Source: a virus
Direction: 5' to 3' (one strand)
Length of the DNA stretch: 64,000 bases
IMG/VR virus record: IMGVR_UViG_3300030419_004148
Span: 1 to 64,000 of that record
The translations under genes were made by a program, and so were the position numbers. Positions 1-64,000 of the stretch are shown here, piece after piece. The stretch's first letter is position 1; each line of letters starts with the position of its first letter. The notes beneath the pieces are model-generated. The model was given only the letters and a program-made list of their open reading frames with translations, was not told the DNA's origin and ran no database searches.

Positions 1-16
1 GTCCCCCCGCCGATGT

Positions 17-260
17 GCTGCGTAGGGAGAAAACCGCTGCGTCAGGAGATTGTGCTCTCTTTTGCGGGGTGAATGGTTTGCTGCAGCAAAGTGAGATTGC
101 CGTGCTGCGTCAGCTTGGAGTGCTGCGTTCGCGCTGTTCTGCTGGCATTACGCTGAGATGCCGTCTGCGCGCTGTTATGCTGGCATTGTGCTGTTGTGCT
201 GGCATTGTGCTGTTATGCCGCGACCTATTTTTTTTTGCTCTGCTAAGGATGCTGCGTCAG
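17..260. repeat. Iteron-like repeats GCTGCGT(CAG) and TGCTGGCATT
   Basis: GCTGCGTCAG occurs exactly at 36-45, 104-113 and 251-260; the shorter GCTGCGT occurs at 17-23 and 122-128. TGCTGGCATT occurs at 140-149, 178-187 and 197-206, giving imperfect tandem units of about 20-40 bases; a partial copy, TGCTGGCA, lies at 572-579. All copies of the first motif have the same orientation, as replication iterons or operator arrays do. Confidence 0.7.
64..76 (-). repeat. 13-base motif CCRNTCRCCCCGC, copy 1
   Basis: On the minus strand this reads CCATTCACCCCGC. It abuts a perfect 14-bp palindrome (TTTGCTGCAGCAAA, 77-90). Four other copies lie at 2425, 6021, 7275 and 11093, all outside genes. Confidence 0.65.
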
Positions 261-417
261 TCTACTGTAAAGCGCGGTGAGAAACTGTATGCTTCAGCAA
301 AATCGGGCAGCAATAGTCTGTGCTCCCCCGTGAGAAACTGTGCTGCCAAACTAGAATGATAACAATGTGTGTGCGTTTGCTCTTATTCCAAAGGCATACG
401 TCAGAGTGTATATTATA

Positions 418-487
418 GCTCTATATAGTATAATAGCTCTATAGGGTATTACTATATAGCACTTCTTCTTTTTATTGCTCTATAGGG
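418..487. repeat. AT-rich stretch with GCTCTATA repeats
   Basis: GCTCTATA occurs at 418-425 and the longer GCTCTATAGGG occurs exactly at 436-446 and 477-487, within a stretch dominated by TATA-like words. It could be a duplex-unwinding element beside the iterons, or a set of upstream regulatory boxes for the gene at 654. Confidence 0.55.
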
Positions 488-583
488 CTTAGATATAATA
501 TAAGCTTATAATATGCTGTAATGCCTATCGTATAGCATAAGAAGCAAACGTAGAGCACCCGCGATTTTTTATGCTGGCACGAG

Positions 584-597
584 GCTTTATATATTCA
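584..597 (+). promoter_or_regulatory. Archaeal TATA box for the gene at 654
   Basis: GAGGCTTTATATATTC lies here with the TATA centre near 590, about 64 bases before the ATG at 654. An almost identical block (GAGGTTTTATATATTC) precedes the gene at 2643. The expected transcription start is near 615. Confidence 0.7.
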
Positions 598-653
598 CGG
601 CGTGTTGTAGATTTACATTTGCTGGTTATTTATAACTAGCAAGGAGCAATGAA

Positions 654-1010
654 ATGGAGAACGAAGCAATAGACATAAATGCGCTGTCTGATAAAATGCT
701 AGATGCCTTAGAAGCAGCATTGAAATCAAAAACAGCAAAGCAGACGCCGTCTACTGTTCGCCGCAGAAGGCCTAGAAAAGCATACGAACAACTTACGCCG
801 CATCCAACAAACGTATTGGCTGCGATAAAGTTCGAACGTGAGCAGGGCAATAAAAATGCTGTGACGGACGGATATGAACGAGCAAGGAAAGAAATGATAG
901 AGCAAAGGATGGAAACAGAGCAAAACTACCGCCGCCTCTATAAGAATATCGCCGAAGGAAGAATCCGTGGCGGCAATATGCGATTAGCACGCAGCGAGGT
1001 GTTAGATTGA
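654..1010 (+). CDS. Unknown basic protein, 118 aa
   Basis: I do not recognise a family. The ATG is preceded by AAGGAG (641-646) and by an archaeal TATA box, making this the first gene of the left operon. The protein starts acidic, has a strongly basic patch at residues 34-43 (VRRRRPRKA-like) and a charged helical C-terminal half. That layout would suit a nucleic-acid binding or early regulatory protein, but nothing shows it directly. The stop overlaps the TTG start of the next gene. Confidence 0.75.
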   Translation: MENEAIDINALSDKMLDALEAALKSKTAKQTPSTVRRRRPRKAYEQLTPHPTNVLAAIKFEREQGNKNAVTDGYERARKEMIEQRMETEQNYRRLYKNIAEGRIRGGNMRLARSEVLD

Positions 1011-1306
1011 GCAGCAAAGAGTGGTTTGAAATCGGCAGTGTTGAACACGATGAAGCAACACGAATTGAAGTAGCAAAACAAAGATTAGATAGCATAATAT
1101 CTATGTTTGCTGATTCCTGTGACGATATTTGCTCTGATGACCCAGAGCAATATACTCCAAAGGTAGCAAATGTATCACAGCAGACATTTGAAAAATGCTG
1201 GCACGATGCAAGTGATGCTTGGTTGGAATTAAAGTTAGCAATAACTAGAAAGCAAAGAGAAGCGAGGGCTGTGTTAGACATTGAAAAAGCAGTATCAATG
1301 AAATGA
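1007..1306 (+). CDS. Unknown helical protein, 99 aa
   Basis: Starts at TTG inside a TTGA overlap with the upstream stop; GAGGT at 995-999 supports this start. The product looks all-helical, with an early segment rich in Asp and Cys (DSCDDICSDD) and a basic C-terminal helix. No family recognised. It ends in an ATGA overlap with the next gene, so translation is probably coupled. Confidence 0.7.
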   Translation: MSSKEWFEIGSVEHDEATRIEVAKQRLDSIISMFADSCDDICSDDPEQYTPKVANVSQQTFEKCWHDASDAWLELKLAITRKQREARAVLDIEKAVSMK

Positions 1307-1530
1307 AGCAAAACCGAGTTAAAGACGGCAGAAAGGCACTTGAAGGGGCAGCAGAATCGATGGAACAGCTGGAAGAAATATTTGGCAGCGATTTCTCAGA
1401 GCACTTCGGTGATTTTGACGGCGGTTTGTTTAACCACTTAAAGCATCAGATTTATACTGCTCGCTTTCACTTAAACTGCTATAATACAGATAAAGAGCTG
1501 GAATCGGAGTGTGAATGCTATGAACCTTAA
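1303..1530 (+). CDS. Unknown small protein, 75 aa
   Basis: Coupled to the upstream gene through ATGA. The product is acidic, with a Cys/Glu-rich tail (ECECYEP). No recognisable domain. The next start codon lies before its stop, so it is part of the same coupled string. Confidence 0.65.
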   Translation: MKQNRVKDGRKALEGAAESMEQLEEIFGSDFSEHFGDFDGGLFNHLKHQIYTARFHLNCYNTDKELESECECYEP

Positions 1531-1879
1531 AGAACTAGCAGAATTAAAAAAGGCGCTGCAATATTTTAGAAGGCTGGAAGGGACTAAACCTTTGCTGAAT
1601 CTGTATCCAACAGACGGCAAATTACATTCAGCACTAAAAGAATGCACTGCTTTGTGGTTTGAAAAAGAAGCAGACGATGTGACCAATACAGCAATTGATG
1701 ATTTCTTAAAAGCAATGTTTACAGTTCTAGCAGAAAAGAAGCTGCAACGTAAATTTATGCTTGAAATTAAAAAACTCGGCGGAGTAGGTTATAAAAGCGG
1801 TGGAGTCCACGGCAAAAATAAATACTCTGCTGATAAGAGTCGTGTAGACGGCAAACTAATACAAAGGAAGCGAAGATAA
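1520..1879 (+). CDS. Unknown protein, 119 aa
   Basis: I place the start at the ATG at 1520 rather than an in-frame GTG at 1511, because GGAG (1505-1508) is too close to the GTG. The N-terminal two thirds look helical; the C-terminal 40 residues are basic and Gly/Lys-rich (KKLGGVGYKSGGVHGKNKY), suggesting contact with nucleic acid. Family unknown. Confidence 0.7.
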   Translation: MNLKELAELKKALQYFRRLEGTKPLLNLYPTDGKLHSALKECTALWFEKEADDVTNTAIDDFLKAMFTVLAEKKLQRKFMLEIKKLGGVGYKSGGVHGKNKYSADKSRVDGKLIQRKRR

Positions 1880-1993
1880 ATGTGCAAGCAATGTAAAAAG
1901 AAAAGAGCAAAAAATAACGAACCTAGCTATGAAGAATTAAAAAGAGCATTTCCAGATAATGCTATGATTAGATTTAAAGAGCGAAGAAAATGA
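1880..1993 (+). CDS. Basic microprotein with one CxxC, 37 aa
   Basis: Starts directly after the upstream stop (TAAATG) and has a MCKQCKKKRAK N-terminus. It ends in an ATGA overlap. A single CxxC would need a partner, or a dimer, to bind zinc. Its place in a tight coupled string is the main evidence that it is real. Confidence 0.5.
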   Translation: MCKQCKKKRAKNNEPSYEELKRAFPDNAMIRFKERRK

Positions 1994-2154
1994 TTAGTCG
2001 AGCAGAAATTTGGCTGAAAGAGCTAGGTGTGACGCTGACAGAGCACGCTTGTGACGAGTGCAGCACAAAGTATAAGAGCATTAATCCTGAGCCAAAGCAA
2101 AAGCTCTGCCTTGATTGCTACTTAGATTTACCAGACAGCGAGGTATTTTGTTAG
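1990..2154 (+). CDS. Zinc-knuckle microprotein, 54 aa
   Basis: ATGA overlap with the preceding gene. Two CxxC pairs (CDEC near residue 21 and CLDC near residue 40) spaced 15 residues apart form a plausible four-cysteine zinc site. An N-terminal amphipathic helix (ISRAEIWLKELG) precedes it. Function unknown; similar microproteins fill 8.2-10.7 kb. Confidence 0.6.
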   Translation: MISRAEIWLKELGVTLTEHACDECSTKYKSINPEPKQKLCLDCYLDLPDSEVFC

Positions 2155-2291
2155 ACGGCATAGAAACACAACCGCTGAGTATAGAAGAAATACAGCTAAT
2201 TGATGTAGCTGTTGCCGTGAATAAAGCTTTAGAGCCAAACTATATGCCGTCTGTGGTAAAAGTTGGCAGCGGTCAAATGGAGAATAGCTGA
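2148..2291 (+). CDS. Unknown microprotein, 47 aa, TTG start
   Basis: Begins at TTG seven bases before the upstream stop, with GAGGT at 2140-2144 just ahead of it. The product has a helix-forming middle (SIEEIQLIDVAVAVNKAL) and no cysteines. TTG starts recur in this genome, which supports the call, but the gene is short and unrecognised. Confidence 0.45.
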   Translation: MLDGIETQPLSIEEIQLIDVAVAVNKALEPNYMPSVVKVGSGQMENS

Positions 2292-2339
2292 GATAATGAT
2301 AGCTGAAAGAGAAGAAGTGAGCAAAGAATGTATTAAAAA

Positions 2340-2453
2340 GCTGGGTTTTGCGTTTGTTCCCAGCACTGCTTTCGACTCCTGTTCCAAACTTGCTTCTTCT
2401 CCAGCAAATAGAGTCGGGTTGCCGCCGGTCGCCCCGCTCTTTATGAAACCGGC
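2340..2453 (+). ncRNA. Three consecutive hairpins upstream of the tRNA
   Basis: Three stem-loops follow one another: GCTGGG/CCCAGC (2340-2345 with 2359-2364), CGACTC/GAGTCG (2373-2378 with 2411-2416, enclosing a small TTGC/GCAA stem) and GCCGGT/ACCGGC (2424-2429 with 2448-2453). The third includes a copy of the 13-base motif. An open frame crosses this and the tRNA, but I judge it chance because it runs straight through the tRNA. The strand is assumed from the tRNA. Confidence 0.5.
2425..2437 (+). repeat. 13-base motif CCRNTCRCCCCGC, copy 2
   Basis: CCGGTCGCCCCGC, one base different from copy 4 (CCGGTCACCCCGC). Its first five bases form part of the stem of the third hairpin upstream of the tRNA. 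Confidence 0.65.
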
Positions 2454-2464
2454 ACTGAGAAAAT

Positions 2465-2542
2465 CCTGCCGTAGTGTAGCCCGGCCCATCATTCCGCCGT
2501 CTTGTGGCGGAGACGCTGGTTCAAATCCAGCCGGCAGGGCCA
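2465..2542 (+). tRNA. tRNA with CUU anticodon (Lys), CCA encoded
   Basis: The acceptor stem CCTGCCG/CGGCAGG (2465-2471 with 2532-2538) is perfect, followed by discriminator G and encoded CCA. The anticodon stem CCGCC/GGCGG is perfect with loop GTCTTGT, giving anticodon CTT at 2501-2503. The T arm GCTGG-TTCAAAT-CCAGC is canonical. The D arm (GTGTAGCCCGGCCCATCAT) is only weakly paired. It resembles archaeal tRNA-Asp/Glu D arms rather than tRNA-Lys. Position 37 is G where tRNA-Lys normally has A, and position 32 is G. The fold is secure; the amino acid identity is less so. Confidence 0.85.
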
Positions 2543-2580
2543 TTTCTTATTCGAGCACTCTCGGGAGAATGCTGGAACGA

Positions 2581-2595
2581 GGTTTTATATATTCA
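2581..2595 (+). promoter_or_regulatory. Archaeal TATA box for the gene at 2643
   Basis: GGTTTTATATATTCAG, centre near 2588, 55 bases before the ATG. The sequence from CGAGG to ATATTC is nearly identical to the promoter at 584-597. A short hairpin (CTCTCGGGAG) sits just upstream. Confidence 0.7.
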
Positions 2596-2642
2596 GAGCA
2601 CATTGTAAAAATAAAAAAAAGCGAGGAGAAAAAAAATAGCAA

Positions 2643-4334
2643 ATGAGTGAAAATGAAGCAGTGAAATGTGATAAATGCCGTGAAGTTATAACTAACGATG
2701 AAGTGCTGTCTACTGACGAATATGAGTCATTATGTCAGGACTGCTACGATAGTTTTATCGAATGTGCCTGTTGCAGCGAAGTATATGAAAATGCTTATAC
2801 TTCTACCTGTCACGGCGACCCTATATGCCGTGATTGTTATAATGGCGGCGATGTAGGTCACTGCACATCCTGTGATGCTCAGATTATTCTTAGTCACGGC
2901 GATTATTATTATGATGACCATAGTGGTGAATACTGCTGTTCAGATACGGCAGATTGCACATACTTAGATTGGAGCTGCGAAAGTTGTGGCTGCGAGATGA
3001 CTTTTGAAGAAGCAAACACAGACCACGCAGAGCAATACTTATGTTATGACTGCTACCACAATCCATCTTCTAGCATACAGAGAATGGCAGACAGCTGGAT
3101 AGATAAAGCAGATGTTCACACTAAAAGCTGGTATAAAGATTTAGATGACGGCGCAAAATTCTTTTTAGCTGAGTTTTATAGAAGCCGTGAAGATGAATTT
3201 AAAACCAGCAATCAAATGATAAAGAAAGGTGCTTTAGGTGCTGGAAGTGACAAAGGCTGGTGGGATGGAGAAATTGAAGTGCAAAGTCCTGCGTTTGCTG
3301 ATATGGCAAAAGTCATAGCAGATATATGTTATAGTGACTTATTCTTTGTCAAGCATAAGAAATACGGCCTTTATCATCCATTTAGACATCTATTTCATCA
3401 ATGCTTGAGTTATAGAGATAGGCAAGGAAGCGACACAGTGTATTATAATAGAGTCGGCAGAGATGATGACCCTCAAATAGCATTCGAAGAAGTTTGCAGA
3501 GATTATCACCGCTGGGAATTATACGCCGTTAGACATAATAAGTTAGCAAATATGTTAGCTGAAAACAAAACTGAAGATGGAGCTAATTTAAGAAAAACAA
3601 CCAGCAATATTATGAATCGCTCTTATGCAGATAGATTTGCGCTGTTATCACAAAGAAATAACACATTAGAACAATCATACCAGCAATACTTAACAAATGC
3701 TGTAAATCAAAAATATAAAATCAAAATAGGATTTGACAGCGAAGTAATGATGGACTTAGCAGATTTTAATCAAGTCGTTGGTTCCTGTCAGGATTCAGCA
3801 AATAGAATGTCTTATGCTTTTGGATTTGCAGATATGCTAGTTAATCCTCATCTGCTTGCTTTAATATATGAAGATAATAAAATTATTGGTCGCTCTGTTA
3901 TAAGATTTTGGAAGCATAGCTGGGATGACAGCAATGAAGTAGTTAAGATTGCTCCTTCACGCCTCTATTTAAGCCGTATAACTAATGCTAAGGCTGATGT
4001 TTATGTTGCTCTATTTAAACAAGTTAATGAATGGGCAAAGACAGTTTACGGCATTGATAATTATGAAATAATCGCTTACTCAGATTCACGGCACGACAGT
4101 CCAGTATATAGCTTTATTAGAGGTCATATAACAGGAAGGGATGCCTCACAGCGATTAAATACACAAGTATGGAACACATTTTGGCACAGCAAACCATCCG
4201 ATGATTGTGCTGACTATACTTATTACAAGGATGAAATGCAAAGAGCAGTATACTTTGGACAGCGAGATGGTGATGACTATTCCTGTAAAGAAACACTGCC
4301 GAATTATGGTTATAAAACATTGGAGTTAGATTAA
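2643..4334 (+). CDS. Large zinc-ribbon protein with C-terminal phage-type domain, 563 aa
   Basis: GAGGAG precedes the ATG. Residues 9-140 hold at least seven CxxC pairs (C9/C12, C31/C34, C41/C44, C62/C65, C74/C77 and others), a treble-clef or LIM-like array. The middle is helical. Residues about 380-425 (SCQDS, then NPHLLALIYEDNKIIGRS) follow a pattern seen in phage proteins where a Ser-Cys motif precedes a 'hydrophobic strand-IxGRsvIR' unit; I cannot give that family a firm name or activity. A protein-nucleic acid or protein-protein adaptor role is inference. The next gene starts directly after the stop (TAAATG). Confidence 0.8.
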   Translation: MSENEAVKCDKCREVITNDEVLSTDEYESLCQDCYDSFIECACCSEVYENAYTSTCHGDPICRDCYNGGDVGHCTSCDAQIILSHGDYYYDDHSGEYCCSDTADCTYLDWSCESCGCEMTFEEANTDHAEQYLCYDCYHNPSSSIQRMADSWIDKADVHTKSWYKDLDDGAKFFLAEFYRSREDEFKTSNQMIKKGALGAGSDKGWWDGEIEVQSPAFADMAKVIADICYSDLFFVKHKKYGLYHPFRHLFHQCLSYRDRQGSDTVYYNRVGRDDDPQIAFEEVCRDYHRWELYAVRHNKLANMLAENKTEDGANLRKTTSNIMNRSYADRFALLSQRNNTLEQSYQQYLTNAVNQKYKIKIGFDSEVMMDLADFNQVVGSCQDSANRMSYAFGFADMLVNPHLLALIYEDNKIIGRSVIRFWKHSWDDSNEVVKIAPSRLYLSRITNAKADVYVALFKQVNEWAKTVYGIDNYEIIAYSDSRHDSPVYSFIRGHITGRDASQRLNTQVWNTFWHSKPSDDCADYTYYKDEMQRAVYFGQRDGDDYSCKETLPNYGYKTLELD

Positions 4335-5687
4335 ATGAGCGAAGAAGAACCAAAAGAAGCCATAGTTAAATCTATGAGCGAAGAAGAAATGGCAAGCAAA
4401 AGTCGTTTAACCGCCGTTTACCCCGCCCCAGCAGAACAAATGAGTGACCAGCAATTATTGTATAGGATGTTTTCAATATTCAGTCCTAGCAGCGATGAAC
4501 ACGCAATGATAGCATTTGTCACAAATTATCTCCGTGATAATGAAATAGAGCACCAAATAGATAGTGCTGGAAATATATATTTTAACAATCACGTTGAAGG
4601 AGACTGCCGGATTTTACTGAATGCACATATGGATACCGTAGCAAGTGCTGTGGCAAATGTCATTCAAGTAGAAGAGGATGGGAAAGCTGTGTTTAAATCA
4701 TCAAACAATCAAGTTATAGGTGGAGACGACAAGTGTGGTGTATTTGCTGTATTAAAATGCATCACAGATAGAACAATAACAACGCCGTTAATGGGTATGT
4801 TGAATGTGTCCGAAGAGATTGGCTTAGTCGGTAGTGACTTTGCTATGGAACATCATTCTGACCTGTTCAAAGACGTTGTGTTCTGTATAACGGTAGACCG
4901 CCGTGGCAATACTGAAATTATCACAAAAAACAGCGATGTAGACTTATGCAGTGATGATATGGAAAAAATGCTTGGTGAGTGGGGCAAAGATTATGGCCTA
5001 CGAACTGCTACAGGTTCCATATCTGACGTAAGTAATGTTGTAAAAGCATTAGAAATTAATGGTATTAATTTATTTGCTGGATATTACAATGCTCACTCTG
5101 GTAGTGAAAAAGTCGTTTATGAAGAACTGCTTGAATCAGTTAGATTTATTAAGTTTTTAGTGCCGGAATTACATAAGTATTTCAGCGATAATCCTGACAA
5201 AGTGAAATATGAACCATCAAAAAGCTGGTCCAACTATCCTCGATACGGCGGATATTACGGATATACCGAATGGGGAAGTGGATACGGCCTTAAATCATAT
5301 GGCGGCGTTAAAGTATATGAAACTGCTAACGATGTAGACCATCACGAAGCATTAGATATGTTAGATATGCTGATTGAGGAAATAGAGGACATACAGGATA
5401 ATTACTTTATGTTCGATGCATTACGGCAAGCTGAGACACGATTAAGCACATCTGGAAAATCGCTAGTTATTGAAGAGGGCTGGAATTTATTCTATACTGA
5501 AATGAAAGAATTAGATGCTCACTTACACGTTTATGACGGCGGTGTATTGAAAGGTGGAAAAGCAGAAGATGCAGTTATCTCAATAAAAGTTTTACAAGCA
5601 TTTGAAGATGCAGTTAGCGCTCGCAAAACAGCCGAGCAGTTTGATGTGACTTGGGATGACTTAGATAATGGAGGAGCGACTGACTAA
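4335..5687 (+). CDS. M20-family metallopeptidase (peptidase T-like), 450 aa
   Basis: All metal and catalytic positions of the M20 peptidase family are visible: H98 and D100 in NAHMDTV, D131 in IGGDDKCG, E160/E161 in SEEIGLVGS, D188 in VDRRG and H254 in NAHSGSEKV. M20 enzymes bind two zinc ions and trim peptides or acylated amino acids. The first 35 residues are an acidic, repetitive linker (two SEEE blocks) and about 170 residues beyond residue 285 are additional, with Tyr/Gly-rich sequence near 300-330. It has no signal peptide, so it acts in the cytoplasm or is packaged. Processing of host peptides or a viral maturation role are both guesses. Confidence 0.85.
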   Translation: MSEEEPKEAIVKSMSEEEMASKSRLTAVYPAPAEQMSDQQLLYRMFSIFSPSSDEHAMIAFVTNYLRDNEIEHQIDSAGNIYFNNHVEGDCRILLNAHMDTVASAVANVIQVEEDGKAVFKSSNNQVIGGDDKCGVFAVLKCITDRTITTPLMGMLNVSEEIGLVGSDFAMEHHSDLFKDVVFCITVDRRGNTEIITKNSDVDLCSDDMEKMLGEWGKDYGLRTATGSISDVSNVVKALEINGINLFAGYYNAHSGSEKVVYEELLESVRFIKFLVPELHKYFSDNPDKVKYEPSKSWSNYPRYGGYYGYTEWGSGYGLKSYGGVKVYETANDVDHHEALDMLDMLIEEIEDIQDNYFMFDALRQAETRLSTSGKSLVIEEGWNLFYTEMKELDAHLHVYDGGVLKGGKAEDAVISIKVLQAFEDAVSARKTAEQFDVTWDDLDNGGATD

Positions 5688-6013
5688 TGCCTGCTAAAGA
5701 TAGAGACTTAATGATGTGTCCTGATTGTGATAAAGCAGGAACATTACGTCACGTTGAAGAAGATAACAACCACTTTGAATGTTATAGATGCTCTGATTGT
5801 TCTGGAGAATTCTTCCCAGATGAATTAAAGCGTATACAATATAAGACAGTGAAGTTTACGAATGATAACGGCAAAGAAATATATATACCGCTAACACCTG
5901 ACAGAATTGCTAGGTTAAAAGAAGAGGGTGTATATCAAAGAGCAGCCGAAACCAGAAGAAAGCAAACTCTGAATCGCAGAGATAAAAACTTATTACGGAG
6001 GTTAAGAAAATAG
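5687..6013 (+). CDS. Zinc-ribbon protein, 108 aa
   Basis: The start overlaps the previous stop by one base (TAATG). CPDC near residue 12 and CSDC near residue 36 form a four-cysteine zinc ribbon (an extra CYR lies within it), followed by a short beta region and a basic Arg/Lys-rich tail (RRKQTLNRRDKNLLRRLRK). A nucleic-acid binding role is likely from this build, but the partner is unknown. It closes the operon begun at 2643. Confidence 0.75.
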   Translation: MPAKDRDLMMCPDCDKAGTLRHVEEDNNHFECYRCSDCSGEFFPDELKRIQYKTVKFTNDNGKEIYIPLTPDRIARLKEEGVYQRAAETRRKQTLNRRDKNLLRRLRK

Positions 6014-6020
6014 GCGGCGT

Positions 6021-6033
6021 CCACTCACCCCGC
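6021..6033 (+). repeat. 13-base motif CCRNTCRCCCCGC, copy 3
   Basis: CCACTCACCCCGC, eight bases after the stop of the zinc-ribbon gene and 19 bases before the large folded RNA segment at 6052-6208. Confidence 0.65.
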
Positions 6034-6051
6034 TATATTAACCCACAACCA

Positions 6052-6208
6052 GCAGATAGGGAAGGAGTGCCGTTTCTTACTCCTTTTTGTTTGTTTCACC
6101 AATTTTGGACAGCAAAGAAGCGTCTGGTCGCTAGCCACGCCGTTTTTATGCTGTTGTCGGTAGTAGTTCGGTTCTTCTACCGGCACAATTTGGTGCTCCT
6201 TCCCCTGC
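6052..6208 (+). ncRNA. Large multi-branched structured RNA, unknown class
   Basis: A long closing helix is built from GCAG (6052-6055)/CTGC (6205-6208), GGGAAGGAG (6059-6067)/CTCCTTCCC (6196-6204) and CACCAA (6097-6102)/TTGGTG (6190-6195), the 3' strands being contiguous. Inside are an ACAGCA/TGCTGT helix, a small GCG/CGC arm near 6120-6150, and a terminal hairpin of about 10 pairs (GTCGGTAG/CTACCGGC, 6157-6184) with a UUCGG-containing loop. No gene occupies 6014-6221. The plus strand is assumed from flanking genes. The class is unknown to me. Confidence 0.65.
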
Positions 6209-6221
6209 AAATGGAGAGAAA

Positions 6222-6380
6222 ATGTATAAAAGAATGACAGTAGATTTAGCAGTAAGCGAAGGCTTTGAGAAAGCGCTCGATAAGATTTTCGAGAAGCTTG
6301 GACATATGAAAATATATAATGTTATACAGCGCCCTGATGGGAGCTATTACTTGGAGAAAATATGCAAACAGCAACAATAA
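6222..6380 (+). CDS. Unknown small protein, 52 aa
   Basis: Follows the structured RNA with GGAGAG 5-10 bases before the ATG. The protein has a Lys/Glu helix (GFEKALDKIFEKLG) and no recognisable motif. It overlaps the next gene by 19 bases, so the two are likely co-translated. The RNA upstream would form its 5' leader if transcription starts before 6052. Confidence 0.6.
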   Translation: MYKRMTVDLAVSEGFEKALDKIFEKLGHMKIYNVIQRPDGSYYLEKICKQQQ

Positions 6381-7141
6381 ATGTAAAAGAATTAGAGAAA
6401 TATACTGAGCTAGACATTCAGGAGATTCTCCGTGATTGGGGTAATCGCTACATTGTTTCTCGAGCAGCACTGAGATTAGGAGCTATTGACCCTGACGATG
6501 ACAGACTTGGTAATAATAGGCCGCAAACGGTAGGTTGGGCTGCTTTATGGCATCGCAACGGCCACGATTATATCCATCGCAGCAAAGCTCAACCATTTAC
6601 GCTAAATGATAGAGGAGTTTTACACGAATATAAACCTGCAGCGGAGAGGCTATTTAAACTGCTGACTACTGAAGGTTTTAGAAAGCAAATGAAGGGAGAG
6701 ATAGTGCTATATAAATCAGGAGCTGGACAACGTGAAATATCCGGCAGTAATTATCCTATACGTTTGACTGACGGAAGATACTGCTTTTACACTGGTAATT
6801 CTCAATTAGTTGATAGATTAGCTATGTCTGATGAGAATCGCTTTACTTCTGATGAAGCTGATTTATTATTCAGATTGTGGATGAATGATAACGTAGTGCT
6901 ACCTACTTGCTTTACAAACAGTCCACGAAACTCGGTTATAAAAAACAGGGCAGAAAAGGAATTTAAGAAGCGATGTTGGAAGATTTTTATGCTACTTAAT
7001 TATTTTGATGAAGATTCTTTTGAAGAATTATTTAATAGATACAGCGACCCCGAAGTCCACCGTGCTGGATTTTTAGTTTGGCAGCGTGGGGAAATAATAA
7101 CTCGCTGGGAAGGAGGTGTTATGCCACATCCCAAGTATTAA
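6362..7141 (+). CDS. Unknown protein, 259 aa
   Basis: ATG with TTGGAGAAA just upstream. I recognise no family. The N-terminal half contains a Trp/His-rich region (GWAALWHRNGHDYIHR, about residues 58-74); the C-terminal half is helical with aromatic residues (KKRCWKIFMLLNYFDEDSFEELF). No membrane segment or signal peptide. The stop codon is the centre of a perfect 8-bp inverted repeat. Confidence 0.7.
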   Translation: MQTATINVKELEKYTELDIQEILRDWGNRYIVSRAALRLGAIDPDDDRLGNNRPQTVGWAALWHRNGHDYIHRSKAQPFTLNDRGVLHEYKPAAERLFKLLTTEGFRKQMKGEIVLYKSGAGQREISGSNYPIRLTDGRYCFYTGNSQLVDRLAMSDENRFTSDEADLLFRLWMNDNVVLPTCFTNSPRNSVIKNRAEKEFKKRCWKIFMLLNYFDEDSFEELFNRYSDPEVHRAGFLVWQRGEIITRWEGGVMPHPKY

Positions 7142-7149
7142 ATACTTGG
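7131..7149. terminator. Inverted repeat around a stop codon
   Basis: CCAAGTAT (7131-7138) and ATACTTGG (7142-7149) form a perfect 8-bp inverted repeat with the TAA stop as the spacer. It could be an operator, or an RNA hairpin at the operon end; no T-run follows, so the terminator label is tentative. Confidence 0.35.
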
Positions 7150-7164
7150 ACAACGATAGTGAAA

Positions 7165-7262
7165 GGTAGGTAGTAGTTTTGCTTGATTGCGACAATCCTC
7201 TGTATCAATCAGGCGGCGTATGAATGATAACCAACTACTTGATTTCTATACTGCTACCTACC
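7165..7262 (+). ncRNA. Structured leader RNA with two alternative folds
   Basis: A 12-pair helix joins GGTAGGTAGTAG (7165-7176) to CTGCTACCTACC (7251-7262), with one G-U. Inside, CTTGATTG (7182-7189) pairs with CAATCAGG (7206-7213). Alternatively AGTAGTT (7172-7178) can pair with AACTACT (7233-7239), which breaks the outer helix, and a second CTTGATT (7238-7244) can replace the first in the inner helix. Mutually exclusive pairings are what riboswitches and RNA thermometers use. The segment lies between genes, 50 bases before the ATG at 7313. Confidence 0.6.
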
Positions 7263-7269
7263 CACAAAC

Positions 7270-7292
7270 CTGCTCCGGTCACCCCGCAGCAG
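7270..7292 (+). repeat. Hairpin whose loop is 13-base motif copy 4
   Basis: CTGCT (7270-7274) and AGCAG (7288-7292) form a 5-bp stem; the loop 7275-7287 is exactly CCGGTCACCCCGC, the repeated motif. It lies between the structured leader and the ribosome binding site AAAGGAG of the gene at 7313. Confidence 0.6.
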
Positions 7293-7312
7293 AAACTTAA
7301 AAGGAGACATTT

Positions 7313-7582
7313 ATGCGAGAACACGACAAAAAGATATTCGAACTGCTACTAGCAGAAATATTTAAAAATAAAATAATGCTCGAAGAGATTGAAAAAGATA
7401 TCTTCGGAGAGATGCAATACCTCGCAGATATGCCGGAAGGTATAAGAGGTGAAACAGTGGGAGATTTTGAAGAAAAAGTTGGCCGTAATAGATATAAATA
7501 CGGCCCTATCGTCTTTGATGAGACTATGTTAAGTCCTCCCGCTATAAGAGAAAACGTATTGGAGAGAAAAAAGAAAAAATGA
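7313..7582 (+). CDS. Unknown acidic protein, 89 aa
   Basis: AAAAGGAG lies at a good distance from the ATG. It is the first gene behind the structured leader and so the candidate target of any control by it. Helical N-terminus (DKKIFELLLAEIFKNKIMLEEIEKD), basic end (ERKKKK). Family unknown. Ends in ATGA overlap with the next gene. Confidence 0.7.
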   Translation: MREHDKKIFELLLAEIFKNKIMLEEIEKDIFGEMQYLADMPEGIRGETVGDFEEKVGRNRYKYGPIVFDETMLSPPAIRENVLERKKKK

Positions 7583-7926
7583 GCAAAGAAGAAGAGAAAC
7601 TTGCTAACGATATAGACCCAGAGGAAGTAAAAATTGTAAGCAGTAAGTTTGACGAGAAAATGTATCGTTCAGCAAAAGAAGAATTAGAAGAGAGTGGTAT
7701 TAAATTAGATATAAAGATAGACCACCGTGAAGGAGAAAATACCGGAGAAGTTGTTGTAGGCTATGCTTTGGATGAAGGAGAAGATTACAGTTTCCTTGAC
7801 CCCGAGCCATTGACTGGATATACTTTGCTGGAAGAGATTAAATTTTGTTTGTATGGTTGTCAAGCAGAATTAAAAAGATTGGAGAAACTAATAGAAACAT
7901 ACGAAGATGTCAGCAGATTACAGTGA
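7579..7926 (+). CDS. Unknown acidic protein, 115 aa
   Basis: Coupled to the gene before through ATGA. Acidic with a predicted beta middle (EVVVGYALDEGEDYSFLD) and a C-terminal coiled-coil-like helix (LLEEIKFCLYGCQAELKRLEKLIETYED). No family recognised. It heads the string of tiny genes that runs to 10683. Confidence 0.7.
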   Translation: MSKEEEKLANDIDPEEVKIVSSKFDEKMYRSAKEELEESGIKLDIKIDHREGENTGEVVVGYALDEGEDYSFLDPEPLTGYTLLEEIKFCLYGCQAELKRLEKLIETYEDVSRLQ

Positions 7927-8056
7927 TGAACCTGCTTGTGTTAGACGTGGCACAGGCTGGATTGATTTTTCTACAATAGAAAAGAAACGAATAAAGCGTC
8001 GTAAAGTAAAAATAAGGAGAAAGAGAAATGAAGAGAAACTACATAGTAGAACTTGA
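7907..8056 (+). CDS. Very basic microprotein, 49 aa
   Basis: The ATG lies 20 bases before the previous stop. The product carries a long basic run (residues 26-41, KKRIKRRKVKIRRKRN), which would bind nucleic acid. Overlaps at both ends are longer than usual here, so it is less certain than its neighbours. Confidence 0.45.
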   Translation: MSADYSDEPACVRRGTGWIDFSTIEKKRIKRRKVKIRRKRNEEKLHSRT

Positions 8057-8213
8057 TATAAGAGATATGCAAATGCTAGAAATGTATAGAATGGGATTAG
8101 AACAACAACATCCTGTTAGTGAAGTTGATACTGCTTTACACGATATTTTATGGCAGATATCAGAGCAATACCACGAGAGAGAAATGGAGAGGAATTATGA
8201 ATCGACTAACTAA
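8028..8213 (+). CDS. Unknown small protein, 61 aa
   Basis: GGAG-containing leader (AAGGAGAAAGAGAA) precedes the ATG. Acidic helical product (ELDIRDMQMLEMYRMGLEQQ). Family unknown. The next gene begins within its end at 8197. Confidence 0.6.
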   Translation: MKRNYIVELDIRDMQMLEMYRMGLEQQHPVSEVDTALHDILWQISEQYHEREMERNYESTN

Positions 8214-8328
8214 AGAAGAGTATGCTGAAAAGTATGAAGCTGATGGTCATACCGGACTACCTAAGTGTAAATGCTGTGGTAGAATAGATACTGATTTTGA
8301 TATGTATAATGAGGTTATAGATGAGTGA
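8197..8328 (+). CDS. Zinc-knuckle microprotein, 43 aa
   Basis: ATG at 8197 is preceded by GAGAGG, which makes it a better start than an upstream in-frame ATG. One KCKCCGR knuckle (CxCC) near residue 24. Short, unrecognised; real status rests on the ribosome binding site and coupling to the next gene, whose ATG overlaps its end. Confidence 0.5.
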   Translation: MNRLTKEEYAEKYEADGHTGLPKCKCCGRIDTDFDMYNEVIDE

Positions 8329-8569
8329 AACGTTAGAAGATAAATACCAATATATGTGTGAATTGGTTGAGGACCAAGCACGAGAAATATTTGAATATAA
8401 AAAGATAATTGCTGGTGCTCAAAAGGTAGAAGAAGAATTGGAATACTTTGTTCAAAATATTGCTGCTCTTATTTATTATCAATGTTCTTTAAGAGACCAA
8501 GACCAATGGTTAAAGCGAGTAATGGATAAAGGTATTTGGGAACCTGAAGCCATTGAGGAAGAAGAATGA
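8321..8569 (+). CDS. Coiled-coil protein, 82 aa
   Basis: Starts eight bases before the previous stop. Acidic, helical almost throughout (CELVEDQAREIFEYKKII), a likely coiled coil and oligomer. No known family. Ends in an ATGA overlap with the next tiny gene. Confidence 0.6.
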   Translation: MSETLEDKYQYMCELVEDQAREIFEYKKIIAGAQKVEEELEYFVQNIAALIYYQCSLRDQDQWLKRVMDKGIWEPEAIEEEE

Positions 8570-8649
8570 GATGTGTAAGGTGTGGTAAAGATTATATAGG
8601 TATGAAACAGCATCATAAATTTAATTGCCCTCACTGTGGGGGTGACTAA
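8566..8649 (+). CDS. Zinc-finger microprotein, 27 aa
   Basis: ATGA start, TAATG end. The product is little more than one zinc ribbon: CVRC at residues 3-6 and CPHC at 21-24. At 27 residues it would be among the smallest zinc-binding proteins; coding status depends on its exact junctions with both neighbours. Confidence 0.5.
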   Translation: MRCVRCGKDYIGMKQHHKFNCPHCGGD

Positions 8650-8804
8650 TGGTTTGTGTAGATTGCTCTTGTGAAAGGTGTGAACGAGCAAAAAAGGAAG
8701 AAATGGACCAATTCAAAGAGCAGATGAAAATTGAATACCCTGATTGTGTTAAATGGCAGAATGATGATTACAGTCCGTGCTTTTGTGTGAGGTGTTTAGG
8801 ATGA
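8649..8804 (+). CDS. Cysteine-rich microprotein, 51 aa
   Basis: Begins in a TAATG overlap. Cysteines sit at both ends (CVDCSCERC and CFCVRC) around a charged helix, so the two ends could fold together on zinc. Function unknown. Overlaps the next gene by ATGA. Confidence 0.5.
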   Translation: MVCVDCSCERCERAKKEEMDQFKEQMKIEYPDCVKWQNDDYSPCFCVRCLG

Positions 8805-8986
8805 AAAATTGCCCGAAATGTAAAGAACAAGCAAAGTTCGATGAAGGTAATTTAAAAATGGATATATTAGCACATTACTATTGTAGTGAATGTATGATAT
8901 GGACTGAAAATAGACACACTAGCATTTGGACTGACGGTTGTGATGAATTTTATAGTAATGGAAAGGAAAGGAGTATTTGGAGATAA
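8801..8986 (+). CDS. Zinc-ribbon microprotein, 61 aa
   Basis: ATGA start at 8801. CPKC (4-7) and CSEC (about 29-32) make a standard four-cysteine zinc ribbon. Unrecognised family; part of the coupled string. Confidence 0.6.
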   Translation: MKNCPKCKEQAKFDEGNLKMDILAHYYCSECMIWTENRHTSIWTDGCDEFYSNGKERSIWR

Positions 8987-9204
8987 TGTATAGCAACGGC
9001 GATTACGCAAAAACAGGACCGCATTTCAGAAGAGGTGGTTATAAACTTTGGAATTGGTGCGTTAAATGTGAGTGTGTGTGGGAAAAGAAAATTAGCTGGT
9101 GTAGAAAATGTAATTCTCGATTAAGGTTTGGAGGGCGTTATATTAGTAGAAGGGAGAAAGAATTAAAAAATGCTCCTAAAGAACAGGTGGTGTATCAAGG
9201 ATGA
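8986..9204 (+). CDS. Zinc protein of a duplicated family, 72 aa
   Basis: Start at ATG 8986 in a TAATG overlap (an in-frame TTG at 8977 is possible). Pattern GPHFRRGGYKLWNWCVKC, then WCRKCN. The gene at 10099 has the same plan (GPRFTTGGYDKWNWCSIC, then CKNCN), so the two are paralogs. Four cysteines give one zinc site. Family otherwise unknown. Confidence 0.65.
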   Translation: MYSNGDYAKTGPHFRRGGYKLWNWCVKCECVWEKKISWCRKCNSRLRFGGRYISRREKELKNAPKEQVVYQG

Positions 9205-9329
9205 AAATATTACCTTATAAATACAGAGTAGCGATAGCTTTTTTACATTTTATAATGAGATTATTAGATAAAATATACGAAGGTGAGGACATCTGGGGTC
9301 CAGAAGAGCCGTGGTGGGATACACAATGA
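9201..9329 (+). CDS. Small membrane-associated protein, 42 aa
   Basis: ATGA start. A hydrophobic N-terminal helix (YRVAIAFLHFIMRLLDKI) followed by an acidic, Trp-rich tail. Could sit in or on the membrane. No family recognised. Confidence 0.5.
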   Translation: MKILPYKYRVAIAFLHFIMRLLDKIYEGEDIWGPEEPWWDTQ

Positions 9330-9406
9330 GAATTAAAAGGGCGGTAGAAGAGTTATCTTTTTTTACCCTGCCGTTATGGGAAGTAAAGAAGGTGAAGAAA
9401 AAATGA
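9326..9406 (+). CDS. Unknown microprotein, 26 aa
   Basis: Bounded by ATGA overlaps on both sides; basic at both ends with a hydrophobic middle. The only support is its exact fit in the overlapping string. Confidence 0.35.
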   Translation: MRIKRAVEELSFFTLPLWEVKKVKKK

Positions 9407-9519
9407 AAATAGTCACTTGTAATACGTGTAGATGTAAGTTAGTATTTGATTATGTGAGATATAGAGACACAGCAGGTAATCCATATTGTCACATATGTTA
9501 TACGAGGTTGCTAGTATGA
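9403..9519 (+). CDS. Zinc-ribbon microprotein, 38 aa
   Basis: ATGA at both ends. CNTCRC near residues 6-11 and CHIC near 28-31 form a four-cysteine zinc site. Unrecognised. Confidence 0.5.
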   Translation: MKIVTCNTCRCKLVFDYVRYRDTAGNPYCHICYTRLLV

Positions 9520-9605
9520 CATTAACTGAATGGTTGATGTTTGTAGCAATAATAGATGGTCCAATATTAGGATTATTATATATGCTGTGGAGGAAGATAA
9601 GATGA
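9516..9605 (+). CDS. Single-span membrane microprotein, 29 aa
   Basis: One hydrophobic segment (WLMFVAIIDGPILGLLYML) with a basic end, bounded by ATGA overlaps on both sides. Could be a membrane regulator or a remnant. Confidence 0.45.
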   Translation: MTLTEWLMFVAIIDGPILGLLYMLWRKIR

Positions 9606-9694
9606 ATTTATTAACAGACCACGAATCTGGTTTAATTGCTGGGTTTATGTTTGGGTTAGGTATAGGAATAATTATAGGATATTATATTTTATGA
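9602..9694 (+). CDS. Single-span membrane microprotein, 30 aa
   Basis: The segment GLIAGFMFGLGIGIIIGYY is a transmembrane helix rich in spaced glycines, typical of helices that pack against each other. It follows another one-span microprotein, so the two may act as a pair. ATGA overlaps at both ends. Confidence 0.5.
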   Translation: MNLLTDHESGLIAGFMFGLGIGIIIGYYIL

Positions 9695-9825
9695 AAGTAG
9701 TAGTAGATAACATAGAGATATTAGATATAACGCTCGGTTTATACGGTAATGTTTTTGTTCGTGTTAGAGATATAGATGGGTATGAATACGCAGGTGAACT
9801 CACGGAAGTGATGGAAGATGAATGA
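9691..9825 (+). CDS. Unknown small protein, 44 aa
   Basis: ATGA start. Beta-rich pattern (KVVVDNIEILDITLGLYGNVFVRVRD) and acidic end, perhaps a small barrel. No cysteines. The next ATG lies within its end. Confidence 0.5.
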   Translation: MKVVVDNIEILDITLGLYGNVFVRVRDIDGYEYAGELTEVMEDE

Positions 9826-9952
9826 ATTATGCTTAATATGTAAACATATTGTCACTCCGTATGGAGGGATGATTAAAATCAAAGGAAAATCAATGCATAT
9901 GGAATGTGCTATGATGGAATTTGAAAGTGAAGTAAGAAAAAGAGAGGAATAA
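9818..9952 (+). CDS. Zinc-binding microprotein, 44 aa
   Basis: Starts eight bases before the previous stop. CLIC with a following His and a later HMEC give a possible Cys/His zinc site. Basic C-terminus. Unrecognised. Confidence 0.45.
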   Translation: MNELCLICKHIVTPYGGMIKIKGKSMHMECAMMEFESEVRKREE

Positions 9953-9953
9953 A

Positions 9954-10118
9954 ATGAGAAAAAATCATATATTAGTGAAAGAGACAGGAAGCACAGTTTG
10001 TGGTATAACACAGCTATCTGTGCAGGAAAAATACCATATGAGTAAACCATATTGGAATAAATATATTACTTGCTCTAAGTGTAAGAAGGAGTTAGACAAT
10101 GGCTCGTGTATGGCGTGA
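9954..10118 (+). CDS. Small protein with CSKC, 54 aa
   Basis: GAGAGGAAT precedes the ATG. CSKC near residue 43 plus single cysteines at about 16 and 52. Overlaps the next gene by 20 bases. Unrecognised. Confidence 0.45.
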   Translation: MRKNHILVKETGSTVCGITQLSVQEKYHMSKPYWNKYITCSKCKKELDNGSCMA

Positions 10119-10269
10119 AGGTGATAAGTGTCCGATAGGGCCGAGATTTACAACAGGTGGTTATGATAAATGGAATTGGTGCTCAATATGCACTGCAATT
10201 TGGGACAAAAAAACACTGCGTTGTAAAAACTGCAATCAAATGACACGTAGTAGAACAAGGTGGAAGTAA
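10099..10269 (+). CDS. Zinc protein, paralog of the gene at 8986, 56 aa
   Basis: AAGGAG lies ten bases before the ATG. GPRF..GGY..WNWCSIC....W.KK and CKNCN match the 8986 protein position by position, which makes this pair the only clear duplication in the microprotein string. Basic end (RSRTRWK). Ends in TAATG overlap. Confidence 0.65.
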   Translation: MARVWREGDKCPIGPRFTTGGYDKWNWCSICTAIWDKKTLRCKNCNQMTRSRTRWK

Positions 10270-10376
10270 TGAAGTATAGTGCTAGTTGTGATTGTGGTTA
10301 TGAGACCCCTTTAGTAGAAAATGAAAAAGATATTGATTGGGAATTATTAGAGATACATCAGGAGTTTTGTAAATGA
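10269..10376 (+). CDS. Microprotein, 35 aa
   Basis: TAATG start. CDCG near the N-terminus and one late cysteine; acidic. Overlaps the next gene by ATGA. Unrecognised and short. Confidence 0.4.
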   Translation: MKYSASCDCGYETPLVENEKDIDWELLEIHQEFCK

Positions 10377-10525
10377 TGGAAGATATATGTGATTTTGTTG
10401 ACGGCAGTGGTATTACTGAATGCCCTGACTGTGGTGAGATTGTAGAACCTGAATTTGATGAAAAAACACAAATGGATAAATGTCCTTACTGTTATAATGG
10501 CAAATATATGTATGGTGATGCGTGA
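10373..10525 (+). CDS. Zinc-ribbon microprotein, 50 aa
   Basis: ATGA start. CPDCG and CPYC, 18 residues apart, are a textbook zinc ribbon of the kind found in transcription and translation factors. Acidic overall. Ends in GTGA overlap. Confidence 0.6.
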   Translation: MMEDICDFVDGSGITECPDCGEIVEPEFDEKTQMDKCPYCYNGKYMYGDA

Positions 10526-10683
10526 AAGTTTGCTATATTTGTAAGAAAAATAAATGTGAAGAACTTTTAGACATTTATTGTTTAGATTGTCGTTGGGATA
10601 TACATCACAGTAGACGGTGGGATAATAGAGACCTTTCGAAAGAAGAGTGGAAACTATTATATAGAAGGTTGAATAATAGCTAA
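10522..10683 (+). CDS. Zinc-binding microprotein, 53 aa, GTG start
   Basis: Begins at GTG inside GTGA. CYIC near residue 4 and CLDC near residue 20 form the zinc site, followed by a Trp/Arg-rich helix (WDIHHSRRWDNRDLSKEEW). It is the last gene of the string; a palindrome-rich gap follows. Confidence 0.55.
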   Translation: MKVCYICKKNKCEELLDIYCLDCRWDIHHSRRWDNRDLSKEEWKLLYRRLNNS

Positions 10684-10746
10684 ATTAAGCCAATTAAGCA
10701 CTTGTTTAGTCAAGCATATGTTTATAGCATATTTGCTTAATTAAGC
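10684..10746. promoter_or_regulatory. Palindrome-rich gap, candidate operator
   Basis: ATTAAGC occurs at 10684-10690, 10693-10699 and 10740-10746, and GCTTAATTAAGC (10735-10746) is a perfect 12-bp palindrome. AGCATAT words repeat between them. The gap separates the microprotein string from the gene at 10759, so a protein-binding control region is likely. I see only a weak TATA candidate (TTTATAGC near 10720). Confidence 0.45.
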
Positions 10747-10758
10747 TGCGAGGAAAGA

Positions 10759-11088
10759 ATGACTGAAGAAGAAATTATAGAAAACGAAGAAGATTTGTTC
10801 GATATGGCAAATGAAGAGAAAGAAGATAATGTAGTTATTAAGAGAGAACTTAAGTTTGCTACATTTGAGTATGATGAGACTGAGAAAACAATTACGATTG
10901 AAACTAAGTCTGATACAATACCTGACCAAAACATACACGAAACTGATGAGCAATATCAAGAAAGACTTGCTCTTCACGAACCTGCGATTAATGGTAGAAT
11001 AAAACTAAATAAAGTTTATAGTTTTGCTTTGCTAAGATTTGTTATAAGAATAGCTCAAAGAAATTGGTTTAGGAAATTAAAGAAATAA
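10759..11088 (+). CDS. Unknown acidic protein, 109 aa
   Basis: GAGGAAAG precedes the ATG. Highly acidic N-terminal third (EEEIIENEEDLFDMANEEKED), a beta-like middle and a basic C-terminal helix (LLRFVIRIAQRNWFRKLKK). Opposite charges at the two ends suggest a nucleic-acid mimic or partner protein, but no family is recognised. Confidence 0.65.
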   Translation: MTEEEIIENEEDLFDMANEEKEDNVVIKRELKFATFEYDETEKTITIETKSDTIPDQNIHETDEQYQERLALHEPAINGRIKLNKVYSFALLRFVIRIAQRNWFRKLKK

Positions 11089-11092
11089 ACCA

Positions 11093-11105
11093 GCGGGGTG
11101 AACGG
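11093..11105 (-). repeat. 13-base motif CCRNTCRCCCCGC, copy 5
   Basis: On the minus strand this reads CCGTTCACCCCGC. It lies in the 37-base gap between the stop at 11088 and the methyltransferase gene. Confidence 0.65.
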
Positions 11106-11125
11106 CAGCACATAAGGTGATTTAA

Positions 11126-12022
11126 ATGAGAGAAGGAAACATTAAACCTGAACTATTACAAGGAAATGCTTTAGATGTTGTTAAGGAGCTAGATGATGAG
11201 TCAATACAATGTGTTGTCACGTCACCACCTTATTGGGCTTTACGTGATTATGGTAATGAAGGGCAATTTGGTTGTGAACCAACGGTTGAAGAATATGCTA
11301 ACAATTTAGTAAAATTATTTGAAGAGATTAAACCAAAATTAAAAGAGGATGGAACAGTATGGATAAACATAGGAGACAGTTATGCCGGGTTTTCTGGTAA
11401 CACAGGCGGTGCTACAGGCAGTGATAAGAGAGGAACGCGAAACGCTTCCATCATTAAGAAAGGAGCTAACCTCAAAGAACGAGACCTTATTGGTGTGCCG
11501 TGGGTGGCTGCGCTGGCCCTCAGAGAAGCAGGATGGTATTTGCGTTGTGACATTGTATGGGCGAAACCTAACCCCATCCCTGAAAGCGTTAAAAATAGAC
11601 CCACGCGCTCGCACGAGTTTATATTTCTGCTGTCGAAAAATCCCCAATACTACTACGATATGGATGCCATAAGAGAACCACTGAAGAGTAAGATTGGACC
11701 AGCTGTTAATAAGAAAGGAGAAAGACAAATAGTGGGTAATCCTAAAGGAAAGAACTCAAGAGATGTGTGGTGGATAGCACCTAAATCTATTCGTAATTCA
11801 CATATTGCTGTGTTCCCCCCAGAATTACCTAAGAAATGTATATTAGCTGGAACAAAACCCGGCGATATTGTATTAGACCCATTTTCAGGTAGCGGCACTA
11901 CTTGTAGAGTAGCTCGTGAATTAGGGAGAAAGGGAATTGGTATTGAATTGTCAGAAGAGTATCATAAACTAGCAATGAAATTAACATTTGGAGATAACAG
12001 TTCATTAGAGGATTTTCTTTGA
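11126..12022 (+). CDS. DNA N-methyltransferase (m6A or m4C), beta-class order, 298 aa
   Basis: AAGGTGATT precedes the ATG. The catalytic motif TSPPYW lies at residues 32-37 and the S-adenosylmethionine motif DPFSGSG at 251-257, the N-to-C order of beta-class amino-methyltransferases. The motif suits methylation of adenine N6 or cytosine N4. No restriction partner is adjacent, so it probably modifies viral DNA against host restriction, or regulates. Bases about 11400-11650 are clearly richer in G+C than the rest of the gene, as if that part was acquired separately. Confidence 0.9.
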   Translation: MREGNIKPELLQGNALDVVKELDDESIQCVVTSPPYWALRDYGNEGQFGCEPTVEEYANNLVKLFEEIKPKLKEDGTVWINIGDSYAGFSGNTGGATGSDKRGTRNASIIKKGANLKERDLIGVPWVAALALREAGWYLRCDIVWAKPNPIPESVKNRPTRSHEFIFLLSKNPQYYYDMDAIREPLKSKIGPAVNKKGERQIVGNPKGKNSRDVWWIAPKSIRNSHIAVFPPELPKKCILAGTKPGDIVLDPFSGSGTTCRVARELGRKGIGIELSEEYHKLAMKLTFGDNSSLEDFL

Positions 12023-12085
12023 AAGAAGTCCTTATATTTTTGTTCTTTTATTTCTTTTGGCAGAAAGTATTTATGGAGATGAAAA

Positions 12086-12589
12086 ATGAAAACTAACAAT
12101 TATACAGGTAAGAATTTTGAGTGGGAAGTGAGAAAATCACTGAAAGATGCTGGATGGTGGTGGTTTAGAATACAAGATACGAATGACGTATCGAGATTCG
12201 TTAAGAAAGCCATATCTGAAAAACAACCCGGCGATTTCTTTGCGGTTGCTGATGGTTTACCCATCTTAATAGAATGTAAAACTAGTAGGAATAAAACTTC
12301 TTTTCCACTTTATTATAATAAAACACCAGCAATTCCAGAACACCAGATACAATACGCATTAGATTTAGTAGATGCTGGTGGTGTTGCTTGGTTTTTAGTG
12401 AGAAGAGATGAACCTCGTAATAAAAGAGTGTTTGCATTAAGTCCTCATCAAGTTAGATTAATGTATGATAGTGCCAGTAGAAAGTCAGTTAAATGGCACG
12501 TTATAGAGACTTTAGGAATAGAATTAGAAAGATTATCTAAACCTGTAAGATACGATATAACAAAACTTTTAAATACTACTTTAGGTTAA
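12086..12589 (+). CDS. PD-(D/E)XK nuclease, Holliday-junction-resolvase-like, 167 aa
   Basis: GGAGATG precedes the ATG; a weak TATA-like TTATATTT lies near 12030. Motifs: an early Glu (E13), PGD (D50) and ECK (E63, K65), the metal-binding core of PD-(D/E)XK nucleases such as archaeal Hjc and RecU. Resolvases of this build cut branched DNA in recombination and before packaging. Other restriction-type nucleases share the fold, so resolvase is the best but not the only reading. Confidence 0.7.
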   Translation: MKTNNYTGKNFEWEVRKSLKDAGWWWFRIQDTNDVSRFVKKAISEKQPGDFFAVADGLPILIECKTSRNKTSFPLYYNKTPAIPEHQIQYALDLVDAGGVAWFLVRRDEPRNKRVFALSPHQVRLMYDSASRKSVKWHVIETLGIELERLSKPVRYDITKLLNTTLG

Positions 12590-12596
12590 AAAATTT

Positions 12597-12684
12597 GAGG
12601 ATGCGAGGCTACACAACTGGGGTAGTCCAAACCGTTATCCAAGCAGGTGAAATTGATTCCTGTGAGCCGTCGGTAAGCATTCTC
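12597..12684 (+). ncRNA. Compact structured RNA, possible 5' leader element
   Basis: GAGGATGC (12597-12604) pairs with GCATTCTC (12677-12684). Inside are a six-pair hairpin GGCTAC/GTAGTC and an ACCG/CGGT helix enclosing GCAGG/CCTGT. The whole fits exactly between two genes and ends 11 bases before the ATG at 12696, so it could be a riboswitch or a cleaved RNA. Some words (GGTGAAAT, CCGTCGGTAAG) faintly recall cobalamin riboswitch cores, but the B12 box is absent and I do not assign that class. Confidence 0.5.
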
Positions 12685-12695
12685 ATTAGGTAAAT

Positions 12696-13043
12696 ATGTC
12701 ATTAATTAAAGACTTTCTGGGACTCGTCGATGAAGATAGCGAAAACATAACTATAGATTCGTTATTTGATAGCGAAGTAGAAAGGTCTGTCTATGATAAA
12801 TGGATTAAGATATTTACTGATTTAAAGCCAGTGGCTATAGTGCCAATGCTTGCACAAATCACTGAAACCTATAAAATGAGTAAAGAGGAAGAAATAATAG
12901 TCCTTGCTTATGTAAAATATTTTGAGATAAACATAATGAAAATTAACAAGTTTATGCAAGATGGGTTAGATGGATTAGAGGGAGTAGAAGGAAAGGGAAA
13001 TGAAAATAAAAAAACTGAATACAGCGGGTCAATGTTTGGATAA
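12696..13043 (+). CDS. Unknown helical protein, 115 aa
   Basis: The ATG follows the structured RNA; only a weak AGGT precedes it. Acidic and helical; no known motif. The next start lies 44 bases before its stop. Confidence 0.65.
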   Translation: MSLIKDFLGLVDEDSENITIDSLFDSEVERSVYDKWIKIFTDLKPVAIVPMLAQITETYKMSKEEEIIVLAYVKYFEINIMKINKFMQDGLDGLEGVEGKGNENKKTEYSGSMFG

Positions 13044-13308
13044 ACAATTCGAAAACATCTGGTCTAAGAATGGAAAGACAAAGCAAAAGTTAATGGATAA
13101 ATTAAGAACTCGCAAAATAGAGCAAACTTATGATAATTGCCGAGATTATTTTCTTGGCCGTTACGTGTGGATTGTGGACTCGAGAACTGGAAATGGAGAG
13201 CATATGAATATAAGAACAGAACAAAAAGCATTACGGAGACTAAACTATGGAACCACACGCACAATGGAGAACAAATATAGAAAGAAGAACAGAAAGCCTT
13301 ACAAGTGA
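13000..13308 (+). CDS. Unknown basic protein, 102 aa
   Basis: GGAAAGGG precedes the ATG. Rich in Lys/Arg throughout, consistent with nucleic-acid binding. It overlaps the genes on both sides by 44 and 62 bases, which is more than is usual here, so one of the three frames could be spurious. Confidence 0.5.
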   Translation: MKIKKLNTAGQCLDKQFENIWSKNGKTKQKLMDKLRTRKIEQTYDNCRDYFLGRYVWIVDSRTGNGEHMNIRTEQKALRRLNYGTTRTMENKYRKKNRKPYK

Positions 13309-13555
13309 TTGGTGGCCTTTTGTTGAAAATATAAAGGAAATATTAGATAAAATGGATGAAATGCATCACGAATTTAATATGCTTGAAAACAAAGTAGATG
13401 AAACTATGGGAATGGTTAAGGGCTTGTATAAGTCTTTACATAAAGTCGGTCTATTCGATAAAGAATTTAAACTTAATTGGAAGGCTGTCGAAAAAATTAA
13501 TGAGGTCATAAATGACGAAAGAAATGAAGGAAGAGAAGAATCCACCGAAAACTGA
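13247..13555 (+). CDS. Unknown coiled-coil protein, 102 aa
   Basis: ACGGAG precedes the ATG. A long heptad-like stretch (NIKEILDKMDEMHHEFNMLE) suggests a coiled coil. Acidic end. It overlaps the next gene by 44 bases. Confidence 0.6.
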   Translation: MEPHAQWRTNIERRTESLTSDWWPFVENIKEILDKMDEMHHEFNMLENKVDETMGMVKGLYKSLHKVGLFDKEFKLNWKAVEKINEVINDERNEGREESTEN

Positions 13556-13820
13556 GCAAGAGAAAAAAGAAAGATATATGTCTTTGTTTTATGATGCCTT
13601 AGAAGAGAACAAACTCTTAAAGGGCGGAAGAACACACAGATTAAGTATAGGCGGCGTATCACTAGAGATTGTTCCTAGTGCTAAACTATCACCCCGTCAA
13701 GTATTTAATATGTATGTTGAGTTTCTAAAAGAGCTAAAAGAGTTACACGGAGATAAACACTTATTTGCTGCAGTTCCGAAGGAAGGCGCAGAAAATCCGT
13801 TTGATGGACTGTTTGGTTAG
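13512..13820 (+). CDS. Unknown protein, 102 aa
   Basis: GAGGT precedes the ATG at a good distance. Charged N-terminus followed by a compact domain (THRLSIGGVSLEIVPSAKLSPRQVF split by short loops). Family unknown. The next gene starts immediately after its stop. Confidence 0.65.
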   Translation: MTKEMKEEKNPPKTEQEKKERYMSLFYDALEENKLLKGGRTHRLSIGGVSLEIVPSAKLSPRQVFNMYVEFLKELKELHGDKHLFAAVPKEGAENPFDGLFG

Positions 13821-14078
13821 ATGCGCGGAGCAAGAGACGGTGTAACACTCGGCAAATGCCAATGGTGTAATCGTAAAATAGTAGAAGGAAATTTAGAATT
13901 ATTTAGTGCGATGGCTAAAATAATCAATACTAAATGGTATTGTGGTGATTGTATATATTCAATCAAACCATTAGTCGATGAAATATCTGAAAGCTATAAA
14001 GCAATGGAAGATATTACTGAAGCTTTTGGAGAGCCAGTGAGACTCGACCCTAAGACGGGTCGTTTAGTAAGAACCTAA
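13821..14078 (+). CDS. Zinc-ribbon protein, 85 aa
   Basis: CQWC near residue 13 and CGDC near residue 48 (in WYCGDCIY) bracket a 30-residue helix-containing insert; these four cysteines likely bind one zinc. It is the last gene before the palindromic promoter at 14073. Function unknown. Confidence 0.65.
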   Translation: MRGARDGVTLGKCQWCNRKIVEGNLELFSAMAKIINTKWYCGDCIYSIKPLVDEISESYKAMEDITEAFGEPVRLDPKTGRLVRT

Positions 14079-14095
14079 GTTTTATATACTTAGGT
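14073..14095 (+). promoter_or_regulatory. TATA box inside a perfect inverted repeat (operator)
   Basis: ACCTAAGT (14073-14080) and ACTTAGGT (14088-14095) form a perfect 8-bp inverted repeat; the spacer TTTATAT is the TATA box itself. A dimeric repressor bound here would block TATA-binding protein. The expected start of transcription, near 14110, fits the GGAGGT and ATG at 14119. This would control the replication operon. Confidence 0.6.
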
Positions 14096-14118
14096 GATTA
14101 ATGAAAATGGAGGTAATT

Positions 14119-14316
14119 ATGCCACAACAGCAAAATAACAAATTAGATGAAATGGTTGGCCTGTTCCGTAATGAGAGCAAGAAAGGCGAGATTTATTACT
14201 CCGGAAAGACCAAAGATGGTAAAGACGTAGTAATGTTCCGAAACTCTTATTGGGAAGAGGGAAGCAACAAGCCTTATTTCAGACTATATAACAAGGAACC
14301 ACTTAGCCAAGATTGA
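14119..14316 (+). CDS. Small conserved-looking phage protein, 65 aa
   Basis: I choose ATG 14119 because GGAGGT sits five bases upstream and the promoter at 14085 leaves no room for the earlier in-frame ATG at 14101. The core (GEIYYSGKTKDGKDVVMFRN, then GSNKPYFRLY) matches a short beta-barrel pattern common in phage replication regions ('Y.GK...K.V.F.N....GSN.P.w.lY'). Its role there is not established. Confidence 0.7.
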   Translation: MPQQQNNKLDEMVGLFRNESKKGEIYYSGKTKDGKDVVMFRNSYWEEGSNKPYFRLYNKEPLSQD

Positions 14317-14996
14317 GCTTTAGTGATTGGATAAAGTCTGACAAAAGCGAGAGAGTCTGGTTAGAAGACTCAATGACCGCTTTAGGGCAGTTTGCGTTTG
14401 TTAACCCTTTACACAGAGTAAAACACTATGTGCAGAGCAAAAACAGAAGAGTAGACTGCTGGGCAGAAAGAACAGGTAAGTGCATATACTGTGAAAACGG
14501 TATAATGAAGGTAAATGATTATACTTATGGTATTTTCACCGAGAAAGGAGATAATACAATAAAGTATATGGGAAGTGTAAATTTATCTACTCATACACTT
14601 ATACAGAATATATTTTCAGATTTGTTTGACAATAATATAAATCCTTGTGATTTAGTTTTTGAGATAACCAAAACAAAAATTACTAATCTGAATGGTAATA
14701 AAGTTTCGGGTTATGAAATCAAACGTAGTGATGAAGAAATGTTCGTGAAGGAAGTGTTTAGACCCTCTCCACTAAACGCTTTTCAGAATATAGTGAGAGA
14801 TTTCAGGTGGGTTGTTCCAGAAGAATTGGTTGTTAAGTTAGTCGATTTAGATGGACACCCCATCAGTCTTATTGATTTATTTCTTAAAATAAAAGAGATA
14901 AGCAACATTGAAGATAATACAGCAAAAAAATATGCTATTAGACTATTAGAGAATGGAGTGGTTGACTTGAAAAAAGCTAAGGAGTTTAGAAAATGA
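14313..14996 (+). CDS. Possible single-strand DNA-binding or replication protein, 227 aa
   Basis: Starts at TTG in a TTGA overlap with the previous stop. Contains one knuckle, CIYC, near residues 57-60, within a beta-rich N-terminal region, and an acidic/helical C-terminal part. Its place directly before a replication ATPase, aIF1A and DNA polymerase suggests a DNA-replication role. Single-strand binding is inference; I recognise no family with confidence. Confidence 0.55.
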   Translation: MSFSDWIKSDKSERVWLEDSMTALGQFAFVNPLHRVKHYVQSKNRRVDCWAERTGKCIYCENGIMKVNDYTYGIFTEKGDNTIKYMGSVNLSTHTLIQNIFSDLFDNNINPCDLVFEITKTKITNLNGNKVSGYEIKRSDEEMFVKEVFRPSPLNAFQNIVRDFRWVVPEELVVKLVDLDGHPISLIDLFLKIKEISNIEDNTAKKYAIRLLENGVVDLKKAKEFRK

Positions 14997-15250
14997 ATAA
15001 TAATGAAAGAGCAATAGAAATGACACATCACTGTGTTAGAAATAATACTATACTAGAAGATATACACGCCGGTAAGTCATTACCTGACAAATATATGGAA
15101 GGTTATAGTAGGATTACTGACGAAGAGATGAAACAACTTATGCAAGAAATAATAAGTAATATTGAAACGTGTTTGGAGACACCTATTTTAGATATGATAT
15201 TTGATACAGGAATCTTTAAAGCACCAAAGGAATGGACAGGAATTAGATGA
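14993..15250 (+). CDS. Unknown protein, 85 aa
   Basis: ATGA overlaps at both ends place it firmly in the replication operon. Helical and acidic; contains a short YMEGYSRITDEEMKQLMQE stretch. No recognised family. Confidence 0.65.
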   Translation: MNNNERAIEMTHHCVRNNTILEDIHAGKSLPDKYMEGYSRITDEEMKQLMQEIISNIETCLETPILDMIFDTGIFKAPKEWTGIR

Positions 15251-16626
15251 GCCAATTTGAATTAACAGATTTAGTTAGATATTTTCATAACGTAAGAAAT
15301 GAAAAAGGAGAGCACGTTCCTATCATAGGAGAAGATAAACTTGCTGTAACAGCTGCTTTATCTTACCTATTAGAAGATACGAATTTTATGATTAACGCTT
15401 ATAGTGGGACTGGTAAAACTGTCATTATGAATGCTGTTTTTAATTTACTGAAGGATACTGGAATACCTTATGTAGTAATAGAGCAAATGTCTGAGACTGC
15501 TTTATGGTATGATATGGACAGAATTAATCAGTCTCGCTTTTTAGCAATACCAGAAGCACAAAAATGTCCAGAAGCTATTATTGAAATTTTAAAGACTTGG
15601 GCAGATGATAGAGAAGCAGTAAGAAAAAGAACTGACGTAACGATACAAGATGTTAGAGAACAAGTATTATTTCCTAAGTATGTTTTTGTATGTAAAGCTG
15701 TAGAAAATAAAAGAGGAGATGCATTTTTAGATGCTGAGTTAGAGAGACGTTATATGGTAACTCATACTAACCCAACAGTTAAACAAACCGAAGACGTTAT
15801 AAAATATAAATTAGATACTTTTGCTAAACCTCACGAAGATTTAGTTACTATGGAAGATAAAGAAATAGATGCACTTAGAAAACATATTGCTGATTGTATA
15901 ATAGAAAGAGATGACACTAGGGGTGTGAAAATAAGGAACCCTTGCGCTCCCTTTTTATATGATTTAATACCTACTTTATTTCCTATAGCTAGAAGTAAAG
16001 TTCATTATTATCTTAAATTAATTAATGCCGTTGCTAGATTTTATCCCGGCGAATTAGTAAGAGTTGAAAGAGATGGTGTTACCTACGGTTTGATAACTCC
16101 TAAACATAATTGGTTAGCTACTCAAATTTATATTGATACGTTTGTAACAGAATGTTTACAAATGCCATCACACGGAGTAGATATTTTAAAATTAATACCT
16201 GATACAGAAATTGATAAGTATGGGATGGTTACAAGCGAAGTAATTAAAATGTCTAAGAAAGAAATACAACAAGCTGCTAGACAAGCAGGGTTACCATTTG
16301 CACAGAAAAATATTAACCCTCTTTTAACATCATTAGTTATGTTAGGATTTTTAGAACAAGATGAGGAAGATAAAAAAATATCATACTTTAAATCTGCATT
16401 AGTTAGAGAACCTAGCACAAAGATAGATTGGTCTAATTTAATGAAAGGCACACAAGCATTAATGAAAGACACTTGGCCTGAAATTGCTGATGAATATAAT
16501 AAGAATTATTGCACTGAAATAGAAGTAGAAGACCCATTTACGAGGGAAAAACAAGTGTTATCTGCTGGTAAAGAAAAAGAAAAGGTGATAGATGACAAAG
16601 TTGACTACGGAGGGTGGTATGCTTAA
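15247..16626 (+). CDS. P-loop ATPase of the replication operon, likely helicase or loader, 459 aa
   Basis: The Walker A motif GTGKT lies at residues 54-58 after a strand NFMINAYS. A clear Walker B is not obvious; candidates lie near 75-95 (RFLAIPEAQ). The C-terminal third looks like winged-helix domains (YGMVTSEVIKMSKKEIQQAA, then a LVMLGFLEQDEEDKKISYF wing). AAA+ ATPases with C-terminal winged helices include MCM- and Cdc6-like proteins, and position next to the polymerase supports a helicase or loader. The exact family is unclear. Confidence 0.65.
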   Translation: MSQFELTDLVRYFHNVRNEKGEHVPIIGEDKLAVTAALSYLLEDTNFMINAYSGTGKTVIMNAVFNLLKDTGIPYVVIEQMSETALWYDMDRINQSRFLAIPEAQKCPEAIIEILKTWADDREAVRKRTDVTIQDVREQVLFPKYVFVCKAVENKRGDAFLDAELERRYMVTHTNPTVKQTEDVIKYKLDTFAKPHEDLVTMEDKEIDALRKHIADCIIERDDTRGVKIRNPCAPFLYDLIPTLFPIARSKVHYYLKLINAVARFYPGELVRVERDGVTYGLITPKHNWLATQIYIDTFVTECLQMPSHGVDILKLIPDTEIDKYGMVTSEVIKMSKKEIQQAARQAGLPFAQKNINPLLTSLVMLGFLEQDEEDKKISYFKSALVREPSTKIDWSNLMKGTQALMKDTWPEIADEYNKNYCTEIEVEDPFTREKQVLSAGKEKEKVIDDKVDYGGWYA

Positions 16627-16900
16627 ACCATATAAACCTAAAGGTGAAATGTATGGTGTTGTAAGAGACATTAGCGGTGGTTCAAGATTAAGAGTGTTTT
16701 GTGAAGATGAAAGAAACAGAATGGTTAGAATACCCGGCAAACTAAAGAAAAAGATGTGGGTAAGAGTTGGAGACACAGTTGTTATTAAAAAATGGCCTAT
16801 CCAAGAGAATGAAAAAGCTGATTTAGTTTACAGATACACAAAAACACAAAAGGAAAGATTAATAAGAGATGGAAATATACCAGAGGTGTTACAAATATGA
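16619..16900 (+). CDS. aif1A: Archaeal translation initiation factor 1A (aIF1A), 93 aa
   Basis: ACGGAGGG precedes ATG 16619, which overlaps the upstream stop; an earlier in-frame ATG at 16592 is less likely. The protein follows the aIF1A/eIF1A OB-fold end to end: YGVVRDISGGSRLRVFCED, RNRMVRIPGKLKKKMWVRVG, VVIKKWP, then KADLVYRYTKTQKERL. The IPGK-(K)-W(V/I)R-GD and RYT(K/R)TQ signatures are diagnostic. Cellular aIF1A binds the ribosomal A site and promotes initiation-complex assembly. A viral copy could bias initiation to viral mRNAs. Length matches cellular aIF1A. Confidence 0.95.
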   Translation: MLKPYKPKGEMYGVVRDISGGSRLRVFCEDERNRMVRIPGKLKKKMWVRVGDTVVIKKWPIQENEKADLVYRYTKTQKERLIRDGNIPEVLQI

Positions 16901-17151
16901 GTAATAGACAAGCGTTAAACAGAGAACAATGGTTAGATTTATTGAGAAGTTGCTCAATGCATCACAGAAAACAAGCGGAAGAAACTGCACCAACAATAAT
17001 AGGACAGCAACCAACAGAAGAGCATATAATGCACAAAGTTTGGTCTATGTCTATAGATGAAGCAGTTGAGTTAATAGCTATTTTACCGACTACTGATGAA
17101 GAAGAGTCTGATGGCGATTTACCACAACATAGGAAGGGACCAATAGGATGA
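16897..17151 (+). CDS. Unknown protein, 84 aa
   Basis: ATGA overlap with aIF1A and with DNA polymerase, so it is co-translated with both. Contains a His/Gln-rich segment (SCSMHHRKQAEETAP) and an acidic end. No family recognised. Confidence 0.65.
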   Translation: MSNRQALNREQWLDLLRSCSMHHRKQAEETAPTIIGQQPTEEHIMHKVWSMSIDEAVELIAILPTTDEEESDGDLPQHRKGPIG

Positions 17152-19376
17152 AAATACCATTAATTGCTATGAGTAGTAATTATACTGTCAATAGAATGAC
17201 AGGTGAACAACAGATAATAGTCTGGACTAATGGTGAGAAAAGAATAATTAAATCTCCCAGAGAGCATTATTATTACGTTCCTAACGAAGAAGGTAATGAA
17301 TATAAAGTATTAGGAAGTAAAAACAGGAAATTTAAAAGACATCAGGTAAACAATGCACAAGAATTACACCCTGATAATATACCACCTTATGCTAAATTAG
17401 ACGGGGTTACTAACAATGAGATAGAAAGAATTTGTATAGAGCACCCTGATTTTTTTAATCAATACCCTCATAAAAACTTAAAGAGTTTGGGATTTGATTT
17501 AGAAGTTACTTCAGCAGACGGTTCTTTTCCTTTAGGTGAGAAGCACCCTATAGTAGCTATAGGATATGTTACTAGTGACGGTCATCGTGAATCTTTATTA
17601 TGGGATGGAGAAACTGATAAAGATATTATCGAGACCTTTGCTGATTTTATTAATGATTATGACCCTGATGTAATATATGGGTATAATTTGATAGGTTACG
17701 ACATACCTCAATTATTTGCTCGTGCTAAAAGGCACGGTATTAATCTTAAACCAAAACTAAACCGAGAAAATAACGCTTCATTTGGTTGGGAAACTGATTT
17801 TTCTTATCATAAAAAGACACGAATCCAAACGTGGGGTCGTGTAATTATTGATGTATATAATTTTACAAGTAGAGATTATGCTCTTGCTGGTATAAGAAAG
17901 AGATTAAAAGATGTAGCTAGGTTCTACGGACACGACCCTATAGAATTAGATTTTAGTGAGAAAGACATTTTAGATTATGATATAGACACAGTAAATGAAT
18001 ATGTTTTGAGTGATTGTGATATTACTAAATGGTTATTTAATCATTATTTTGTACAACATCAATATATTGCTGAAACTCTAGGAGTTCCTTTGGAATTATA
18101 CATTAATTCAGCAGATTCATTTATAACTAAAATATTACAAGGTAGAGATTTATACAAGAAAAAGATACTAACTATAGATAAAAATATAGATAGATACCCT
18201 GAGACTAAAAGTTTTCAAGCAGCACATATTGAATTATATATGCCGGGATTTCACAAAGAAAACTATAAAGTCGATTTTGCTTCTATGTATCCTAGTATAG
18301 CAATGACATTAAATTTAGGACCAGATACTACAAAAATTATAGAATATCAAGATTATGACATTTCTAAATTTAGTTGTAAGTTTAAAAATAATTGTATGTA
18401 TCTTACTATACCTGACAATGTTATAAATAAGAATGTTATAATTGAAGTAGACCAATCGTTTAAATCCGGACTTTATACTATGTGTAAAAACTTTAATCGT
18501 ATGAGAGAACCATTTAAGAAAATTAAAACACACGAAGCTAAAAGTAAATCTAATGGTCTTAAGATAATGGTGAATACATTCTATGGCGCAAATACAAATC
18601 CATATATGACTTACGGAGATATATCTGTAGGAGTTGCTATCACAGGCGTTGCTCGATGGTTAATAATGGGAGCTAAAAAATTAATAGAAATGAAATATGG
18701 TGAGAATTCAGTTGTATACATTCACACAGATGGTATTAATACAAACAAAGATATTGACGTTGATTGGGTTAATAAAGAATTACAAAAGGGTGTTGAAAGT
18801 TTTTTTACTGGAAGTGAACCAGAATGGGTCAAAGTAGATAAAGACGTTTTTAAAGAAGGAGTTTGGCTACAGATAGGTAATTACGTTTTAAGAAATGAAG
18901 ACGGCAGTTTAACAAAACACGGCTCAACATTTAAAGCAAAGACTCGTTCTCAATTTTATTTAAAAGTTTTAAAGAAGATTACTCTTGCTAGATTAGATAA
19001 TATTGTTAATGCAGAATTTGTTGAGGACTTATATGATTTTGATAATTATGTTCTAGAAGATTTTTTACAAACACGTTCTATGAATAGAAATATAGGAGAT
19101 TATGTTGGTGAAAATGAATTAGTTGTTCAATTAGCAAAGCAAGGAGAAGAACTTGGTATGCGAACTGGACCCGGAACTACATTTTATTATTATAAAGCAA
19201 AAGATAAATATTTATTAGAAGAAAGTGTAGAATCTTTAAACCAAATAGATATAAAGTATCATTGGGATATTATTAATAACCTACTAAAGAAATTTGGGTT
19301 AGAAACTTGGATAAGAAAAAAACCCAGCATTACTGTAGTAGATAGAAATCAACAAAGTTTATTGGAGTTTGTATGA
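17148..19376 (+). CDS. polB: Family B DNA polymerase with 3'-5' exonuclease, 742 aa
   Basis: The exonuclease motifs are intact: FDLEV (D117, E119), YNLIGYD (179-185) and YVLSDCD (Y285, D289). Polymerase motif A is DFASMYPS (D376), motif B is KIMVNTFYG (472-480) and motif C is YIHTDG (524-529). In motif C the first Asp of the usual DTD is His526; the essential second Asp (D528) is kept. The length suits a compact archaeal/viral PolB without large insertions. It replicates viral DNA with the primase at 22978 and the ATPase at 15247. Confidence 0.95.
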   Translation: MKIPLIAMSSNYTVNRMTGEQQIIVWTNGEKRIIKSPREHYYYVPNEEGNEYKVLGSKNRKFKRHQVNNAQELHPDNIPPYAKLDGVTNNEIERICIEHPDFFNQYPHKNLKSLGFDLEVTSADGSFPLGEKHPIVAIGYVTSDGHRESLLWDGETDKDIIETFADFINDYDPDVIYGYNLIGYDIPQLFARAKRHGINLKPKLNRENNASFGWETDFSYHKKTRIQTWGRVIIDVYNFTSRDYALAGIRKRLKDVARFYGHDPIELDFSEKDILDYDIDTVNEYVLSDCDITKWLFNHYFVQHQYIAETLGVPLELYINSADSFITKILQGRDLYKKKILTIDKNIDRYPETKSFQAAHIELYMPGFHKENYKVDFASMYPSIAMTLNLGPDTTKIIEYQDYDISKFSCKFKNNCMYLTIPDNVINKNVIIEVDQSFKSGLYTMCKNFNRMREPFKKIKTHEAKSKSNGLKIMVNTFYGANTNPYMTYGDISVGVAITGVARWLIMGAKKLIEMKYGENSVVYIHTDGINTNKDIDVDWVNKELQKGVESFFTGSEPEWVKVDKDVFKEGVWLQIGNYVLRNEDGSLTKHGSTFKAKTRSQFYLKVLKKITLARLDNIVNAEFVEDLYDFDNYVLEDFLQTRSMNRNIGDYVGENELVVQLAKQGEELGMRTGPGTTFYYYKAKDKYLLEESVESLNQIDIKYHWDIINNLLKKFGLETWIRKKPSITVVDRNQQSLLEFV

Positions 19377-19504
19377 AGGAAGTAAAAGCAATACCTGTAT
19401 GCCCTGATTGTAATTGCGTGATGTTTAAAAAAATATATCAATCAGATATACCAATGGAAGGATGGTCTTGCCCCGAATGCTTTATAACGAGGTGGGAACA
19501 ATGA
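19373..19504 (+). CDS. Zinc-ribbon microprotein, 43 aa
   Basis: ATGA overlap with the polymerase stop. CPDC (10-13, with another Cys at 15) and CPEC (33-36) form a zinc ribbon. Function unknown. Confidence 0.6.
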   Translation: MKEVKAIPVCPDCNCVMFKKIYQSDIPMEGWSCPECFITRWEQ

Positions 19505-19614
19505 AGAGTATAAAGGATATTTGGAACTACCCTGTAAGAATGAATGAAGCAATGTGGTATATTCTTATATCTTTTTTTATGATGATATGGATGTGGATGT
19601 TTATATGGGCGTGA
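19501..19614 (+). CDS. Single-span membrane microprotein, 37 aa
   Basis: ATGA start. A Trp/Met-rich hydrophobic stretch (WYILISFFMMIWMWMFIWA) ends the protein. A membrane anchor of unknown purpose. Confidence 0.5.
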   Translation: MKSIKDIWNYPVRMNEAMWYILISFFMMIWMWMFIWA

Positions 19615-19618
19615 TACT

Positions 19619-20056
19619 ATGGCAAAAGTAAATGTAAAAAAGGACTACGATTGGGGACTAAAAAAAGAGAAGCAAGTGATAGACCATATTGGTGAAGCTT
19701 TAGGAAAAGGATTTGAAAAACTAGGCAAATTCGACCATTTTGATTATCTTGGATATAGAAATGGAAAACAATGTTATGTAGAAATAAAATCTAGAAGGAT
19801 ATCAAAAGATGCTTATGAAGAAACTATAGTTCCAGCCTCTAAAGTAGGTAAAGCGATAGAATTAATCGGTATGGGTCATAAAGTATTTTTTGTGATTTCT
19901 TTTACTAATGGTATAAGTTATTTAGATATGGCTAATGCTGATTTTAAACTAGGATATAATGCAAGAACTGATAGAGGAGCGTTGGAATTAAACCACTATG
20001 CTTTTATTCCGCTGCATCAATTTAAAACAGCAGAACCTTTAAATATAATGGATTAG
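19619..20056 (+). CDS. PD-(D/E)XK-type nuclease, 145 aa
   Basis: The core reads FDYLGYRNGKQCYVEIKSRR: D42, then E55-x-K57 on a strand, the metal-binding pattern of PD-(D/E)XK nucleases. Basic N-terminus. Its position directly after the polymerase suggests replication or recombination work such as single-strand end processing. It differs from the nuclease at 12086, so the virus carries two. Confidence 0.65.
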   Translation: MAKVNVKKDYDWGLKKEKQVIDHIGEALGKGFEKLGKFDHFDYLGYRNGKQCYVEIKSRRISKDAYEETIVPASKVGKAIELIGMGHKVFFVISFTNGISYLDMANADFKLGYNARTDRGALELNHYAFIPLHQFKTAEPLNIMD

Positions 20057-20068
20057 TATATTAATAAG

Positions 20069-20085
20069 TATACCGAGGTGGTATA
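20069..20085 (+). promoter_or_regulatory. Ribosome binding site in a hairpin loop
   Basis: TATACC (20069-20074) and GGTATA (20080-20085) can pair with GAGGT as the loop. The loop is part of the ribosome binding site for the ATG at 20089, so folding would display or hide it. Confidence 0.4.
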
Positions 20086-20088
20086 AAA

Positions 20089-20283
20089 ATGGAAAATGAA
20101 AATGATAAAAAATTAGCATCCTTTCTTAAAGACGCAGAAGTAAAAGTTGTGTGGCGAGAAGAGGACAAAACAAAGGTCGGACGTGGACGTATAGTGAATG
20201 ACGATGAGAATTTTATTTACCTTACAGGTGAAAAGGGAACAGTCATAGTGAGTAAAAGCGACGTAATCGCAATAAAGCAGTGA
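20089..20283 (+). CDS. Small beta-barrel-like protein, 64 aa
   Basis: GAGGTGG precedes the ATG. The sequence alternates short strands (VKVVWREEDKTKVGRGRIV, FIYLTG, GTVIVSKSDVIAIKQ), suggesting an SH3- or Sm-like barrel. Such folds often bind RNA or protein. No family recognised. Confidence 0.6.
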   Translation: MENENDKKLASFLKDAEVKVVWREEDKTKVGRGRIVNDDENFIYLTGEKGTVIVSKSDVIAIKQ

Positions 20284-20293
20284 GAGTAAAATA

Positions 20294-21655
20294 ATGAAGA
20301 TAATGCCAATTAGTGATTCGCCTTGGGCTCCTACAGGATTCGGGACGAATACAAGAAATATAGCGTCAATTTTTGCAGAAGAAGGTCATACAATAGGTTA
20401 TGCTGGGTGTCAAAACGCAGAGCACAATCCTACTTGGGAAACACCGTGGCCTTTAGGTCAGGAAGAAAAAAAGGTATCTTTTGAGATATTACCTTTGATG
20501 TTTCCGGGTCAAGAAAAGTTTGGAGAAAAGTCTTTTCCTAAATGGATGGAAGGTTTCCAACCAGAATTAGTATTTACACACCTCGATATTCAAATGTTTG
20601 ATTATGTTACTAAAGGTAAAGTAATAACTGGAGTTAACATTCCTTTTGAAAACCAAGACGGTGGAGCAATAAACAGAGCAGAATTTATTAAAATAGCTAG
20701 AAAAGCATTTAAAACAGCTAACAAAGATAGATTTAAACTTGCCTCTATTATTCCAATTGATGGGCAACCTTCTATACCAGCGTGGATAGAAACAATTAAA
20801 CACGTTGATTATCCTATAGCAATGTCTTATTATGGTCAAACTGTAATGAGAGAAGATTTTAATGGATATGATTCTACTGTTATTTCCCACGGTGTAGATA
20901 CAGATTTCTTTAAACCAGTAGATATGCCTAAACCAAATGGTGCGTTTGTTGTGGGGTGTGTGGCACGAAATCAACACCGTAAAAACATACCACGTTTAAT
21001 GAGGTCATTTAAAATATTTGTAGAAGAAAATAACATTTCACCTGATGATGCAAAACTATTGTTGCATATGGATTGGACTGACCATATGGGATGGAATATA
21101 CAATATATGGCAAGTGAGCACGTATATGATATTGCTGATTATCTAATACCACCTACGATGGGTAATTTAGAAAAGGGCGAACACCCTGATGACCAAGGGA
21201 TGGTTGACATTTACAATATGATGGATGTTCACGGTTTGCCAACTGGTGGTGAAGGATTTGGTATTCCTACCGTAGAAGCAATGGCTTGTGGTGTTCCTAA
21301 TGTAATATGTAACTACACGACTAGTTATGAATTAGTGGGAGCAGACAAACCAGAATGTCCAACAGAAATGCTTATGCCTCACGGTTGGGATGGTGATGAT
21401 AATTTAATTGAAACTGATAGAGGTTTCCTAGTACCGTATAAAGATATAATGTGGGATACTCCTATTAGAGCAGCACCAAGACGTGCTATGTGGGATGAAC
21501 GAGCAGCAGCAAAAGCTTTTGAGTACTATTATAACAACCGTGATGTATGTAAAGAACACGGAAAGAATGCAAGAAAATATGCAGTTAAACATTATGACTG
21601 GATGAAAGCAATAGGACCGAAATGGAAGAAGTGGTTGAAAACAGTGAGAGTATGA
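20294..21655 (+). CDS. Glycosyltransferase, GT4-like (GT-B fold), 453 aa
   Basis: The N-terminal domain opens with SPWAPTGFGTNTRNI, the glycine-rich loop typical of GT-B enzymes. The C-terminal domain has GCVARNQHRKNIPRLM and the EX7E motif GEGFGIPTVEAMACGVP, which binds the nucleotide sugar. Such enzymes move a sugar from UDP- or GDP-sugar to an acceptor. It opens the sugar cluster at 20.3-27.7 kb and overlaps the next gene by ATGA. The acceptor may be a virion protein or a host glycan. Confidence 0.85.
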   Translation: MKIMPISDSPWAPTGFGTNTRNIASIFAEEGHTIGYAGCQNAEHNPTWETPWPLGQEEKKVSFEILPLMFPGQEKFGEKSFPKWMEGFQPELVFTHLDIQMFDYVTKGKVITGVNIPFENQDGGAINRAEFIKIARKAFKTANKDRFKLASIIPIDGQPSIPAWIETIKHVDYPIAMSYYGQTVMREDFNGYDSTVISHGVDTDFFKPVDMPKPNGAFVVGCVARNQHRKNIPRLMRSFKIFVEENNISPDDAKLLLHMDWTDHMGWNIQYMASEHVYDIADYLIPPTMGNLEKGEHPDDQGMVDIYNMMDVHGLPTGGEGFGIPTVEAMACGVPNVICNYTTSYELVGADKPECPTEMLMPHGWDGDDNLIETDRGFLVPYKDIMWDTPIRAAPRRAMWDERAAAKAFEYYYNNRDVCKEHGKNARKYAVKHYDWMKAIGPKWKKWLKTVRV

Positions 21656-22311
21656 AAACATATATATTCTATCATTGTACCACAATAGGTGATTATCACC
21701 AAAGGTTCTTAAAAACATATTTTAAGGCAAAATTATCAGGACTTGTAGATAGATGCACTCGATTTTTTGTTTGCATAAATGGTACTGAATCAGTTCAAAA
21801 TAATTTATTTGAAATAGATAGTAAAGTAAAAACTATTGTTGTTTCAGAAGAAAAATATCCTAATGAATCTATTACTATAAATACAATAAAAAGATTCTGC
21901 GATGATTTAGAAGATAGAGCAAATATATTATATATACATAATAAAGGAGTAACAAAGCCAAATGTACTCAACGTTCAAGAATGGGTAGATTATATGGAAT
22001 ATTTTGTTATAGAACAATGGGAAGATTGTTTAATGAAATTAAGAATGAATAGTAAATTATGTGTAGGAACTGAAGCAAAACACGGATTTGGTGGTGACCA
22101 ATGGCATTATTCAGGTGGTTTTTGGTGGGCACAATCAGAACATATAAAGACATTACCTTTATGTAGCAGTGGTTACTTTGATGCTGAACAGTGGGTATTG
22201 AAACCTCTAGATAAAAATGATTTCCATAGTTATATGGAATTGAATAAAGAACAAATGGGGTTTTATAACCATAAAATATCAAGGAAGGATTATGAAAATG
22301 TGGTTGAGTGA
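21652..22311 (+). CDS. Glycosyltransferase-like protein, 219 aa
   Basis: Start at ATG 21652 in an ATGA overlap. Motifs ANILYIHNKGVTKP and WHYSGGFWWAQSEHIKTLP match a glycosyltransferase-associated family in which a HYSGxFWWA block ends the catalytic domain. I recognise the pattern but not a confirmed activity. Next to a GT4 enzyme, it probably acts on the same glycan. Confidence 0.65.
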   Translation: MKTYIFYHCTTIGDYHQRFLKTYFKAKLSGLVDRCTRFFVCINGTESVQNNLFEIDSKVKTIVVSEEKYPNESITINTIKRFCDDLEDRANILYIHNKGVTKPNVLNVQEWVDYMEYFVIEQWEDCLMKLRMNSKLCVGTEAKHGFGGDQWHYSGGFWWAQSEHIKTLPLCSSGYFDAEQWVLKPLDKNDFHSYMELNKEQMGFYNHKISRKDYENVVE

Positions 22312-22405
22312 ATATGAAAGTCCGAATCATCTAGATGTAATGTTTTTCATTATATTCTTTTACCCTCTAGCTGTAGAATATTTAAAATGGAGATTGGGAA
22401 TATGA
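22292..22405 (+). CDS. Small membrane protein, 37 aa
   Basis: AAGGAAGG precedes the ATG, which lies 20 bases before the previous stop. One hydrophobic stretch (LDVMFFIIFFYPLAVEYL) then a basic end. Its stop overlaps the next start (ATGA). It may anchor a glycosylation enzyme, but that is a guess. Confidence 0.5.
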   Translation: MKMWLSEYESPNHLDVMFFIIFFYPLAVEYLKWRLGI

Positions 22406-22749
22406 ATTTTGTGTTTGGATTAGAAGATGTAATATGCACACCTCACGCTGATTTTAATGCGTGTAGACCTATAGCTAATGTAACTCCGTTTATGCAATGG
22501 TTAAAGAAAAAGGGACATCACATTACAATATGGACAAAAAGATTAAACGATTTAGAATCTAAATTAAAAACTGAACAATGGTTACAGGCTCATCAAATAC
22601 CTTACGATAGATTAATATTTGATAGACCTAGAAAAGCTATTTTTGTAGATGAAACACCTTGTAATGCTAAATATTATACACATAGTGAAGATACTTATGT
22701 TGTTGCTGAATTATTTGAGGAATGGAAGTTAGATTTAGATGTTAGGTAA
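22402..22749 (+). CDS. HAD-like phosphatase homolog lacking its nucleophile, 115 aa
   Basis: ATG 22402 in ATGA fits better than an in-frame ATG at 22387. The protein follows small HAD phosphatases of sugar biosynthesis: an ICTPHADF.ACRPI start, KGHHITIWTKR (motif II) and KAIFVDETP (motif IV). Motif I, normally DxDGT, reads GLEDV, so the nucleophilic Asp is Gly and the second Asp is Glu. Catalysis by the usual mechanism seems impossible. It may bind a sugar phosphate or a partner enzyme. Confidence 0.7.
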   Translation: MNFVFGLEDVICTPHADFNACRPIANVTPFMQWLKKKGHHITIWTKRLNDLESKLKTEQWLQAHQIPYDRLIFDRPRKAIFVDETPCNAKYYTHSEDTYVVAELFEEWKLDLDVR

Positions 22750-23011
22750 AAACGGACCGTTAATGAAAGTGAAATGGCTAGATGCTGTAAATGAAAGAGG
22801 AATGAAAAAGATAAATGTAGAAGACCCAAGTGAACATTTGTGCTATTGTGAAACAATAGGAGAAGTGGTTGCACAAGATGAAAGAGCTATAATAATTACA
22901 TATCATTATACTGATTTTGATGGCGTAGATTTTATATGCATCCCTACTTCTTGGGTTGTTGAAATGGAGGAATTGACTTGTTTAGAGAATTCGGAATCCC
23001 AGCAAGGGTAA
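22739..23011 (+). CDS. Unknown protein, 90 aa
   Basis: The ATG lies inside the previous gene's end; an alternative ATG is at 22763. Beta-rich middle (AIIITYHYTDFDGVDFICIP). No family recognised. Overlaps the primase gene start by 34 bases. Confidence 0.55.
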   Translation: MLGKNGPLMKVKWLDAVNERGMKKINVEDPSEHLCYCETIGEVVAQDERAIIITYHYTDFDGVDFICIPTSWVVEMEELTCLENSESQQG

Positions 23012-24048
23012 GAAAGTGTTATTCGACTGAAGATATATTAACATCCCTTGATGAATTTAATGGTAAAAGAAATTGTTACATTAGTGTATATGCGTTTTCT
23101 GAAATGGAAGGTAAGAAAACAAATTACGAAAGTGCCATTATCAATACTGTGTGGTTTGATTTTGACCATAATAAAGACGTTAGTAAATGTTTAAAAGATG
23201 TAAGAAAGTTATATAATCGTTTTTGTAAACCACGGAATTTATTACCACGTATATATTATACAGGTGGTAGAGGATTTCAAGTAAATATAGATTTTCCTTA
23301 TCCAATTGATTTACCAGTTAGTATAAAAAGACAAGCTATTAAAGATTTTTTATTCCATCTAAAAAAGAAATATACCTTAACTACTTTAGATGAACACTGT
23401 ATAGGAAATAGTGTATCTTGTTTACGTAGAATGCCTAATAGTGAATATTTAGATAAGAAAACCTTTGAACCAACTGGTAGAAGATGTATTCAAATAAGTG
23501 TTAAAGATTTACTAGAAAGGGATATGGATGACATTATGGAATTATCTACAGGTGATTATAAATGCAAAAGACCTGAAAGAAAAGATAATAAGACTATAAT
23601 AAAAGAATTATTATTTTTTGTATGTGACAATCTAGGAATTACTCACACACCTACTAATAGTGAAGATTATTTAATTAATGAAATAAATAAATCAAAAGGG
23701 TTTCAACCATCAATACAATATGTCGCTAATAACTTTAGATTACACCCTAGAAAATGTGTAATGGATATGATAAATAAAGCAATTGATGATAACAAATCAT
23801 CACATACGCAGAACAATATTATTGCGACTGAATTATTAAACTGTGGATGGAAAGCAGATGACATAGGGTTTATATTTAAATGTATATATAACGAGCCTGC
23901 CGGAGACTGGGGTTGGTATACTGACGATAACAAAGCAGGAATGCATATTAAGAACCTTTCAGCGAAAGGTATAAATAGGTATTCAAAGGATAGATTACTA
24001 GAGTTAAATGTATGTAAGAACAAGATTTGTTCTTGCGGAGGTAAATAA
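22978..24048 (+). CDS. Archaeo-eukaryotic primase (PriS-like), 356 aa
   Basis: TTG start with GGAGG seven bases upstream. Catalytic carboxylates sit in VWFDFDHNKD (D61, D63), the nucleotide-binding loop in RIYYTGGRGFQVNIDF (about 91-106) and a conserved basic motif in SCLRRMPNS (147-155), the order found in AEP small-subunit primases. The C-terminal 150 residues are helical with clustered cysteines at the very end (CKNKICSCGG). It makes primers for PolB. No large subunit is seen. Confidence 0.85.
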   Translation: MFREFGIPARVRKCYSTEDILTSLDEFNGKRNCYISVYAFSEMEGKKTNYESAIINTVWFDFDHNKDVSKCLKDVRKLYNRFCKPRNLLPRIYYTGGRGFQVNIDFPYPIDLPVSIKRQAIKDFLFHLKKKYTLTTLDEHCIGNSVSCLRRMPNSEYLDKKTFEPTGRRCIQISVKDLLERDMDDIMELSTGDYKCKRPERKDNKTIIKELLFFVCDNLGITHTPTNSEDYLINEINKSKGFQPSIQYVANNFRLHPRKCVMDMINKAIDDNKSSHTQNNIIATELLNCGWKADDIGFIFKCIYNEPAGDWGWYTDDNKAGMHIKNLSAKGINRYSKDRLLELNVCKNKICSCGGK

Positions 24049-24359
24049 TGACAAAAGTAGAGAAAAAAGTAAAAGACATCGAAGCTTGGATAGCAGATTT
24101 TGAGGAATCTAGCAATGAAAAATTAGTATTTAGTAATATTAATTTCTTAGTGAATCAATTAAAAAATATGGGTGACAGACTACAAGCTGTAGAACAATCA
24201 CACATACAACTAGAACAAGCATTACAACAAAATGCAAAAACCGTTCAAGATTTTATTGGCGACAATGAACTCGAAAAAAAGTGGAATAAATATTTAGAAG
24301 ATTTGCAAGAGGACGCTAACGATGCCACTGAAGAAGGGAAAGAGCAAGAAGACAATTAG
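24048..24359 (+). CDS. Coiled-coil protein, 103 aa
   Basis: Starts at the last base of the primase stop. Nearly all helix, with a heptad-like stretch (NMGDRLQAVEQSHIQLEQAL) and an acidic tail. Likely an oligomer. Function unknown; from here the genes change from replication to small virion-like proteins. Confidence 0.6.
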   Translation: MTKVEKKVKDIEAWIADFEESSNEKLVFSNINFLVNQLKNMGDRLQAVEQSHIQLEQALQQNAKTVQDFIGDNELEKKWNKYLEDLQEDANDATEEGKEQEDN

Positions 24360-24471
24360 TAAAAATATCCGAAAACTTAGAAAAGAAGGATATAAACCTA
24401 AACAAGCAGCAGCAATTGCGTATAATACTGCTGGGAAGAAAAAGCGCAAAACACCAAAAAGGAAACGATAA
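24322..24471 (+). CDS. Basic phage protein, 49 aa
   Basis: The product begins MPLKKGKSKKTISKNIRKLR and ends in a run of Lys/Arg. Short proteins with this 'KKGKSKKTISKNI..L...GK..KQAvAIAy..AGK' plan are frequent in marine phages, often near structural genes; their function is not known. Overlaps the coiled-coil gene by 38 bases. Confidence 0.7.
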   Translation: MPLKKGKSKKTISKNIRKLRKEGYKPKQAAAIAYNTAGKKKRKTPKRKR

Positions 24472-24473
24472 AT

Positions 24474-24758
24474 ATGGTAAATACAACTGATTACAAGGTG
24501 ACAAGATACGAATGGTATCCTTCTGAAGAGCCTACCGGTATATGCGTAGGTTTTACAGCAACTTGTTCTCCTAATGGAAGAGCACAATACTGGGATACTG
24601 TAGTTGCTAGTGGAGCAACTGACGGAAAAACACAAGATGAAATTGTAGGTTTAGCTTGGGATGCTTTATCTGGAACTTGCGTTCCTTGGGGCGAAGCAAA
24701 CGAATCAAAATCATCATTAATAGGAACAACCTATAAGACAATAACCGGAAGTGCATAA
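24474..24758 (+). CDS. Unknown protein, 94 aa
   Basis: Beta-rich sequence with small residues (GFTATCSPNGRAQYWDTVVA). No leader or membrane segment. The build resembles small virion or tail proteins, though nothing proves it. Ends in TAATG overlap. Confidence 0.6.
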   Translation: MVNTTDYKVTRYEWYPSEEPTGICVGFTATCSPNGRAQYWDTVVASGATDGKTQDEIVGLAWDALSGTCVPWGEANESKSSLIGTTYKTITGSA

Positions 24759-24898
24759 TGGCTAAAGATGATAAAAAAGAAAAATCTGTAGAAGAAAAAA
24801 TTGAAGAAGTAGTGGAGGAAGTGAAAGAAGAAGGTGTAGATGTAGAAGTTACAAAAGAATCTACTGTTAAAAACGCCTCCTCTAACGCTTACGAATAA
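24758..24898 (+). CDS. Acidic microprotein, 46 aa
   Basis: TAATG start. Alternating Glu/Lys/Val helix (EKIEEVVEEVKEEGVDVEV). No recognised family. The next gene begins directly after the stop. Confidence 0.5.
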   Translation: MAKDDKKEKSVEEKIEEVVEEVKEEGVDVEVTKESTVKNASSNAYE

Positions 24899-25129
24899 AT
24901 GGTTGCAAGTCCTGAAGAAGGAGCTGGCATAGTCAAAGCAATGCTTAGATACGTAGATGTAGATATGGCATTAGCAATAGTGGAAGATGTCTGGGAAGAA
25001 GTTGGAAAAGAAAGTAGTAATGAATCATTAAGAGATAGTATCTTACTATTAAAAGATTATTTAGAGGGACAATGGGAATACTCACTACCAATTCAAAGCG
25101 ATACCCAGTTTCAGGACAGCGGGTCGTAG
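24899..25129 (+). CDS. Unknown acidic protein, 76 aa
   Basis: Begins immediately after the previous stop. Helical, acidic; no known motif. Followed by the second part of the sugar cluster. Confidence 0.55.
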   Translation: MVASPEEGAGIVKAMLRYVDVDMALAIVEDVWEEVGKESSNESLRDSILLLKDYLEGQWEYSLPIQSDTQFQDSGS

Positions 25130-25139
25130 TTGATTATAA

Positions 25140-25988
25140 ATGAACATAGCCTTAATATCATTCGATAGAGCAGACTACATTGAGTCAGTTCTTAAATCAT
25201 TAAAGCAACAAACATTTCAAGATTTTAAATTATATTGGTTTAATGACGGGTTAGTTAATAAATATTCTTGGAGAAGAGCAGCTGATTTAGTTAACGTTAC
25301 TAAATGTTGTGACTTAGCAAAGGAATATTTTCCTGACTGTGAAATATTTCTAAGTGATGCTAATATTGGTATCGCAGAAAATTGGAGACGAGCAGAAGTT
25401 CATATGTTCTATGATTTAGGATTGGACGAATGTGTTTTTATGGAAGATGACTTAGAATTAACGTCTCCTTATTATTTAGAAACATTAAACAATATGTTTG
25501 ATGCATTTAGAGATGACGAAGAAATAGGTATGTTTAGTGCATTTGGAGAGACTACCAGCGTTAAAACTCCCGGTGTTATGAAGAATATGGGGCACTTATG
25601 GGCCTTTGGAACTACAAAAAAGGCTTGGGAAAAAAGACAAGAGGTGTTTTATGATGAATATTATAACTTTGTTAAAGGCACAGATTTTGTATATAGAGAC
25701 CGTGATGGAATCAGAAAACTATATGAAAAGTATGGTGGTAAATGGGAAATAGCAGATAGCCAAGACGGTGCTATATGTTTAGCAAGTATGTTAGCAGACC
25801 AAATTCATATTAGTACTGAAGTTAATTTAGCTACATATATAGGGGAAGTTGGAATGCATTTCAATACACAGACCTATAATCATATGGGTTTCAATAGAAC
25901 ACCTTTATATAACGAGGGTGCCATTAAGGAATTTACAGTTGATAAAGAAAATATAAAAAAGATACAACGGAAGGAATTTTTAAAATGA
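25140..25988 (+). CDS. Glycosyltransferase, GT-A/GT2-like, 282 aa
   Basis: N-terminal MNIALISFDRADYIESVLKS and SLKQQTFQDF are typical of GT2 enzymes ('r.....l..sl..Qt...f'), followed by NDG and ANIGIAENWRRAE. FMEDDLELT supplies the acidic DxD-like metal site. It should add a sugar from a nucleotide donor by an inverting mechanism. ATGA overlap with the epimerase gene. Confidence 0.75.
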   Translation: MNIALISFDRADYIESVLKSLKQQTFQDFKLYWFNDGLVNKYSWRRAADLVNVTKCCDLAKEYFPDCEIFLSDANIGIAENWRRAEVHMFYDLGLDECVFMEDDLELTSPYYLETLNNMFDAFRDDEEIGMFSAFGETTSVKTPGVMKNMGHLWAFGTTKKAWEKRQEVFYDEYYNFVKGTDFVYRDRDGIRKLYEKYGGKWEIADSQDGAICLASMLADQIHISTEVNLATYIGEVGMHFNTQTYNHMGFNRTPLYNEGAIKEFTVDKENIKKIQRKEFLK

Positions 25989-27043
25989 GAACAGTCTTAA
26001 TTACAGGTATTGGAGGTTTAATGGGCGCTCGTATGGCTCATTGGATTTTAGAAAATACTAATCATAGAGTTGTTGGTATAGATGATTTATCTGGAGGATA
26101 TAAATCTAATATTCCTAAAAAGGCCAAATTTTACCACTTTGATTTATCCACCAATGCAATAGTATCTGGTGAAAAGGGCAATAATAGATATGGTGATTAT
26201 GGGTTAGAGTGGATTTTTGAACAAGAAAAACCAGATTTTGTATATCATTTTGCAGCTTATGCTGCCGAATGTCTAAGTCCTTTTATTAGAAGGTATAATT
26301 ACAGCAATAACTTACTATCTACAGCAAATGTCATAAATGAATGTATAAGGCACGATGTTAAAAGACTAGTTTTTACATCTTCAATGGCAGTATATGGAGA
26401 AGCTAATGACCCTCCATTCGATGAGTCTTATGAAAGGGCACCTAAAGACCCTTATGGTGTAGCTAAAGCAGGTTGTGAACTCGATATTGAAATTGCGGGA
26501 GTACAACACGGATTAGATTGGTGTATTATTAGACCCCATAACGTTTATGGTATTAAACAAAATATATGGGATAAATATAGGAATGTTTTAGGTATATGGA
26601 TGTATCAATTTTTAAACGATAAACCATTATTAATATATGGAGATGGAAATCAAAAAAGAGCTTTTAGTTACATTGATGATTGTTTGTTTCCTATGTGGAA
26701 GGCAGCAATTAAACCTGAAGCCAGCAAACAGATAATTAATTTAGGTGGAACACAAGAAGTAAGTATAAATGAAGCTTGTGAAACTTTAACAAAGGTATTT
26801 GATAATGATACGAGTGGTTATGCAGATAAACCAGTTAGAATAAAACATATGGAACCTCGACACGAAGTTAGACGTGCTTGGTCTACTTATCAAAAATCTG
26901 TAGATATATTAGATTATTCAGATAATACGAGTTTAGAAAAGGGATTAACTCAAATGTGGAATTGGGCAAAGACTCAACCAATGAAAAAAAGGAAGAAAAT
27001 GAAATATGAAATCGATAAAGAATTGTACTCTTATTGGAATTGA
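25985..27043 (+). CDS. NAD-dependent nucleotide-sugar epimerase/dehydratase, 352 aa
   Basis: Extended SDR enzyme: glycine motif TGIGGLMG (7-14), D33 for NAD ribose, SSMAVYGE (132-139) and the catalytic pair Y157/K161 in YGVAKAG. The closest known plan is UDP-glucose 4-epimerase and relatives. It would make the donor sugar used by the neighbouring transferases. No membrane segment. Confidence 0.85.
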   Translation: MRTVLITGIGGLMGARMAHWILENTNHRVVGIDDLSGGYKSNIPKKAKFYHFDLSTNAIVSGEKGNNRYGDYGLEWIFEQEKPDFVYHFAAYAAECLSPFIRRYNYSNNLLSTANVINECIRHDVKRLVFTSSMAVYGEANDPPFDESYERAPKDPYGVAKAGCELDIEIAGVQHGLDWCIIRPHNVYGIKQNIWDKYRNVLGIWMYQFLNDKPLLIYGDGNQKRAFSYIDDCLFPMWKAAIKPEASKQIINLGGTQEVSINEACETLTKVFDNDTSGYADKPVRIKHMEPRHEVRRAWSTYQKSVDILDYSDNTSLEKGLTQMWNWAKTQPMKKRKKMKYEIDKELYSYWN

Positions 27044-27749
27044 AGGTGTAGAGAAAAGATTACCGCAGTTCCTTAAGGCTGCTAATATCTGTCAACATTA
27101 TATGAAATTTACAAATGTAAAACTATTATCTCCTTTTAAAATAGATAGTCCAAATTGGGTTCGTATAAAGAAGTTACCAGATAGAGATGCTTATTGTAAA
27201 TTCGTAATAAAAGATTTACACAGATATATAGATACTAAGTATTTTTTATTATTTCAAAATGATGGTTGGATTTTAAACCCTGATGCGTGGGAAGACGACT
27301 TTTTAAATTATGATTATATAGGAGCAGCGTGGGGATGGGATGAATACCCGTGCGGTAATGGAGGTTTTACTTTTAGAAGTAAAGCATTAATGGAAGAATG
27401 TAGTAGGGTGATTATTAATCAATATGAACCAGAGGATTTAGTTATTTGTACTAAATATAAACCTCACTTAGAGTCAAAAGGATTTAAGTTTGCACCTAGA
27501 GAGGTAGCAGAAAAATTCGCTTTAGAAAAGAACTTCAAGTATGAAGACAAATGGAATGGACAGTTTGGATTTCACGATATAGAAAAAACTGACATAAGTG
27601 GATGGAAACCACCTAAACCTGAATATGCCCTTGATTGGGACCAATTTGCTATGCAAATGAGAGGTAAAAATTTAAGATTTAGAGAATACCCACCTACCAT
27701 AGAAGCAAGTGTTTTGAAACTTTCAAAAGACGAGCGGGACAAACTTTAA
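27006..27749 (+). CDS. DUF5672-type glycosyltransferase-like protein, 247 aa
   Basis: Overlaps the epimerase gene by 38 bases. Motifs YFLLFQNDGWILNPDAWEDDF, YIGAAWGW and CGNGGFTFRSKALME match the DUF5672 pattern ('vLifq.Ds.l', 'yiGAPW', 'GNGGfSlRs'). These proteins sit in glycan loci, and the fold looks like GT-A. Activity not established. Confidence 0.7.
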   Translation: MKSIKNCTLIGIEGVEKRLPQFLKAANICQHYMKFTNVKLLSPFKIDSPNWVRIKKLPDRDAYCKFVIKDLHRYIDTKYFLLFQNDGWILNPDAWEDDFLNYDYIGAAWGWDEYPCGNGGFTFRSKALMEECSRVIINQYEPEDLVICTKYKPHLESKGFKFAPREVAEKFALEKNFKYEDKWNGQFGFHDIEKTDISGWKPPKPEYALDWDQFAMQMRGKNLRFREYPPTIEASVLKLSKDERDKL

Positions 27750-27782
27750 TTACTTTGACGTCAGTAAGAAATAAGTGATAAA

Positions 27783-29651
27783 ATGTTTAAAAATGAAGTA
27801 GCAGAATTTATATATAAGAGAACATATTCTCGGTGGATAGAAGAAGAAGGTCGTCGTGAAGAGTGGCCTGAGACTATAGAAAGATTGATTGATTTTCTAA
27901 TTTCAAAAAAGGGTAAAAAAATACCAGAAAAAACAATAAGAAAAATAAGAAAATATATGACCGAGTTTGCAGTAATGCCTTCTATGAGGATGTTGTGGGC
28001 AGCTGGTCCAGCAGCTGAAAAAGATAATACTGTTATTTACAATTGTTCTTTTGCTAAACTTAATTGTGTAGAAGCTTTTGCAGAATGTTTACATATATTA
28101 ATGTGTGGCACTGGATTTGGATTTTCTGTAGAAAAAGAAGAAACTGAAAAATTACCTTCAATCCCTGAAATTAAATCAGGTAAAGATAAAGCTAGAATCA
28201 TTATAGAAGATTCTAGAGAAGGGTGGGCAGATTCAGTAAAAACATTAATGACTAGTTTATATGAAGGACAGAATTTATATTTTGATTATTCTCTATTAAG
28301 ACCGGAGGGGGCTCGTCTGGGGACTATGGGTGGTAGGTCATCCGGTCCTCAGCCGTTAATTAAACTGCACGATTTTATACGTGAAACTATGCATAATGCA
28401 CAGGGTAGAAAACTAACTACTCTAGAATGTCACGATATAGCAAATCAAATAGCAGAAATAGTAGTTGCGGGGGGAGTGAGACGTAGTTCACAAATATCAT
28501 TATCAGATTTAGATGATGAAGAAATGCGTCACGCAAAAGATTGGCCTTTCCCTATTAGAAGAGCTATGGCAAATAATTCTGCTATATATAGAAACAAACC
28601 TTCTGCTGCAGATTTCTTAGTAGAATGGGGTGTATTAGCAAAATCGGGCAGCGGTGAACGTGGGATATTTAATTTATTATCTGCCCAAAATAAAGCACCA
28701 AGTCGTAGATATGCACCACTTATTCAAGGAACTAACCCTTGCGGCGAAATAATGTTACGTGATATGGAATTTTGTAACCTATCTGAAGTTGTAGTTAGGG
28801 AAGATGATGACTTAGATACACTTTTAGACAAAGTAGAAACAGCTACTTGGTTAGGTGTTTTACAATCAACTTTCACTGACTTCCCATATCTTAGAAAAGA
28901 GTGGAAAAAGAATTGTGGCGTAGAACGTCTTTTAGGCGTTAGTTTAACTGGACAGATGGATAGACCCTCCCTAATGAACTCGGAGGTCTTAAAAGCCCTT
29001 AAATCGCGTGTTATACGCATTTCTCGTAAAGCATCGACAGCATTGGGTGTCAATATGCCTGTAGCGACCACTTGTGTTAAGCCTTCAGGCACAGTATCAC
29101 AGTTAGTAGATTCAGCTAGTGGATGTCATCCTAGATACTCTCAATATTATATTAGAAGATATAGGATATCTGCAACTGACCCACTATTCACAATGTTAAA
29201 AGACCAAGGTGTGCCTTGCCATCCAGAAAACGGTCAAGATGAAGAAACAGCAACAACGTGGGTATTAGAATTCCCAGTAAAAGCCCCTGAAGGGTGTCTT
29301 ACTAGAAAGGATGTAACTGCGATGGACCAATTAAGTCATTATAAAAATTTACAACTTAACTGGTGTGAACATAATGCAAGTATGACTGTGTATGTAAGAG
29401 AGGATGAATGGTTTGAAGTAGGCAATTGGGTATACAAAAACTGGGATATTATTAATGGAGTATCATTTTTACCATACGATGGAGGGCATTACGAATTAGC
29501 CCCTTATGAAGAAATAGACCATTATACCTACGAAAGTCTTATAAAGAAATTCCCCAATATTAATTATAGCAAGCTTTCGCAATATGAATTAGAGGACGAA
29601 ACTCAAGGTTCACGAGAGTATGCTTGTACAGGTGATAAATGTGACATTTGA
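27783..29651 (+). CDS. nrdJ: Adenosylcobalamin-dependent ribonucleotide reductase (class II), 622 aa
   Basis: YNCSF (C88) and NPCGEI...FCNLSE (radical Cys C320, partner C331) keep the spacing of the monomeric Lactobacillus RTPR, where the radical cysteine and its disulfide partner are also 11 apart. The C-terminal CTGDKC pair (C615, C620) is the re-reducing thiol pair. It turns ribonucleotides into deoxyribonucleotides using coenzyme B12 and no oxygen. The host must supply B12. Short stretches near 28290-28360 and 28920-29100 are richer in G+C than the rest. Confidence 0.93.
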   Translation: MFKNEVAEFIYKRTYSRWIEEEGRREEWPETIERLIDFLISKKGKKIPEKTIRKIRKYMTEFAVMPSMRMLWAAGPAAEKDNTVIYNCSFAKLNCVEAFAECLHILMCGTGFGFSVEKEETEKLPSIPEIKSGKDKARIIIEDSREGWADSVKTLMTSLYEGQNLYFDYSLLRPEGARLGTMGGRSSGPQPLIKLHDFIRETMHNAQGRKLTTLECHDIANQIAEIVVAGGVRRSSQISLSDLDDEEMRHAKDWPFPIRRAMANNSAIYRNKPSAADFLVEWGVLAKSGSGERGIFNLLSAQNKAPSRRYAPLIQGTNPCGEIMLRDMEFCNLSEVVVREDDDLDTLLDKVETATWLGVLQSTFTDFPYLRKEWKKNCGVERLLGVSLTGQMDRPSLMNSEVLKALKSRVIRISRKASTALGVNMPVATTCVKPSGTVSQLVDSASGCHPRYSQYYIRRYRISATDPLFTMLKDQGVPCHPENGQDEETATTWVLEFPVKAPEGCLTRKDVTAMDQLSHYKNLQLNWCEHNASMTVYVREDEWFEVGNWVYKNWDIINGVSFLPYDGGHYELAPYEEIDHYTYESLIKKFPNINYSKLSQYELEDETQGSREYACTGDKCDI

Positions 29652-29913
29652 TAAAGATGTAACCGGATATGGACGCAAAATGGGAAGAAACGGTGGAGGT
29701 AACGGGATTAATATGGAAGACCCACACGCTTACACTGATGCTGAGATAGACCAAGACCTTCTCGATGATTATGGTGTCACTATGTACAAATATGGTACTT
29801 ATACACCGGGTGTAGGAATAAGATACAGAACAGAAAACCCTGATAATACAGAAGCTCACGGCTCATCTTTCAAACCTAGAAAGACTGGACAAGGCTTACC
29901 GTGGGACCTTTAA
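29641..29913 (+). CDS. Unknown Gly-rich protein, 90 aa, GTG start
   Basis: AGGTGAT lies four bases before GTG 29641, inside the reductase gene's end, making this the best start. Starts basic and Gly-rich (GYGRKMGRNGGGNGINMED), then a Tyr/Thr-rich beta part. No family recognised. Confidence 0.6.
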   Translation: MTFDKDVTGYGRKMGRNGGGNGINMEDPHAYTDAEIDQDLLDDYGVTMYKYGTYTPGVGIRYRTENPDNTEAHGSSFKPRKTGQGLPWDL

Positions 29914-30026
29914 GAAATTATTACGGACAAACTTGCCCTCGTTGTAAGAAAAGAGCCTTTGCTCACACCTACGATGGTAGAGTTTATTGTTGTTTTTGTA
30001 ATAACCCTTACGATACTAAAAATTGA
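29901..30026 (+). CDS. Zinc-ribbon microprotein, 41 aa
   Basis: GTG start, weak ribosome site. CPRC (12-15) and CCFC (30-33) make a zinc ribbon. It is the last plus-strand gene and its end overlaps the end of the convergent baseplate gene by 19 bases. Confidence 0.5.
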   Translation: MGPLRNYYGQTCPRCKKRAFAHTYDGRVYCCFCNNPYDTKN

Positions 30027-31033
30027 GCCAATATAGGCGGAGATTTATTTACTGTTAGAGTTAACTTAAATTTACCTGCACTAAAATCTATTTTCTTACC
30101 TATAACTCTAAAATTACCAGAAATATCAGTGTCATCACTTATTATTTCAATAACATCACCTTCATTTAGATACACACCGTCATCACTTGATATTTGATAT
30201 TCATATTGATTTTTTAAATTTTCATCAAATACTTTACGAGCAAAATCCATACATTCAGCTCTACTTTCTAATAATTGATTTTCAACATTAAGAAAGTTTT
30301 CACCATAAGCTTCTGCTGCCGAAGAATGTCTATAAGTCGCTCGACATTTATTACCTTCAACAGTAATAGTTGTAGGTATTTTTCTATTATTAATTTTAAA
30401 TGATATCAAATTATCGTAACTATATGTTTTAACAGGAATAGTATTGTCTAAATCTGCCATTACCTCAAATTTCAATTGTGTTTTTGTGCCATCATCAAAC
30501 ACACGCATATAATTTTCCCTTGTTAAATCCGAACTTGTGTTAGCAACTTCTTTTAAAATTGTTTTTATTACATTTAATATAACAATTGAACCCCTTAATG
30601 GTTTTACTTGCACGACAGGGTCTGTATCTCCAATATAATCTGTTCCTATTACGTCTGATAAATTAGCTAAAGATATCAGTTTAGTTATAGTACCACCCGG
30701 ACTTAAACCATCTACATTTTTTAAAGTATCTAAGGTAACCGTAGCTTTTTGATGACCAGTAAGAAAACCAAATCCATCTACAGCAGTAAAAGCCATCCCT
30801 ATATTATCTACTATCTTATTATCAATAATTCTTCCTCTAAAAATAGGAGACGAATCTCTAGAATTAATAAAAACTGTAACTTCTTTATTCCAAAATTTAC
30901 GAAAAGAAATACCTTGCCCCGGTATAGTAAATTTTAATTCACTAGCCGTATTAAATCCTCTACTATGTAAAGTTCCATCAAGAAATTCTACTGATTTTCC
31001 TTCAATATGAATTTCAGGAGTATGTATTGGCAT
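30008..31033 (-). CDS. Baseplate hub / late-control-like tail protein, 341 aa
   Basis: ATG at 31033 has GGGAGG at a proper distance; an upstream TTG (31039) is too close to it. The N-terminal part (SRGFNTASELKFTIPGQG, VTVFINSRDSSPIFRGRI, FTAVDGFGFL) follows the pattern of phage hub proteins related to T4 gp27 and phage late-control D. These form the ring under the tail tube. It is the last gene of the late operon. Confidence 0.7.
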   Translation of the reverse strand: MPIHTPEIHIEGKSVEFLDGTLHSRGFNTASELKFTIPGQGISFRKFWNKEVTVFINSRDSSPIFRGRIIDNKIVDNIGMAFTAVDGFGFLTGHQKATVTLDTLKNVDGLSPGGTITKLISLANLSDVIGTDYIGDTDPVVQVKPLRGSIVILNVIKTILKEVANTSSDLTRENYMRVFDDGTKTQLKFEVMADLDNTIPVKTYSYDNLISFKINNRKIPTTITVEGNKCRATYRHSSAAEAYGENFLNVENQLLESRAECMDFARKVFDENLKNQYEYQISSDDGVYLNEGDVIEIISDDTDISGNFRVIGKKIDFSAGKFKLTLTVNKSPPILAQFLVS

Positions 31034-33905
31034 TAGCAATCCCTCCCAATGGTGTTATTTCAGACATTAAATTACCAACACTATCGAGTAAACATATCTC
31101 TTCTACAACCATTGTAAAGGTATAAGGTTTAGATGCCCTATTTCCACCAACTTGATGAGTTTCTGAAACACCCTCAACAAATCCGAAGAACCTAACATAA
31201 GTTCCATCCTTTTGTTTTTCATCCCACATTACTCTAACAGCCTCAGCTTCTAACCTTCTTAATTTGTGTAACGTATTATAAGATTTATAATTTTCACTGT
31301 AACTAAATGTTGTTTCATCACCCATTGCAGTGCCTCCAAAAGATAAAGTTTGAATAGGAGTACCCGTTCTGATAATTGTAACCTTTCCATTTTTAGATAT
31401 AGCAGAATAATAAGTTCCTGCATATGCAACACTTACATTACTAGTAATTTCCATAAAACTTAAATCAAAAGCAGTGTTATCACGTTGCACAATAATTTGA
31501 GAATTAGCATTATTATACGGTAATACATCCCACATTTCTACACCCGGAGTAGTTCCATCCTCAAAATGACCGCCTGATAATACTACTTTTAGAGGATAAA
31601 CATCTACAAAATCACTTTGTATAGTATTTCTATTAGAATTACCAGACCACATATAAGTATGAGGATAATTACCAGAAGATGCACTTGCCCAAGGAACATC
31701 ACCCCTTATAGGCGGCCCACTATTCACTTTTATTGTACCATCAAAAACCTCATAAGCATTAATTCTACGCATATGCCCATTTAATGCAGTTCCAGAAGTA
31801 TAACTAATAGGATGTGTCTGACCACTTACTAAGAAAATATTATTTGTGGCAGTGTTAGCAGAAGCAACCCAATACATAAGACCATCATTAGCCCCACCCG
31901 TTACTTCATAAGTATACCTAAATTGACCAATATCGTTACTAGTAAAATCACTAAGACCTGAAGAACTGACTATGATACAATCAAAATGTCCAGAACTATC
32001 TGTGTAAGTAGATGCATAGTCACCTGTTATTATTTTAGAATAAGTATTAGTTGGTTCTGTAACTGGTGTACTACTTCTATTAAATATACCACCAGTTAGT
32101 CCTGAAATAGAAACTTTAGACCAATCATCAGGCATATCAAACTCTATTGAACCGGGTTTTGCCATAGAATCATTATATTCTATAAATTTAGCATTACTAG
32201 CATCCCTTATTTCGCGAGTTACCTTTGTTGTATCAGTAAATTCTAAAGGAACCCATTTAGCCCATTGTGTAAAGTTTATAGAACCTCCATCAGGTGCTTC
32301 ATCATACAATGACCCTGTTTTTAAGTAATAAACACCCGCAACAGTCGTTCCTGTAACAGTAGTAAGTCCAGATACACCTATCTTATTATTTAAATCTCTT
32401 GCATATGGACTTGTATTGAAAAATATTTTATTTACTTTTTTACTATCAGCAATCAAAAAGTAATTAGAAGCATCTCTTGGGGCATCATTTGTATCTGAAA
32501 AGTTTTGTGTATTCCAACCACTTACTGGTATTTTTTCAGTTCTTTCATTCTTATAAGTGTTATTACCGACGTTTTGAGTACCGCCCCAAGGTTCATAGGA
32601 ATCTAAAAATTGTGATTGACCACCAGCTGCAGTAGCACTTGTAGATACAGTAGGACATATTCTATAAAAGAAATCAAAAGTATCTAACGAACTACCATAA
32701 CCACCAGATGAAGAAACATTAACTCGTACTAAATGATTCTGGTCAAAAAATTGATTCCAGTCATTTATAGGAAATTGATTTGATATTATTTTGTCAGTAG
32801 ACGAAGTATATAAAAATTTATTACCAGAAGCAAAAGGTTCTTTATCGGCATCTTGTTGTAATCCATCATTTCTAGCCATATAAGTATAAGATAAATCTAT
32901 AGTATTATCTCCTGTTCGTGTTTTATCATCTAACACTCCAGCTGTAGTCATTTGCCACCTATTACCTGATACTTGGAAAAATCCTTTACCATTATCATAA
33001 TAATATTTACTAATAGATTTATTAGAAGCCTTAGCTCTACTTTGTGTAAAATCCAATTTAACCTTTCTATCTTCTTCTTTCTTTATTGGGTCACCATTAC
33101 TGACATAAGTAATAGGATACCAATAATTATCTTCATCAGATTTGGCAATTAAAAAAGTCTTAATTTTATTAAAATCATTTACATCAGATTGTGTATCACT
33201 AACTAACTTGGCATTCTTTTGTTTAACTTCTAAAACACGAGCAACCTGCCCACTAACAGATAATTTTACAGCAGTTCCGGTCACACTAGTTTCTGTCTCA
33301 TTAACAAAATAATTTACACCATAATCAGCATCAGTCGTTGTTGCTGCTGTAGCGTCTGGGTTTTGTAAAAAAGAAGAAACAGCTTCTAAATATTTAACTA
33401 TTAGAGTAACACCCGTACCACCTGCGGTATTTCCCGATTCTAATATAGGTGGCCGATATAAATATACATCTTTTGGTCCTTCTTCAAAAATATCATTATC
33501 TATACCACTTTTAACTATCTTATTATCTACACGCATTATATTAGTGGGTGCACCATCATTTACAGTAACAGGGTTAATATTCGTAACTTGTTCTTTAGGT
33601 TTAGGAATTGTCGCTGAAGATGCCATATTATTATCATAAAAGAATTTAGATAAAAAACCACTACTATTTACAGTTCTTATTACTGGAAAATAAGTTCCAG
33701 CCTTTGTGTAAATGTGTGTCAAAGTAATAGTTTTATCATCTGTTTTTAATCTTTCCCAGTGATAAATAGCATTATCTAAAGAATTATCCTCTCCATCACC
33801 CCAATCAACGTAAACCCAAGATACATCATCATCATTAAATGTAAACGTTGCGGTTGTTTCAGTACCAACCGTCACTGTACTCGGACTCCAACTTACAAAT
33901 ACCAT
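31014..33905 (-). CDS. Large tail protein with N-terminal PKD domain, 963 aa
   Basis: GGAGGTTAAT directly precedes the ATG. Residues 1-95 form a PKD-like Ig domain (VYVDWGDGEDNS, then LTHIYTKAGTYFPVIRTV). The middle is long, Ser/Thr/Asn-rich and beta-rich. The last 90 residues (VRFFGFVEGVSETHQ, TFTMVVEEICLLDSVG) look like a baseplate-attachment domain. Position between the tape measure and the hub says tail tip. Confidence 0.75.
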   Translation of the reverse strand: MVFVSWSPSTVTVGTETTATFTFNDDDVSWVYVDWGDGEDNSLDNAIYHWERLKTDDKTITLTHIYTKAGTYFPVIRTVNSSGFLSKFFYDNNMASSATIPKPKEQVTNINPVTVNDGAPTNIMRVDNKIVKSGIDNDIFEEGPKDVYLYRPPILESGNTAGGTGVTLIVKYLEAVSSFLQNPDATAATTTDADYGVNYFVNETETSVTGTAVKLSVSGQVARVLEVKQKNAKLVSDTQSDVNDFNKIKTFLIAKSDEDNYWYPITYVSNGDPIKKEEDRKVKLDFTQSRAKASNKSISKYYYDNGKGFFQVSGNRWQMTTAGVLDDKTRTGDNTIDLSYTYMARNDGLQQDADKEPFASGNKFLYTSSTDKIISNQFPINDWNQFFDQNHLVRVNVSSSGGYGSSLDTFDFFYRICPTVSTSATAAGGQSQFLDSYEPWGGTQNVGNNTYKNERTEKIPVSGWNTQNFSDTNDAPRDASNYFLIADSKKVNKIFFNTSPYARDLNNKIGVSGLTTVTGTTVAGVYYLKTGSLYDEAPDGGSINFTQWAKWVPLEFTDTTKVTREIRDASNAKFIEYNDSMAKPGSIEFDMPDDWSKVSISGLTGGIFNRSSTPVTEPTNTYSKIITGDYASTYTDSSGHFDCIIVSSSGLSDFTSNDIGQFRYTYEVTGGANDGLMYWVASANTATNNIFLVSGQTHPISYTSGTALNGHMRRINAYEVFDGTIKVNSGPPIRGDVPWASASSGNYPHTYMWSGNSNRNTIQSDFVDVYPLKVVLSGGHFEDGTTPGVEMWDVLPYNNANSQIIVQRDNTAFDLSFMEITSNVSVAYAGTYYSAISKNGKVTIIRTGTPIQTLSFGGTAMGDETTFSYSENYKSYNTLHKLRRLEAEAVRVMWDEKQKDGTYVRFFGFVEGVSETHQVGGNRASKPYTFTMVVEEICLLDSVGNLMSEITPLGGIANANTYS

Positions 33906-33906
33906 A

Positions 33907-36900
33907 TTAACCTCCTGTCACCTTCCACGCTGCTATGTTAGATGTGCCCACTAAATTAGGGTTTCCACCCCTTATATTATGATAATCATAGGCAAACATC
34001 CTTGCATTATAATTATAAGAAACACCATTATTTAAATCAGGTAAATGTGATGTTGAAATACGACAACTCTTTGCATTAGGAGCCATATATGCCATTTTAG
34101 TATGGAATGTACATTCTTCAATAAAACCACCATAATTACTACTAGCAGGAGTGCCACCAAAATAAACAGCACCTGACGTAGTCATAGAAGCAGTATAATC
34201 CGCAGTGTCTTCTAATTTACTATTAACATATAATTTAAGATTATTAGCTTCTAAATTTTTATTATAAGTAAGAACTACAGATAATGGTTCTTGTGAGTCA
34301 CAAGCATAATATGTAGAACTTGAGACTGTAACAGCTCTATTATTAAGTTGAGCCAAAACTGCCTTTGTATCTTCATTAATATATATTCTCATTGCTTCAC
34401 CACTGGCTCCAGAAACACAAACAGCAGTCATATCACTTGAACCTGTTAATTGAGGAACTAAATGTACTACCGCTGTCATTTCATCTGTATCAGCTATAGT
34501 AACTTCTGTTGAACTACTTATAGTCAATGAACCATCAAAATAACTACCATAACCTTGGAAACCTGTTAATTTCGGAACATTAGTACCAGCTAAATTAACC
34601 CAAGATGATGAATCTGAATAATCTGTTTTATATTTCACAGTCGTTGTATTACCACTTAAAGGTGCCCAAAAAGCTAAACTATGATATTTATTAGTTATAT
34701 ATTTGTTATCTACCCAAATTAATCTATACCAAATATCTTTATCTTTTTCTTCCCAAGTAAATAATACATCTGTTGAAGCTTGATTTTCTGAAGCTATATC
34801 CATTCTAACGTTATCATTTAAGAAATTTTGAACCGGATTAACTTCAAAATCAGTAATGACAGGCACATTATCTTTAATTCCATATACTAACTTAGCTCCA
34901 TTAGCCGTGTTATCACCCGTTCTAATATTAACACTGTATTCAGCAAGATTTGTATCATAATCTGGGAAAGATGGTTTTACAATAAAATTAAAAACGTCTC
35001 CTTGTTTTGGGTTTACAGTTAAAGCATAGTTCGATAAATCAAAATAATTATGTCCTGCTCGTAACCAATCTCTTCTTATATAACCTAAATTATTAGGATT
35101 TTTAGTTCTATCCTCCGGTTTACCAAAACCATAATCATTACTTAAATCAACAATAGTAGTTCCATCACTATTATCAAAATCAATTAAATGTCTATTAGCA
35201 TAAATACCATCATTAAATAGGTATTCATTCCAAGTAGTCCCTAAAGTAGAACCAGAATTAGAGGTAGGCAATACAGATTTATATGTTCTACCTTGTAAAA
35301 ACGTAGTTGTATTACCTGTAGCATCTAAATTTTCAAAAGAATGACCATAAGACGCACCAGATGTATTTACTATCGCCAAATTTAACCAATATTTATAAGG
35401 ACTAATAAGTATTTGACTAGCTTCTGTTAAACCAGAAGTAGCATACGCCCAATTACCCCGCATATAAGAATCTGTATTTGCGTCATCTGAATACAATGAC
35501 CTTGTTAAATAAATAGTGTTACCATTTCTAGGTTTAGATTGGGTCATTGCTCTTCCAGATGGTCCAGCATCCTCACTATGAGCTGCATATCCTACAGAAC
35601 CCGTTCCTTGTTTAAATTTACTATAAGAAGCATAACCTCCTTGTCTGTTAGAATCTACTTCAGCAACAAATTGAGTATCATAAGGCACATCAAATATTTC
35701 TGGTTTATCCACAGTAATCGTTTTACCTTCATCACTGATAGTCAACACACGAGCTGCGTGTAATGGATTACCAGTCTTCCTCCATAAATTACTTGCAGAA
35801 TCAGGCACCCAATCTTGTTGGATATAAAAAGAACCTTTCTGTGTAAATCTATCAACACTATTAGAGTAATACCCTAATCGAATGTTATCTGCGGCTCCAG
35901 AACCTACTGTCATATTGTCCCAGAAAACACCTTGTTTACCACCACTTAATGTATATTTTGTATCTGTAAAATAACCACCAGATATAAATTGTATTTGTTT
36001 AATGTCCCTGTCATCCGCAGCTACAAAATCATTAAAGAATAAATAAGAGCCACTAACAGAACCACTACTATCAAACCCAAAAGAAAGATAACTAGAGGTC
36101 ATCGTTTCATTGTGACCAAAATAGTTAGCTCCAGATATAGCGTCACCTAAGCTTACAGTACTATTACTTACTTCTATACCCCTTACTAATGGTGTCGAAG
36201 GTATCATAATAGGCGAAACAGGTGTATTTTCGATACACATTGTTGTGTTAGATGTATTTGTATTCCAACCGTAAAAGGATATATTATCTATATACACTGA
36301 CTGTTCTTTATCATCATTATCATAAGTATCAACTAATGTATAACCATTATTAATATAATTAGTACTATTAATAGCAGTTACTTCGTTAATAGCTCGCATA
36401 TTTGTTTGAAAAAATGTCAGATTTTCTGTCCATAATTTAGCTATATTAGTAGTAGTGGCGACTTTTAGCTCAGAATATTTACCCTCAGTACTACCACTAT
36501 CAGTAAGACCTTCAAAATAAGCTAATACTCGACCTCCACTTGCATTAGTATTCATATCTAATTTAATTCTTAAATTAAACCAAGTATCAAAAGGTATTCG
36601 AGTGTGATAATCACTAGCTATAATATCTGTCCAATTACCACTAACGCATAATTGCCCTGAATCTCCTCCATTCCTATATAAATCGTGAGCGCCAACTCCT
36701 ATGACATCAATCATCCCTGTAGAACGCCTATTACCGGTCACTTCAGGTTGTTGATAAAGAAATGTAATACAAGGGTCAAATGCAGAAGTTCCGTCACGCC
36801 AAGTAGCAAAAGATACTCCGGGTGCAGGAGGTCTTCTAGTTAAAGCTATAGTAAAACTTCTATCTAAACCTACACCCCTATCTGTATCATAATTAGAACC

Positions 36901-38223
36901 AGTATATTGTGTTGTAGCCAAAGGCATTTTTGCAATTTTCATTCTTATCTGAATTTCAGGACCAAATGATAATCTATCCATTCCGGGTTTTGTTACATCT
37001 TGAACATTAGGTCTAGGAATACCAGCGATACACGCTATAGTACTTTGTGGAGCCGGCATAGTATAAGGACTTCCTCCAGTAGCGTCTGCATTTCTACCAA
37101 AAGGATTAGCAACATCAGCGTATACTGCTCCTGAGGTAGCACCGCTGTAATTTTCCCAAAATTGTTTCATATGTAAAACATAACCATCAGTTGAACTATC
37201 ATTTTGTTCTAAATTAGCGTAAGAATAAGCAACGAAATGTTCACTATTTCCAGCTCCTTCTAATGTTTGGTCTTTAATATCACGTTGGTCAGGTGAAGTT
37301 TGTATATAAGAAAACATAGAATTATCACTTGATAATTTAGACATATAATTTTCGTCAAATAAATTAAAAGCATAATTAGATTCAGCTCTCATAGGAGCAT
37401 CTGACCAAGCACCAGCTGCTATCCAATCAGCTCTAGTTCCATAATGGGATAACTGTGCAATATCTTCACCAAAATGTAGTGGTGCTGCAGATTCATCAGC
37501 TCTATAAAACCCATTATCATATTTTCTCAAAATTATAGTAGGGTTTGTATCTATATCTGTCCCAGCAACCATATTAATACTATCAGCAACAATATCAATC
37601 CCTGCATTAGCATATTTATTATTAAATATGCCATTTAATAGCATATTAGTCGGGTCTCGATGTTCATTAGATAAATCACTACCCGGAGTTTCGTGTAATT
37701 TAGAAACAAAAGCCATCCAATCTCTCTTTTTTATTTTAAGCACACCGAATCTAGTATCGTGTGATGGTGCAAGTATAGAATCTGGTCCTTTTCCAAAATA
37801 TTTACCTTGACCATCAAAATCTTCTACTTTCCAAGGCGTACCAAATTGATAATAAGAAGAATAAACAATAGGCGCACCAACTGTTGCTGTAGCATCAGCT
37901 AAATTACCTTCAGTAAGACTTATATTTTTTCTTAAAGCATATACATCAAAAAAAGGTGCTGTTTGTTCATTTTCTACATCAACAGAGTTTGCATAAGTAT
38001 AAAGAAACATCTGCCTAATATCATCTATAGAACCGTATGGCACATCAGCACTTGTTACAACTTGTTCTTTAGCTAAATAATATGTTCTATTAGGACCATT
38101 ACTTAAAGTCCCACTAGTACCAAGCCCAAAAAATGTGTCAGGATATCTAGAATCTATAATAATATCATCTTGGATTGTTTTTTCCCTATAAAATACATTT
38201 GGTTCTACTGTTATATCTTGCAT
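33907..38223 (-). CDS. Giant tail protein with C-terminal LamG domain, 1438 aa
   Basis: GAGGGAT precedes the ATG. Beta-rich throughout with Asn/Ser/Thr-rich loops. About residues 1215-1395 are a LamG/concanavalin-like domain (YGSYFDGSLTISSSTEV, LSVVLTYNKNLEANNLKLYV). LamG domains bind glycans or proteins, so it likely takes part in host recognition. Its gene follows the tape measure, the usual place for baseplate or tip proteins. Confidence 0.75.
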   Translation of the reverse strand: MQDITVEPNVFYREKTIQDDIIIDSRYPDTFFGLGTSGTLSNGPNRTYYLAKEQVVTSADVPYGSIDDIRQMFLYTYANSVDVENEQTAPFFDVYALRKNISLTEGNLADATATVGAPIVYSSYYQFGTPWKVEDFDGQGKYFGKGPDSILAPSHDTRFGVLKIKKRDWMAFVSKLHETPGSDLSNEHRDPTNMLLNGIFNNKYANAGIDIVADSINMVAGTDIDTNPTIILRKYDNGFYRADESAAPLHFGEDIAQLSHYGTRADWIAAGAWSDAPMRAESNYAFNLFDENYMSKLSSDNSMFSYIQTSPDQRDIKDQTLEGAGNSEHFVAYSYANLEQNDSSTDGYVLHMKQFWENYSGATSGAVYADVANPFGRNADATGGSPYTMPAPQSTIACIAGIPRPNVQDVTKPGMDRLSFGPEIQIRMKIAKMPLATTQYTGSNYDTDRGVGLDRSFTIALTRRPPAPGVSFATWRDGTSAFDPCITFLYQQPEVTGNRRSTGMIDVIGVGAHDLYRNGGDSGQLCVSGNWTDIIASDYHTRIPFDTWFNLRIKLDMNTNASGGRVLAYFEGLTDSGSTEGKYSELKVATTTNIAKLWTENLTFFQTNMRAINEVTAINSTNYINNGYTLVDTYDNDDKEQSVYIDNISFYGWNTNTSNTTMCIENTPVSPIMIPSTPLVRGIEVSNSTVSLGDAISGANYFGHNETMTSSYLSFGFDSSGSVSGSYLFFNDFVAADDRDIKQIQFISGGYFTDTKYTLSGGKQGVFWDNMTVGSGAADNIRLGYYSNSVDRFTQKGSFYIQQDWVPDSASNLWRKTGNPLHAARVLTISDEGKTITVDKPEIFDVPYDTQFVAEVDSNRQGGYASYSKFKQGTGSVGYAAHSEDAGPSGRAMTQSKPRNGNTIYLTRSLYSDDANTDSYMRGNWAYATSGLTEASQILISPYKYWLNLAIVNTSGASYGHSFENLDATGNTTTFLQGRTYKSVLPTSNSGSTLGTTWNEYLFNDGIYANRHLIDFDNSDGTTIVDLSNDYGFGKPEDRTKNPNNLGYIRRDWLRAGHNYFDLSNYALTVNPKQGDVFNFIVKPSFPDYDTNLAEYSVNIRTGDNTANGAKLVYGIKDNVPVITDFEVNPVQNFLNDNVRMDIASENQASTDVLFTWEEKDKDIWYRLIWVDNKYITNKYHSLAFWAPLSGNTTTVKYKTDYSDSSSWVNLAGTNVPKLTGFQGYGSYFDGSLTISSSTEVTIADTDEMTAVVHLVPQLTGSSDMTAVCVSGASGEAMRIYINEDTKAVLAQLNNRAVTVSSSTYYACDSQEPLSVVLTYNKNLEANNLKLYVNSKLEDTADYTASMTTSGAVYFGGTPASSNYGGFIEECTFHTKMAYMAPNAKSCRISTSHLPDLNNGVSYNYNARMFAYDYHNIRGGNPNLVGTSNIAAWKVTGG

Positions 38224-38233
38224 TTATTATCCC

Positions 38234-40486
38234 TCACGTTGCAAATTGAGCACTGTTTAGTGCTTCATTTAAATTGTCTGTTCTAAAGTTAGCGGTGTCT
38301 ACATTTAAAGTTGTCGTTCCCATTCCAGTATTTGAAGCGAATGCTGCTCCGCTTTCACTTACAGAATTTAAATAAGCATCATAGCTACTACCACCTTGAC
38401 CTGCATCAGGAGTATATCCTGTTTCTGCTGCACCGACAGTTGTAGCTCCTAAAGCCATCATTCCAAGACCAGCTTTAGCAATTGGGAATCCTAATCCAAT
38501 ACCAAGGATTCCTCCTGCAATCATTACTGGATTCATAGTAGCAATACCAGCTATAAGTGCACCTATTGGAGCAAGTACACCAAGAAGTATTAAACCCGCT
38601 CCAATTAACATTTCAAAATAACCAATTGTTTTCATCATCTCTGTATTTCCACCAACTAAATTATAAGTCCAATCTACTAGAGCAGTAGTAAGCATAACAT
38701 ACATTGCACCTGTTAAACCTACCATTTTAGATAATACAAAGAATTCAAAAGCAACACCTCTAAGAGATTCAGGTAACAAAGTCATTGCACCTACTATTAA
38801 ATTTAAAGGAATGAATAAATAATCTAAAACTCTAGTCAAATTTGTACTCTCTGTACTTAAAGAAGCTATCCAATCTAATAACTTAGATAACAAATCGTTC
38901 AATTTTGTAACAAACCTAGTTGCAATATCTCTTAATTGAAATCCAAATTCAGACAAAATAACAGTTCCATCTTCTAATGTAATAACAAATTTCTCTCTAA
39001 CCATCTGTACTAAATCTAAAAGAGCTTTATGAAAACTATTAGCCCCCATTGTTCCGTCTTTTTGGACTTCTCCGTATAAAAAGGCAGCCATAATAGCATT
39101 TTTAGTAATTATAATTTGATTAGATAAAGATTCCATTTGTTTATCTGCCATTATTGTAGCATCGCCCTGTGCATTAGCAATCTCTTCTGTTATTCGAGCA
39201 TATTCTTCGTGATTTTGTATTAAATGAACAAAAGCAGTAGCACCACGAACGTTTAAATCTTCAATTAAAGTGGTTAATAATGCTGTATCATTTGAGGCTG
39301 CACCAAAATGCTCTGCAAAATTTGCTGCAATTTCAGTTAATTGTAACATATTACCTTCAGCATCAGTAATTGATATGCCCATCTCTTGGAATCTACGTGT
39401 ATTTTCACCCAAACTTTCTGCTAATTCAGCTATACCTTGTCTTAAACCACGACCTGCAATACCAGCTTCCAAAGCACGGTCCGTTAGAATAGCTAAACCT
39501 CCAAACAATTGTTCTACTTCTTGATTAGTAGCAGCAAAGAAAGGCATTGCGAATTTAACAGCTGCTGCTAAATCTTGCCATTCAATCAAAGACTTGTTAA
39601 TTGTAATAGCGAACATATCAGCTAATTTAGCAGATTCACTAAATTCCATATTGTAACCTTTGATAACTTGAATTAACAATTTACCAAGAGTTTCTGAATC
39701 ACCTTGTACAGCCATAGATAATTTCATAACATCCGCAAGGATTTGTTGAGATTCAGCTGCACTTAAACCAGCAGAAGCAAATTGATACAATGCTGAAGAC
39801 ATATTTTCATATGTTAAAGCGTAATTTAAACCAGTATTAACAACTTCATTAGATATACTATATAATTCATCATTACTTACTTGAAAAATAGAATTAGCAT
39901 TAACAAGTTCATTTTCATATTCAATTAAACTGCGTGCTACAGTTTGAACTTGAAATCCAAGTGTTGTTAAACCCATTACAGAGACTGAAACGGATTGATT
40001 AAACATCCGCAAAGCGCCCTCTGTTATCTGTCTTACTCTTGTTTCAAAACGGTCAAAATAATCATCTATAGTAGGTAAACCTTGAGCTTCCATAGCTCCT
40101 AAAACATCTTGGTATTGCTTTAACGATTTTGCGCCCTGTGTTCGACGACTTTGATATATATCAGCATCTAAATCTTTACTAATTTTTTTTAATTTACCAC
40201 CCAACATTTCATCCATAGCTTTTAATTCTTTTTGTAAAGCTTGGATGTCCTCATTAGCGCCCGTTTGATTAGCCTTTCTTGATAATAATTGAGCAGTTAA
40301 TAATCTTTTTCTTAATTCACCTTCTTGTTTTTTATTAGTTTTCTTTGTTTCTTTTAAACCTAATTCACTAATTTTTCTAGCCCCTAACCCAAAATCTCGA
40401 GCCATTTTATTATAAGATGATTTAGGTGGAAGTAAAAGTCTTAATCCTACATTACCCATAAAGAGGGTGCCTAGAAACCCTGCCAT
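38234..40486 (-). CDS. Tail tape measure protein, 750 aa
   Basis: About residues 200-440 match the TP901-type tape measure core (IEYENELVNANSIFQVSN, SALYQFASAGLSAAES, IKGYNMEFSESAKLADMF, AGRGLRQGIAELAE). Toward the C-terminus are several hydrophobic segments (MLIGAGLILLGVLAPIGALI and others) that insert in the membrane during DNA entry. It sets tail length. It lies two bases after the frameshifted chaperone gene, the classic order for siphovirus and myovirus tails. Confidence 0.92.
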   Translation of the reverse strand: MAGFLGTLFMGNVGLRLLLPPKSSYNKMARDFGLGARKISELGLKETKKTNKKQEGELRKRLLTAQLLSRKANQTGANEDIQALQKELKAMDEMLGGKLKKISKDLDADIYQSRRTQGAKSLKQYQDVLGAMEAQGLPTIDDYFDRFETRVRQITEGALRMFNQSVSVSVMGLTTLGFQVQTVARSLIEYENELVNANSIFQVSNDELYSISNEVVNTGLNYALTYENMSSALYQFASAGLSAAESQQILADVMKLSMAVQGDSETLGKLLIQVIKGYNMEFSESAKLADMFAITINKSLIEWQDLAAAVKFAMPFFAATNQEVEQLFGGLAILTDRALEAGIAGRGLRQGIAELAESLGENTRRFQEMGISITDAEGNMLQLTEIAANFAEHFGAASNDTALLTTLIEDLNVRGATAFVHLIQNHEEYARITEEIANAQGDATIMADKQMESLSNQIIITKNAIMAAFLYGEVQKDGTMGANSFHKALLDLVQMVREKFVITLEDGTVILSEFGFQLRDIATRFVTKLNDLLSKLLDWIASLSTESTNLTRVLDYLFIPLNLIVGAMTLLPESLRGVAFEFFVLSKMVGLTGAMYVMLTTALVDWTYNLVGGNTEMMKTIGYFEMLIGAGLILLGVLAPIGALIAGIATMNPVMIAGGILGIGLGFPIAKAGLGMMALGATTVGAAETGYTPDAGQGGSSYDAYLNSVSESGAAFASNTGMGTTTLNVDTANFRTDNLNEALNSAQFAT

Positions 40487-40488
40487 CG

Positions 40489-40779
40489 TTATAATAAATC
40501 TCTAAATGATTTTTTCTTCTCCTTAGCTGTTTTATAATATTTTCGTTTCTTTTCTAGATATCGGGCATACTGACCCCTAATTTCGGGCCTATTTTTTGCC
40601 ATACTACTAATATCTTTTTCATTATAACCATCTAGAGAGTGAAGTTGTTGATATTCAGTATAAGCTATTAGAATACCTTCTAACTCTCTTCGTGGCGTTC
40701 GCTTTATTTCTTCCCAAGATAAACCTAGGTCTTTCATTAATGGGATGTAAAGAAGTACCGGTTCAGGTGCCTCTCTCAT
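40489..40779 (-). CDS. Tail assembly chaperone, C-terminal part (frameshift product), 96 aa
   Basis: It overlaps the gene upstream by four bases (ATGA) and lies in its -1 frame. It is most likely made chiefly as an extension of that protein through the slippery site at 40788-40794, as with lambda gpG-gpT. The fusion would be 221 residues and reads ...TENF-YYW-MREAPEPVLL... without a stop. Strongly charged C-terminus (LEKKRKYYKTAKEKKKS). Confidence 0.8.
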   Translation of the reverse strand: MREAPEPVLLYIPLMKDLGLSWEEIKRTPRRELEGILIAYTEYQQLHSLDGYNEKDISSMAKNRPEIRGQYARYLEKKRKYYKTAKEKKKSFRDLL

Positions 40780-41153
40780 CCAGTAATAAAATTTTCAGTC
40801 GCTTCCTGTTGATAAGCTAATATCTCAGATGTTACTAGATATCGTAGAGTTAATGGAATATCAGACCAATTGTCTGAAGTTATGGTTACACCTTCGGGAT
40901 TTTTAGTGTTAGCTTTTCCTATCATAGCTAAAATCCTTTCAGTTCCAGTTTCAGTAGCCCAATCCTGCTGTTCTTGGTCTGTTGCAGTCTTAGGTAATGC
41001 CTTAAGATTAGGTTCTTCCTTTTCTGTTAATTCACAGTACTGAAAGTTAAAATCCTTTCCTCTGTAATTAACTGAACCTGTTTGCACTTCGTCAGTTAAT
41101 TCTACTAGCTCTTCGATTGTCCATACATTTGCTTCTTCGCTCATTATGTTCAC
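40776..41153 (-). CDS. Tail assembly chaperone, N-terminal part, 125 aa
   Basis: Acidic helical protein located between the tail tube genes and the tape measure gene, the position of lambda gpG. It ends four residues after the slippery heptamer. Chaperones of this type coat the tape measure protein while the tail tube polymerises. Confidence 0.75.
   Translation of the reverse strand: MNIMSEEANVWTIEELVELTDEVQTGSVNYRGKDFNFQYCELTEKEEPNLKALPKTATDQEQQDWATETGTERILAMIGKANTKNPEGVTITSDNWSDIPLTLRYLVTSEILAYQQEATENFITG
40788..40794 (-). promoter_or_regulatory. -1 ribosomal frameshift site A AAT TTT
   Basis: On the minus strand the zero frame reads GAA AAT TTT ATT ACT GGA TGA. A AAT TTT fits the X XXY YYZ rule for -1 slipping and lies 9 bases before the stop codon. 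After slipping, the frame continues TAT TAC TGG ATG into the downstream gene. Confidence 0.8.
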
Positions 41154-41162
41154 CTCTATTCA

Positions 41163-41822
41163 TTAAATCTCTGTAGCAGCCGTTGCTCCAGTACAAGACA
41201 CAGCTGTGCCTGATAGTGAAATTATTGGCTGTACATAAGAATAAAATTCAATTGTTTCCTCTTGAGCATTATTAGGGTCAAGAGTTTTCGTATATGCAGT
41301 AATACAACAATTACGTATTGTTATAACTTCAGTGTCTCCTTTTATTTTCAAATGGAGTCTATAACCAAAGTTTACATTTTTTGATGTGGTAAGTCCGTCG
41401 TGTATCTTTACATCTCCTCCGGTATCTGCACCACTTGTAGCATAAACACCATTACGTGCAGGTGTATTATATAATTGGTCAAAACAGTTGTCAGATATTT
41501 TTCTGGTTATTGTGACAACATATTCTTTTTTGACTTCTGCTGTTAAACCAGTTTTCTTACCCATAAAAGATAATTCTTCAGTGCGGGTACCGGGTGTGAA
41601 ATCTATACCAGTAACATCAGCAATTCGGGCTCCCGGGTTCATTGCATAGGTTCTTACAGGGATTACTGAATAATCATCACCATCTCCACCACCAACACCA
41701 ACTGCTGTACCTGAAAGGGTACCACTAACTGCGGTTGCATTTGCAGCTCCACCACTAACTGATATAGTTGGATGTTCAGTCGTCATATAAATGTCACAAT
41801 CGCTACCTAAGAAATAAGTCAT
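41163..41822 (-). CDS. Tail tube-like protein, second copy, 219 aa
   Basis: GGGGGTG precedes the ATG. It starts MTYFLGSDCDIYMTTEHP and shares its plan with the next gene (FLGS, then IDFTPG...LSFMGKKTGLTAEVKKEYVVTITRK, FGYRLHLKIKG, EVITIRNCCIT, QEETIEFYSYVQPI). Such small beta proteins ahead of the chaperones are tail tube subunits. Which of the two forms the tube is not clear. Confidence 0.75.
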   Translation of the reverse strand: MTYFLGSDCDIYMTTEHPTISVSGGAANATAVSGTLSGTAVGVGGGDGDDYSVIPVRTYAMNPGARIADVTGIDFTPGTRTEELSFMGKKTGLTAEVKKEYVVTITRKISDNCFDQLYNTPARNGVYATSGADTGGDVKIHDGLTTSKNVNFGYRLHLKIKGDTEVITIRNCCITAYTKTLDPNNAQEETIEFYSYVQPIISLSGTAVSCTGATAATEI

Positions 41823-41826
41823 ATTA

Positions 41827-42450
41827 TTACACCCCCGTCGATGCAGTTACATCTGCTGAGGCTCCCATTATTGGGTCAACTGAACTAGTAAATTCAATTG
41901 TCTGTTCTTGTGTGCCGTCTGCATTTAAAGTAACTGTACTGTTTGTCATTTGACAATTTGGTATGGTTATAACTTCAGATGGGTCTGAACCAGCGTGCAA
42001 TTTCAAATATAATCTATAACCAAATGTCGTAGAAGGTTCTTCTAATCCGCTATATAATGCCGTAGTGGATTTCATTCCCCATCGTCCCATATTTCCATCT
42101 GAATCTCCACTGTATAAAACATCAAAAGTTACATTCTTTCTTTTGAATGTTAATGAACAAGTTGTTAATTTATGTACTTCTGCTTTTAATGGAGTTCTAT
42201 GACCTAGATAATCGACATCTTCGTCCATAGCTCCCAGATTTAAATCTATACCTGATATGTCAACTAAGGCATCATCAGGAAATGCTGCGTTAGTCGCTCT
42301 TAAGTCGTTAATACCCAAACCGCCAGTAGGGGTAGCTGCACTTTCAACTTCCAAGTCATAAAGACCTGATGTATCTGAAATCTTAATGCAAGCGCCCGAT
42401 ACTTCAGTCGTGATAGCGACTTCTACTTCAGAACCAAGGAAATATGCCAT
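41827..42450 (-). CDS. Tail tube-like protein, first copy, 207 aa
   Basis: Behind its own promoter (42484-42502), which suits a protein made in large amounts. MAYFLGSEVEVAITTE, IDLNLGAMDEDVDYLGHRTPLKAEVHKL, FGYRLYLKLHAG, EVITIPNCQMT and QEQTIEFTSSVDPIM align with the gene downstream, so they are paralogs. One may form the tube and the other a tube initiator or decoration. Confidence 0.78.
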   Translation of the reverse strand: MAYFLGSEVEVAITTEVSGACIKISDTSGLYDLEVESAATPTGGLGINDLRATNAAFPDDALVDISGIDLNLGAMDEDVDYLGHRTPLKAEVHKLTTCSLTFKRKNVTFDVLYSGDSDGNMGRWGMKSTTALYSGLEEPSTTFGYRLYLKLHAGSDPSEVITIPNCQMTNSTVTLNADGTQEQTIEFTSSVDPIMGASADVTASTGV

Positions 42451-42483
42451 TTTTAAGAACCTCTACATTTATTTACAACTCAA

Positions 42484-42502
42484 TTATATTTAAAGGTTTT
42501 GT
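42484..42502 (-). promoter_or_regulatory. Late archaeal promoter before the tail tube genes
   Basis: On the minus strand ACAAAACCTTTAAATATAA: a TATA box with an A/C-rich upstream element, centre about 39 bases before the ATG at 42450. The first 13 bases are identical to those of the promoter at 46734. Confidence 0.7.
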
Positions 42503-42505
42503 TAA

Positions 42506-44254
42506 CTATAGGCTCATTAGAGCTGTTCTGTAGTCTGTGAACCGTCCTTGCGCTGTCATTAGGGAAGCTTGTCTTTGTAATTGACCGCGTTTAGAAGTAA
42601 ATACAAATGGCCTTAATTGTACTGGTGAAGTCCAAGTCCAAGGATTTGTACCGGACTTAACTTTTCTTTGCATCCACGGTTTCCAATTTGTATCATTATC
42701 GGCTAACTCTTGTAAATCCTTAGTAAGAGCTTTTGATTTATTTATCCATTCAGTAGCCCATTGTCTAAAAGCATTATTCTCACTATATTGTGATTGAGGG
42801 TCAAAGAAATTTTGCCAAGTACCTTGATTATAATAAGCACCAAAAGCTTCATTCACTAACGTTGATAAATTACGAGCAAAATCACCTTCTGACATAATAT
42901 TAACAGAATAAGTAGGCGCATAAACATTTTCTGTAACTCTACTTCCCGGATTTCTCATCCATAATAAACGCTCAGCTTCAGTTTCAGTAAAAGACATCAT
43001 ATCATTACCGTATTGAATCGCACTGTCAGTATCTAATTTATTCAATAATCTTTTTGTTACAGCTGTAGTAGCTGCCCCTAACATATGATTAGCAGCAGCA
43101 GTTCCCATATCAGATTCAACATTGGGTATCATTCCTCCAGTAAGATGTATTTCATCATTTTTTTGTGCTACTTTTATTAAAACAAGGTCACCAGCAGCAG
43201 TTGGTATAGTGTAAGTGTACATTTTTTCACTCTTAGCTTCCTTTTTAAATCTTCTTTGTGCTTCTCCACGTAATTCTACTTCTTGTTTATTTTTATTATT
43301 AATATCTTCTTCCATTGTGCTTACTACAGTCATTAAATCAGCAAATCGTGCTTTATTACTCTTTGTTTTATGTTTATTCATATCTATCTTTCTAGTAGCT
43401 TCTTTCCATCTATGTTCTAAGGTTTTTTGAGTAACTTCCGTACCAGCTCCCATATTATTAATAAATGATTCTTTATCAGCAGCACGTGTCATTATATCTT
43501 CTTTTCTAAATTTTATATAAGCTTCTATCATTTCAGACTCAGCAGTCCCTGTTTTAACATCCAATTGTTGAGCTCTCATAGGTGGAAATTTTATTCTACT
43601 TATAATTTTCATTATTTCCTTTTCTTCTGGGTTAGAACTTATAAGCCCTTTTGATTGTGCATTATTTAAATGAGGCGCTAAATATATCAATTGTTCTTCT
43701 TTAGACCTTGCAGCAGCACCGTCAGAACTTCTTATTATTGTTTTATGCGTACTTTTACCTATTTTATTATTACCACTTTGTTTCATCCTACGGAGTAAAT
43801 CATTCACAGCCATACGTGAAAATCGTGGTAAATTCATATCTCTTACATATTTTTGATAAAACCTAGCGAATCTTTTTATTGCTTCATCAGCATCTTCTGT
43901 TTCTGCCTCCATCCTTCTTTCGAATTCCGATGTTCTATAACTCCAAAAATAATGTGCAGCTCTCCAATCTGGGTTATTTCTATGTGATTTAGGCCAATTT
44001 TTTGATGTAGTAGACTCAGGTAATTCACCTCTGTCACTTCTACGTTTAGTAATCCAACTGAATATACGTTTTTTCATATACTCTGGGTCTGTATTATTAT
44101 TTGGAACAAATTGAGGTTGCCATCTAAAACTATACTTTTCTTTAGCACTTCCACCGACACGCCTATAAAGATATTTAATACTGTTATTAGCTTTTCTATT
44201 ATATAATGAAGCTAATCCTATTTGAATTAGTCTCTTACCTTTCGGAGTTGCCAT
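42506..44254 (-). CDS. Unknown basic virion-region protein, 582 aa
   Basis: Starts directly after the tail terminator's stop. Rich in Lys/Arg/Trp in the first 120 residues (KGKRLIQIGLASLYNRKANN), helical in the middle and aromatic at the end. It lies between the tail terminator and tail tube genes, where a sheath protein could sit, but the sequence shows no sheath signature. Function unknown. Confidence 0.6.
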   Translation of the reverse strand: MATPKGKRLIQIGLASLYNRKANNSIKYLYRRVGGSAKEKYSFRWQPQFVPNNNTDPEYMKKRIFSWITKRRSDRGELPESTTSKNWPKSHRNNPDWRAAHYFWSYRTSEFERRMEAETEDADEAIKRFARFYQKYVRDMNLPRFSRMAVNDLLRRMKQSGNNKIGKSTHKTIIRSSDGAAARSKEEQLIYLAPHLNNAQSKGLISSNPEEKEIMKIISRIKFPPMRAQQLDVKTGTAESEMIEAYIKFRKEDIMTRAADKESFINNMGAGTEVTQKTLEHRWKEATRKIDMNKHKTKSNKARFADLMTVVSTMEEDINNKNKQEVELRGEAQRRFKKEAKSEKMYTYTIPTAAGDLVLIKVAQKNDEIHLTGGMIPNVESDMGTAAANHMLGAATTAVTKRLLNKLDTDSAIQYGNDMMSFTETEAERLLWMRNPGSRVTENVYAPTYSVNIMSEGDFARNLSTLVNEAFGAYYNQGTWQNFFDPQSQYSENNAFRQWATEWINKSKALTKDLQELADNDTNWKPWMQRKVKSGTNPWTWTSPVQLRPFVFTSKRGQLQRQASLMTAQGRFTDYRTALMSL

Positions 44255-44734
44255 CTATCTATAATTCTTGAATACTACAGAATAAACGCAACTTGCACCA
44301 TACAACTCCAGTTCTGGGTCATATCCTATATCAACCCAATTACCCAGTGTTCTTTCTACTATCTCGGTAGTTGCAGCAGCAAAACTCATATCAGTTATAC
44401 TATTAGCAACGTTTAATAATAAGTAATTCAACAACCTCCTCTGTTTATATGTTTCTGCGGGGTCTCCTATAGACATAGAAGATTCTTTGTCTACAATAAT
44501 ATGAAATGTAAATACTAACCCGACCAATTCACCAGTTTTTGTTTGACCACCAAAATCAACCTTTTGTCCCATAAATCTATCAAATTCACCAGAACTGGTT
44601 AACTCAACTATGATAGCGGGGTAGGTGGCATCTACAGCCTCAGGGTATTGTCCATAAACTTTAACTCCTGAATGGTTTGTGCGTAACGTATCTATTATTT
44701 TTCTTTCAATAATATTAATGTGGTCGTCTGCCAT
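44255..44734 (-). CDS. Tail terminator / completion-like protein, 159 aa
   Basis: The pattern NIIERKIIDTLRTNHSGVKVYGQYPE, then YPAIIVELTSSGEF and VFTFHIIVDKESS, fits the tail completion family (lambda gpU, SPP1 gp17-like) in length and position. These proteins cap the tail tube at the head side. TAATG overlap with the HNH gene. Confidence 0.7.
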   Translation of the reverse strand: MADDHINIIERKIIDTLRTNHSGVKVYGQYPEAVDATYPAIIVELTSSGEFDRFMGQKVDFGGQTKTGELVGLVFTFHIIVDKESSMSIGDPAETYKQRRLLNYLLLNVANSITDMSFAAATTEIVERTLGNWVDIGYDPELELYGASCVYSVVFKNYR

Positions 44735-45075
44735 TACTTCTTCTTCCTTCTAGTTTTTCTTTTAGTACCTTTACGTTTTCTTGCAGCAGCAGCCTTTCTT
44801 CCTTTCTCAGGGTGTAACTTGTTATGCTGTGCGGGTGTTACTTTCTTTAAATTAGAACGTTTAGCATTCTTTGCAGTATGCTTACCTTTATTCTTATGAT
44901 GAACTACTTCGTTTTTACCTGCATTAGCCTTTCTTCTATAATAGTGTGCAGATTTACCACCTTTCCAAGCACCATTCTGTTTACCAGTACGTGCCATAGG
45001 TGATTTCTTATTCCATCGCTTTTTGCGATTAGCTGATGTATCTTTCCATTTTTTCTTCTTAGTACGACGTGCCAT
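44734..45075 (-). CDS. HNH endonuclease-like, very basic protein, 113 aa
   Basis: GGAGGA precedes the ATG. The core NEVVHHKNKGKHTAKNAKRS, then NLKKVTPAQHNKLHPEKG, has the paired His, the Asn and the last His of HNH nucleases of the phage/intron type. Nearly half of all residues are Lys, Arg or His. It sits inside the head-tail connector genes, as free-standing homing nucleases often do; a packaging role is the alternative. Confidence 0.75.
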   Translation of the reverse strand: MARRTKKKKWKDTSANRKKRWNKKSPMARTGKQNGAWKGGKSAHYYRRKANAGKNEVVHHKNKGKHTAKNAKRSNLKKVTPAQHNKLHPEKGRKAAAARKRKGTKRKTRRKKK

Positions 45076-46033
45076 AAGCTCTCCTCCTACTGTCTCTCTT
45101 ACCAGATGTTCTCACACAACTGAGTGACATATATTCATCATTATAATCATTAATAGAATGTATACTCCATTCTGATGCTTTGTAAAACTTAACATTTCTC
45201 AAGTAATAAGTTTTTCCAACAGTTGCACTTGAAAATATAATTTCAAAATTAGATAATTTTAATGTATCAGTAAAACTTGCACCTGATACAATATTGTTAA
45301 TACCATATCTAGTGCCATTAATATAAATGTTACCACTAGTAGGAACCGGAAATCGCGGGACATCAATAGTTGCAAAATCAGGATGTGCAGGAACTTCAAA
45401 ATCAACGTTATCATAAATAAGACTATAATTACTATCTCTCATATAATTATTACCTGAACTAGCATAATATCCAAATCTCCTTATAGTAACTGCGTCGCTA
45501 CCAGAAGCAGCAATTTGAAATGTAAGTCTATCTGATTCTAACACATTTAAAGCAGTACTACTAGAATAATTTAAATCACCGTCTGAAATTACTGTTATAG
45601 TTTCTCCATCAGAAGTAGGTGCTGGACCTATACCAAAATCATTTAACCATCCAGTCGCCCCACTAGTAGGTACTTGTAAGACCGTGCTTTCGTAATCTAT
45701 TATCTTATCAAACCCTTCAGGTTCATAAAAAACTGAGTTACCACTAAAGTTAGGAAAGTTCTTTAATGTTTTTAAGTTAGGTAAATAAATATCTGCCTTT
45801 CCTGTAGTATTATGCCCTGCTCGTTGTTGAACAAAATTTTTATCTGTTTTATTTCTAATGTATGCAGGGACTTGTGGAATTGTAATATCGTGTGCGTCAA
45901 CACTACCGTCTTCTACTCCATAGTTATCTTTACCGAATATTGTCGGTCTATAATATGTAACTTTGCGAGCCTGCCCAGTCTGAAAACTTAGGCGTTTCAA
46001 AAGCCCTGACATATTGATTCCTATTTTGCCCAT
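45059..46033 (-). CDS. Head-tail joining protein (head closure-like), 324 aa
   Basis: The first 120 residues (TYYRPTIFGKDNYGVEDGSV, then NTTGKADIYLPNLKTLKNFP) resemble head closure proteins, which plug the neck below the connector. The remaining 200 residues look like an added beta-sandwich (LTFQIAASGSDAVTIRRFGY). Adjacent to the adaptor gene. Assignment rests on pattern and position. Confidence 0.6.
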   Translation of the reverse strand: MGKIGINMSGLLKRLSFQTGQARKVTYYRPTIFGKDNYGVEDGSVDAHDITIPQVPAYIRNKTDKNFVQQRAGHNTTGKADIYLPNLKTLKNFPNFSGNSVFYEPEGFDKIIDYESTVLQVPTSGATGWLNDFGIGPAPTSDGETITVISDGDLNYSSSTALNVLESDRLTFQIAASGSDAVTIRRFGYYASSGNNYMRDSNYSLIYDNVDFEVPAHPDFATIDVPRFPVPTSGNIYINGTRYGINNIVSGASFTDTLKLSNFEIIFSSATVGKTYYLRNVKFYKASEWSIHSINDYNDEYMSLSCVRTSGKRDSRRRAYGTSY

Positions 46034-46035
46034 AC

Positions 46036-46500
46036 TTAATCTCCATAATTAATACCACGCGGTTTCTTACGAATATTCTTTGTGCTATCCTCACCAGTAA
46101 CATTTTTATTCCAGTTAACATTACCTAGGTGTGGGTCAGCATTATAAGTAGTCCTCTTAATACTTACGCCCAACTGGAATCTTATCATTTCTAATGCAAG
46201 GTCTATAAAGTATCTAAATTCCTCAGAGTTATAATAAACTTCAACATCAGCTAATTTTATTCTATCAATACCTAATCCGTTCTCTACTACAGAACCTAAA
46301 AAACAAGTATAATAAACGACAGCTTGGTCATAAGAATTGTTACCACCTAAAGTATATGTTAATCCAGTTTCTGCTTGAAACCAATCAACTGCCATATTAC
46401 CAAGAATATCTAAATTAGCATTATCTAATTCTTCTGAAGATATACCTGATAGTAATCGTACTTTGTTGCGAAAGGTTGCTGTCCAAGTTATATCTGCCAT
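46036..46500 (-). CDS. Head-tail adaptor/connector protein, 154 aa
   Basis: All-helical, opening with FRNKVRLLSGISSEELDNAN and with ALEMIRFQLG later, the usual look of HK97 gp6/SPP1 gp15 adaptors that bind below the portal. TAATG overlap with the gene upstream. Length fits. Confidence 0.65.
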   Translation of the reverse strand: MADITWTATFRNKVRLLSGISSEELDNANLDILGNMAVDWFQAETGLTYTLGGNNSYDQAVVYYTCFLGSVVENGLGIDRIKLADVEVYYNSEEFRYFIDLALEMIRFQLGVSIKRTTYNADPHLGNVNWNKNVTGEDSTKNIRKKPRGINYGD

Positions 46501-46715
46501 TATACTACTCCCATTAACATTGCGCCACTACCTGTAGCTGCTGTGACTACTACACCTATCCACCAACGCATATGAGTCTTAATATCATTTTCCCACATCT
46601 CGTGGTGATGTAAGTGATTAGTGAAAAGAGTTTCAAAACTTTCCATTCTATTGAATATAGTCTTTACTCGTTCGTCCATTCGAACCAATAACTCTTCTCG
46701 TTCCCAGTCATCCAT
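46500..46715 (-). CDS. Small coiled-coil plus membrane-anchor protein, 71 aa
   Basis: Residues 1-48 form a charged coiled coil (LVRMDERVKTIFNRMESFET) with a HLHHHE patch; residues 50-70 are one membrane span (WWIGVVVTAATGSGAMLMGV). This plan is that of XhlA-like holin partners of bacterial phages. In an archaeal virus it might serve lysis or anchor assembly to the membrane. First gene behind the promoter at 46734. Confidence 0.6.
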   Translation of the reverse strand: MDDWEREELLVRMDERVKTIFNRMESFETLFTNHLHHHEMWENDIKTHMRWWIGVVVTAATGSGAMLMGVV

Positions 46716-46733
46716 ATTTAAATATCACCATCA

Positions 46734-46752
46734 TTTATATTAAAGGTTTTGT
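46734..46752 (-). promoter_or_regulatory. Late archaeal promoter before the connector operon
   Basis: On the minus strand ACAAAACCTTTAATATAAA, centre about 25 bases before the ATG at 46715. At that distance the mRNA would be leaderless or nearly so, although AATGATGGTGAT also offers a weak ribosome site. Confidence 0.7.
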
Positions 46753-49700
46753 CTAATCTATTAGTTCCTCCCTATCGAAAGGCGAATCTATATCATCTAT
46801 TATATCTATCGGTTCATACTCGTGTGGTGTTGAACCGTCATCGTGTATTGTACCACCATAAGTTGAATCTCTAACCCAAACACCTTGACTATTATCAAAG
46901 TCTTGAGTATAGAAATCAGAATTGTTAACTATACGAACATAACCAGCATTAACTAATGTATGGCACTGTTCGTTATTTGCAGTAGAATCAAAATTAAAGT
47001 AAGACCGTTTAGAGCCAGTTGCTAAAACTTTAACTTCACTTGTTGCTCCTATTGGTGCACCACTTAATTTTGTGTAGTTTAAGTAGTCATTAGCACCACT
47101 TGTAGCAATATAGTACTCATCGGTACCTTTATGAGCTTTCGAAGCAAACTTTGACCCTGAAATAAGTTCTCTATTTGATAATTCAAAAGTAGAATTACTA
47201 AATATTGTTGGGTCTGCCCCAGTTCCTATGTATAATTTACCTGTATGTGCAGCACCACTCAAAGTATTGGCATTCCAATTACCTGCGGTTGCCCACGCAC
47301 TTGCATCATTCAAGGTACCAGTATTTCCAGAACCACTCATATCAGATATACTTGTTCCTTCTCCTTCATTAAATTGATACCATCCACAACATTTTGTATC
47401 ATCTATACCACTTGCATCAACAGCATCCCAGTCGTAAAACATCATTTCTCTAATCTCAGCTGCTGTAAGCGCTGTTTTCCAAAAAGAACCTCTAGCTATA
47501 TTACCTTCCCAAGGCCAAGATGCTGAACCTGTATTTAAACTTCCTATAGCAGCCTTAGTTAAATTATAAGCAGTTCCAGATAAAGCCCATTCTTTAAGTA
47601 ATTTTCCATCTGCATAAGCTTTACCAGTAGTACCATCCCACGTAAAACACATATGTTGCCATTTGTCTACTACCCAATTATAATCAACATCAGTATAACC
47701 TGAGTTTACTGATTCGTGTTTAATCCTAAATTTATTAGGGCTATTAGAAGATAATATACCTCCCTTTGAACCATCAGTACCAAGCATTGTATTTTCGTGA
47801 GGTGCCTCAGAAGGTTTTACCCAAGCTTCAAGAGTAACAGCGGTAGCCGTAGTCATCCCATCTCCTAAAGCAACATAATCAGTACCATCTAAATCTAATG
47901 CAGACGAACTTGTAAAGAATCCACCACGCGTATTAAAAGTACCAGTGTTTTGTATTCTAAATGTATTAGTACTACTTGAAAGTAAACCACCATTTGTAAT
48001 TTTGATAGATTTTAACATCTGTGTTTCAGATGTAGAACCTATTGGCCTATTACTTGCATTAAATGTTTTACCAACTATTAAATTACTGTTACGGAAAACT
48101 GCATCTTGATTGATACGAGCATCTGCATTCCAGAATACATTTTCCCAACCATTATTCAAATAACCACCATTTGGACTATAATACCCTGTTGAATTCCACC
48201 ATAGTGTTGCAGAATTACGACCATAGTTTGTAGCTGCGTTATCTTGTAAATAATTACCTGCACCTTCAAATATAACAGTAGCACCACTAACTATTTCCTT
48301 AGTACCATTACCCGGTGCAAAATTACCACCGTATTTAACCCACGTTCCACTTGTAACTGTTAAGGTTTGTGTTGTACTATCATTAGTTGTTAAACCACCA
48401 GAAAAGTCTACATTACTTAAAACGAGAGTAGCGTCATCATCAGATGTCTGTGCATCAGTAAAGTCAACATTGTTTAAAGTATTTGTTCTAGTATGGAAAT
48501 CATATTTAGTACCAGATACTACAGCAGGGTAAGCTTCAGAAGCTCCTGATACAGTAGCGTTCAGAGCAGCCTTAACCCCCGTTCCTACATTTGTAACCAA
48601 ATATCCTGTACCAGATGTAGTTCCAATTACCCAATTATCTGATGCATCGTAGAAATTTGTAGCCCCTCCACCATCACCAGTAGTAGCCCAAGTGTCTTCT
48701 ACATTAAAACCAATATGCATATATGAAAATCCAGTATTTAACTTGTGAAAAGTAGTTCTAGCTGAACCTGTAATCTTAGTGTCACCACCTGAACCATATT
48801 CTAGAGTAACAGTTCCATCATTATGTGTAAATGTATCACTGTTAGAAAAAATAGCAGGAATTCCAGCACTTCCAACTAGAGTAGTTGGTCCGGCATCATA
48901 CCATCCTTTTGTTCCAATTGTAAGTGCTCCAAAAGTACCATTTTGAATAGACCTACCTAATTTAGCACCGCTAATTACAGTAGCAGTTCCAGACGCTGTA
49001 ATATCTCCATCACCACCGTTATAGAACCCAACATCCCAAGATGCAGCAGTGCTTCCTCCACCACTTACAATTAAATTATTAGCAATTGTAACTCCATATA
49101 AGTGTTGAACAGCACGTGCTGAAGTAGTATCGTTTTTAACCGTAAGATTGTATAACCATTTACCATTACTTCCAGTATTTATATAACTACCACCATTTGT
49201 TGAAGCGTCTAAAACTATAGTACCATCATTATGCACAAAAGTACCATTATCTGCTATCTTAAATTTATAACCATCACTTGTTTGATTATTAATCGTTAAA
49301 GAACCAGTAGGAGCCTTAAAGTAATTACCACCATTAGCCATAGACAAAGCACCAATAGTTTTAGTACCACCTTGTGTAGTATAATCACCCCAATAAGCGT
49401 CTTTATCTAAAAAGACAGTGCCACTTACTGTAATATGATATGTTGAACTATCTATAGAAGCTCCAGACATTAAGCTATAATTGTTAGCTACTTTCATTGT
49501 AGTACTACCTACAACTTGAACACCTAAGTGTCTATCACCAGCGCCTTGGTCACGGAATCCACCACTTACATTATAAAACCAACCTTCATCTCCCCTAGAA
49601 GTTTGAGCATCTGAATCAGCAGGTCTATCTATGTTTTTCCAATTCATATAAGAATCATATTCTGAAGTTTCTCCGGGACCATACACAGTTCCACCACCAA

Positions 49701-50412
49701 ATTGAATGGTTCCATTATTGTGATAGTAGGTTCCTAAAGTAGGGTTTTCCCAAACGTAATGGTCACTGTCGTTACCAGCATAAGGACCAGTTAAAGTAAT
49801 AGTACCACCATTTCCAACAAAAACACTATTGGTACCACTAAAAATAACAGTTTTCATAAAAATAGAACCAGAAGAATCCCAATTATTCCAACCGGATTTA
49901 TTTACATCAGTGACATCTCCAGCTGAAAAAGTTCCACTAGCTCCTATAAACACGTGCCCAAATTTTGTGTAGTTAGTAACATCAGTATCTCCTATACGAG
50001 CTGTACCTGATATAATATGTAACGAATTTTCAATAACGGTATAGAAACCTGACGAATCAACTGTATTAATATAAACAGGGTCAGTTCCACGAGGGTTTGA
50101 ATTTTGATTAATTATAAGATTATATAGTTGTCCATCTCTACCTGTAACTTCAGCCGCTGCACCACCAATATCTACTGTGGTTCCACCTCCGTGTGTAATT
50201 TTGACAGTACCGTTTTGGTGTTGCCAATTATCAGAAGAACCACACCAAGAACTTTTAAGGGCAAAATTAGATTTTTCACCCGTTAAAGTTAAAGTCCCAT
50301 CAGGGAGCCATACCTTTTGTGTGCCAGCAGAGTGATATTCCAGATAAAGATAATCAGCGGTTACATCCCCACTACCAGAATAAACACCACCAGAAACGTG
50401 AATACCTGCCAT
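46753..50412 (-). CDS. Giant fibre protein with one LamG domain, 1219 aa
   Basis: TAATG overlap with the gene upstream. Residues 1-850 are repetitive beta strands with Gly/Thr/Ser/Asn turns, as in beta-helix fibres. About 865-1050 is a LamG domain (ALDLDGTDYVALGDG, LEAWVKPSE, KWQHMCFTWDG, SFWKTALTAAEIREM). The end is short and acidic. It shares blocks with the two neighbours, so the three arose by duplication. Likely a surface or tail fibre that binds the host. Confidence 0.75.
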   Translation of the reverse strand: MAGIHVSGGVYSGSGDVTADYLYLEYHSAGTQKVWLPDGTLTLTGEKSNFALKSSWCGSSDNWQHQNGTVKITHGGGTTVDIGGAAAEVTGRDGQLYNLIINQNSNPRGTDPVYINTVDSSGFYTVIENSLHIISGTARIGDTDVTNYTKFGHVFIGASGTFSAGDVTDVNKSGWNNWDSSGSIFMKTVIFSGTNSVFVGNGGTITLTGPYAGNDSDHYVWENPTLGTYYHNNGTIQFGGGTVYGPGETSEYDSYMNWKNIDRPADSDAQTSRGDEGWFYNVSGGFRDQGAGDRHLGVQVVGSTTMKVANNYSLMSGASIDSSTYHITVSGTVFLDKDAYWGDYTTQGGTKTIGALSMANGGNYFKAPTGSLTINNQTSDGYKFKIADNGTFVHNDGTIVLDASTNGGSYINTGSNGKWLYNLTVKNDTTSARAVQHLYGVTIANNLIVSGGGSTAASWDVGFYNGGDGDITASGTATVISGAKLGRSIQNGTFGALTIGTKGWYDAGPTTLVGSAGIPAIFSNSDTFTHNDGTVTLEYGSGGDTKITGSARTTFHKLNTGFSYMHIGFNVEDTWATTGDGGGATNFYDASDNWVIGTTSGTGYLVTNVGTGVKAALNATVSGASEAYPAVVSGTKYDFHTRTNTLNNVDFTDAQTSDDDATLVLSNVDFSGGLTTNDSTTQTLTVTSGTWVKYGGNFAPGNGTKEIVSGATVIFEGAGNYLQDNAATNYGRNSATLWWNSTGYYSPNGGYLNNGWENVFWNADARINQDAVFRNSNLIVGKTFNASNRPIGSTSETQMLKSIKITNGGLLSSSTNTFRIQNTGTFNTRGGFFTSSSALDLDGTDYVALGDGMTTATAVTLEAWVKPSEAPHENTMLGTDGSKGGILSSNSPNKFRIKHESVNSGYTDVDYNWVVDKWQHMCFTWDGTTGKAYADGKLLKEWALSGTAYNLTKAAIGSLNTGSASWPWEGNIARGSFWKTALTAAEIREMMFYDWDAVDASGIDDTKCCGWYQFNEGEGTSISDMSGSGNTGTLNDASAWATAGNWNANTLSGAAHTGKLYIGTGADPTIFSNSTFELSNRELISGSKFASKAHKGTDEYYIATSGANDYLNYTKLSGAPIGATSEVKVLATGSKRSYFNFDSTANNEQCHTLVNAGYVRIVNNSDFYTQDFDNSQGVWVRDSTYGGTIHDDGSTPHEYEPIDIIDDIDSPFDREELID

Positions 50413-53400
50413 TAGTCGAACCTCACTGTTCCTTTTGTTATTAAATTACCGGGCCATTTGTTTCCATCAGCGTCAGAAGTGCCTGATGCTGCAACTATTA
50501 TATCTTTTGACCCACTTGAATAAAAGTTAGTTAAATCTCTATCACCTATACCTTCGTTTATATCCCAATTAGTGGTTGTACCAGAAGGCATTATTCGAAC
50601 AACACCAGATTTACCTAAACGTGGAGGTGAGCCTGATGTAACCCAAGTTCCATCATTAGCACTACCACTAGTACCATAATTTTTAAGGTCCATAGTACCA
50701 CTAGTAGTAATACCTAACTTTAACCAGACTGTTGCTGATAAAGCATTGTCAGGGTCAGCATATGCACCACTTACACTAGTAGCTGGATTTTCTGAAGATA
50801 ATGTTGTTATATTAGCAGCAGATAAAGCTGATTTATAAAATCTAATATCTGCTAAAGAACCATTAAAACTTTGAACGTCACCTGTATAAGCTCCTCCTAT
50901 TTTAATAGTTTTATCATTATTTAAAGAAGCATAAGTACCTAAACTTTGACCAGCAACAGGGATAGAACCATCTACATAACAAACCATATCTCCTCCACTT
51001 CCAGAAGCTACTATTGCAATATGTTTCCAAGTACCAGTAGCTATATTTGTATTATATCGGTTTTCTACTCCACCACCAGAATTATCATTTATTTGATTAT
51101 TTAAATCACCGTGTTTCAAACCAAATCTAAATCCGGGCCAAGCACTGTCTGAACTATTCATATTACTAATCATATATTCTTCATCAGCATCATCACCAAG
51201 CTTAGCCCAAAATGTCATAGTAAATGCACTATTACCAAAATCTAATGCAGATGTTTTAGGAATTGTTATATAATTACCGTAACCATCATTATCGTCCCCA
51301 TAAAATTGAACACAAGCTTCACCACTTGCGTGAATTTGCATTAAACTTGTAGAAGTACCTTTAAAACCATCGTTGTCATTAACAAAATAAACAGTAGTAC
51401 CAGCATCTAACTGAGCTTTACCGTGTGAACCTCCATAAATATACCATTGAGGCATTATTAAATCGTGACCTTGTGTTTCTAAAAAGACATCGTGACTACT
51501 TACAGAAGGCATCATCTGACTTGCCATAGTAAGGTCGCCAGCTAAAACCATTCTACTTGTAGGTAAACAATGATTAATTTTAACTTCCGGTTGACCACCA
51601 ATACCTGATGTTAACCCATTAGTTGCTGATAAAGAACCACTAGATGACCAATAAGATTGCCAGTCAGCAAATGGTACCTGAGTATCACCACCTAAAGGTT
51701 CTATATAACCGATACTAGTAACTGTATTCCAAGGACTACTGTTTCTACCAAATGTAGCAAAACTATTTTGGTTTATTGTTCCCGGACCCCATTTCATAGC
51801 CCCATAAAGTTGTAGACATTGTTCACCAGACCATCGAGTCATCTGTAACTTTTTACCAGAAGTAGCTCCACCGCTTACATTACCAAGTCTAAGTGAATTA
51901 GCCTGAAGATAAATATCATTTGTTGATGTTAAATATAGTCTATTGTTAGCACTTGCTAATTCAGCAGCACTACCTGTACTACCTAACCAATTACCGTAAC
52001 CGTAAGGTAAGTCCCAAGCACTAGAGTTTGCTAAAGTTCCTGCACTACTTGATGCACTTAAATTATAAACATTAGTTGAAGCAGAGTTACCATCAAACTG
52101 GAACCAAGCCATACACTTAGTTTCGTCCATAGCAGCAGCCATCTCAGTGTAATTCATTAAATACATCTCTCTTAATTGTGCGTGTGTTAATTCAGTCTTC
52201 CATACAGACATTCTACCAAGACTGCCGAAAGCATATGCACTCGGTGAACCTGCATCATATCTGCCTATGTTTAAAGCAGGGGAACCACTAATGGTGCCTA
52301 TATCAGAGGCAGTCCCACTAGCTTCTAAATGTCCGTCTACATATAATTTCATAGATGTAGATTTATAAGTAGCAGCTAAATGATGCCAATTACCATCAGT
52401 GATATTACTAGTACCTGTAATCATTTGATTACTGCTACCGTCATAAATATTAAATTTAGCTTTATATTCTCCATCTGCATCATCAGAATCTGTACCACCA
52501 AGCCATACAATAGTATTCATATCCATCCAACGGAACTCTGTATTACTTGCTGTATTTTCTGGTTTTACCCAACATTCCCAAGTAAATTCGTCAGTAGTAG
52601 TTGGGTCAATGTTTGCTGAATGTGTTACAGTCATATAATCAGTTTCACCATCTCTAAAGTTTACTCTAGAATATCCAATTATACCACCTACTGTGGTAAT
52701 AGTACTACCGCTTAATGTAACCGTGTTATGGTTTTGTTGAAAAATACCATTATTACCGTGTCCACCAAGATATAAACTACCAGCTTGTAAATGTGTACCA
52801 TCTCCGTCACTTCCTACAACAAATTGGTTTCCTCCCAACTCTCCGATTATTAAATCAGAACCAATGTTAGTGTTAGCTGTTATTGTTGAACCATATTGTG
52901 AATTTTTCATTTGTTTACTACTACCTACTAATTCAGGCATTAAACAAGAAGTATTAGCTGCTGTTGCATTTTGATAAATGATTTTACTTCCTGCATTACT
53001 AGTCCAAGTTTTAGCATTTACAGAAGAAAATTTATTAACACGAAGAATTGCGTCTGAAACATCACAGTTACCAGACATATAAAAGAGAGGTACTTCAATA
53101 TTAACAGAAGCTCCACTTACGTCAAGAGTCTGCCCAGTATCTTGCGGAGTTGGTGATTGATTGTCTGTTAGTGGGAATTTTATTTCCGCTCCACCACCAG
53201 CTTTATCACCCCATACAACATCTCCTATTAATTTTAATGTAGCTGTGTTTTCAAAACCATTATTACCAGTTTTACAAGAACCTTTTAAAATTACATCTTC
53301 AACTTGAATGCTACGATAAGGAGATATCATACAACCATATTCACTATGAGTTCCACTTAGTGTAGCTGGAAACAATGGATTTGCTGATTTGATTTTAGAA

Positions 53401-55337
53401 CCTTGATTATTAGTAGTCATTGCTTGTATGTAAGCACTACCAGAAATAGTTCCTGCTGCACCAGTAGTTCCTAAAGTTAAAGTATATCCTTCAGTATGAC
53501 CTGCGTGAGCATAAGCCCTCATATTACCTTGTAAATTTATTGAATCTTCTACAGTCCAATTTCCACGATGCCATTGTGGTTTTGTACCGGCTTGTTTAAT
53601 TTTATAAAATGTATTAGTGTTATCTGCTGCATTGGCAGGATACCAATCAGTAGTAGTAGTACCACTAAATGTCAATGTACCACTATTGTGTATATAAGAC
53701 CCATTTATTCTAAAAGCTGGAGTAGAAACAGCACTCAGTGCTCTAAGCATAAACTCTCCTCTTGGAGCGTCAAGGGTAGTGCCACTAGTAACATTAAGAA
53801 GATTACCACCGTTATTTCCACTAGACCTTATTTCATATGGAGGATTAACCCACGTTGCATTAGCAATTGTACCATCTGGTTCTTCGTTCACACCACTATC
53901 TGTCACCGCTGCGCCCGTACCTTCATTAAATTTCCACCATCCAACAGGAGCTCCGTCCCATTGTCCTTTGTAAAGAAGGTCAACTTGTGCAGCAGTTAGT
54001 GCTGTATTATAAACACGTATATCACGGCCACTTACGTCTGCATTATGGTCACCAACTGAGGTCATTGCACCAAAAAGAAATGAACCTGCTTGAGTGCTGG
54101 GACCCTCTGCAAATACATCAGAATTAGTTGCTACAGACTTTCCATTTACATATAATTCCGCAGCACTACCAGTATTACACACTACTACTATATGTGCCCA
54201 TTCATCTACAGTTAACTGACTAGAAGCTCCAACCCAAGCGTGAGCGCTACCTGTAGTTCGATATACAGCAGAAAGCGCTCCGGCTTCTTCAGAACCATCC
54301 GAAGGTTTACTATTTAAAGATATAGAAATCCAACTCGAAGTACTACCACCAGCATCTCTCCACATAGAAGTCGCATATCCTTTAGATGTATTTTGAGGTT
54401 TACACCAAAGACTTATAGACGCATTACCAGAAGCAGTACTTCCCATAATATCAGATGCTTTTCCCATATTAACATAATTTCCGGTATCATTAGTTGAATC
54501 TATATACGTCGAGTCCAGCAGGTTCCAAGTACCACCACTTACATCAATTGTAACTTTAGAAGTATCAGAACCAATACTTCCAGAACCCACTTGATTAAGA
54601 TGATATTTAGATTTATCTTGTACAGTGTTAGTTAAAGTCAAATCACTATCTGTTGCACTACCATCATCGTTTGTAGCACCGTCATCACAGGTCCACCAGT
54701 GAATTGGAGTACCGTGTGGTAACTCGCCCTTCATAATTTGACCGAGTTGAGCAGTAGAACTTGATACATTGTAAACTTGAACATCACGTATGTATCCGGG
54801 GAAATACCTTCCATCTGAAAAAGCAGCCCTTCCTAAATGAGGGTTTGCAATAGCATAACTGTGTGTGCCAGCAGATGCATAAGAACCATCTGAATATAGT
54901 TCACCATCAACATATAAACCTACATTATTACCGTCAGTTACTATAGCAAAATGTTGCCAAGTTCCGCTTGTTAATACACCAGCAGACCCACCTGTATCTT
55001 TTGTAGCTAAACCTCCTCCAGCAGAATCAACATATCCAAATCTGAATGAGACACCGTGACTACTGTGATTTCTAGTTTGCATTAAAATCTTTCTAGATTC
55101 AGAACTAGAATCAGAAAAGAGTACTTTTTCACCTTGATTAGTTTGTGACCCTGTATAGTAAACCCACATAGCTATGGTAGCTGTAGTTCCTGTAACTGTT
55201 GACATAGTAGTAGAACCACTAGCGTAAGCGTCAGTACCATTCAACTGCATAGCAGAAGGCATATCTAATACTACAGAACCACTACTTAATGAACCAATTA
55301 CATTACTACCGTGCCCTACAAAGTTGATTCTAGCCAC
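50412..55337 (-). CDS. Giant fibre protein with four LamG domains, 1641 aa
   Basis: GTG start at 55337 with GGAGG 11 bases upstream. LamG domains at about residues 28-205, 285-460, 905-1080 and 1345-1500, each with the 'W.h.a.v.d.....lYvdG' core and a closing 'V(Y/W).t.Lt..ql' helix. Beta-helix-like sequence fills the gaps. Four glycan-binding modules in one chain strongly suggest receptor binding. Confidence 0.8.
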   Translation of the reverse strand: MARINFVGHGSNVIGSLSSGSVVLDMPSAMQLNGTDAYASGSTTMSTVTGTTATIAMWVYYTGSQTNQGEKVLFSDSSSESRKILMQTRNHSSHGVSFRFGYVDSAGGGLATKDTGGSAGVLTSGTWQHFAIVTDGNNVGLYVDGELYSDGSYASAGTHSYAIANPHLGRAAFSDGRYFPGYIRDVQVYNVSSSTAQLGQIMKGELPHGTPIHWWTCDDGATNDDGSATDSDLTLTNTVQDKSKYHLNQVGSGSIGSDTSKVTIDVSGGTWNLLDSTYIDSTNDTGNYVNMGKASDIMGSTASGNASISLWCKPQNTSKGYATSMWRDAGGSTSSWISISLNSKPSDGSEEAGALSAVYRTTGSAHAWVGASSQLTVDEWAHIVVVCNTGSAAELYVNGKSVATNSDVFAEGPSTQAGSFLFGAMTSVGDHNADVSGRDIRVYNTALTAAQVDLLYKGQWDGAPVGWWKFNEGTGAAVTDSGVNEEPDGTIANATWVNPPYEIRSSGNNGGNLLNVTSGTTLDAPRGEFMLRALSAVSTPAFRINGSYIHNSGTLTFSGTTTTDWYPANAADNTNTFYKIKQAGTKPQWHRGNWTVEDSINLQGNMRAYAHAGHTEGYTLTLGTTGAAGTISGSAYIQAMTTNNQGSKIKSANPLFPATLSGTHSEYGCMISPYRSIQVEDVILKGSCKTGNNGFENTATLKLIGDVVWGDKAGGGAEIKFPLTDNQSPTPQDTGQTLDVSGASVNIEVPLFYMSGNCDVSDAILRVNKFSSVNAKTWTSNAGSKIIYQNATAANTSCLMPELVGSSKQMKNSQYGSTITANTNIGSDLIIGELGGNQFVVGSDGDGTHLQAGSLYLGGHGNNGIFQQNHNTVTLSGSTITTVGGIIGYSRVNFRDGETDYMTVTHSANIDPTTTDEFTWECWVKPENTASNTEFRWMDMNTIVWLGGTDSDDADGEYKAKFNIYDGSSNQMITGTSNITDGNWHHLAATYKSTSMKLYVDGHLEASGTASDIGTISGSPALNIGRYDAGSPSAYAFGSLGRMSVWKTELTHAQLREMYLMNYTEMAAAMDETKCMAWFQFDGNSASTNVYNLSASSSAGTLANSSAWDLPYGYGNWLGSTGSAAELASANNRLYLTSTNDIYLQANSLRLGNVSGGATSGKKLQMTRWSGEQCLQLYGAMKWGPGTINQNSFATFGRNSSPWNTVTSIGYIEPLGGDTQVPFADWQSYWSSSGSLSATNGLTSGIGGQPEVKINHCLPTSRMVLAGDLTMASQMMPSVSSHDVFLETQGHDLIMPQWYIYGGSHGKAQLDAGTTVYFVNDNDGFKGTSTSLMQIHASGEACVQFYGDDNDGYGNYITIPKTSALDFGNSAFTMTFWAKLGDDADEEYMISNMNSSDSAWPGFRFGLKHGDLNNQINDNSGGGVENRYNTNIATGTWKHIAIVASGSGGDMVCYVDGSIPVAGQSLGTYASLNNDKTIKIGGAYTGDVQSFNGSLADIRFYKSALSAANITTLSSENPATSVSGAYADPDNALSATVWLKLGITTSGTMDLKNYGTSGSANDGTWVTSGSPPRLGKSGVVRIMPSGTTTNWDINEGIGDRDLTNFYSSGSKDIIVAASGTSDADGNKWPGNLITKGTVRFD

Positions 55338-57711
55338 TGTTTATCTTTCCTCCTTTATTAATTAAATTACCGTGTAACTTGAAATAACGATTTGTGGTAC
55401 CCATATCATTAATATCTAATAAAGCATTTGCACCACCAAGTGTTAAATTACCTGATACTTCTATACTTATATTTGAAGAACTACTTAAAAGGTACCAATT
55501 TTTAAATTGACCACTTTCAATATTTAAATTACGACCTATATGCCACACATCTGTAGTACCTGCGCCTTGTGGTGTCATATAATTAGTATCAACACCGTTG
55601 TATGTAAAATCTCTAATAACCGATATATCCCTATTAGGAGCACAATTGCCTCCAGATATAATTAAATTATAAAATGCGTCATCTCCAGTAAAACCGTCTG
55701 CGTGTTCGTGTTCTATACCTTCACCCCAAGTAACACCAGACACCATCAAACTACCACTGTTATGATGCATCTCTCCACCATTATACATATAGAAACAAGC
55801 ATTATTATGTTCAGTACTTCCATTATTCCTAATCACAGCGCCTTCATAAAACTCATCACCAGCAGCCTGTGCTAATGATTCAGTATTTCCAGAATAAGGC
55901 CAATATATTTTACCACTAGGACCAAGAACAATAGAACCAAATTCAAACCGAGGCCACGCACCATTGCGAGTCCAACTACTTGTCGTAGATTGTGTTGTTA
56001 CCATATCTTGATAATTAGCTGCACCATACTCTCTTAAATCTAACGTACCAGATATATAAGATACAACCCCCCTTTCTGCAAAGAAACCACCAGCATACGG
56101 TTCAATATCAGTTGAACCACCTCTAAGTTCTATATGTGAACCAGTAGCTACCTTAAACTCATTGTGTAAATGCCAAGGAGCCCCTGAATATGTAGGGTTG
56201 TTTACTTGTACCCCATTAGCACCAGAAATGTGAACATTATACCAATGAAATCTTCGGCCATAACCCGTTACAGCACTACCACTTGCGGGGTCACCGGCAA
56301 TAGTCACATTCTTATAATCATTCTGATTTGCTTGGACAATAGAAGCACTATAACCATTCTGCATCAGTACAGTCCCACTATTGTGATAAAAACCGACCTT
56401 TATAGTATTTTCCGTAAAAGCATCTTCGTGGTTACCCAAATGAGTTCCCATATTAGTATAAATACTTGAGTAACTATTATATCCTTTAGAATTAAATGTA
56501 GTTGTATCACTGCTAAATTCAATATATGGGTATTGTGTACCACCGCCAGTTAAAGTACAGTCTCCATACTGTGCTTTTAAAGAACCTATTATAAGATTAG
56601 AATCTTCACCTACTATAGAAGAAGCTCCTTGCATTTGTACTGATTGGAAAGAACCTTCGTTACTTCCGTCAGTTTGTTTATCATATTCACCAGCATTTCC
56701 TTTAGCTGGGTATGCTCCTAAAGAAACATCATTTCCACCCTGACAATCTAAAATAGCTCTACTATATTTAGAATATTTACGGTCAACATTCTGTTCAGCA
56801 GGTTGATTTCCACCCATCCACGCACTTTTCATAGCGTGGTCTTTAGCAATCATCCAAGTCATACCACTGACTGTAAGGTCTACGCCAGTACCACCATAAT
56901 TACAATAAAATTTACCTTTGTATAAATAAAAATAATGACATACTATCAACTTTGAACGAGGTCTAATAGTGTATTGTGCATAAGTAGGACTAGCTCTAGC
57001 ATCCCAAGGTAAATCAATTACTAAATCCCAAGGGCCATCATTTCCTGTTGTGTTTAATCCGTCCCATTGAACATACTGATTATTATCCCAACCAGTTAAA
57101 CTATCTCCTTCTGCATCATCAGGCACTTTGATATAAATCATACCTTTATTGTGATAAATCTTACCAGCAGTTAATTCAAAGTAACGGTCTTCATCTGTAT
57201 TTGAACCTACAAGATAACAAACACCACTTGTAAGATAAGTTTCAGCATTTGCACTGGTTTGTTTCATACCTCTTCCGACATACCACACACCAGTAGCACC
57301 ATCTAATATTTTACCACTGTCTGAAACAACTAATCCATAAGTAGTAGCGTTACTTCCAGAAGAAACTTTTAAAGTAGAACCTGATAAATCGAGTTGACCC
57401 TCGTGTTTCATTTCTAGTTTACCATCTACAATTGTTAAATCATTATCATCTGTTTTAAACGTTCCACTTAATATAGTCATATCGCCGTAAACAGTTAATG
57501 AGTTTTGTTGTGCAACACTCCAATCACCTTGACTACTACTTACAGTTAAACTACTACAAGCTGAAGCAGCATTAATATAACACTTATCAACCGTCCCTGT
57601 AATGATAGCTGTGTCTCCCGAAACAGGGTATCCACTACCTTGGTCCCAATTTGCGGGTGCAGTCCAATCACCGGGACTGCCTGAATTTCGTGTCCACGTA
57701 AACGTTGTCAT
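55330..57711 (-). CDS. Large beta-helix-like fibre protein, 793 aa
   Basis: GGAGCTTAAGTAG precedes the ATG. Opens with FTWTRNSGSPGDWTAPANWD, a start seen in many secreted beta-strand-repeat proteins, then LTVSSSQGDWSVAQQNSLTV. No LamG domain found. Overlaps the next gene by eight bases. A structural stalk or adhesin is the likely role. Confidence 0.72.
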   Translation of the reverse strand: MTTFTWTRNSGSPGDWTAPANWDQGSGYPVSGDTAIITGTVDKCYINAASACSSLTVSSSQGDWSVAQQNSLTVYGDMTILSGTFKTDDNDLTIVDGKLEMKHEGQLDLSGSTLKVSSGSNATTYGLVVSDSGKILDGATGVWYVGRGMKQTSANAETYLTSGVCYLVGSNTDEDRYFELTAGKIYHNKGMIYIKVPDDAEGDSLTGWDNNQYVQWDGLNTTGNDGPWDLVIDLPWDARASPTYAQYTIRPRSKLIVCHYFYLYKGKFYCNYGGTGVDLTVSGMTWMIAKDHAMKSAWMGGNQPAEQNVDRKYSKYSRAILDCQGGNDVSLGAYPAKGNAGEYDKQTDGSNEGSFQSVQMQGASSIVGEDSNLIIGSLKAQYGDCTLTGGGTQYPYIEFSSDTTTFNSKGYNSYSSIYTNMGTHLGNHEDAFTENTIKVGFYHNSGTVLMQNGYSASIVQANQNDYKNVTIAGDPASGSAVTGYGRRFHWYNVHISGANGVQVNNPTYSGAPWHLHNEFKVATGSHIELRGGSTDIEPYAGGFFAERGVVSYISGTLDLREYGAANYQDMVTTQSTTSSWTRNGAWPRFEFGSIVLGPSGKIYWPYSGNTESLAQAAGDEFYEGAVIRNNGSTEHNNACFYMYNGGEMHHNSGSLMVSGVTWGEGIEHEHADGFTGDDAFYNLIISGGNCAPNRDISVIRDFTYNGVDTNYMTPQGAGTTDVWHIGRNLNIESGQFKNWYLLSSSSNISIEVSGNLTLGGANALLDINDMGTTNRYFKLHGNLINKGGKINSG

Positions 57712-57724
57712 CTACTTAAGCTCC

Positions 57725-58177
57725 TTAATTTGAGGCGTATAAGTAAGCTACGACACCAGAAGTAGTACTAGAATCTGTATAACCAACTAGAGCTACATAT
57801 CGGTATCTATTATTAAAAGGTATATGTTTAGTCTCTGTAGCTGCAACACTAATAGTAGAACCAACTTTATCCCAAACTTTTGCTCCTTCTCCTGTTGCTG
57901 ACCAATCTACAGCACCAGATGCGTATGCGGCATACATTTCTAAGTTCAAAGCTTGACTTCCAGAATTATAAACGAACCAAGAACCTGTTTTACCATTTAG
58001 TTCTGTTTTTTCTACCAAAGCAGTTGCAGAAGTTCCTACAGAAGCAGTGGTCCCACTAGAATAAGTTAAACCAGCCTCTGAGTCATCGAAAGCAGTTACT
58101 ACTCTTGTGGCAGTACCTTCGGAAGTTTCTAAGAAACTATCCATACGTCTACCAGATAAACTATCTTTTAGGGCCAT
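57725..58177 (-). CDS. Small virion protein behind a strong promoter, 150 aa
   Basis: I place the start at ATG 58177 because GAGGTGATT sits just before it and the promoter lies upstream; a longer frame to 58246 would include the promoter. Small-residue-rich beta protein (GSWFVYNSGSQALNLEMYAA, YRYVALVGYTD). The combination of a perfect ribosome site and TATA box suggests high expression, as for decoration or fibre-base proteins. Family unknown. Confidence 0.7.
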   Translation of the reverse strand: MALKDSLSGRRMDSFLETSEGTATRVVTAFDDSEAGLTYSSGTTASVGTSATALVEKTELNGKTGSWFVYNSGSQALNLEMYAAYASGAVDWSATGEGAKVWDKVGSTISVAATETKHIPFNNRYRYVALVGYTDSSTTSGVVAYLYASN

Positions 58178-58207
58178 AATAATCACCTCAAAGATAATAA
58201 TGTTGAA

Positions 58208-58220
58208 ATTATATATAAAG
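58208..58220 (-). promoter_or_regulatory. Late archaeal promoter of the fibre operon
   Basis: CTTTATATATAAT on the minus strand, centre about 37 bases before ATG 58177, directly after the stop of the large fibre gene. It gives a leader of about 12 bases with GAGGTGAT. Confidence 0.75.
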
Positions 58221-58227
58221 ATTGTCC

Positions 58228-61200
58228 TTAATCTTTCACAACCCAAACACCAGAAGCAACCTTACAAAATGTCTTATTAGCGCCCCTATATCCTGCAATT
58301 GTAACTGTAGCGGATGCACTATTACTATTACCCTCATATATAACATCTCCACTTCCGGGGTCTACTACTACTGACAGAGCAGCTTGAGGGTTAGAAGAAG
58401 TTCTTTGGAAAAGTGTAACAAATCCACCAACATTTAAACCATTAGTATTAGGTAATTGTGTTGTAATTGTGGTAGGAGTACCAACACTAGCAGCGGGTTC
58501 AGGTAGTATTTCAAAATAATTAGTCTCTGTACCCACTACAGCGTTTTGAATTTGTGTATTTGTAGCGTCAACAATGTATGTTGCCTGAGTTAATGAATAC
58601 TCTAATCGACTAGTTACGTGAGCTGTACTTAATGTACTCTCCTTTATCATATCATTTAAATTCCAATCACCAGCTACGTGTAATTTTGTAGAAGGATTAG
58701 TTATGCCTATACCTACTTTACCGTCACTACTAACATTTAAATTACCAGCATTTAAACTAGAGTTTGTTCCCATTGAAAGATATCCACCATCACTATTAAT
58801 GAATTGTGTAGAAGAAGGGTCTTTTATTCTTAAAGATGCAATATTATCTCCAGACTCAAGTAAAAGTAATGAATTTGTAGATGCGTGTTTAATATGAACG
58901 AACTCAGAAGGATTAGTTAAACCTATACCTACTTTACCATCTTGAGTGATAGCCATTCTATCATCAAGAGTAGTTGTGCTATTATCTACTGTACTAAATA
59001 TTAAATCTGTACCTCTAGCTGCAGCACCAAAATCTTGAGTAGCTTGACCTCTAATTTGAGCTCCAATTTCAAAAGAATCTCCATCACTACCTCTGAAAGC
59101 TAATAAACCTAAGTAGTCACCATTTGCAACAGTAGTGTGTGAACCAGCTGTACTATTAGCAGATTTATTTAAAAATATTTTAGCGGTCTTGTCATCAGTG
59201 GCAGAATAAGCATATATACCTAATTGTGTACTTGAATTATCATCACCTGCAACTGTCAATAAATCTGAAGGTGAAGTTGTATTTATAGCAAAAAGACCAT
59301 CACCATCTATCAGGGCTCTAGTAGTGCCATTTGTTCCAAACGTCATAGCACCATTTTCTCTATTTTTAAAATTAATATCGGCTGAATCTTGTATTATTTC
59401 AAAACCATCAGAACCACCTTCACCTGTGTTTCCGTTACTCATTTTGAAATATGTAGTACTTGCACCGTGTATATGAAGAAGTCTATCTGGTGCAGTTGTG
59501 CCTAGACCTAACCTACCTCCAGAAGTTAATATCATCAAATCAGTAGTATTGTCTTTAAATTGAATATCACCATCAGCTTCAAACTCCATAGATGCGTGTG
59601 AACCACTTCTAATCGTAATTGGTGCAGCCGTTCCTTGGTCGTTATATATATTAAATTCACCATCATAACTAACGGTCATATTAGCATTAGCGTCCAAATA
59701 AAGATTTTCCGCAGAAGCTAAAGTAACGTGACGAGTTGCATACAAATATGCATCTTTCTGATAGTTAGTGCCAGTTGGTTTAATTCTAAAGAACTCAGTG
59801 GAAGTTGCAGCACCCGAAATATGAGTCATTGCTCCATCCGTAGTAGAACCTGTGGCGTGTCTAAATCTGGTATATCTACCTTCTGTGTTCCAAATGTCTA
59901 CATAAGAATCTCCTGTAGTTCCTAACATTAAACCTGCGGAACCGAAAATTGATGAATAAGTGTCATTACCCGGAACTGAATTAGTAGGTTTAATCATCAC
60001 TTCACGAGTACCATCATATCCTCTAATACTTCCCCCTGATACATCCAATAATTGAGCAGGTGCGGTTGTGCCTATACCTACATTACCACCTGTGTCATTT
60101 AAAAGTACATCTGCCGTAGCTCTTATATATAAATCATTAGAATTTCTAAATAATTTAGTATCGGAATCACCTAAGTATAGAGTACTTTGAACGTTTGCGT
60201 CTCCATTAACATCTAATTTATAATTAGGTCCATTTGTACCTATACCTAATCTTTGTGTAGAACCTTTAAATGTAGCATATTCTGTCCCTCCTCTGTAATT
60301 GTAAATTTTAATGTCACCACCAGTTTGGTCTGCCTCATCAGGTTCAAATGAAATTGCATCTGCTGAATTGAAGTGAAAATTGTCTCCAGCATACAGATAG
60401 AAAGAACCTGTTGTAGCAATTTTAGCATTATTTGTCCCTGTAGTTTCATACAATAATTTTGAACCTCCAAATGAAGAAGAACTATTAAATTGAATTTCTT
60501 TATTAGAACCACCGGGCGTTCCTCCTCCTCCAGCGATAGAACCGTTGTTAGTTAATGCAATGTCATTACCATCATCATCTGTATAATATAAATTAGCAGG
60601 GTCATCATTTTTAACCCAAAGTTTTCCGAAGGTGTCTGTATGATTAGGTGCTGATGAACGTTCTTTGATTTCTATTGTAGGGTCAGAACCGTGTAATCCT
60701 ACAAGACCATCGTCGTGAACTGTAAATAACCAATTCTGGGAACTGTCAACTACTTTAAATAAATAAGTACCTGCTGAACCTCCTAAATCAGCTTGTACAT
60801 TTCCCTTACTATCTAATCTAATATTTTTACCACCGGTATCTGTTTTTAAAGTAAGGTGACCTTCTTTTGCTTGTAGTTGAGTGTCTCCATCATTGGCTAC
60901 AGTCATATCAGTATAATAAGTAGTATCATAAGACCAACGTTGTTGTGTTGATGTATTAAGTAAGTCTAGTGGTGCATTAGGTGCAGTTGTGCCTATACCT
61001 ACGTCACCATCTGATTTTACAACTAATCTTTTATTAGCAAATCCGTTAGTAGAAATAAATACATCATTATCTCCTTCTGTTACTAAACCAAGGTATCCAT
61101 CGTTCTTTGCTCGTATACCAAGCGAAGATTCATAAGTCATATCATAATCATAAAATTTAAAGTCTCTAGTTCCACCAGTTCTAATAACGAATTTTTTATC

Positions 61201-64000
61201 AGGTGAATCTGTACCTATACCTACTCTTTGACTACTATCTACTGTTAATCCAGTAGTTCCGGATGTCATTAAAATAAGTGTATCTGCACCACTTCTATCC
61301 AGACCAGTGTCATCATCACCATAAAATCCGTAAGTAGCTGTACTTGAATCTGGATATAAATCTATTGAAGGTGCACCAGTAGCATTTGATGCAAATAACG
61401 TACTTGAATTTAAGTGTATACGAGGTTGACTTGCAGCATAAAAATCCATTCTATTACCATATCTATACAAACCTAATGTTGAATCTGCACCAAGAAATAA
61501 CTTACTATAACTACCATCGTTAGCCATACGCACTGTTTCATAACCACCAACAAAGAAACGCATTGTTTCTAAAGCGTGATTATAACCTATGTGCCCTATA
61601 GCATTACTTGAAGTATCTCCGAATAACAACCTACCTTCGTGTGCGTCATCACCTACATCAATAAGTATACCTTTGTCATTAGCAGAAGTTAAAACGTGTA
61701 AGTTACCATTTGTATAAGTCAAATTAGCAATACCTTCAATAGTGTTAGCACCTGTCCATATAGCTAGTTGATTATCTACAGGTGTTCCCGATTTAGAAAC
61801 GTCACCGGCTGCTGCAACAGCAGTAGTTACATAAGCAGTAGAAGCTGCTTTAGTACTGTTATCACTTGAAGTCATTGTTCCAACAACCGGAGTAGTGTTG
61901 AAAGTAGCAAGACCTGCTTCTGACATATCAAAAGATAATGCAGTTACTTGACCTGTATCATTATCAACACCTGTGATGTTTAAGTCTTTATCTGTGCCTT
62001 TAGCTTGTAACCAGACATTATCATTAGTATCCATATAAACACTAAACTTGTTACCACCAGCTTTACTAAATTTAACATCTCCACCAGCGGCATCAAGTGT
62101 AATGTCATCAGCGACATCTAAAAGAAAATCTCCACTAGACACATCATATTCATTGTCTGATATAGTAGTGTAAGAACTTGAACCAGCTGTTATACTTCCT
62201 TTAACATCTAATTTAGTAGCAGGTCCAGTTGTGCCTATACCTACATTACCACCACCAGCAATAGCTACTCTATTAGTTCCAGCTTCTTGGATAGATAATT
62301 TCCCAGCACCGTGCCCTGAACCACTAGCAGTGGATTGGAATTTCCAATTAGTACCACCAGCAGCTGTAGCATCAATCTTTAAAGAAGCACCTGCACTATG
62401 GTCGCCTTCAATTTTAACAACTTCGTGGTCATTACCAGATACGTGTAATGGCATAGAAGGATTAGTTATGCCTATACCTACATTACCAGCAGTAGCTCCT
62501 GAACCTTTGACCATCAAAGCTGTATTAGCTTCATTATCGTTGTAAAATAATCTTATATCTGATTCAGTTTTAGAAGCAAGAGCTATGTAATTATCTCCTT
62601 GGTCAGTTCGAAGTGCTCCTGTTACATCTTCAGCTGCATTTGTAAACCCAATCGGCCATCCACTATCACTACTTAATTGTACACTAAATACATCACTAAA
62701 ACTTTGTGGATTAGTCAAACCTATTCCCACGTGGCCTAGAGAATCCATATGTAGTTTTTGTACACCATCTATAAAGAACTTCATATCATTTTTAGCGTTA
62801 AGTTCAATGTTACCGTTACTTTCACTGTTACGAATAAGTAAATTATCTCCACTTTCTTCTATATATCTAAGTGAATCACCAAATTTTAACTTACTTCCCG
62901 TGGCAATAGTCATATCAGTTCCATCAAACGTAAGTTTAGCACTACCTGTAATAGAAGAAGAACCGTCAAAATAAGTCATTTGGCCTGAACTGCCGCCACC
63001 CGTTATTTCTGAAGTGCCGGGTGCGTTAGTATATACTTCTTCGTCTCCCCAATAAAGTCCACTACCCGATGCCCATAAAGATTTGTAACCGGGCGCAGAA
63101 GTAGTACTACCACTTAAAAATGATAATGCACCTCTCAAAGTCATTTCTGTCTTAGGGCTTGATGTTCCTACACCGAATTTCTGACCAGATGTCCTTATAT
63201 ACCAATTTCTATTATCATTACCTAAATGCATATGATATGAAGAAATAATATGGTCAGTTTGGAAATCTAAAGTAGAATCAGAAGCTTCTAAACGCATTAT
63301 ATAAGCGTTAGTAGATTCATTCTTAAATCTAGCAACGAAACCTGTGCCAGCGTCATATGCATCTATTTTATAACTGGGGTTAGTAGTACCTATACCTAAA
63401 TTACCAGCAGCATCTATACGAACTCTTTCTGAACCACTAGTAAAAAACGATGTTATACCGTGGTCATAAGTGGTTGCATTTTTCTGTGTCTGTCCTACTT
63501 TGAATTCAGACAAACCTACATTTGGAGTAGCATTTTTAATATATTCTAAAGAAACTGCATAATTCCAATTGTGTGAATATCCTAATGTCAATTTAGGATT
63601 ACCACTGTTACCCATCACCCAAAGATTACCTTGACCATAACCTAACAACTGAACGTTAGTACCATCTAATTCGATACCATCCTCAAATCGAGCTGCGTAT
63701 CCATTAGAGCCTTCTACAACGTGTAGTTTTCTAGAAGGTGTAACAGTTCCTATGCCTATATTACCAGTAGCACTGATACGCATTCTCTCAGTACCACTTG
63801 TTGCAAATTTAAGAGGAATGTCTCCAGTTCCCCATACATAATTTTCATCAGTGTTATTATTGTGTCCTATCTGGAACACTTGAGAACTCTGATTATATAC
63901 CTCAAGTCCACTTGCTGTAGAATCTGCTTGTGTATTTTTTAATTGTAAAGAAGCATTACCTGCTTGAGTAGAAGTTAAAACTAGTTTTTCACTAGAAGAA
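58228..64000 (-). CDS. Giant tail fibre with repeated GIGTTxP motifs, at least 1922 aa, 5' end outside window
   Basis: The frame is open to the right edge, so the true start lies beyond; a GTG at 63879 is internal. About 14 copies of a 'G(N/K/D)VGIGTT(N/A)Pxxx(L/F)xV' motif are spaced 60-200 residues apart (for instance GNLGIGTTNPS, GNVGIGTTGPATKLDV, GKVGIGITNPSTKLHV). This motif is common in long fibres of marine phages. Between motifs are beta-rich segments. No C-terminal chaperone cleavage motif is seen. It likely binds the host surface. Confidence 0.85.
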   Translation of the reverse strand, partial: SSSEKLVLTSTQAGNASLQLKNTQADSTASGLEVYNQSSQVFQIGHNNNTDENYVWGTGDIPLKFATSGTERMRISATGNIGIGTVTPSRKLHVVEGSNGYAARFEDGIELDGTNVQLLGYGQGNLWVMGNSGNPKLTLGYSHNWNYAVSLEYIKNATPNVGLSEFKVGQTQKNATTYDHGITSFFTSGSERVRIDAAGNLGIGTTNPSYKIDAYDAGTGFVARFKNESTNAYIMRLEASDSTLDFQTDHIISSYHMHLGNDNRNWYIRTSGQKFGVGTSSPKTEMTLRGALSFLSGSTTSAPGYKSLWASGSGLYWGDEEVYTNAPGTSEITGGGSSGQMTYFDGSSSITGSAKLTFDGTDMTIATGSKLKFGDSLRYIEESGDNLLIRNSESNGNIELNAKNDMKFFIDGVQKLHMDSLGHVGIGLTNPQSFSDVFSVQLSSDSGWPIGFTNAAEDVTGALRTDQGDNYIALASKTESDIRLFYNDNEANTALMVKGSGATAGNVGIGITNPSMPLHVSGNDHEVVKIEGDHSAGASLKIDATAAGGTNWKFQSTASGSGHGAGKLSIQEAGTNRVAIAGGGNVGIGTTGPATKLDVKGSITAGSSSYTTISDNEYDVSSGDFLLDVADDITLDAAGGDVKFSKAGGNKFSVYMDTNDNVWLQAKGTDKDLNITGVDNDTGQVTALSFDMSEAGLATFNTTPVVGTMTSSDNSTKAASTAYVTTAVAAAGDVSKSGTPVDNQLAIWTGANTIEGIANLTYTNGNLHVLTSANDKGILIDVGDDAHEGRLLFGDTSSNAIGHIGYNHALETMRFFVGGYETVRMANDGSYSKLFLGADSTLGLYRYGNRMDFYAASQPRIHLNSSTLFASNATGAPSIDLYPDSSTATYGFYGDDDTGLDRSGADTLILMTSGTTGLTVDSSQRVGIGTDSPDKKFVIRTGGTRDFKFYDYDMTYESSLGIRAKNDGYLGLVTEGDNDVFISTNGFANKRLVVKSDGDVGIGTTAPNAPLDLLNTSTQQRWSYDTTYYTDMTVANDGDTQLQAKEGHLTLKTDTGGKNIRLDSKGNVQADLGGSAGTYLFKVVDSSQNWLFTVHDDGLVGLHGSDPTIEIKERSSAPNHTDTFGKLWVKNDDPANLYYTDDDGNDIALTNNGSIAGGGGTPGGSNKEIQFNSSSSFGGSKLLYETTGTNNAKIATTGSFYLYAGDNFHFNSADAISFEPDEADQTGGDIKIYNYRGGTEYATFKGSTQRLGIGTNGPNYKLDVNGDANVQSTLYLGDSDTKLFRNSNDLYIRATADVLLNDTGGNVGIGTTAPAQLLDVSGGSIRGYDGTREVMIKPTNSVPGNDTYSSIFGSAGLMLGTTGDSYVDIWNTEGRYTRFRHATGSTTDGAMTHISGAATSTEFFRIKPTGTNYQKDAYLYATRHVTLASAENLYLDANANMTVSYDGEFNIYNDQGTAAPITIRSGSHASMEFEADGDIQFKDNTTDLMILTSGGRLGLGTTAPDRLLHIHGASTTYFKMSNGNTGEGGSDGFEIIQDSADINFKNRENGAMTFGTNGTTRALIDGDGLFAINTTSPSDLLTVAGDDNSSTQLGIYAYSATDDKTAKIFLNKSANSTAGSHTTVANGDYLGLLAFRGSDGDSFEIGAQIRGQATQDFGAAARGTDLIFSTVDNSTTTLDDRMAITQDGKVGIGLTNPSEFVHIKHASTNSLLLLESGDNIASLRIKDPSSTQFINSDGGYLSMGTNSSLNAGNLNVSSDGKVGIGITNPSTKLHVAGDWNLNDMIKESTLSTAHVTSRLEYSLTQATYIVDATNTQIQNAVVGTETNYFEILPEPAASVGTPTTITTQLPNTNGLNVGGFVTLFQRTSSNPQAALSVVVDPGSGDVIYEGNSNSASATVTIAGYRGANKTFCKVASGVWVVKD

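What the first reader, a model, noticed from the sequence alone, without database searches (positions are those of the whole stretch)
16619..16900. Virus-encoded translation initiation factor aIF1A
The 93-aa protein matches aIF1A over its full length, including IPGK, a W-x-R-x-GD turn and RYTKTQ. It sits between the replication ATPase and DNA polymerase genes, so it belongs to the viral operon. Taking over translation initiation would let the virus favour its own mRNAs, many of which appear to have short or no leaders. I know of no well-described archaeal virus strategy of this kind.
Basis: partly seen in the sequence, partly recalled or inferred. Interest (0 to 1): 0.85.

Follow-up and report, generated by a model that had tools for sequence, protein, structure and literature searches.

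The report
Archaeal virus carries translation initiation factor
A lineage of tailed viruses that probably infect archaea carries its own copy of aIF1A, the small protein that helps archaeal ribosomes find the start of a message; it has been kept and passed down with the viral replication genes, so these viruses probably intervene in protein synthesis at its first step.

Summary
Window 16619-16900 encodes a full-length aIF1A: Pfam eIF-1a 65 bits, NCBIfam archaeal IF-1A 108 bits against a cut-off of 91, best solved relatives M. jannaschii and P. abyssi aIF1A, and a confident AlphaFold model with TM 0.85-0.90 to P. abyssi aIF1A. It is not host DNA. At least 37 other IMG/VR contigs carry the gene, between a halovirus-type ATPase and PolB. 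The viral proteins form one supported clade, diverge in step with PolB (r = 0.81) and are under purifying selection (median dN/dS 0.14). One subclade lacks the gene, probably by loss. None was found in 50,697 annotated phage records or in PHROGs, and I found no report of one in an archaeal virus. Best explanation: a working initiation factor that binds the A site of the host 30S subunit. The A1493-stacking Trp is invariant, and the turn that touches helix 44 is fixed as G-G-S-R in all viral copies. That it favours viral mRNAs is not shown. Precedents: IF1 in huge phages, eIF1A in giant viruses, L21e in haloviruses. This is a new archaeal variant of a known strategy.

The parts
16619..16900 (+). 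viral aIF1A, 93 aa
   Evidence: Pfam, NCBIfam, PDB and fold matches
16676..16687 (+). codons of the Gly-Gly-Ser-Arg turn (residues 20-23), invariant in all viral copies; aligns with the h44-contacting turn (residues 34-36) of P. abyssi aIF1A
   Evidence: contact reported in PMC5103072
16757..16759 (+). codon of Trp47, equivalent to P. abyssi W60 and eIF1A W69, the residue that stacks on the A1493-equivalent base of h44
   Evidence: alignment and query/chain offsets; function from PMC6122471 and PMC7005279
16609..16614 (+). Shine-Dalgarno-like GGAGGG in front of the 16619 start codon
   Evidence: sequence
15247..16626 (+). P-loop ATPase/helicase-like protein (phrog_12057), upstream neighbour; annotated relatives only in haloarchaeal tailed viruses
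16897..17151 (+). small conserved ORF of unknown function, overlaps the aIF1A stop and the PolB start
17148..19376 (+). family B DNA polymerase, downstream partner in the conserved cluster

Best explanation
The gene encodes a working aIF1A. It was captured, apparently once, from an archaeon by an ancestor of this tailed-virus lineage and then kept and inherited with the replication genes. During infection it is made together with the replication proteins (inferred from the overlapping gene cluster and the Shine-Dalgarno sites). It binds the A site of the host 30S subunit, docking its turn and its Trp against helix 44, and takes part in initiation complexes with host aIF1, aIF2 and initiator tRNA. 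It thereby supplies or raises initiation capacity when the virus needs large amounts of protein. Shown: family, fold, retention of ribosome-contact residues, viral ownership, single viral clade in the sample, purifying selection. Inferred: expression, binding to host 30S, and any net gain for viral over host mRNAs.
For: Family and fold: pLDDT 87; TM 0.85-0.90 to P. abyssi aIF1A. Viral ownership: 33 IMG/VR loci and four more contigs; every locus holding both flanks has the order ATPase, aIF1A, PolB. The virus has terminase, portal, major capsid and tape-measure genes. Single viral clade, support 100/89. Pairwise distances follow PolB, r = 0.81, 0 of 2000 Mantel permutations as high. dN/dS median 0.14 over 80 measurable pairs. 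Residues shared with cellular aIF1A: R34, R37, I38, G40, W47, D52, W59, D68, R72, Y73. W47 corresponds to eIF1A W69, which stacks on the A1493-equivalent base (PMC6122471), and the viral G-G-S-R turn corresponds to P. abyssi residues 34-36, which contact h44 (PMC5103072). aIF1A is essential in Haloferax volcanii (PMC3828320).
Against: No expression, binding or activity data exist. The protein scores below the TIGR00523 equivalog cut-off (96.7 against 102.9). Most viral relatives have lost the Pro of IPGK (G in 24 of 33), although this window keeps it. A subclade without the gene exists, so it is not indispensable. The cluster position beside ATPase and PolB would also suit a replication protein. 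In S. solfataricus in vitro, aIF1A had no obvious effect on toeprint intensity (PMC11698992), so extra aIF1A need not raise initiation.
Confidence: 0.72

Rival explanations
1. Host shut-off. The viral aIF1A binds the 30S A site but fails a later step, such as its own release or aIF5B-driven subunit joining. It thereby blocks initiation on host mRNAs while viral mRNAs escape.
For: Ribosome-contact residues are retained, while the h44 turn and the C-terminal P88-E89 segment are fixed in a virus-specific way, as expected if binding is kept and another property is changed.
Against: Strong purifying selection over the whole domain and near-complete retention of the cellular core. No lost partner motif can be named. 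Viral genes carry ordinary Shine-Dalgarno starts, so an escape route for viral mRNA is not evident.
Confidence: 0.13
2. Repurposed nucleic-acid-binding protein. The OB fold now serves DNA replication, for example as a single-strand or polymerase accessory factor, which would explain its place beside ATPase and PolB.
For: The place beside the ATPase and upstream of PolB is invariant across the lineage. OB folds are common in replication proteins (general knowledge).
Against: Trp47 and the conserved core, whose known role is contact with rRNA helix 44, are invariant in 33 viral sequences. Fold and sequence both match aIF1A specifically. Viral gene clusters often mix functions, so position is weak evidence.
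Confidence: 0.1
3. Host DNA misassembled into the contig, or a chance passenger gene with no function.
For: Host-type gene in a metagenomic contig; one related contig (3300037195_000659) does carry two copies of the neighbourhood and may be chimeric.
Against: At least 37 other contigs with the gene, a constant arrangement, a separate viral clade, co-divergence with PolB and purifying selection.
Confidence: 0.02

Closest known systems
Cellular aIF1A (M. jannaschii 1jt8, P. abyssi 4mno/7zai)
   Same: Same fold, length and conserved core, 41-47% identity in the fold search
   Different: Encoded by a virus; fixed G-G-S-R turn, Met35 and C-terminal P-E segment in the viral clade
Bacterial IF1 and IF3 in huge phages (Al-Shayeb et al. 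2020, PMC7162821)
   Same: A tailed virus carrying an initiation factor, proposed there to redirect host translation
   Different: Bacterial factor, genomes over 200 kb with many translation genes; here the archaeal factor in a record of 75.5 kb with one tRNA and no other translation gene recognised
eIF1A of klosneuviruses and other giant viruses (BFVD hits; PMC6401483)
   Same: Same protein family in a virus, TM 0.79-0.86 over the domain for the best hits
   Different: Eukaryotic viruses, longer proteins (146-239 aa), and large sets of translation genes
Ribosomal protein L21e in Hafunaviridae (Liu et al. 2021, PMC8651126)
   Same: Translation protein in archaeal tailed viruses, a group whose ATPase is the nearest annotated relative of the neighbour gene here
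   Different: A large-subunit structural protein in four viruses, not an initiation factor; that paper's main text mentions no initiation factor, and HRTV-5 has no PF01176 match

Membership tests
aIF1A (PF01176, NCBIfam archaeal IF-1A) | Full-length match above curated cut-offs | tested here: met
   PF01176 65 bits, cut-off 30.2, positions 1-64 of 64; NF003084 108.3 bits, cut-off 91
aIF1A (TIGR00523 equivalog) | Score above the cut-off that NCBI uses to assign the same function | tested here: inconclusive
   96.7 bits against 102.9: formally below this one cut-off, full-length match, as for a diverged member
aIF1A | OB fold with C-terminal helix as in solved aIF1A | tested here: met
   AlphaFold model, pLDDT 87, TM 0.85-0.90 to P. 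abyssi aIF1A
aIF1A | Archaeal/eukaryotic Trp at the A1493-stacking position (Arg in bacterial IF1) | tested here: met
   W47, invariant in 33 viral sequences; role from PMC6122471
aIF1A | IPGK-type motif | tested here: met
   Present in the window; Pro replaced by Gly in 24 of 33 viral sequences
aIF1A | Binds the 30S A site and supports initiation | not testable with these tools
   Needs biochemistry or complementation
Archaeal tailed viruses (Caudoviricetes) | Terminase, portal, major capsid protein, tape measure, and archaeal host | tested here: inconclusive
   The four hallmark genes are present. Archaeal host is inferred from the ATPase, whose 53 annotated relatives are all haloviruses, and from aIF1A itself; no host link by spacers or isolation
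Hafunaviridae | Close gene content and sequence similarity | tested here: not met
   Only about 23% identity in the ATPase; no major capsid match among phage records

The most novel reading that the evidence does not exclude
The viral aIF1A is a specialised initiation factor that changes start selection on the host ribosome in favour of viral messages. The virus-fixed h44-contacting turn (G-G-S-R) and C-terminal P-E segment would be the altered parts, making this an archaeal virus strategy of taking over translation at the initiation step with a single factor.
Probability: 0.3. Interest if true: 0.82.

Novelty: new variant of a known kind. Interest (0 to 1): 0.62.

Why it matters
Viral capture of initiation factors is known from bacterial huge phages and eukaryotic giant viruses. 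This would fill in the third domain with the archaeal version, in a fairly small genome with almost no other translation genes. Because aIF1A is small, essential, structurally understood and genetically accessible in Haloferax volcanii, it makes the question whether a virus-borne initiation factor redirects translation directly testable.

Tried and rejected
Misassembly or host contamination: rejected by conserved synteny. Other S1/OB family: rejected. Bacterial IF1: no IF-1 model appears among the NCBIfam hits, and bacterial IF1 structures rank well below aIF1A and eIF1A. Leaderless-mRNA argument: tested and not supported. Search for aIF1A in annotated phages with the viral, haloarchaeal and methanogen sequences: none. 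Scan of IMG/VR with a mostly cellular profile: only three hits, all in this same lineage, so I found no second independent viral capture, within the limits of a one-pattern scan. Host assignment: not reached. Genome-collection scans are capped; the cellular sample is mostly DPANN plus three haloarchaea, M. jannaschii and P. abyssi, so the donor lineage stays open, and the weak placement near Aenigmatarchaeota, M. jannaschii and P. abyssi (61/90, midpoint root) should not be read as a host. L006 is labelled Thaumarchaeota but groups with Diapherotrites and is probably a mislabelled or contaminated bin. A match of the small ORF 16897-17151 to tyrosine phosphatase was below cut-off and rejected.

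Full report
What is there. The window is bases 1-64000 of a 75,525-base IMG/VR virus record. At 16619-16900 (+) an ORF of 93 codons encodes a protein that matches Pfam eIF-1a over the whole model (65 bits), the NCBIfam archaeal IF-1A subfamily model above its cut-off (108.3 against 91) and, among solved structures, M. jannaschii and P. abyssi aIF1A best. It falls slightly short of the TIGR00523 equivalog cut-off (96.7 against 102.9). An AlphaFold model built on 29 viral sequences is confident (mean pLDDT 87) and its best matches in the PDB are P. abyssi aIF1A, TM 0.85-0.90, then eukaryotic eIF1A; bacterial IF1 comes lower.

It is viral. A scan of IMG/VR with a profile of the window protein, one viral homologue and four archaeal genes gave 33 loci, and PolB and ATPase scans added four more contigs. 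Wherever both flanks are held, the gene lies directly downstream of a phrog_12057-type ATPase and upstream of a family B DNA polymerase. In the window the ATPase, aIF1A, an 84-aa ORF and PolB overlap by 4 to 8 nt at each junction. In more distant relatives extra ORFs lie between aIF1A and PolB. The record also encodes a large terminase subunit, portal, major capsid protein and tape measure, so it is a tailed virus. The ATPase has annotated relatives only in haloarchaeal tailed viruses (53 of 53 records, about 23% identity) and the terminase has its best match in Halogranum tailed virus 1 (23%). With aIF1A itself this points to an archaeal host, which is an inference.

History. In a tree of 98 sequences (33 viral, DPANN archaea, three haloarchaea, M. 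jannaschii, P. abyssi, one eukaryote; 92 columns) the viral proteins are one side of a branch with support 100/89, in 99% of bootstrap trees. Their distances follow those of PolB (r = 0.81, no Mantel permutation as high in 2000). Nei-Gojobori dN/dS over the 80 pairs with dS between 0.05 and 1.5 has a median of 0.14; values at high dS are rough. In a tree of the ATPase, the four contigs without aIF1A form one clade nested inside the lineage, which suggests loss rather than ancestral absence (the nesting has only moderate support, 86/76). One search finds no PF01176 match anywhere in the 55.8-kb member of that clade. The cellular sample lacks most archaeal phyla, so the donor is unknown.

How it may work. 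Residues shared by viral and cellular proteins are R34, R37, I38, G40, W47, D52, W59, D68, R72 and Y73. W47 aligns with P. [quoted passage not shown] The tight turn of P. abyssi aIF1A at residues 34-36 contacts helix 44 (PMC5103072). The aligned viral residues are Gly-Ser-Arg of a G-G-S-R that is invariant in 33 viral sequences and variable in 65 cellular ones. This could be tuning, or simply inheritance from the donor. A P-E pair near the C terminus is also nearly fixed in viruses. Taken together the protein looks able to bind the A site of 30S. aIF1A is essential in H. volcanii (PMC3828320), so a viral copy could supply a needed factor, raise its dose or alter its behaviour; sequence cannot decide between these.

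Check of the leader argument. Of 53 ORFs of at least 80 aa, 37 have a 4-nt and 18 a 5-nt Shine-Dalgarno match in the 20 bases upstream, against 18% and 6% of other ATGs. Most of the viral aIF1A genes are preceded by a strong motif such as GCAGAAGGAGATTATAATG. So the virus does not look leaderless, although transcript starts are unknown and genes inside an operon say nothing about the first gene of a transcript.

Other translation genes. Apart from one tRNA-Lys no other translation gene was recognised among the ORFs scanned with Pfam; not every small ORF was scanned.

Comparison with what is known. Initiation factors IF1 and IF3 occur in huge phages (PMC7162821), eIF1A in giant viruses (PMC6401483; BFVD hits), and ribosomal protein L21e in four Hafunaviridae (PMC8651126). 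None of 50,697 phage records matches viral, haloarchaeal or methanogen aIF1A, and PHROGs has no family that matches it. Ten literature searches found no archaeal virus with a translation initiation factor. Most subscription papers are not held in that library, so priority is not proven. The finding is therefore a well-supported archaeal variant of a known viral strategy.

Noticed in passing
window 20294-27749: Glycosyltransferases, an NAD-dependent epimerase/GDP-mannose dehydratase-like protein and a DUF5672 protein, which suggests virus-encoded glycan modification.
   Followed up: no
window 27783-29651: Ribonucleotide reductase matching phrog_367 strongly, with a B12-dependent (class II) insertion domain.
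   Followed up: no
window 2465-2542: Single tRNA-Lys (CTT) gene near the left end of the record.
   Followed up: partly
window 4335-5687: M42-type peptidase homologue; further right an N6/N4 DNA methylase (11126-12022) and a RecU-like protein (12086-12589).
   Followed up: no
L067 7305-9051, L068 7057-8066, L070 7305-7919: Relatives without aIF1A have other ORFs at the site, including one that looks GIY-YIG-like and, in L068, one that looks HNH-like (by eye only).
   Followed up: partly
L058 and L070 (contig IMGVR 3300037195_000659): One 31-kb contig carries two ATPase-PolB neighbourhoods about 67% identical, one with and one without aIF1A; possibly a chimeric assembly.
   Followed up: partly
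L006: Bin named Thaumarchaeota whose aIF1A is very close to that of a Diapherotrites bin (L005); probably mislabelled or contaminated.
   Followed up: no
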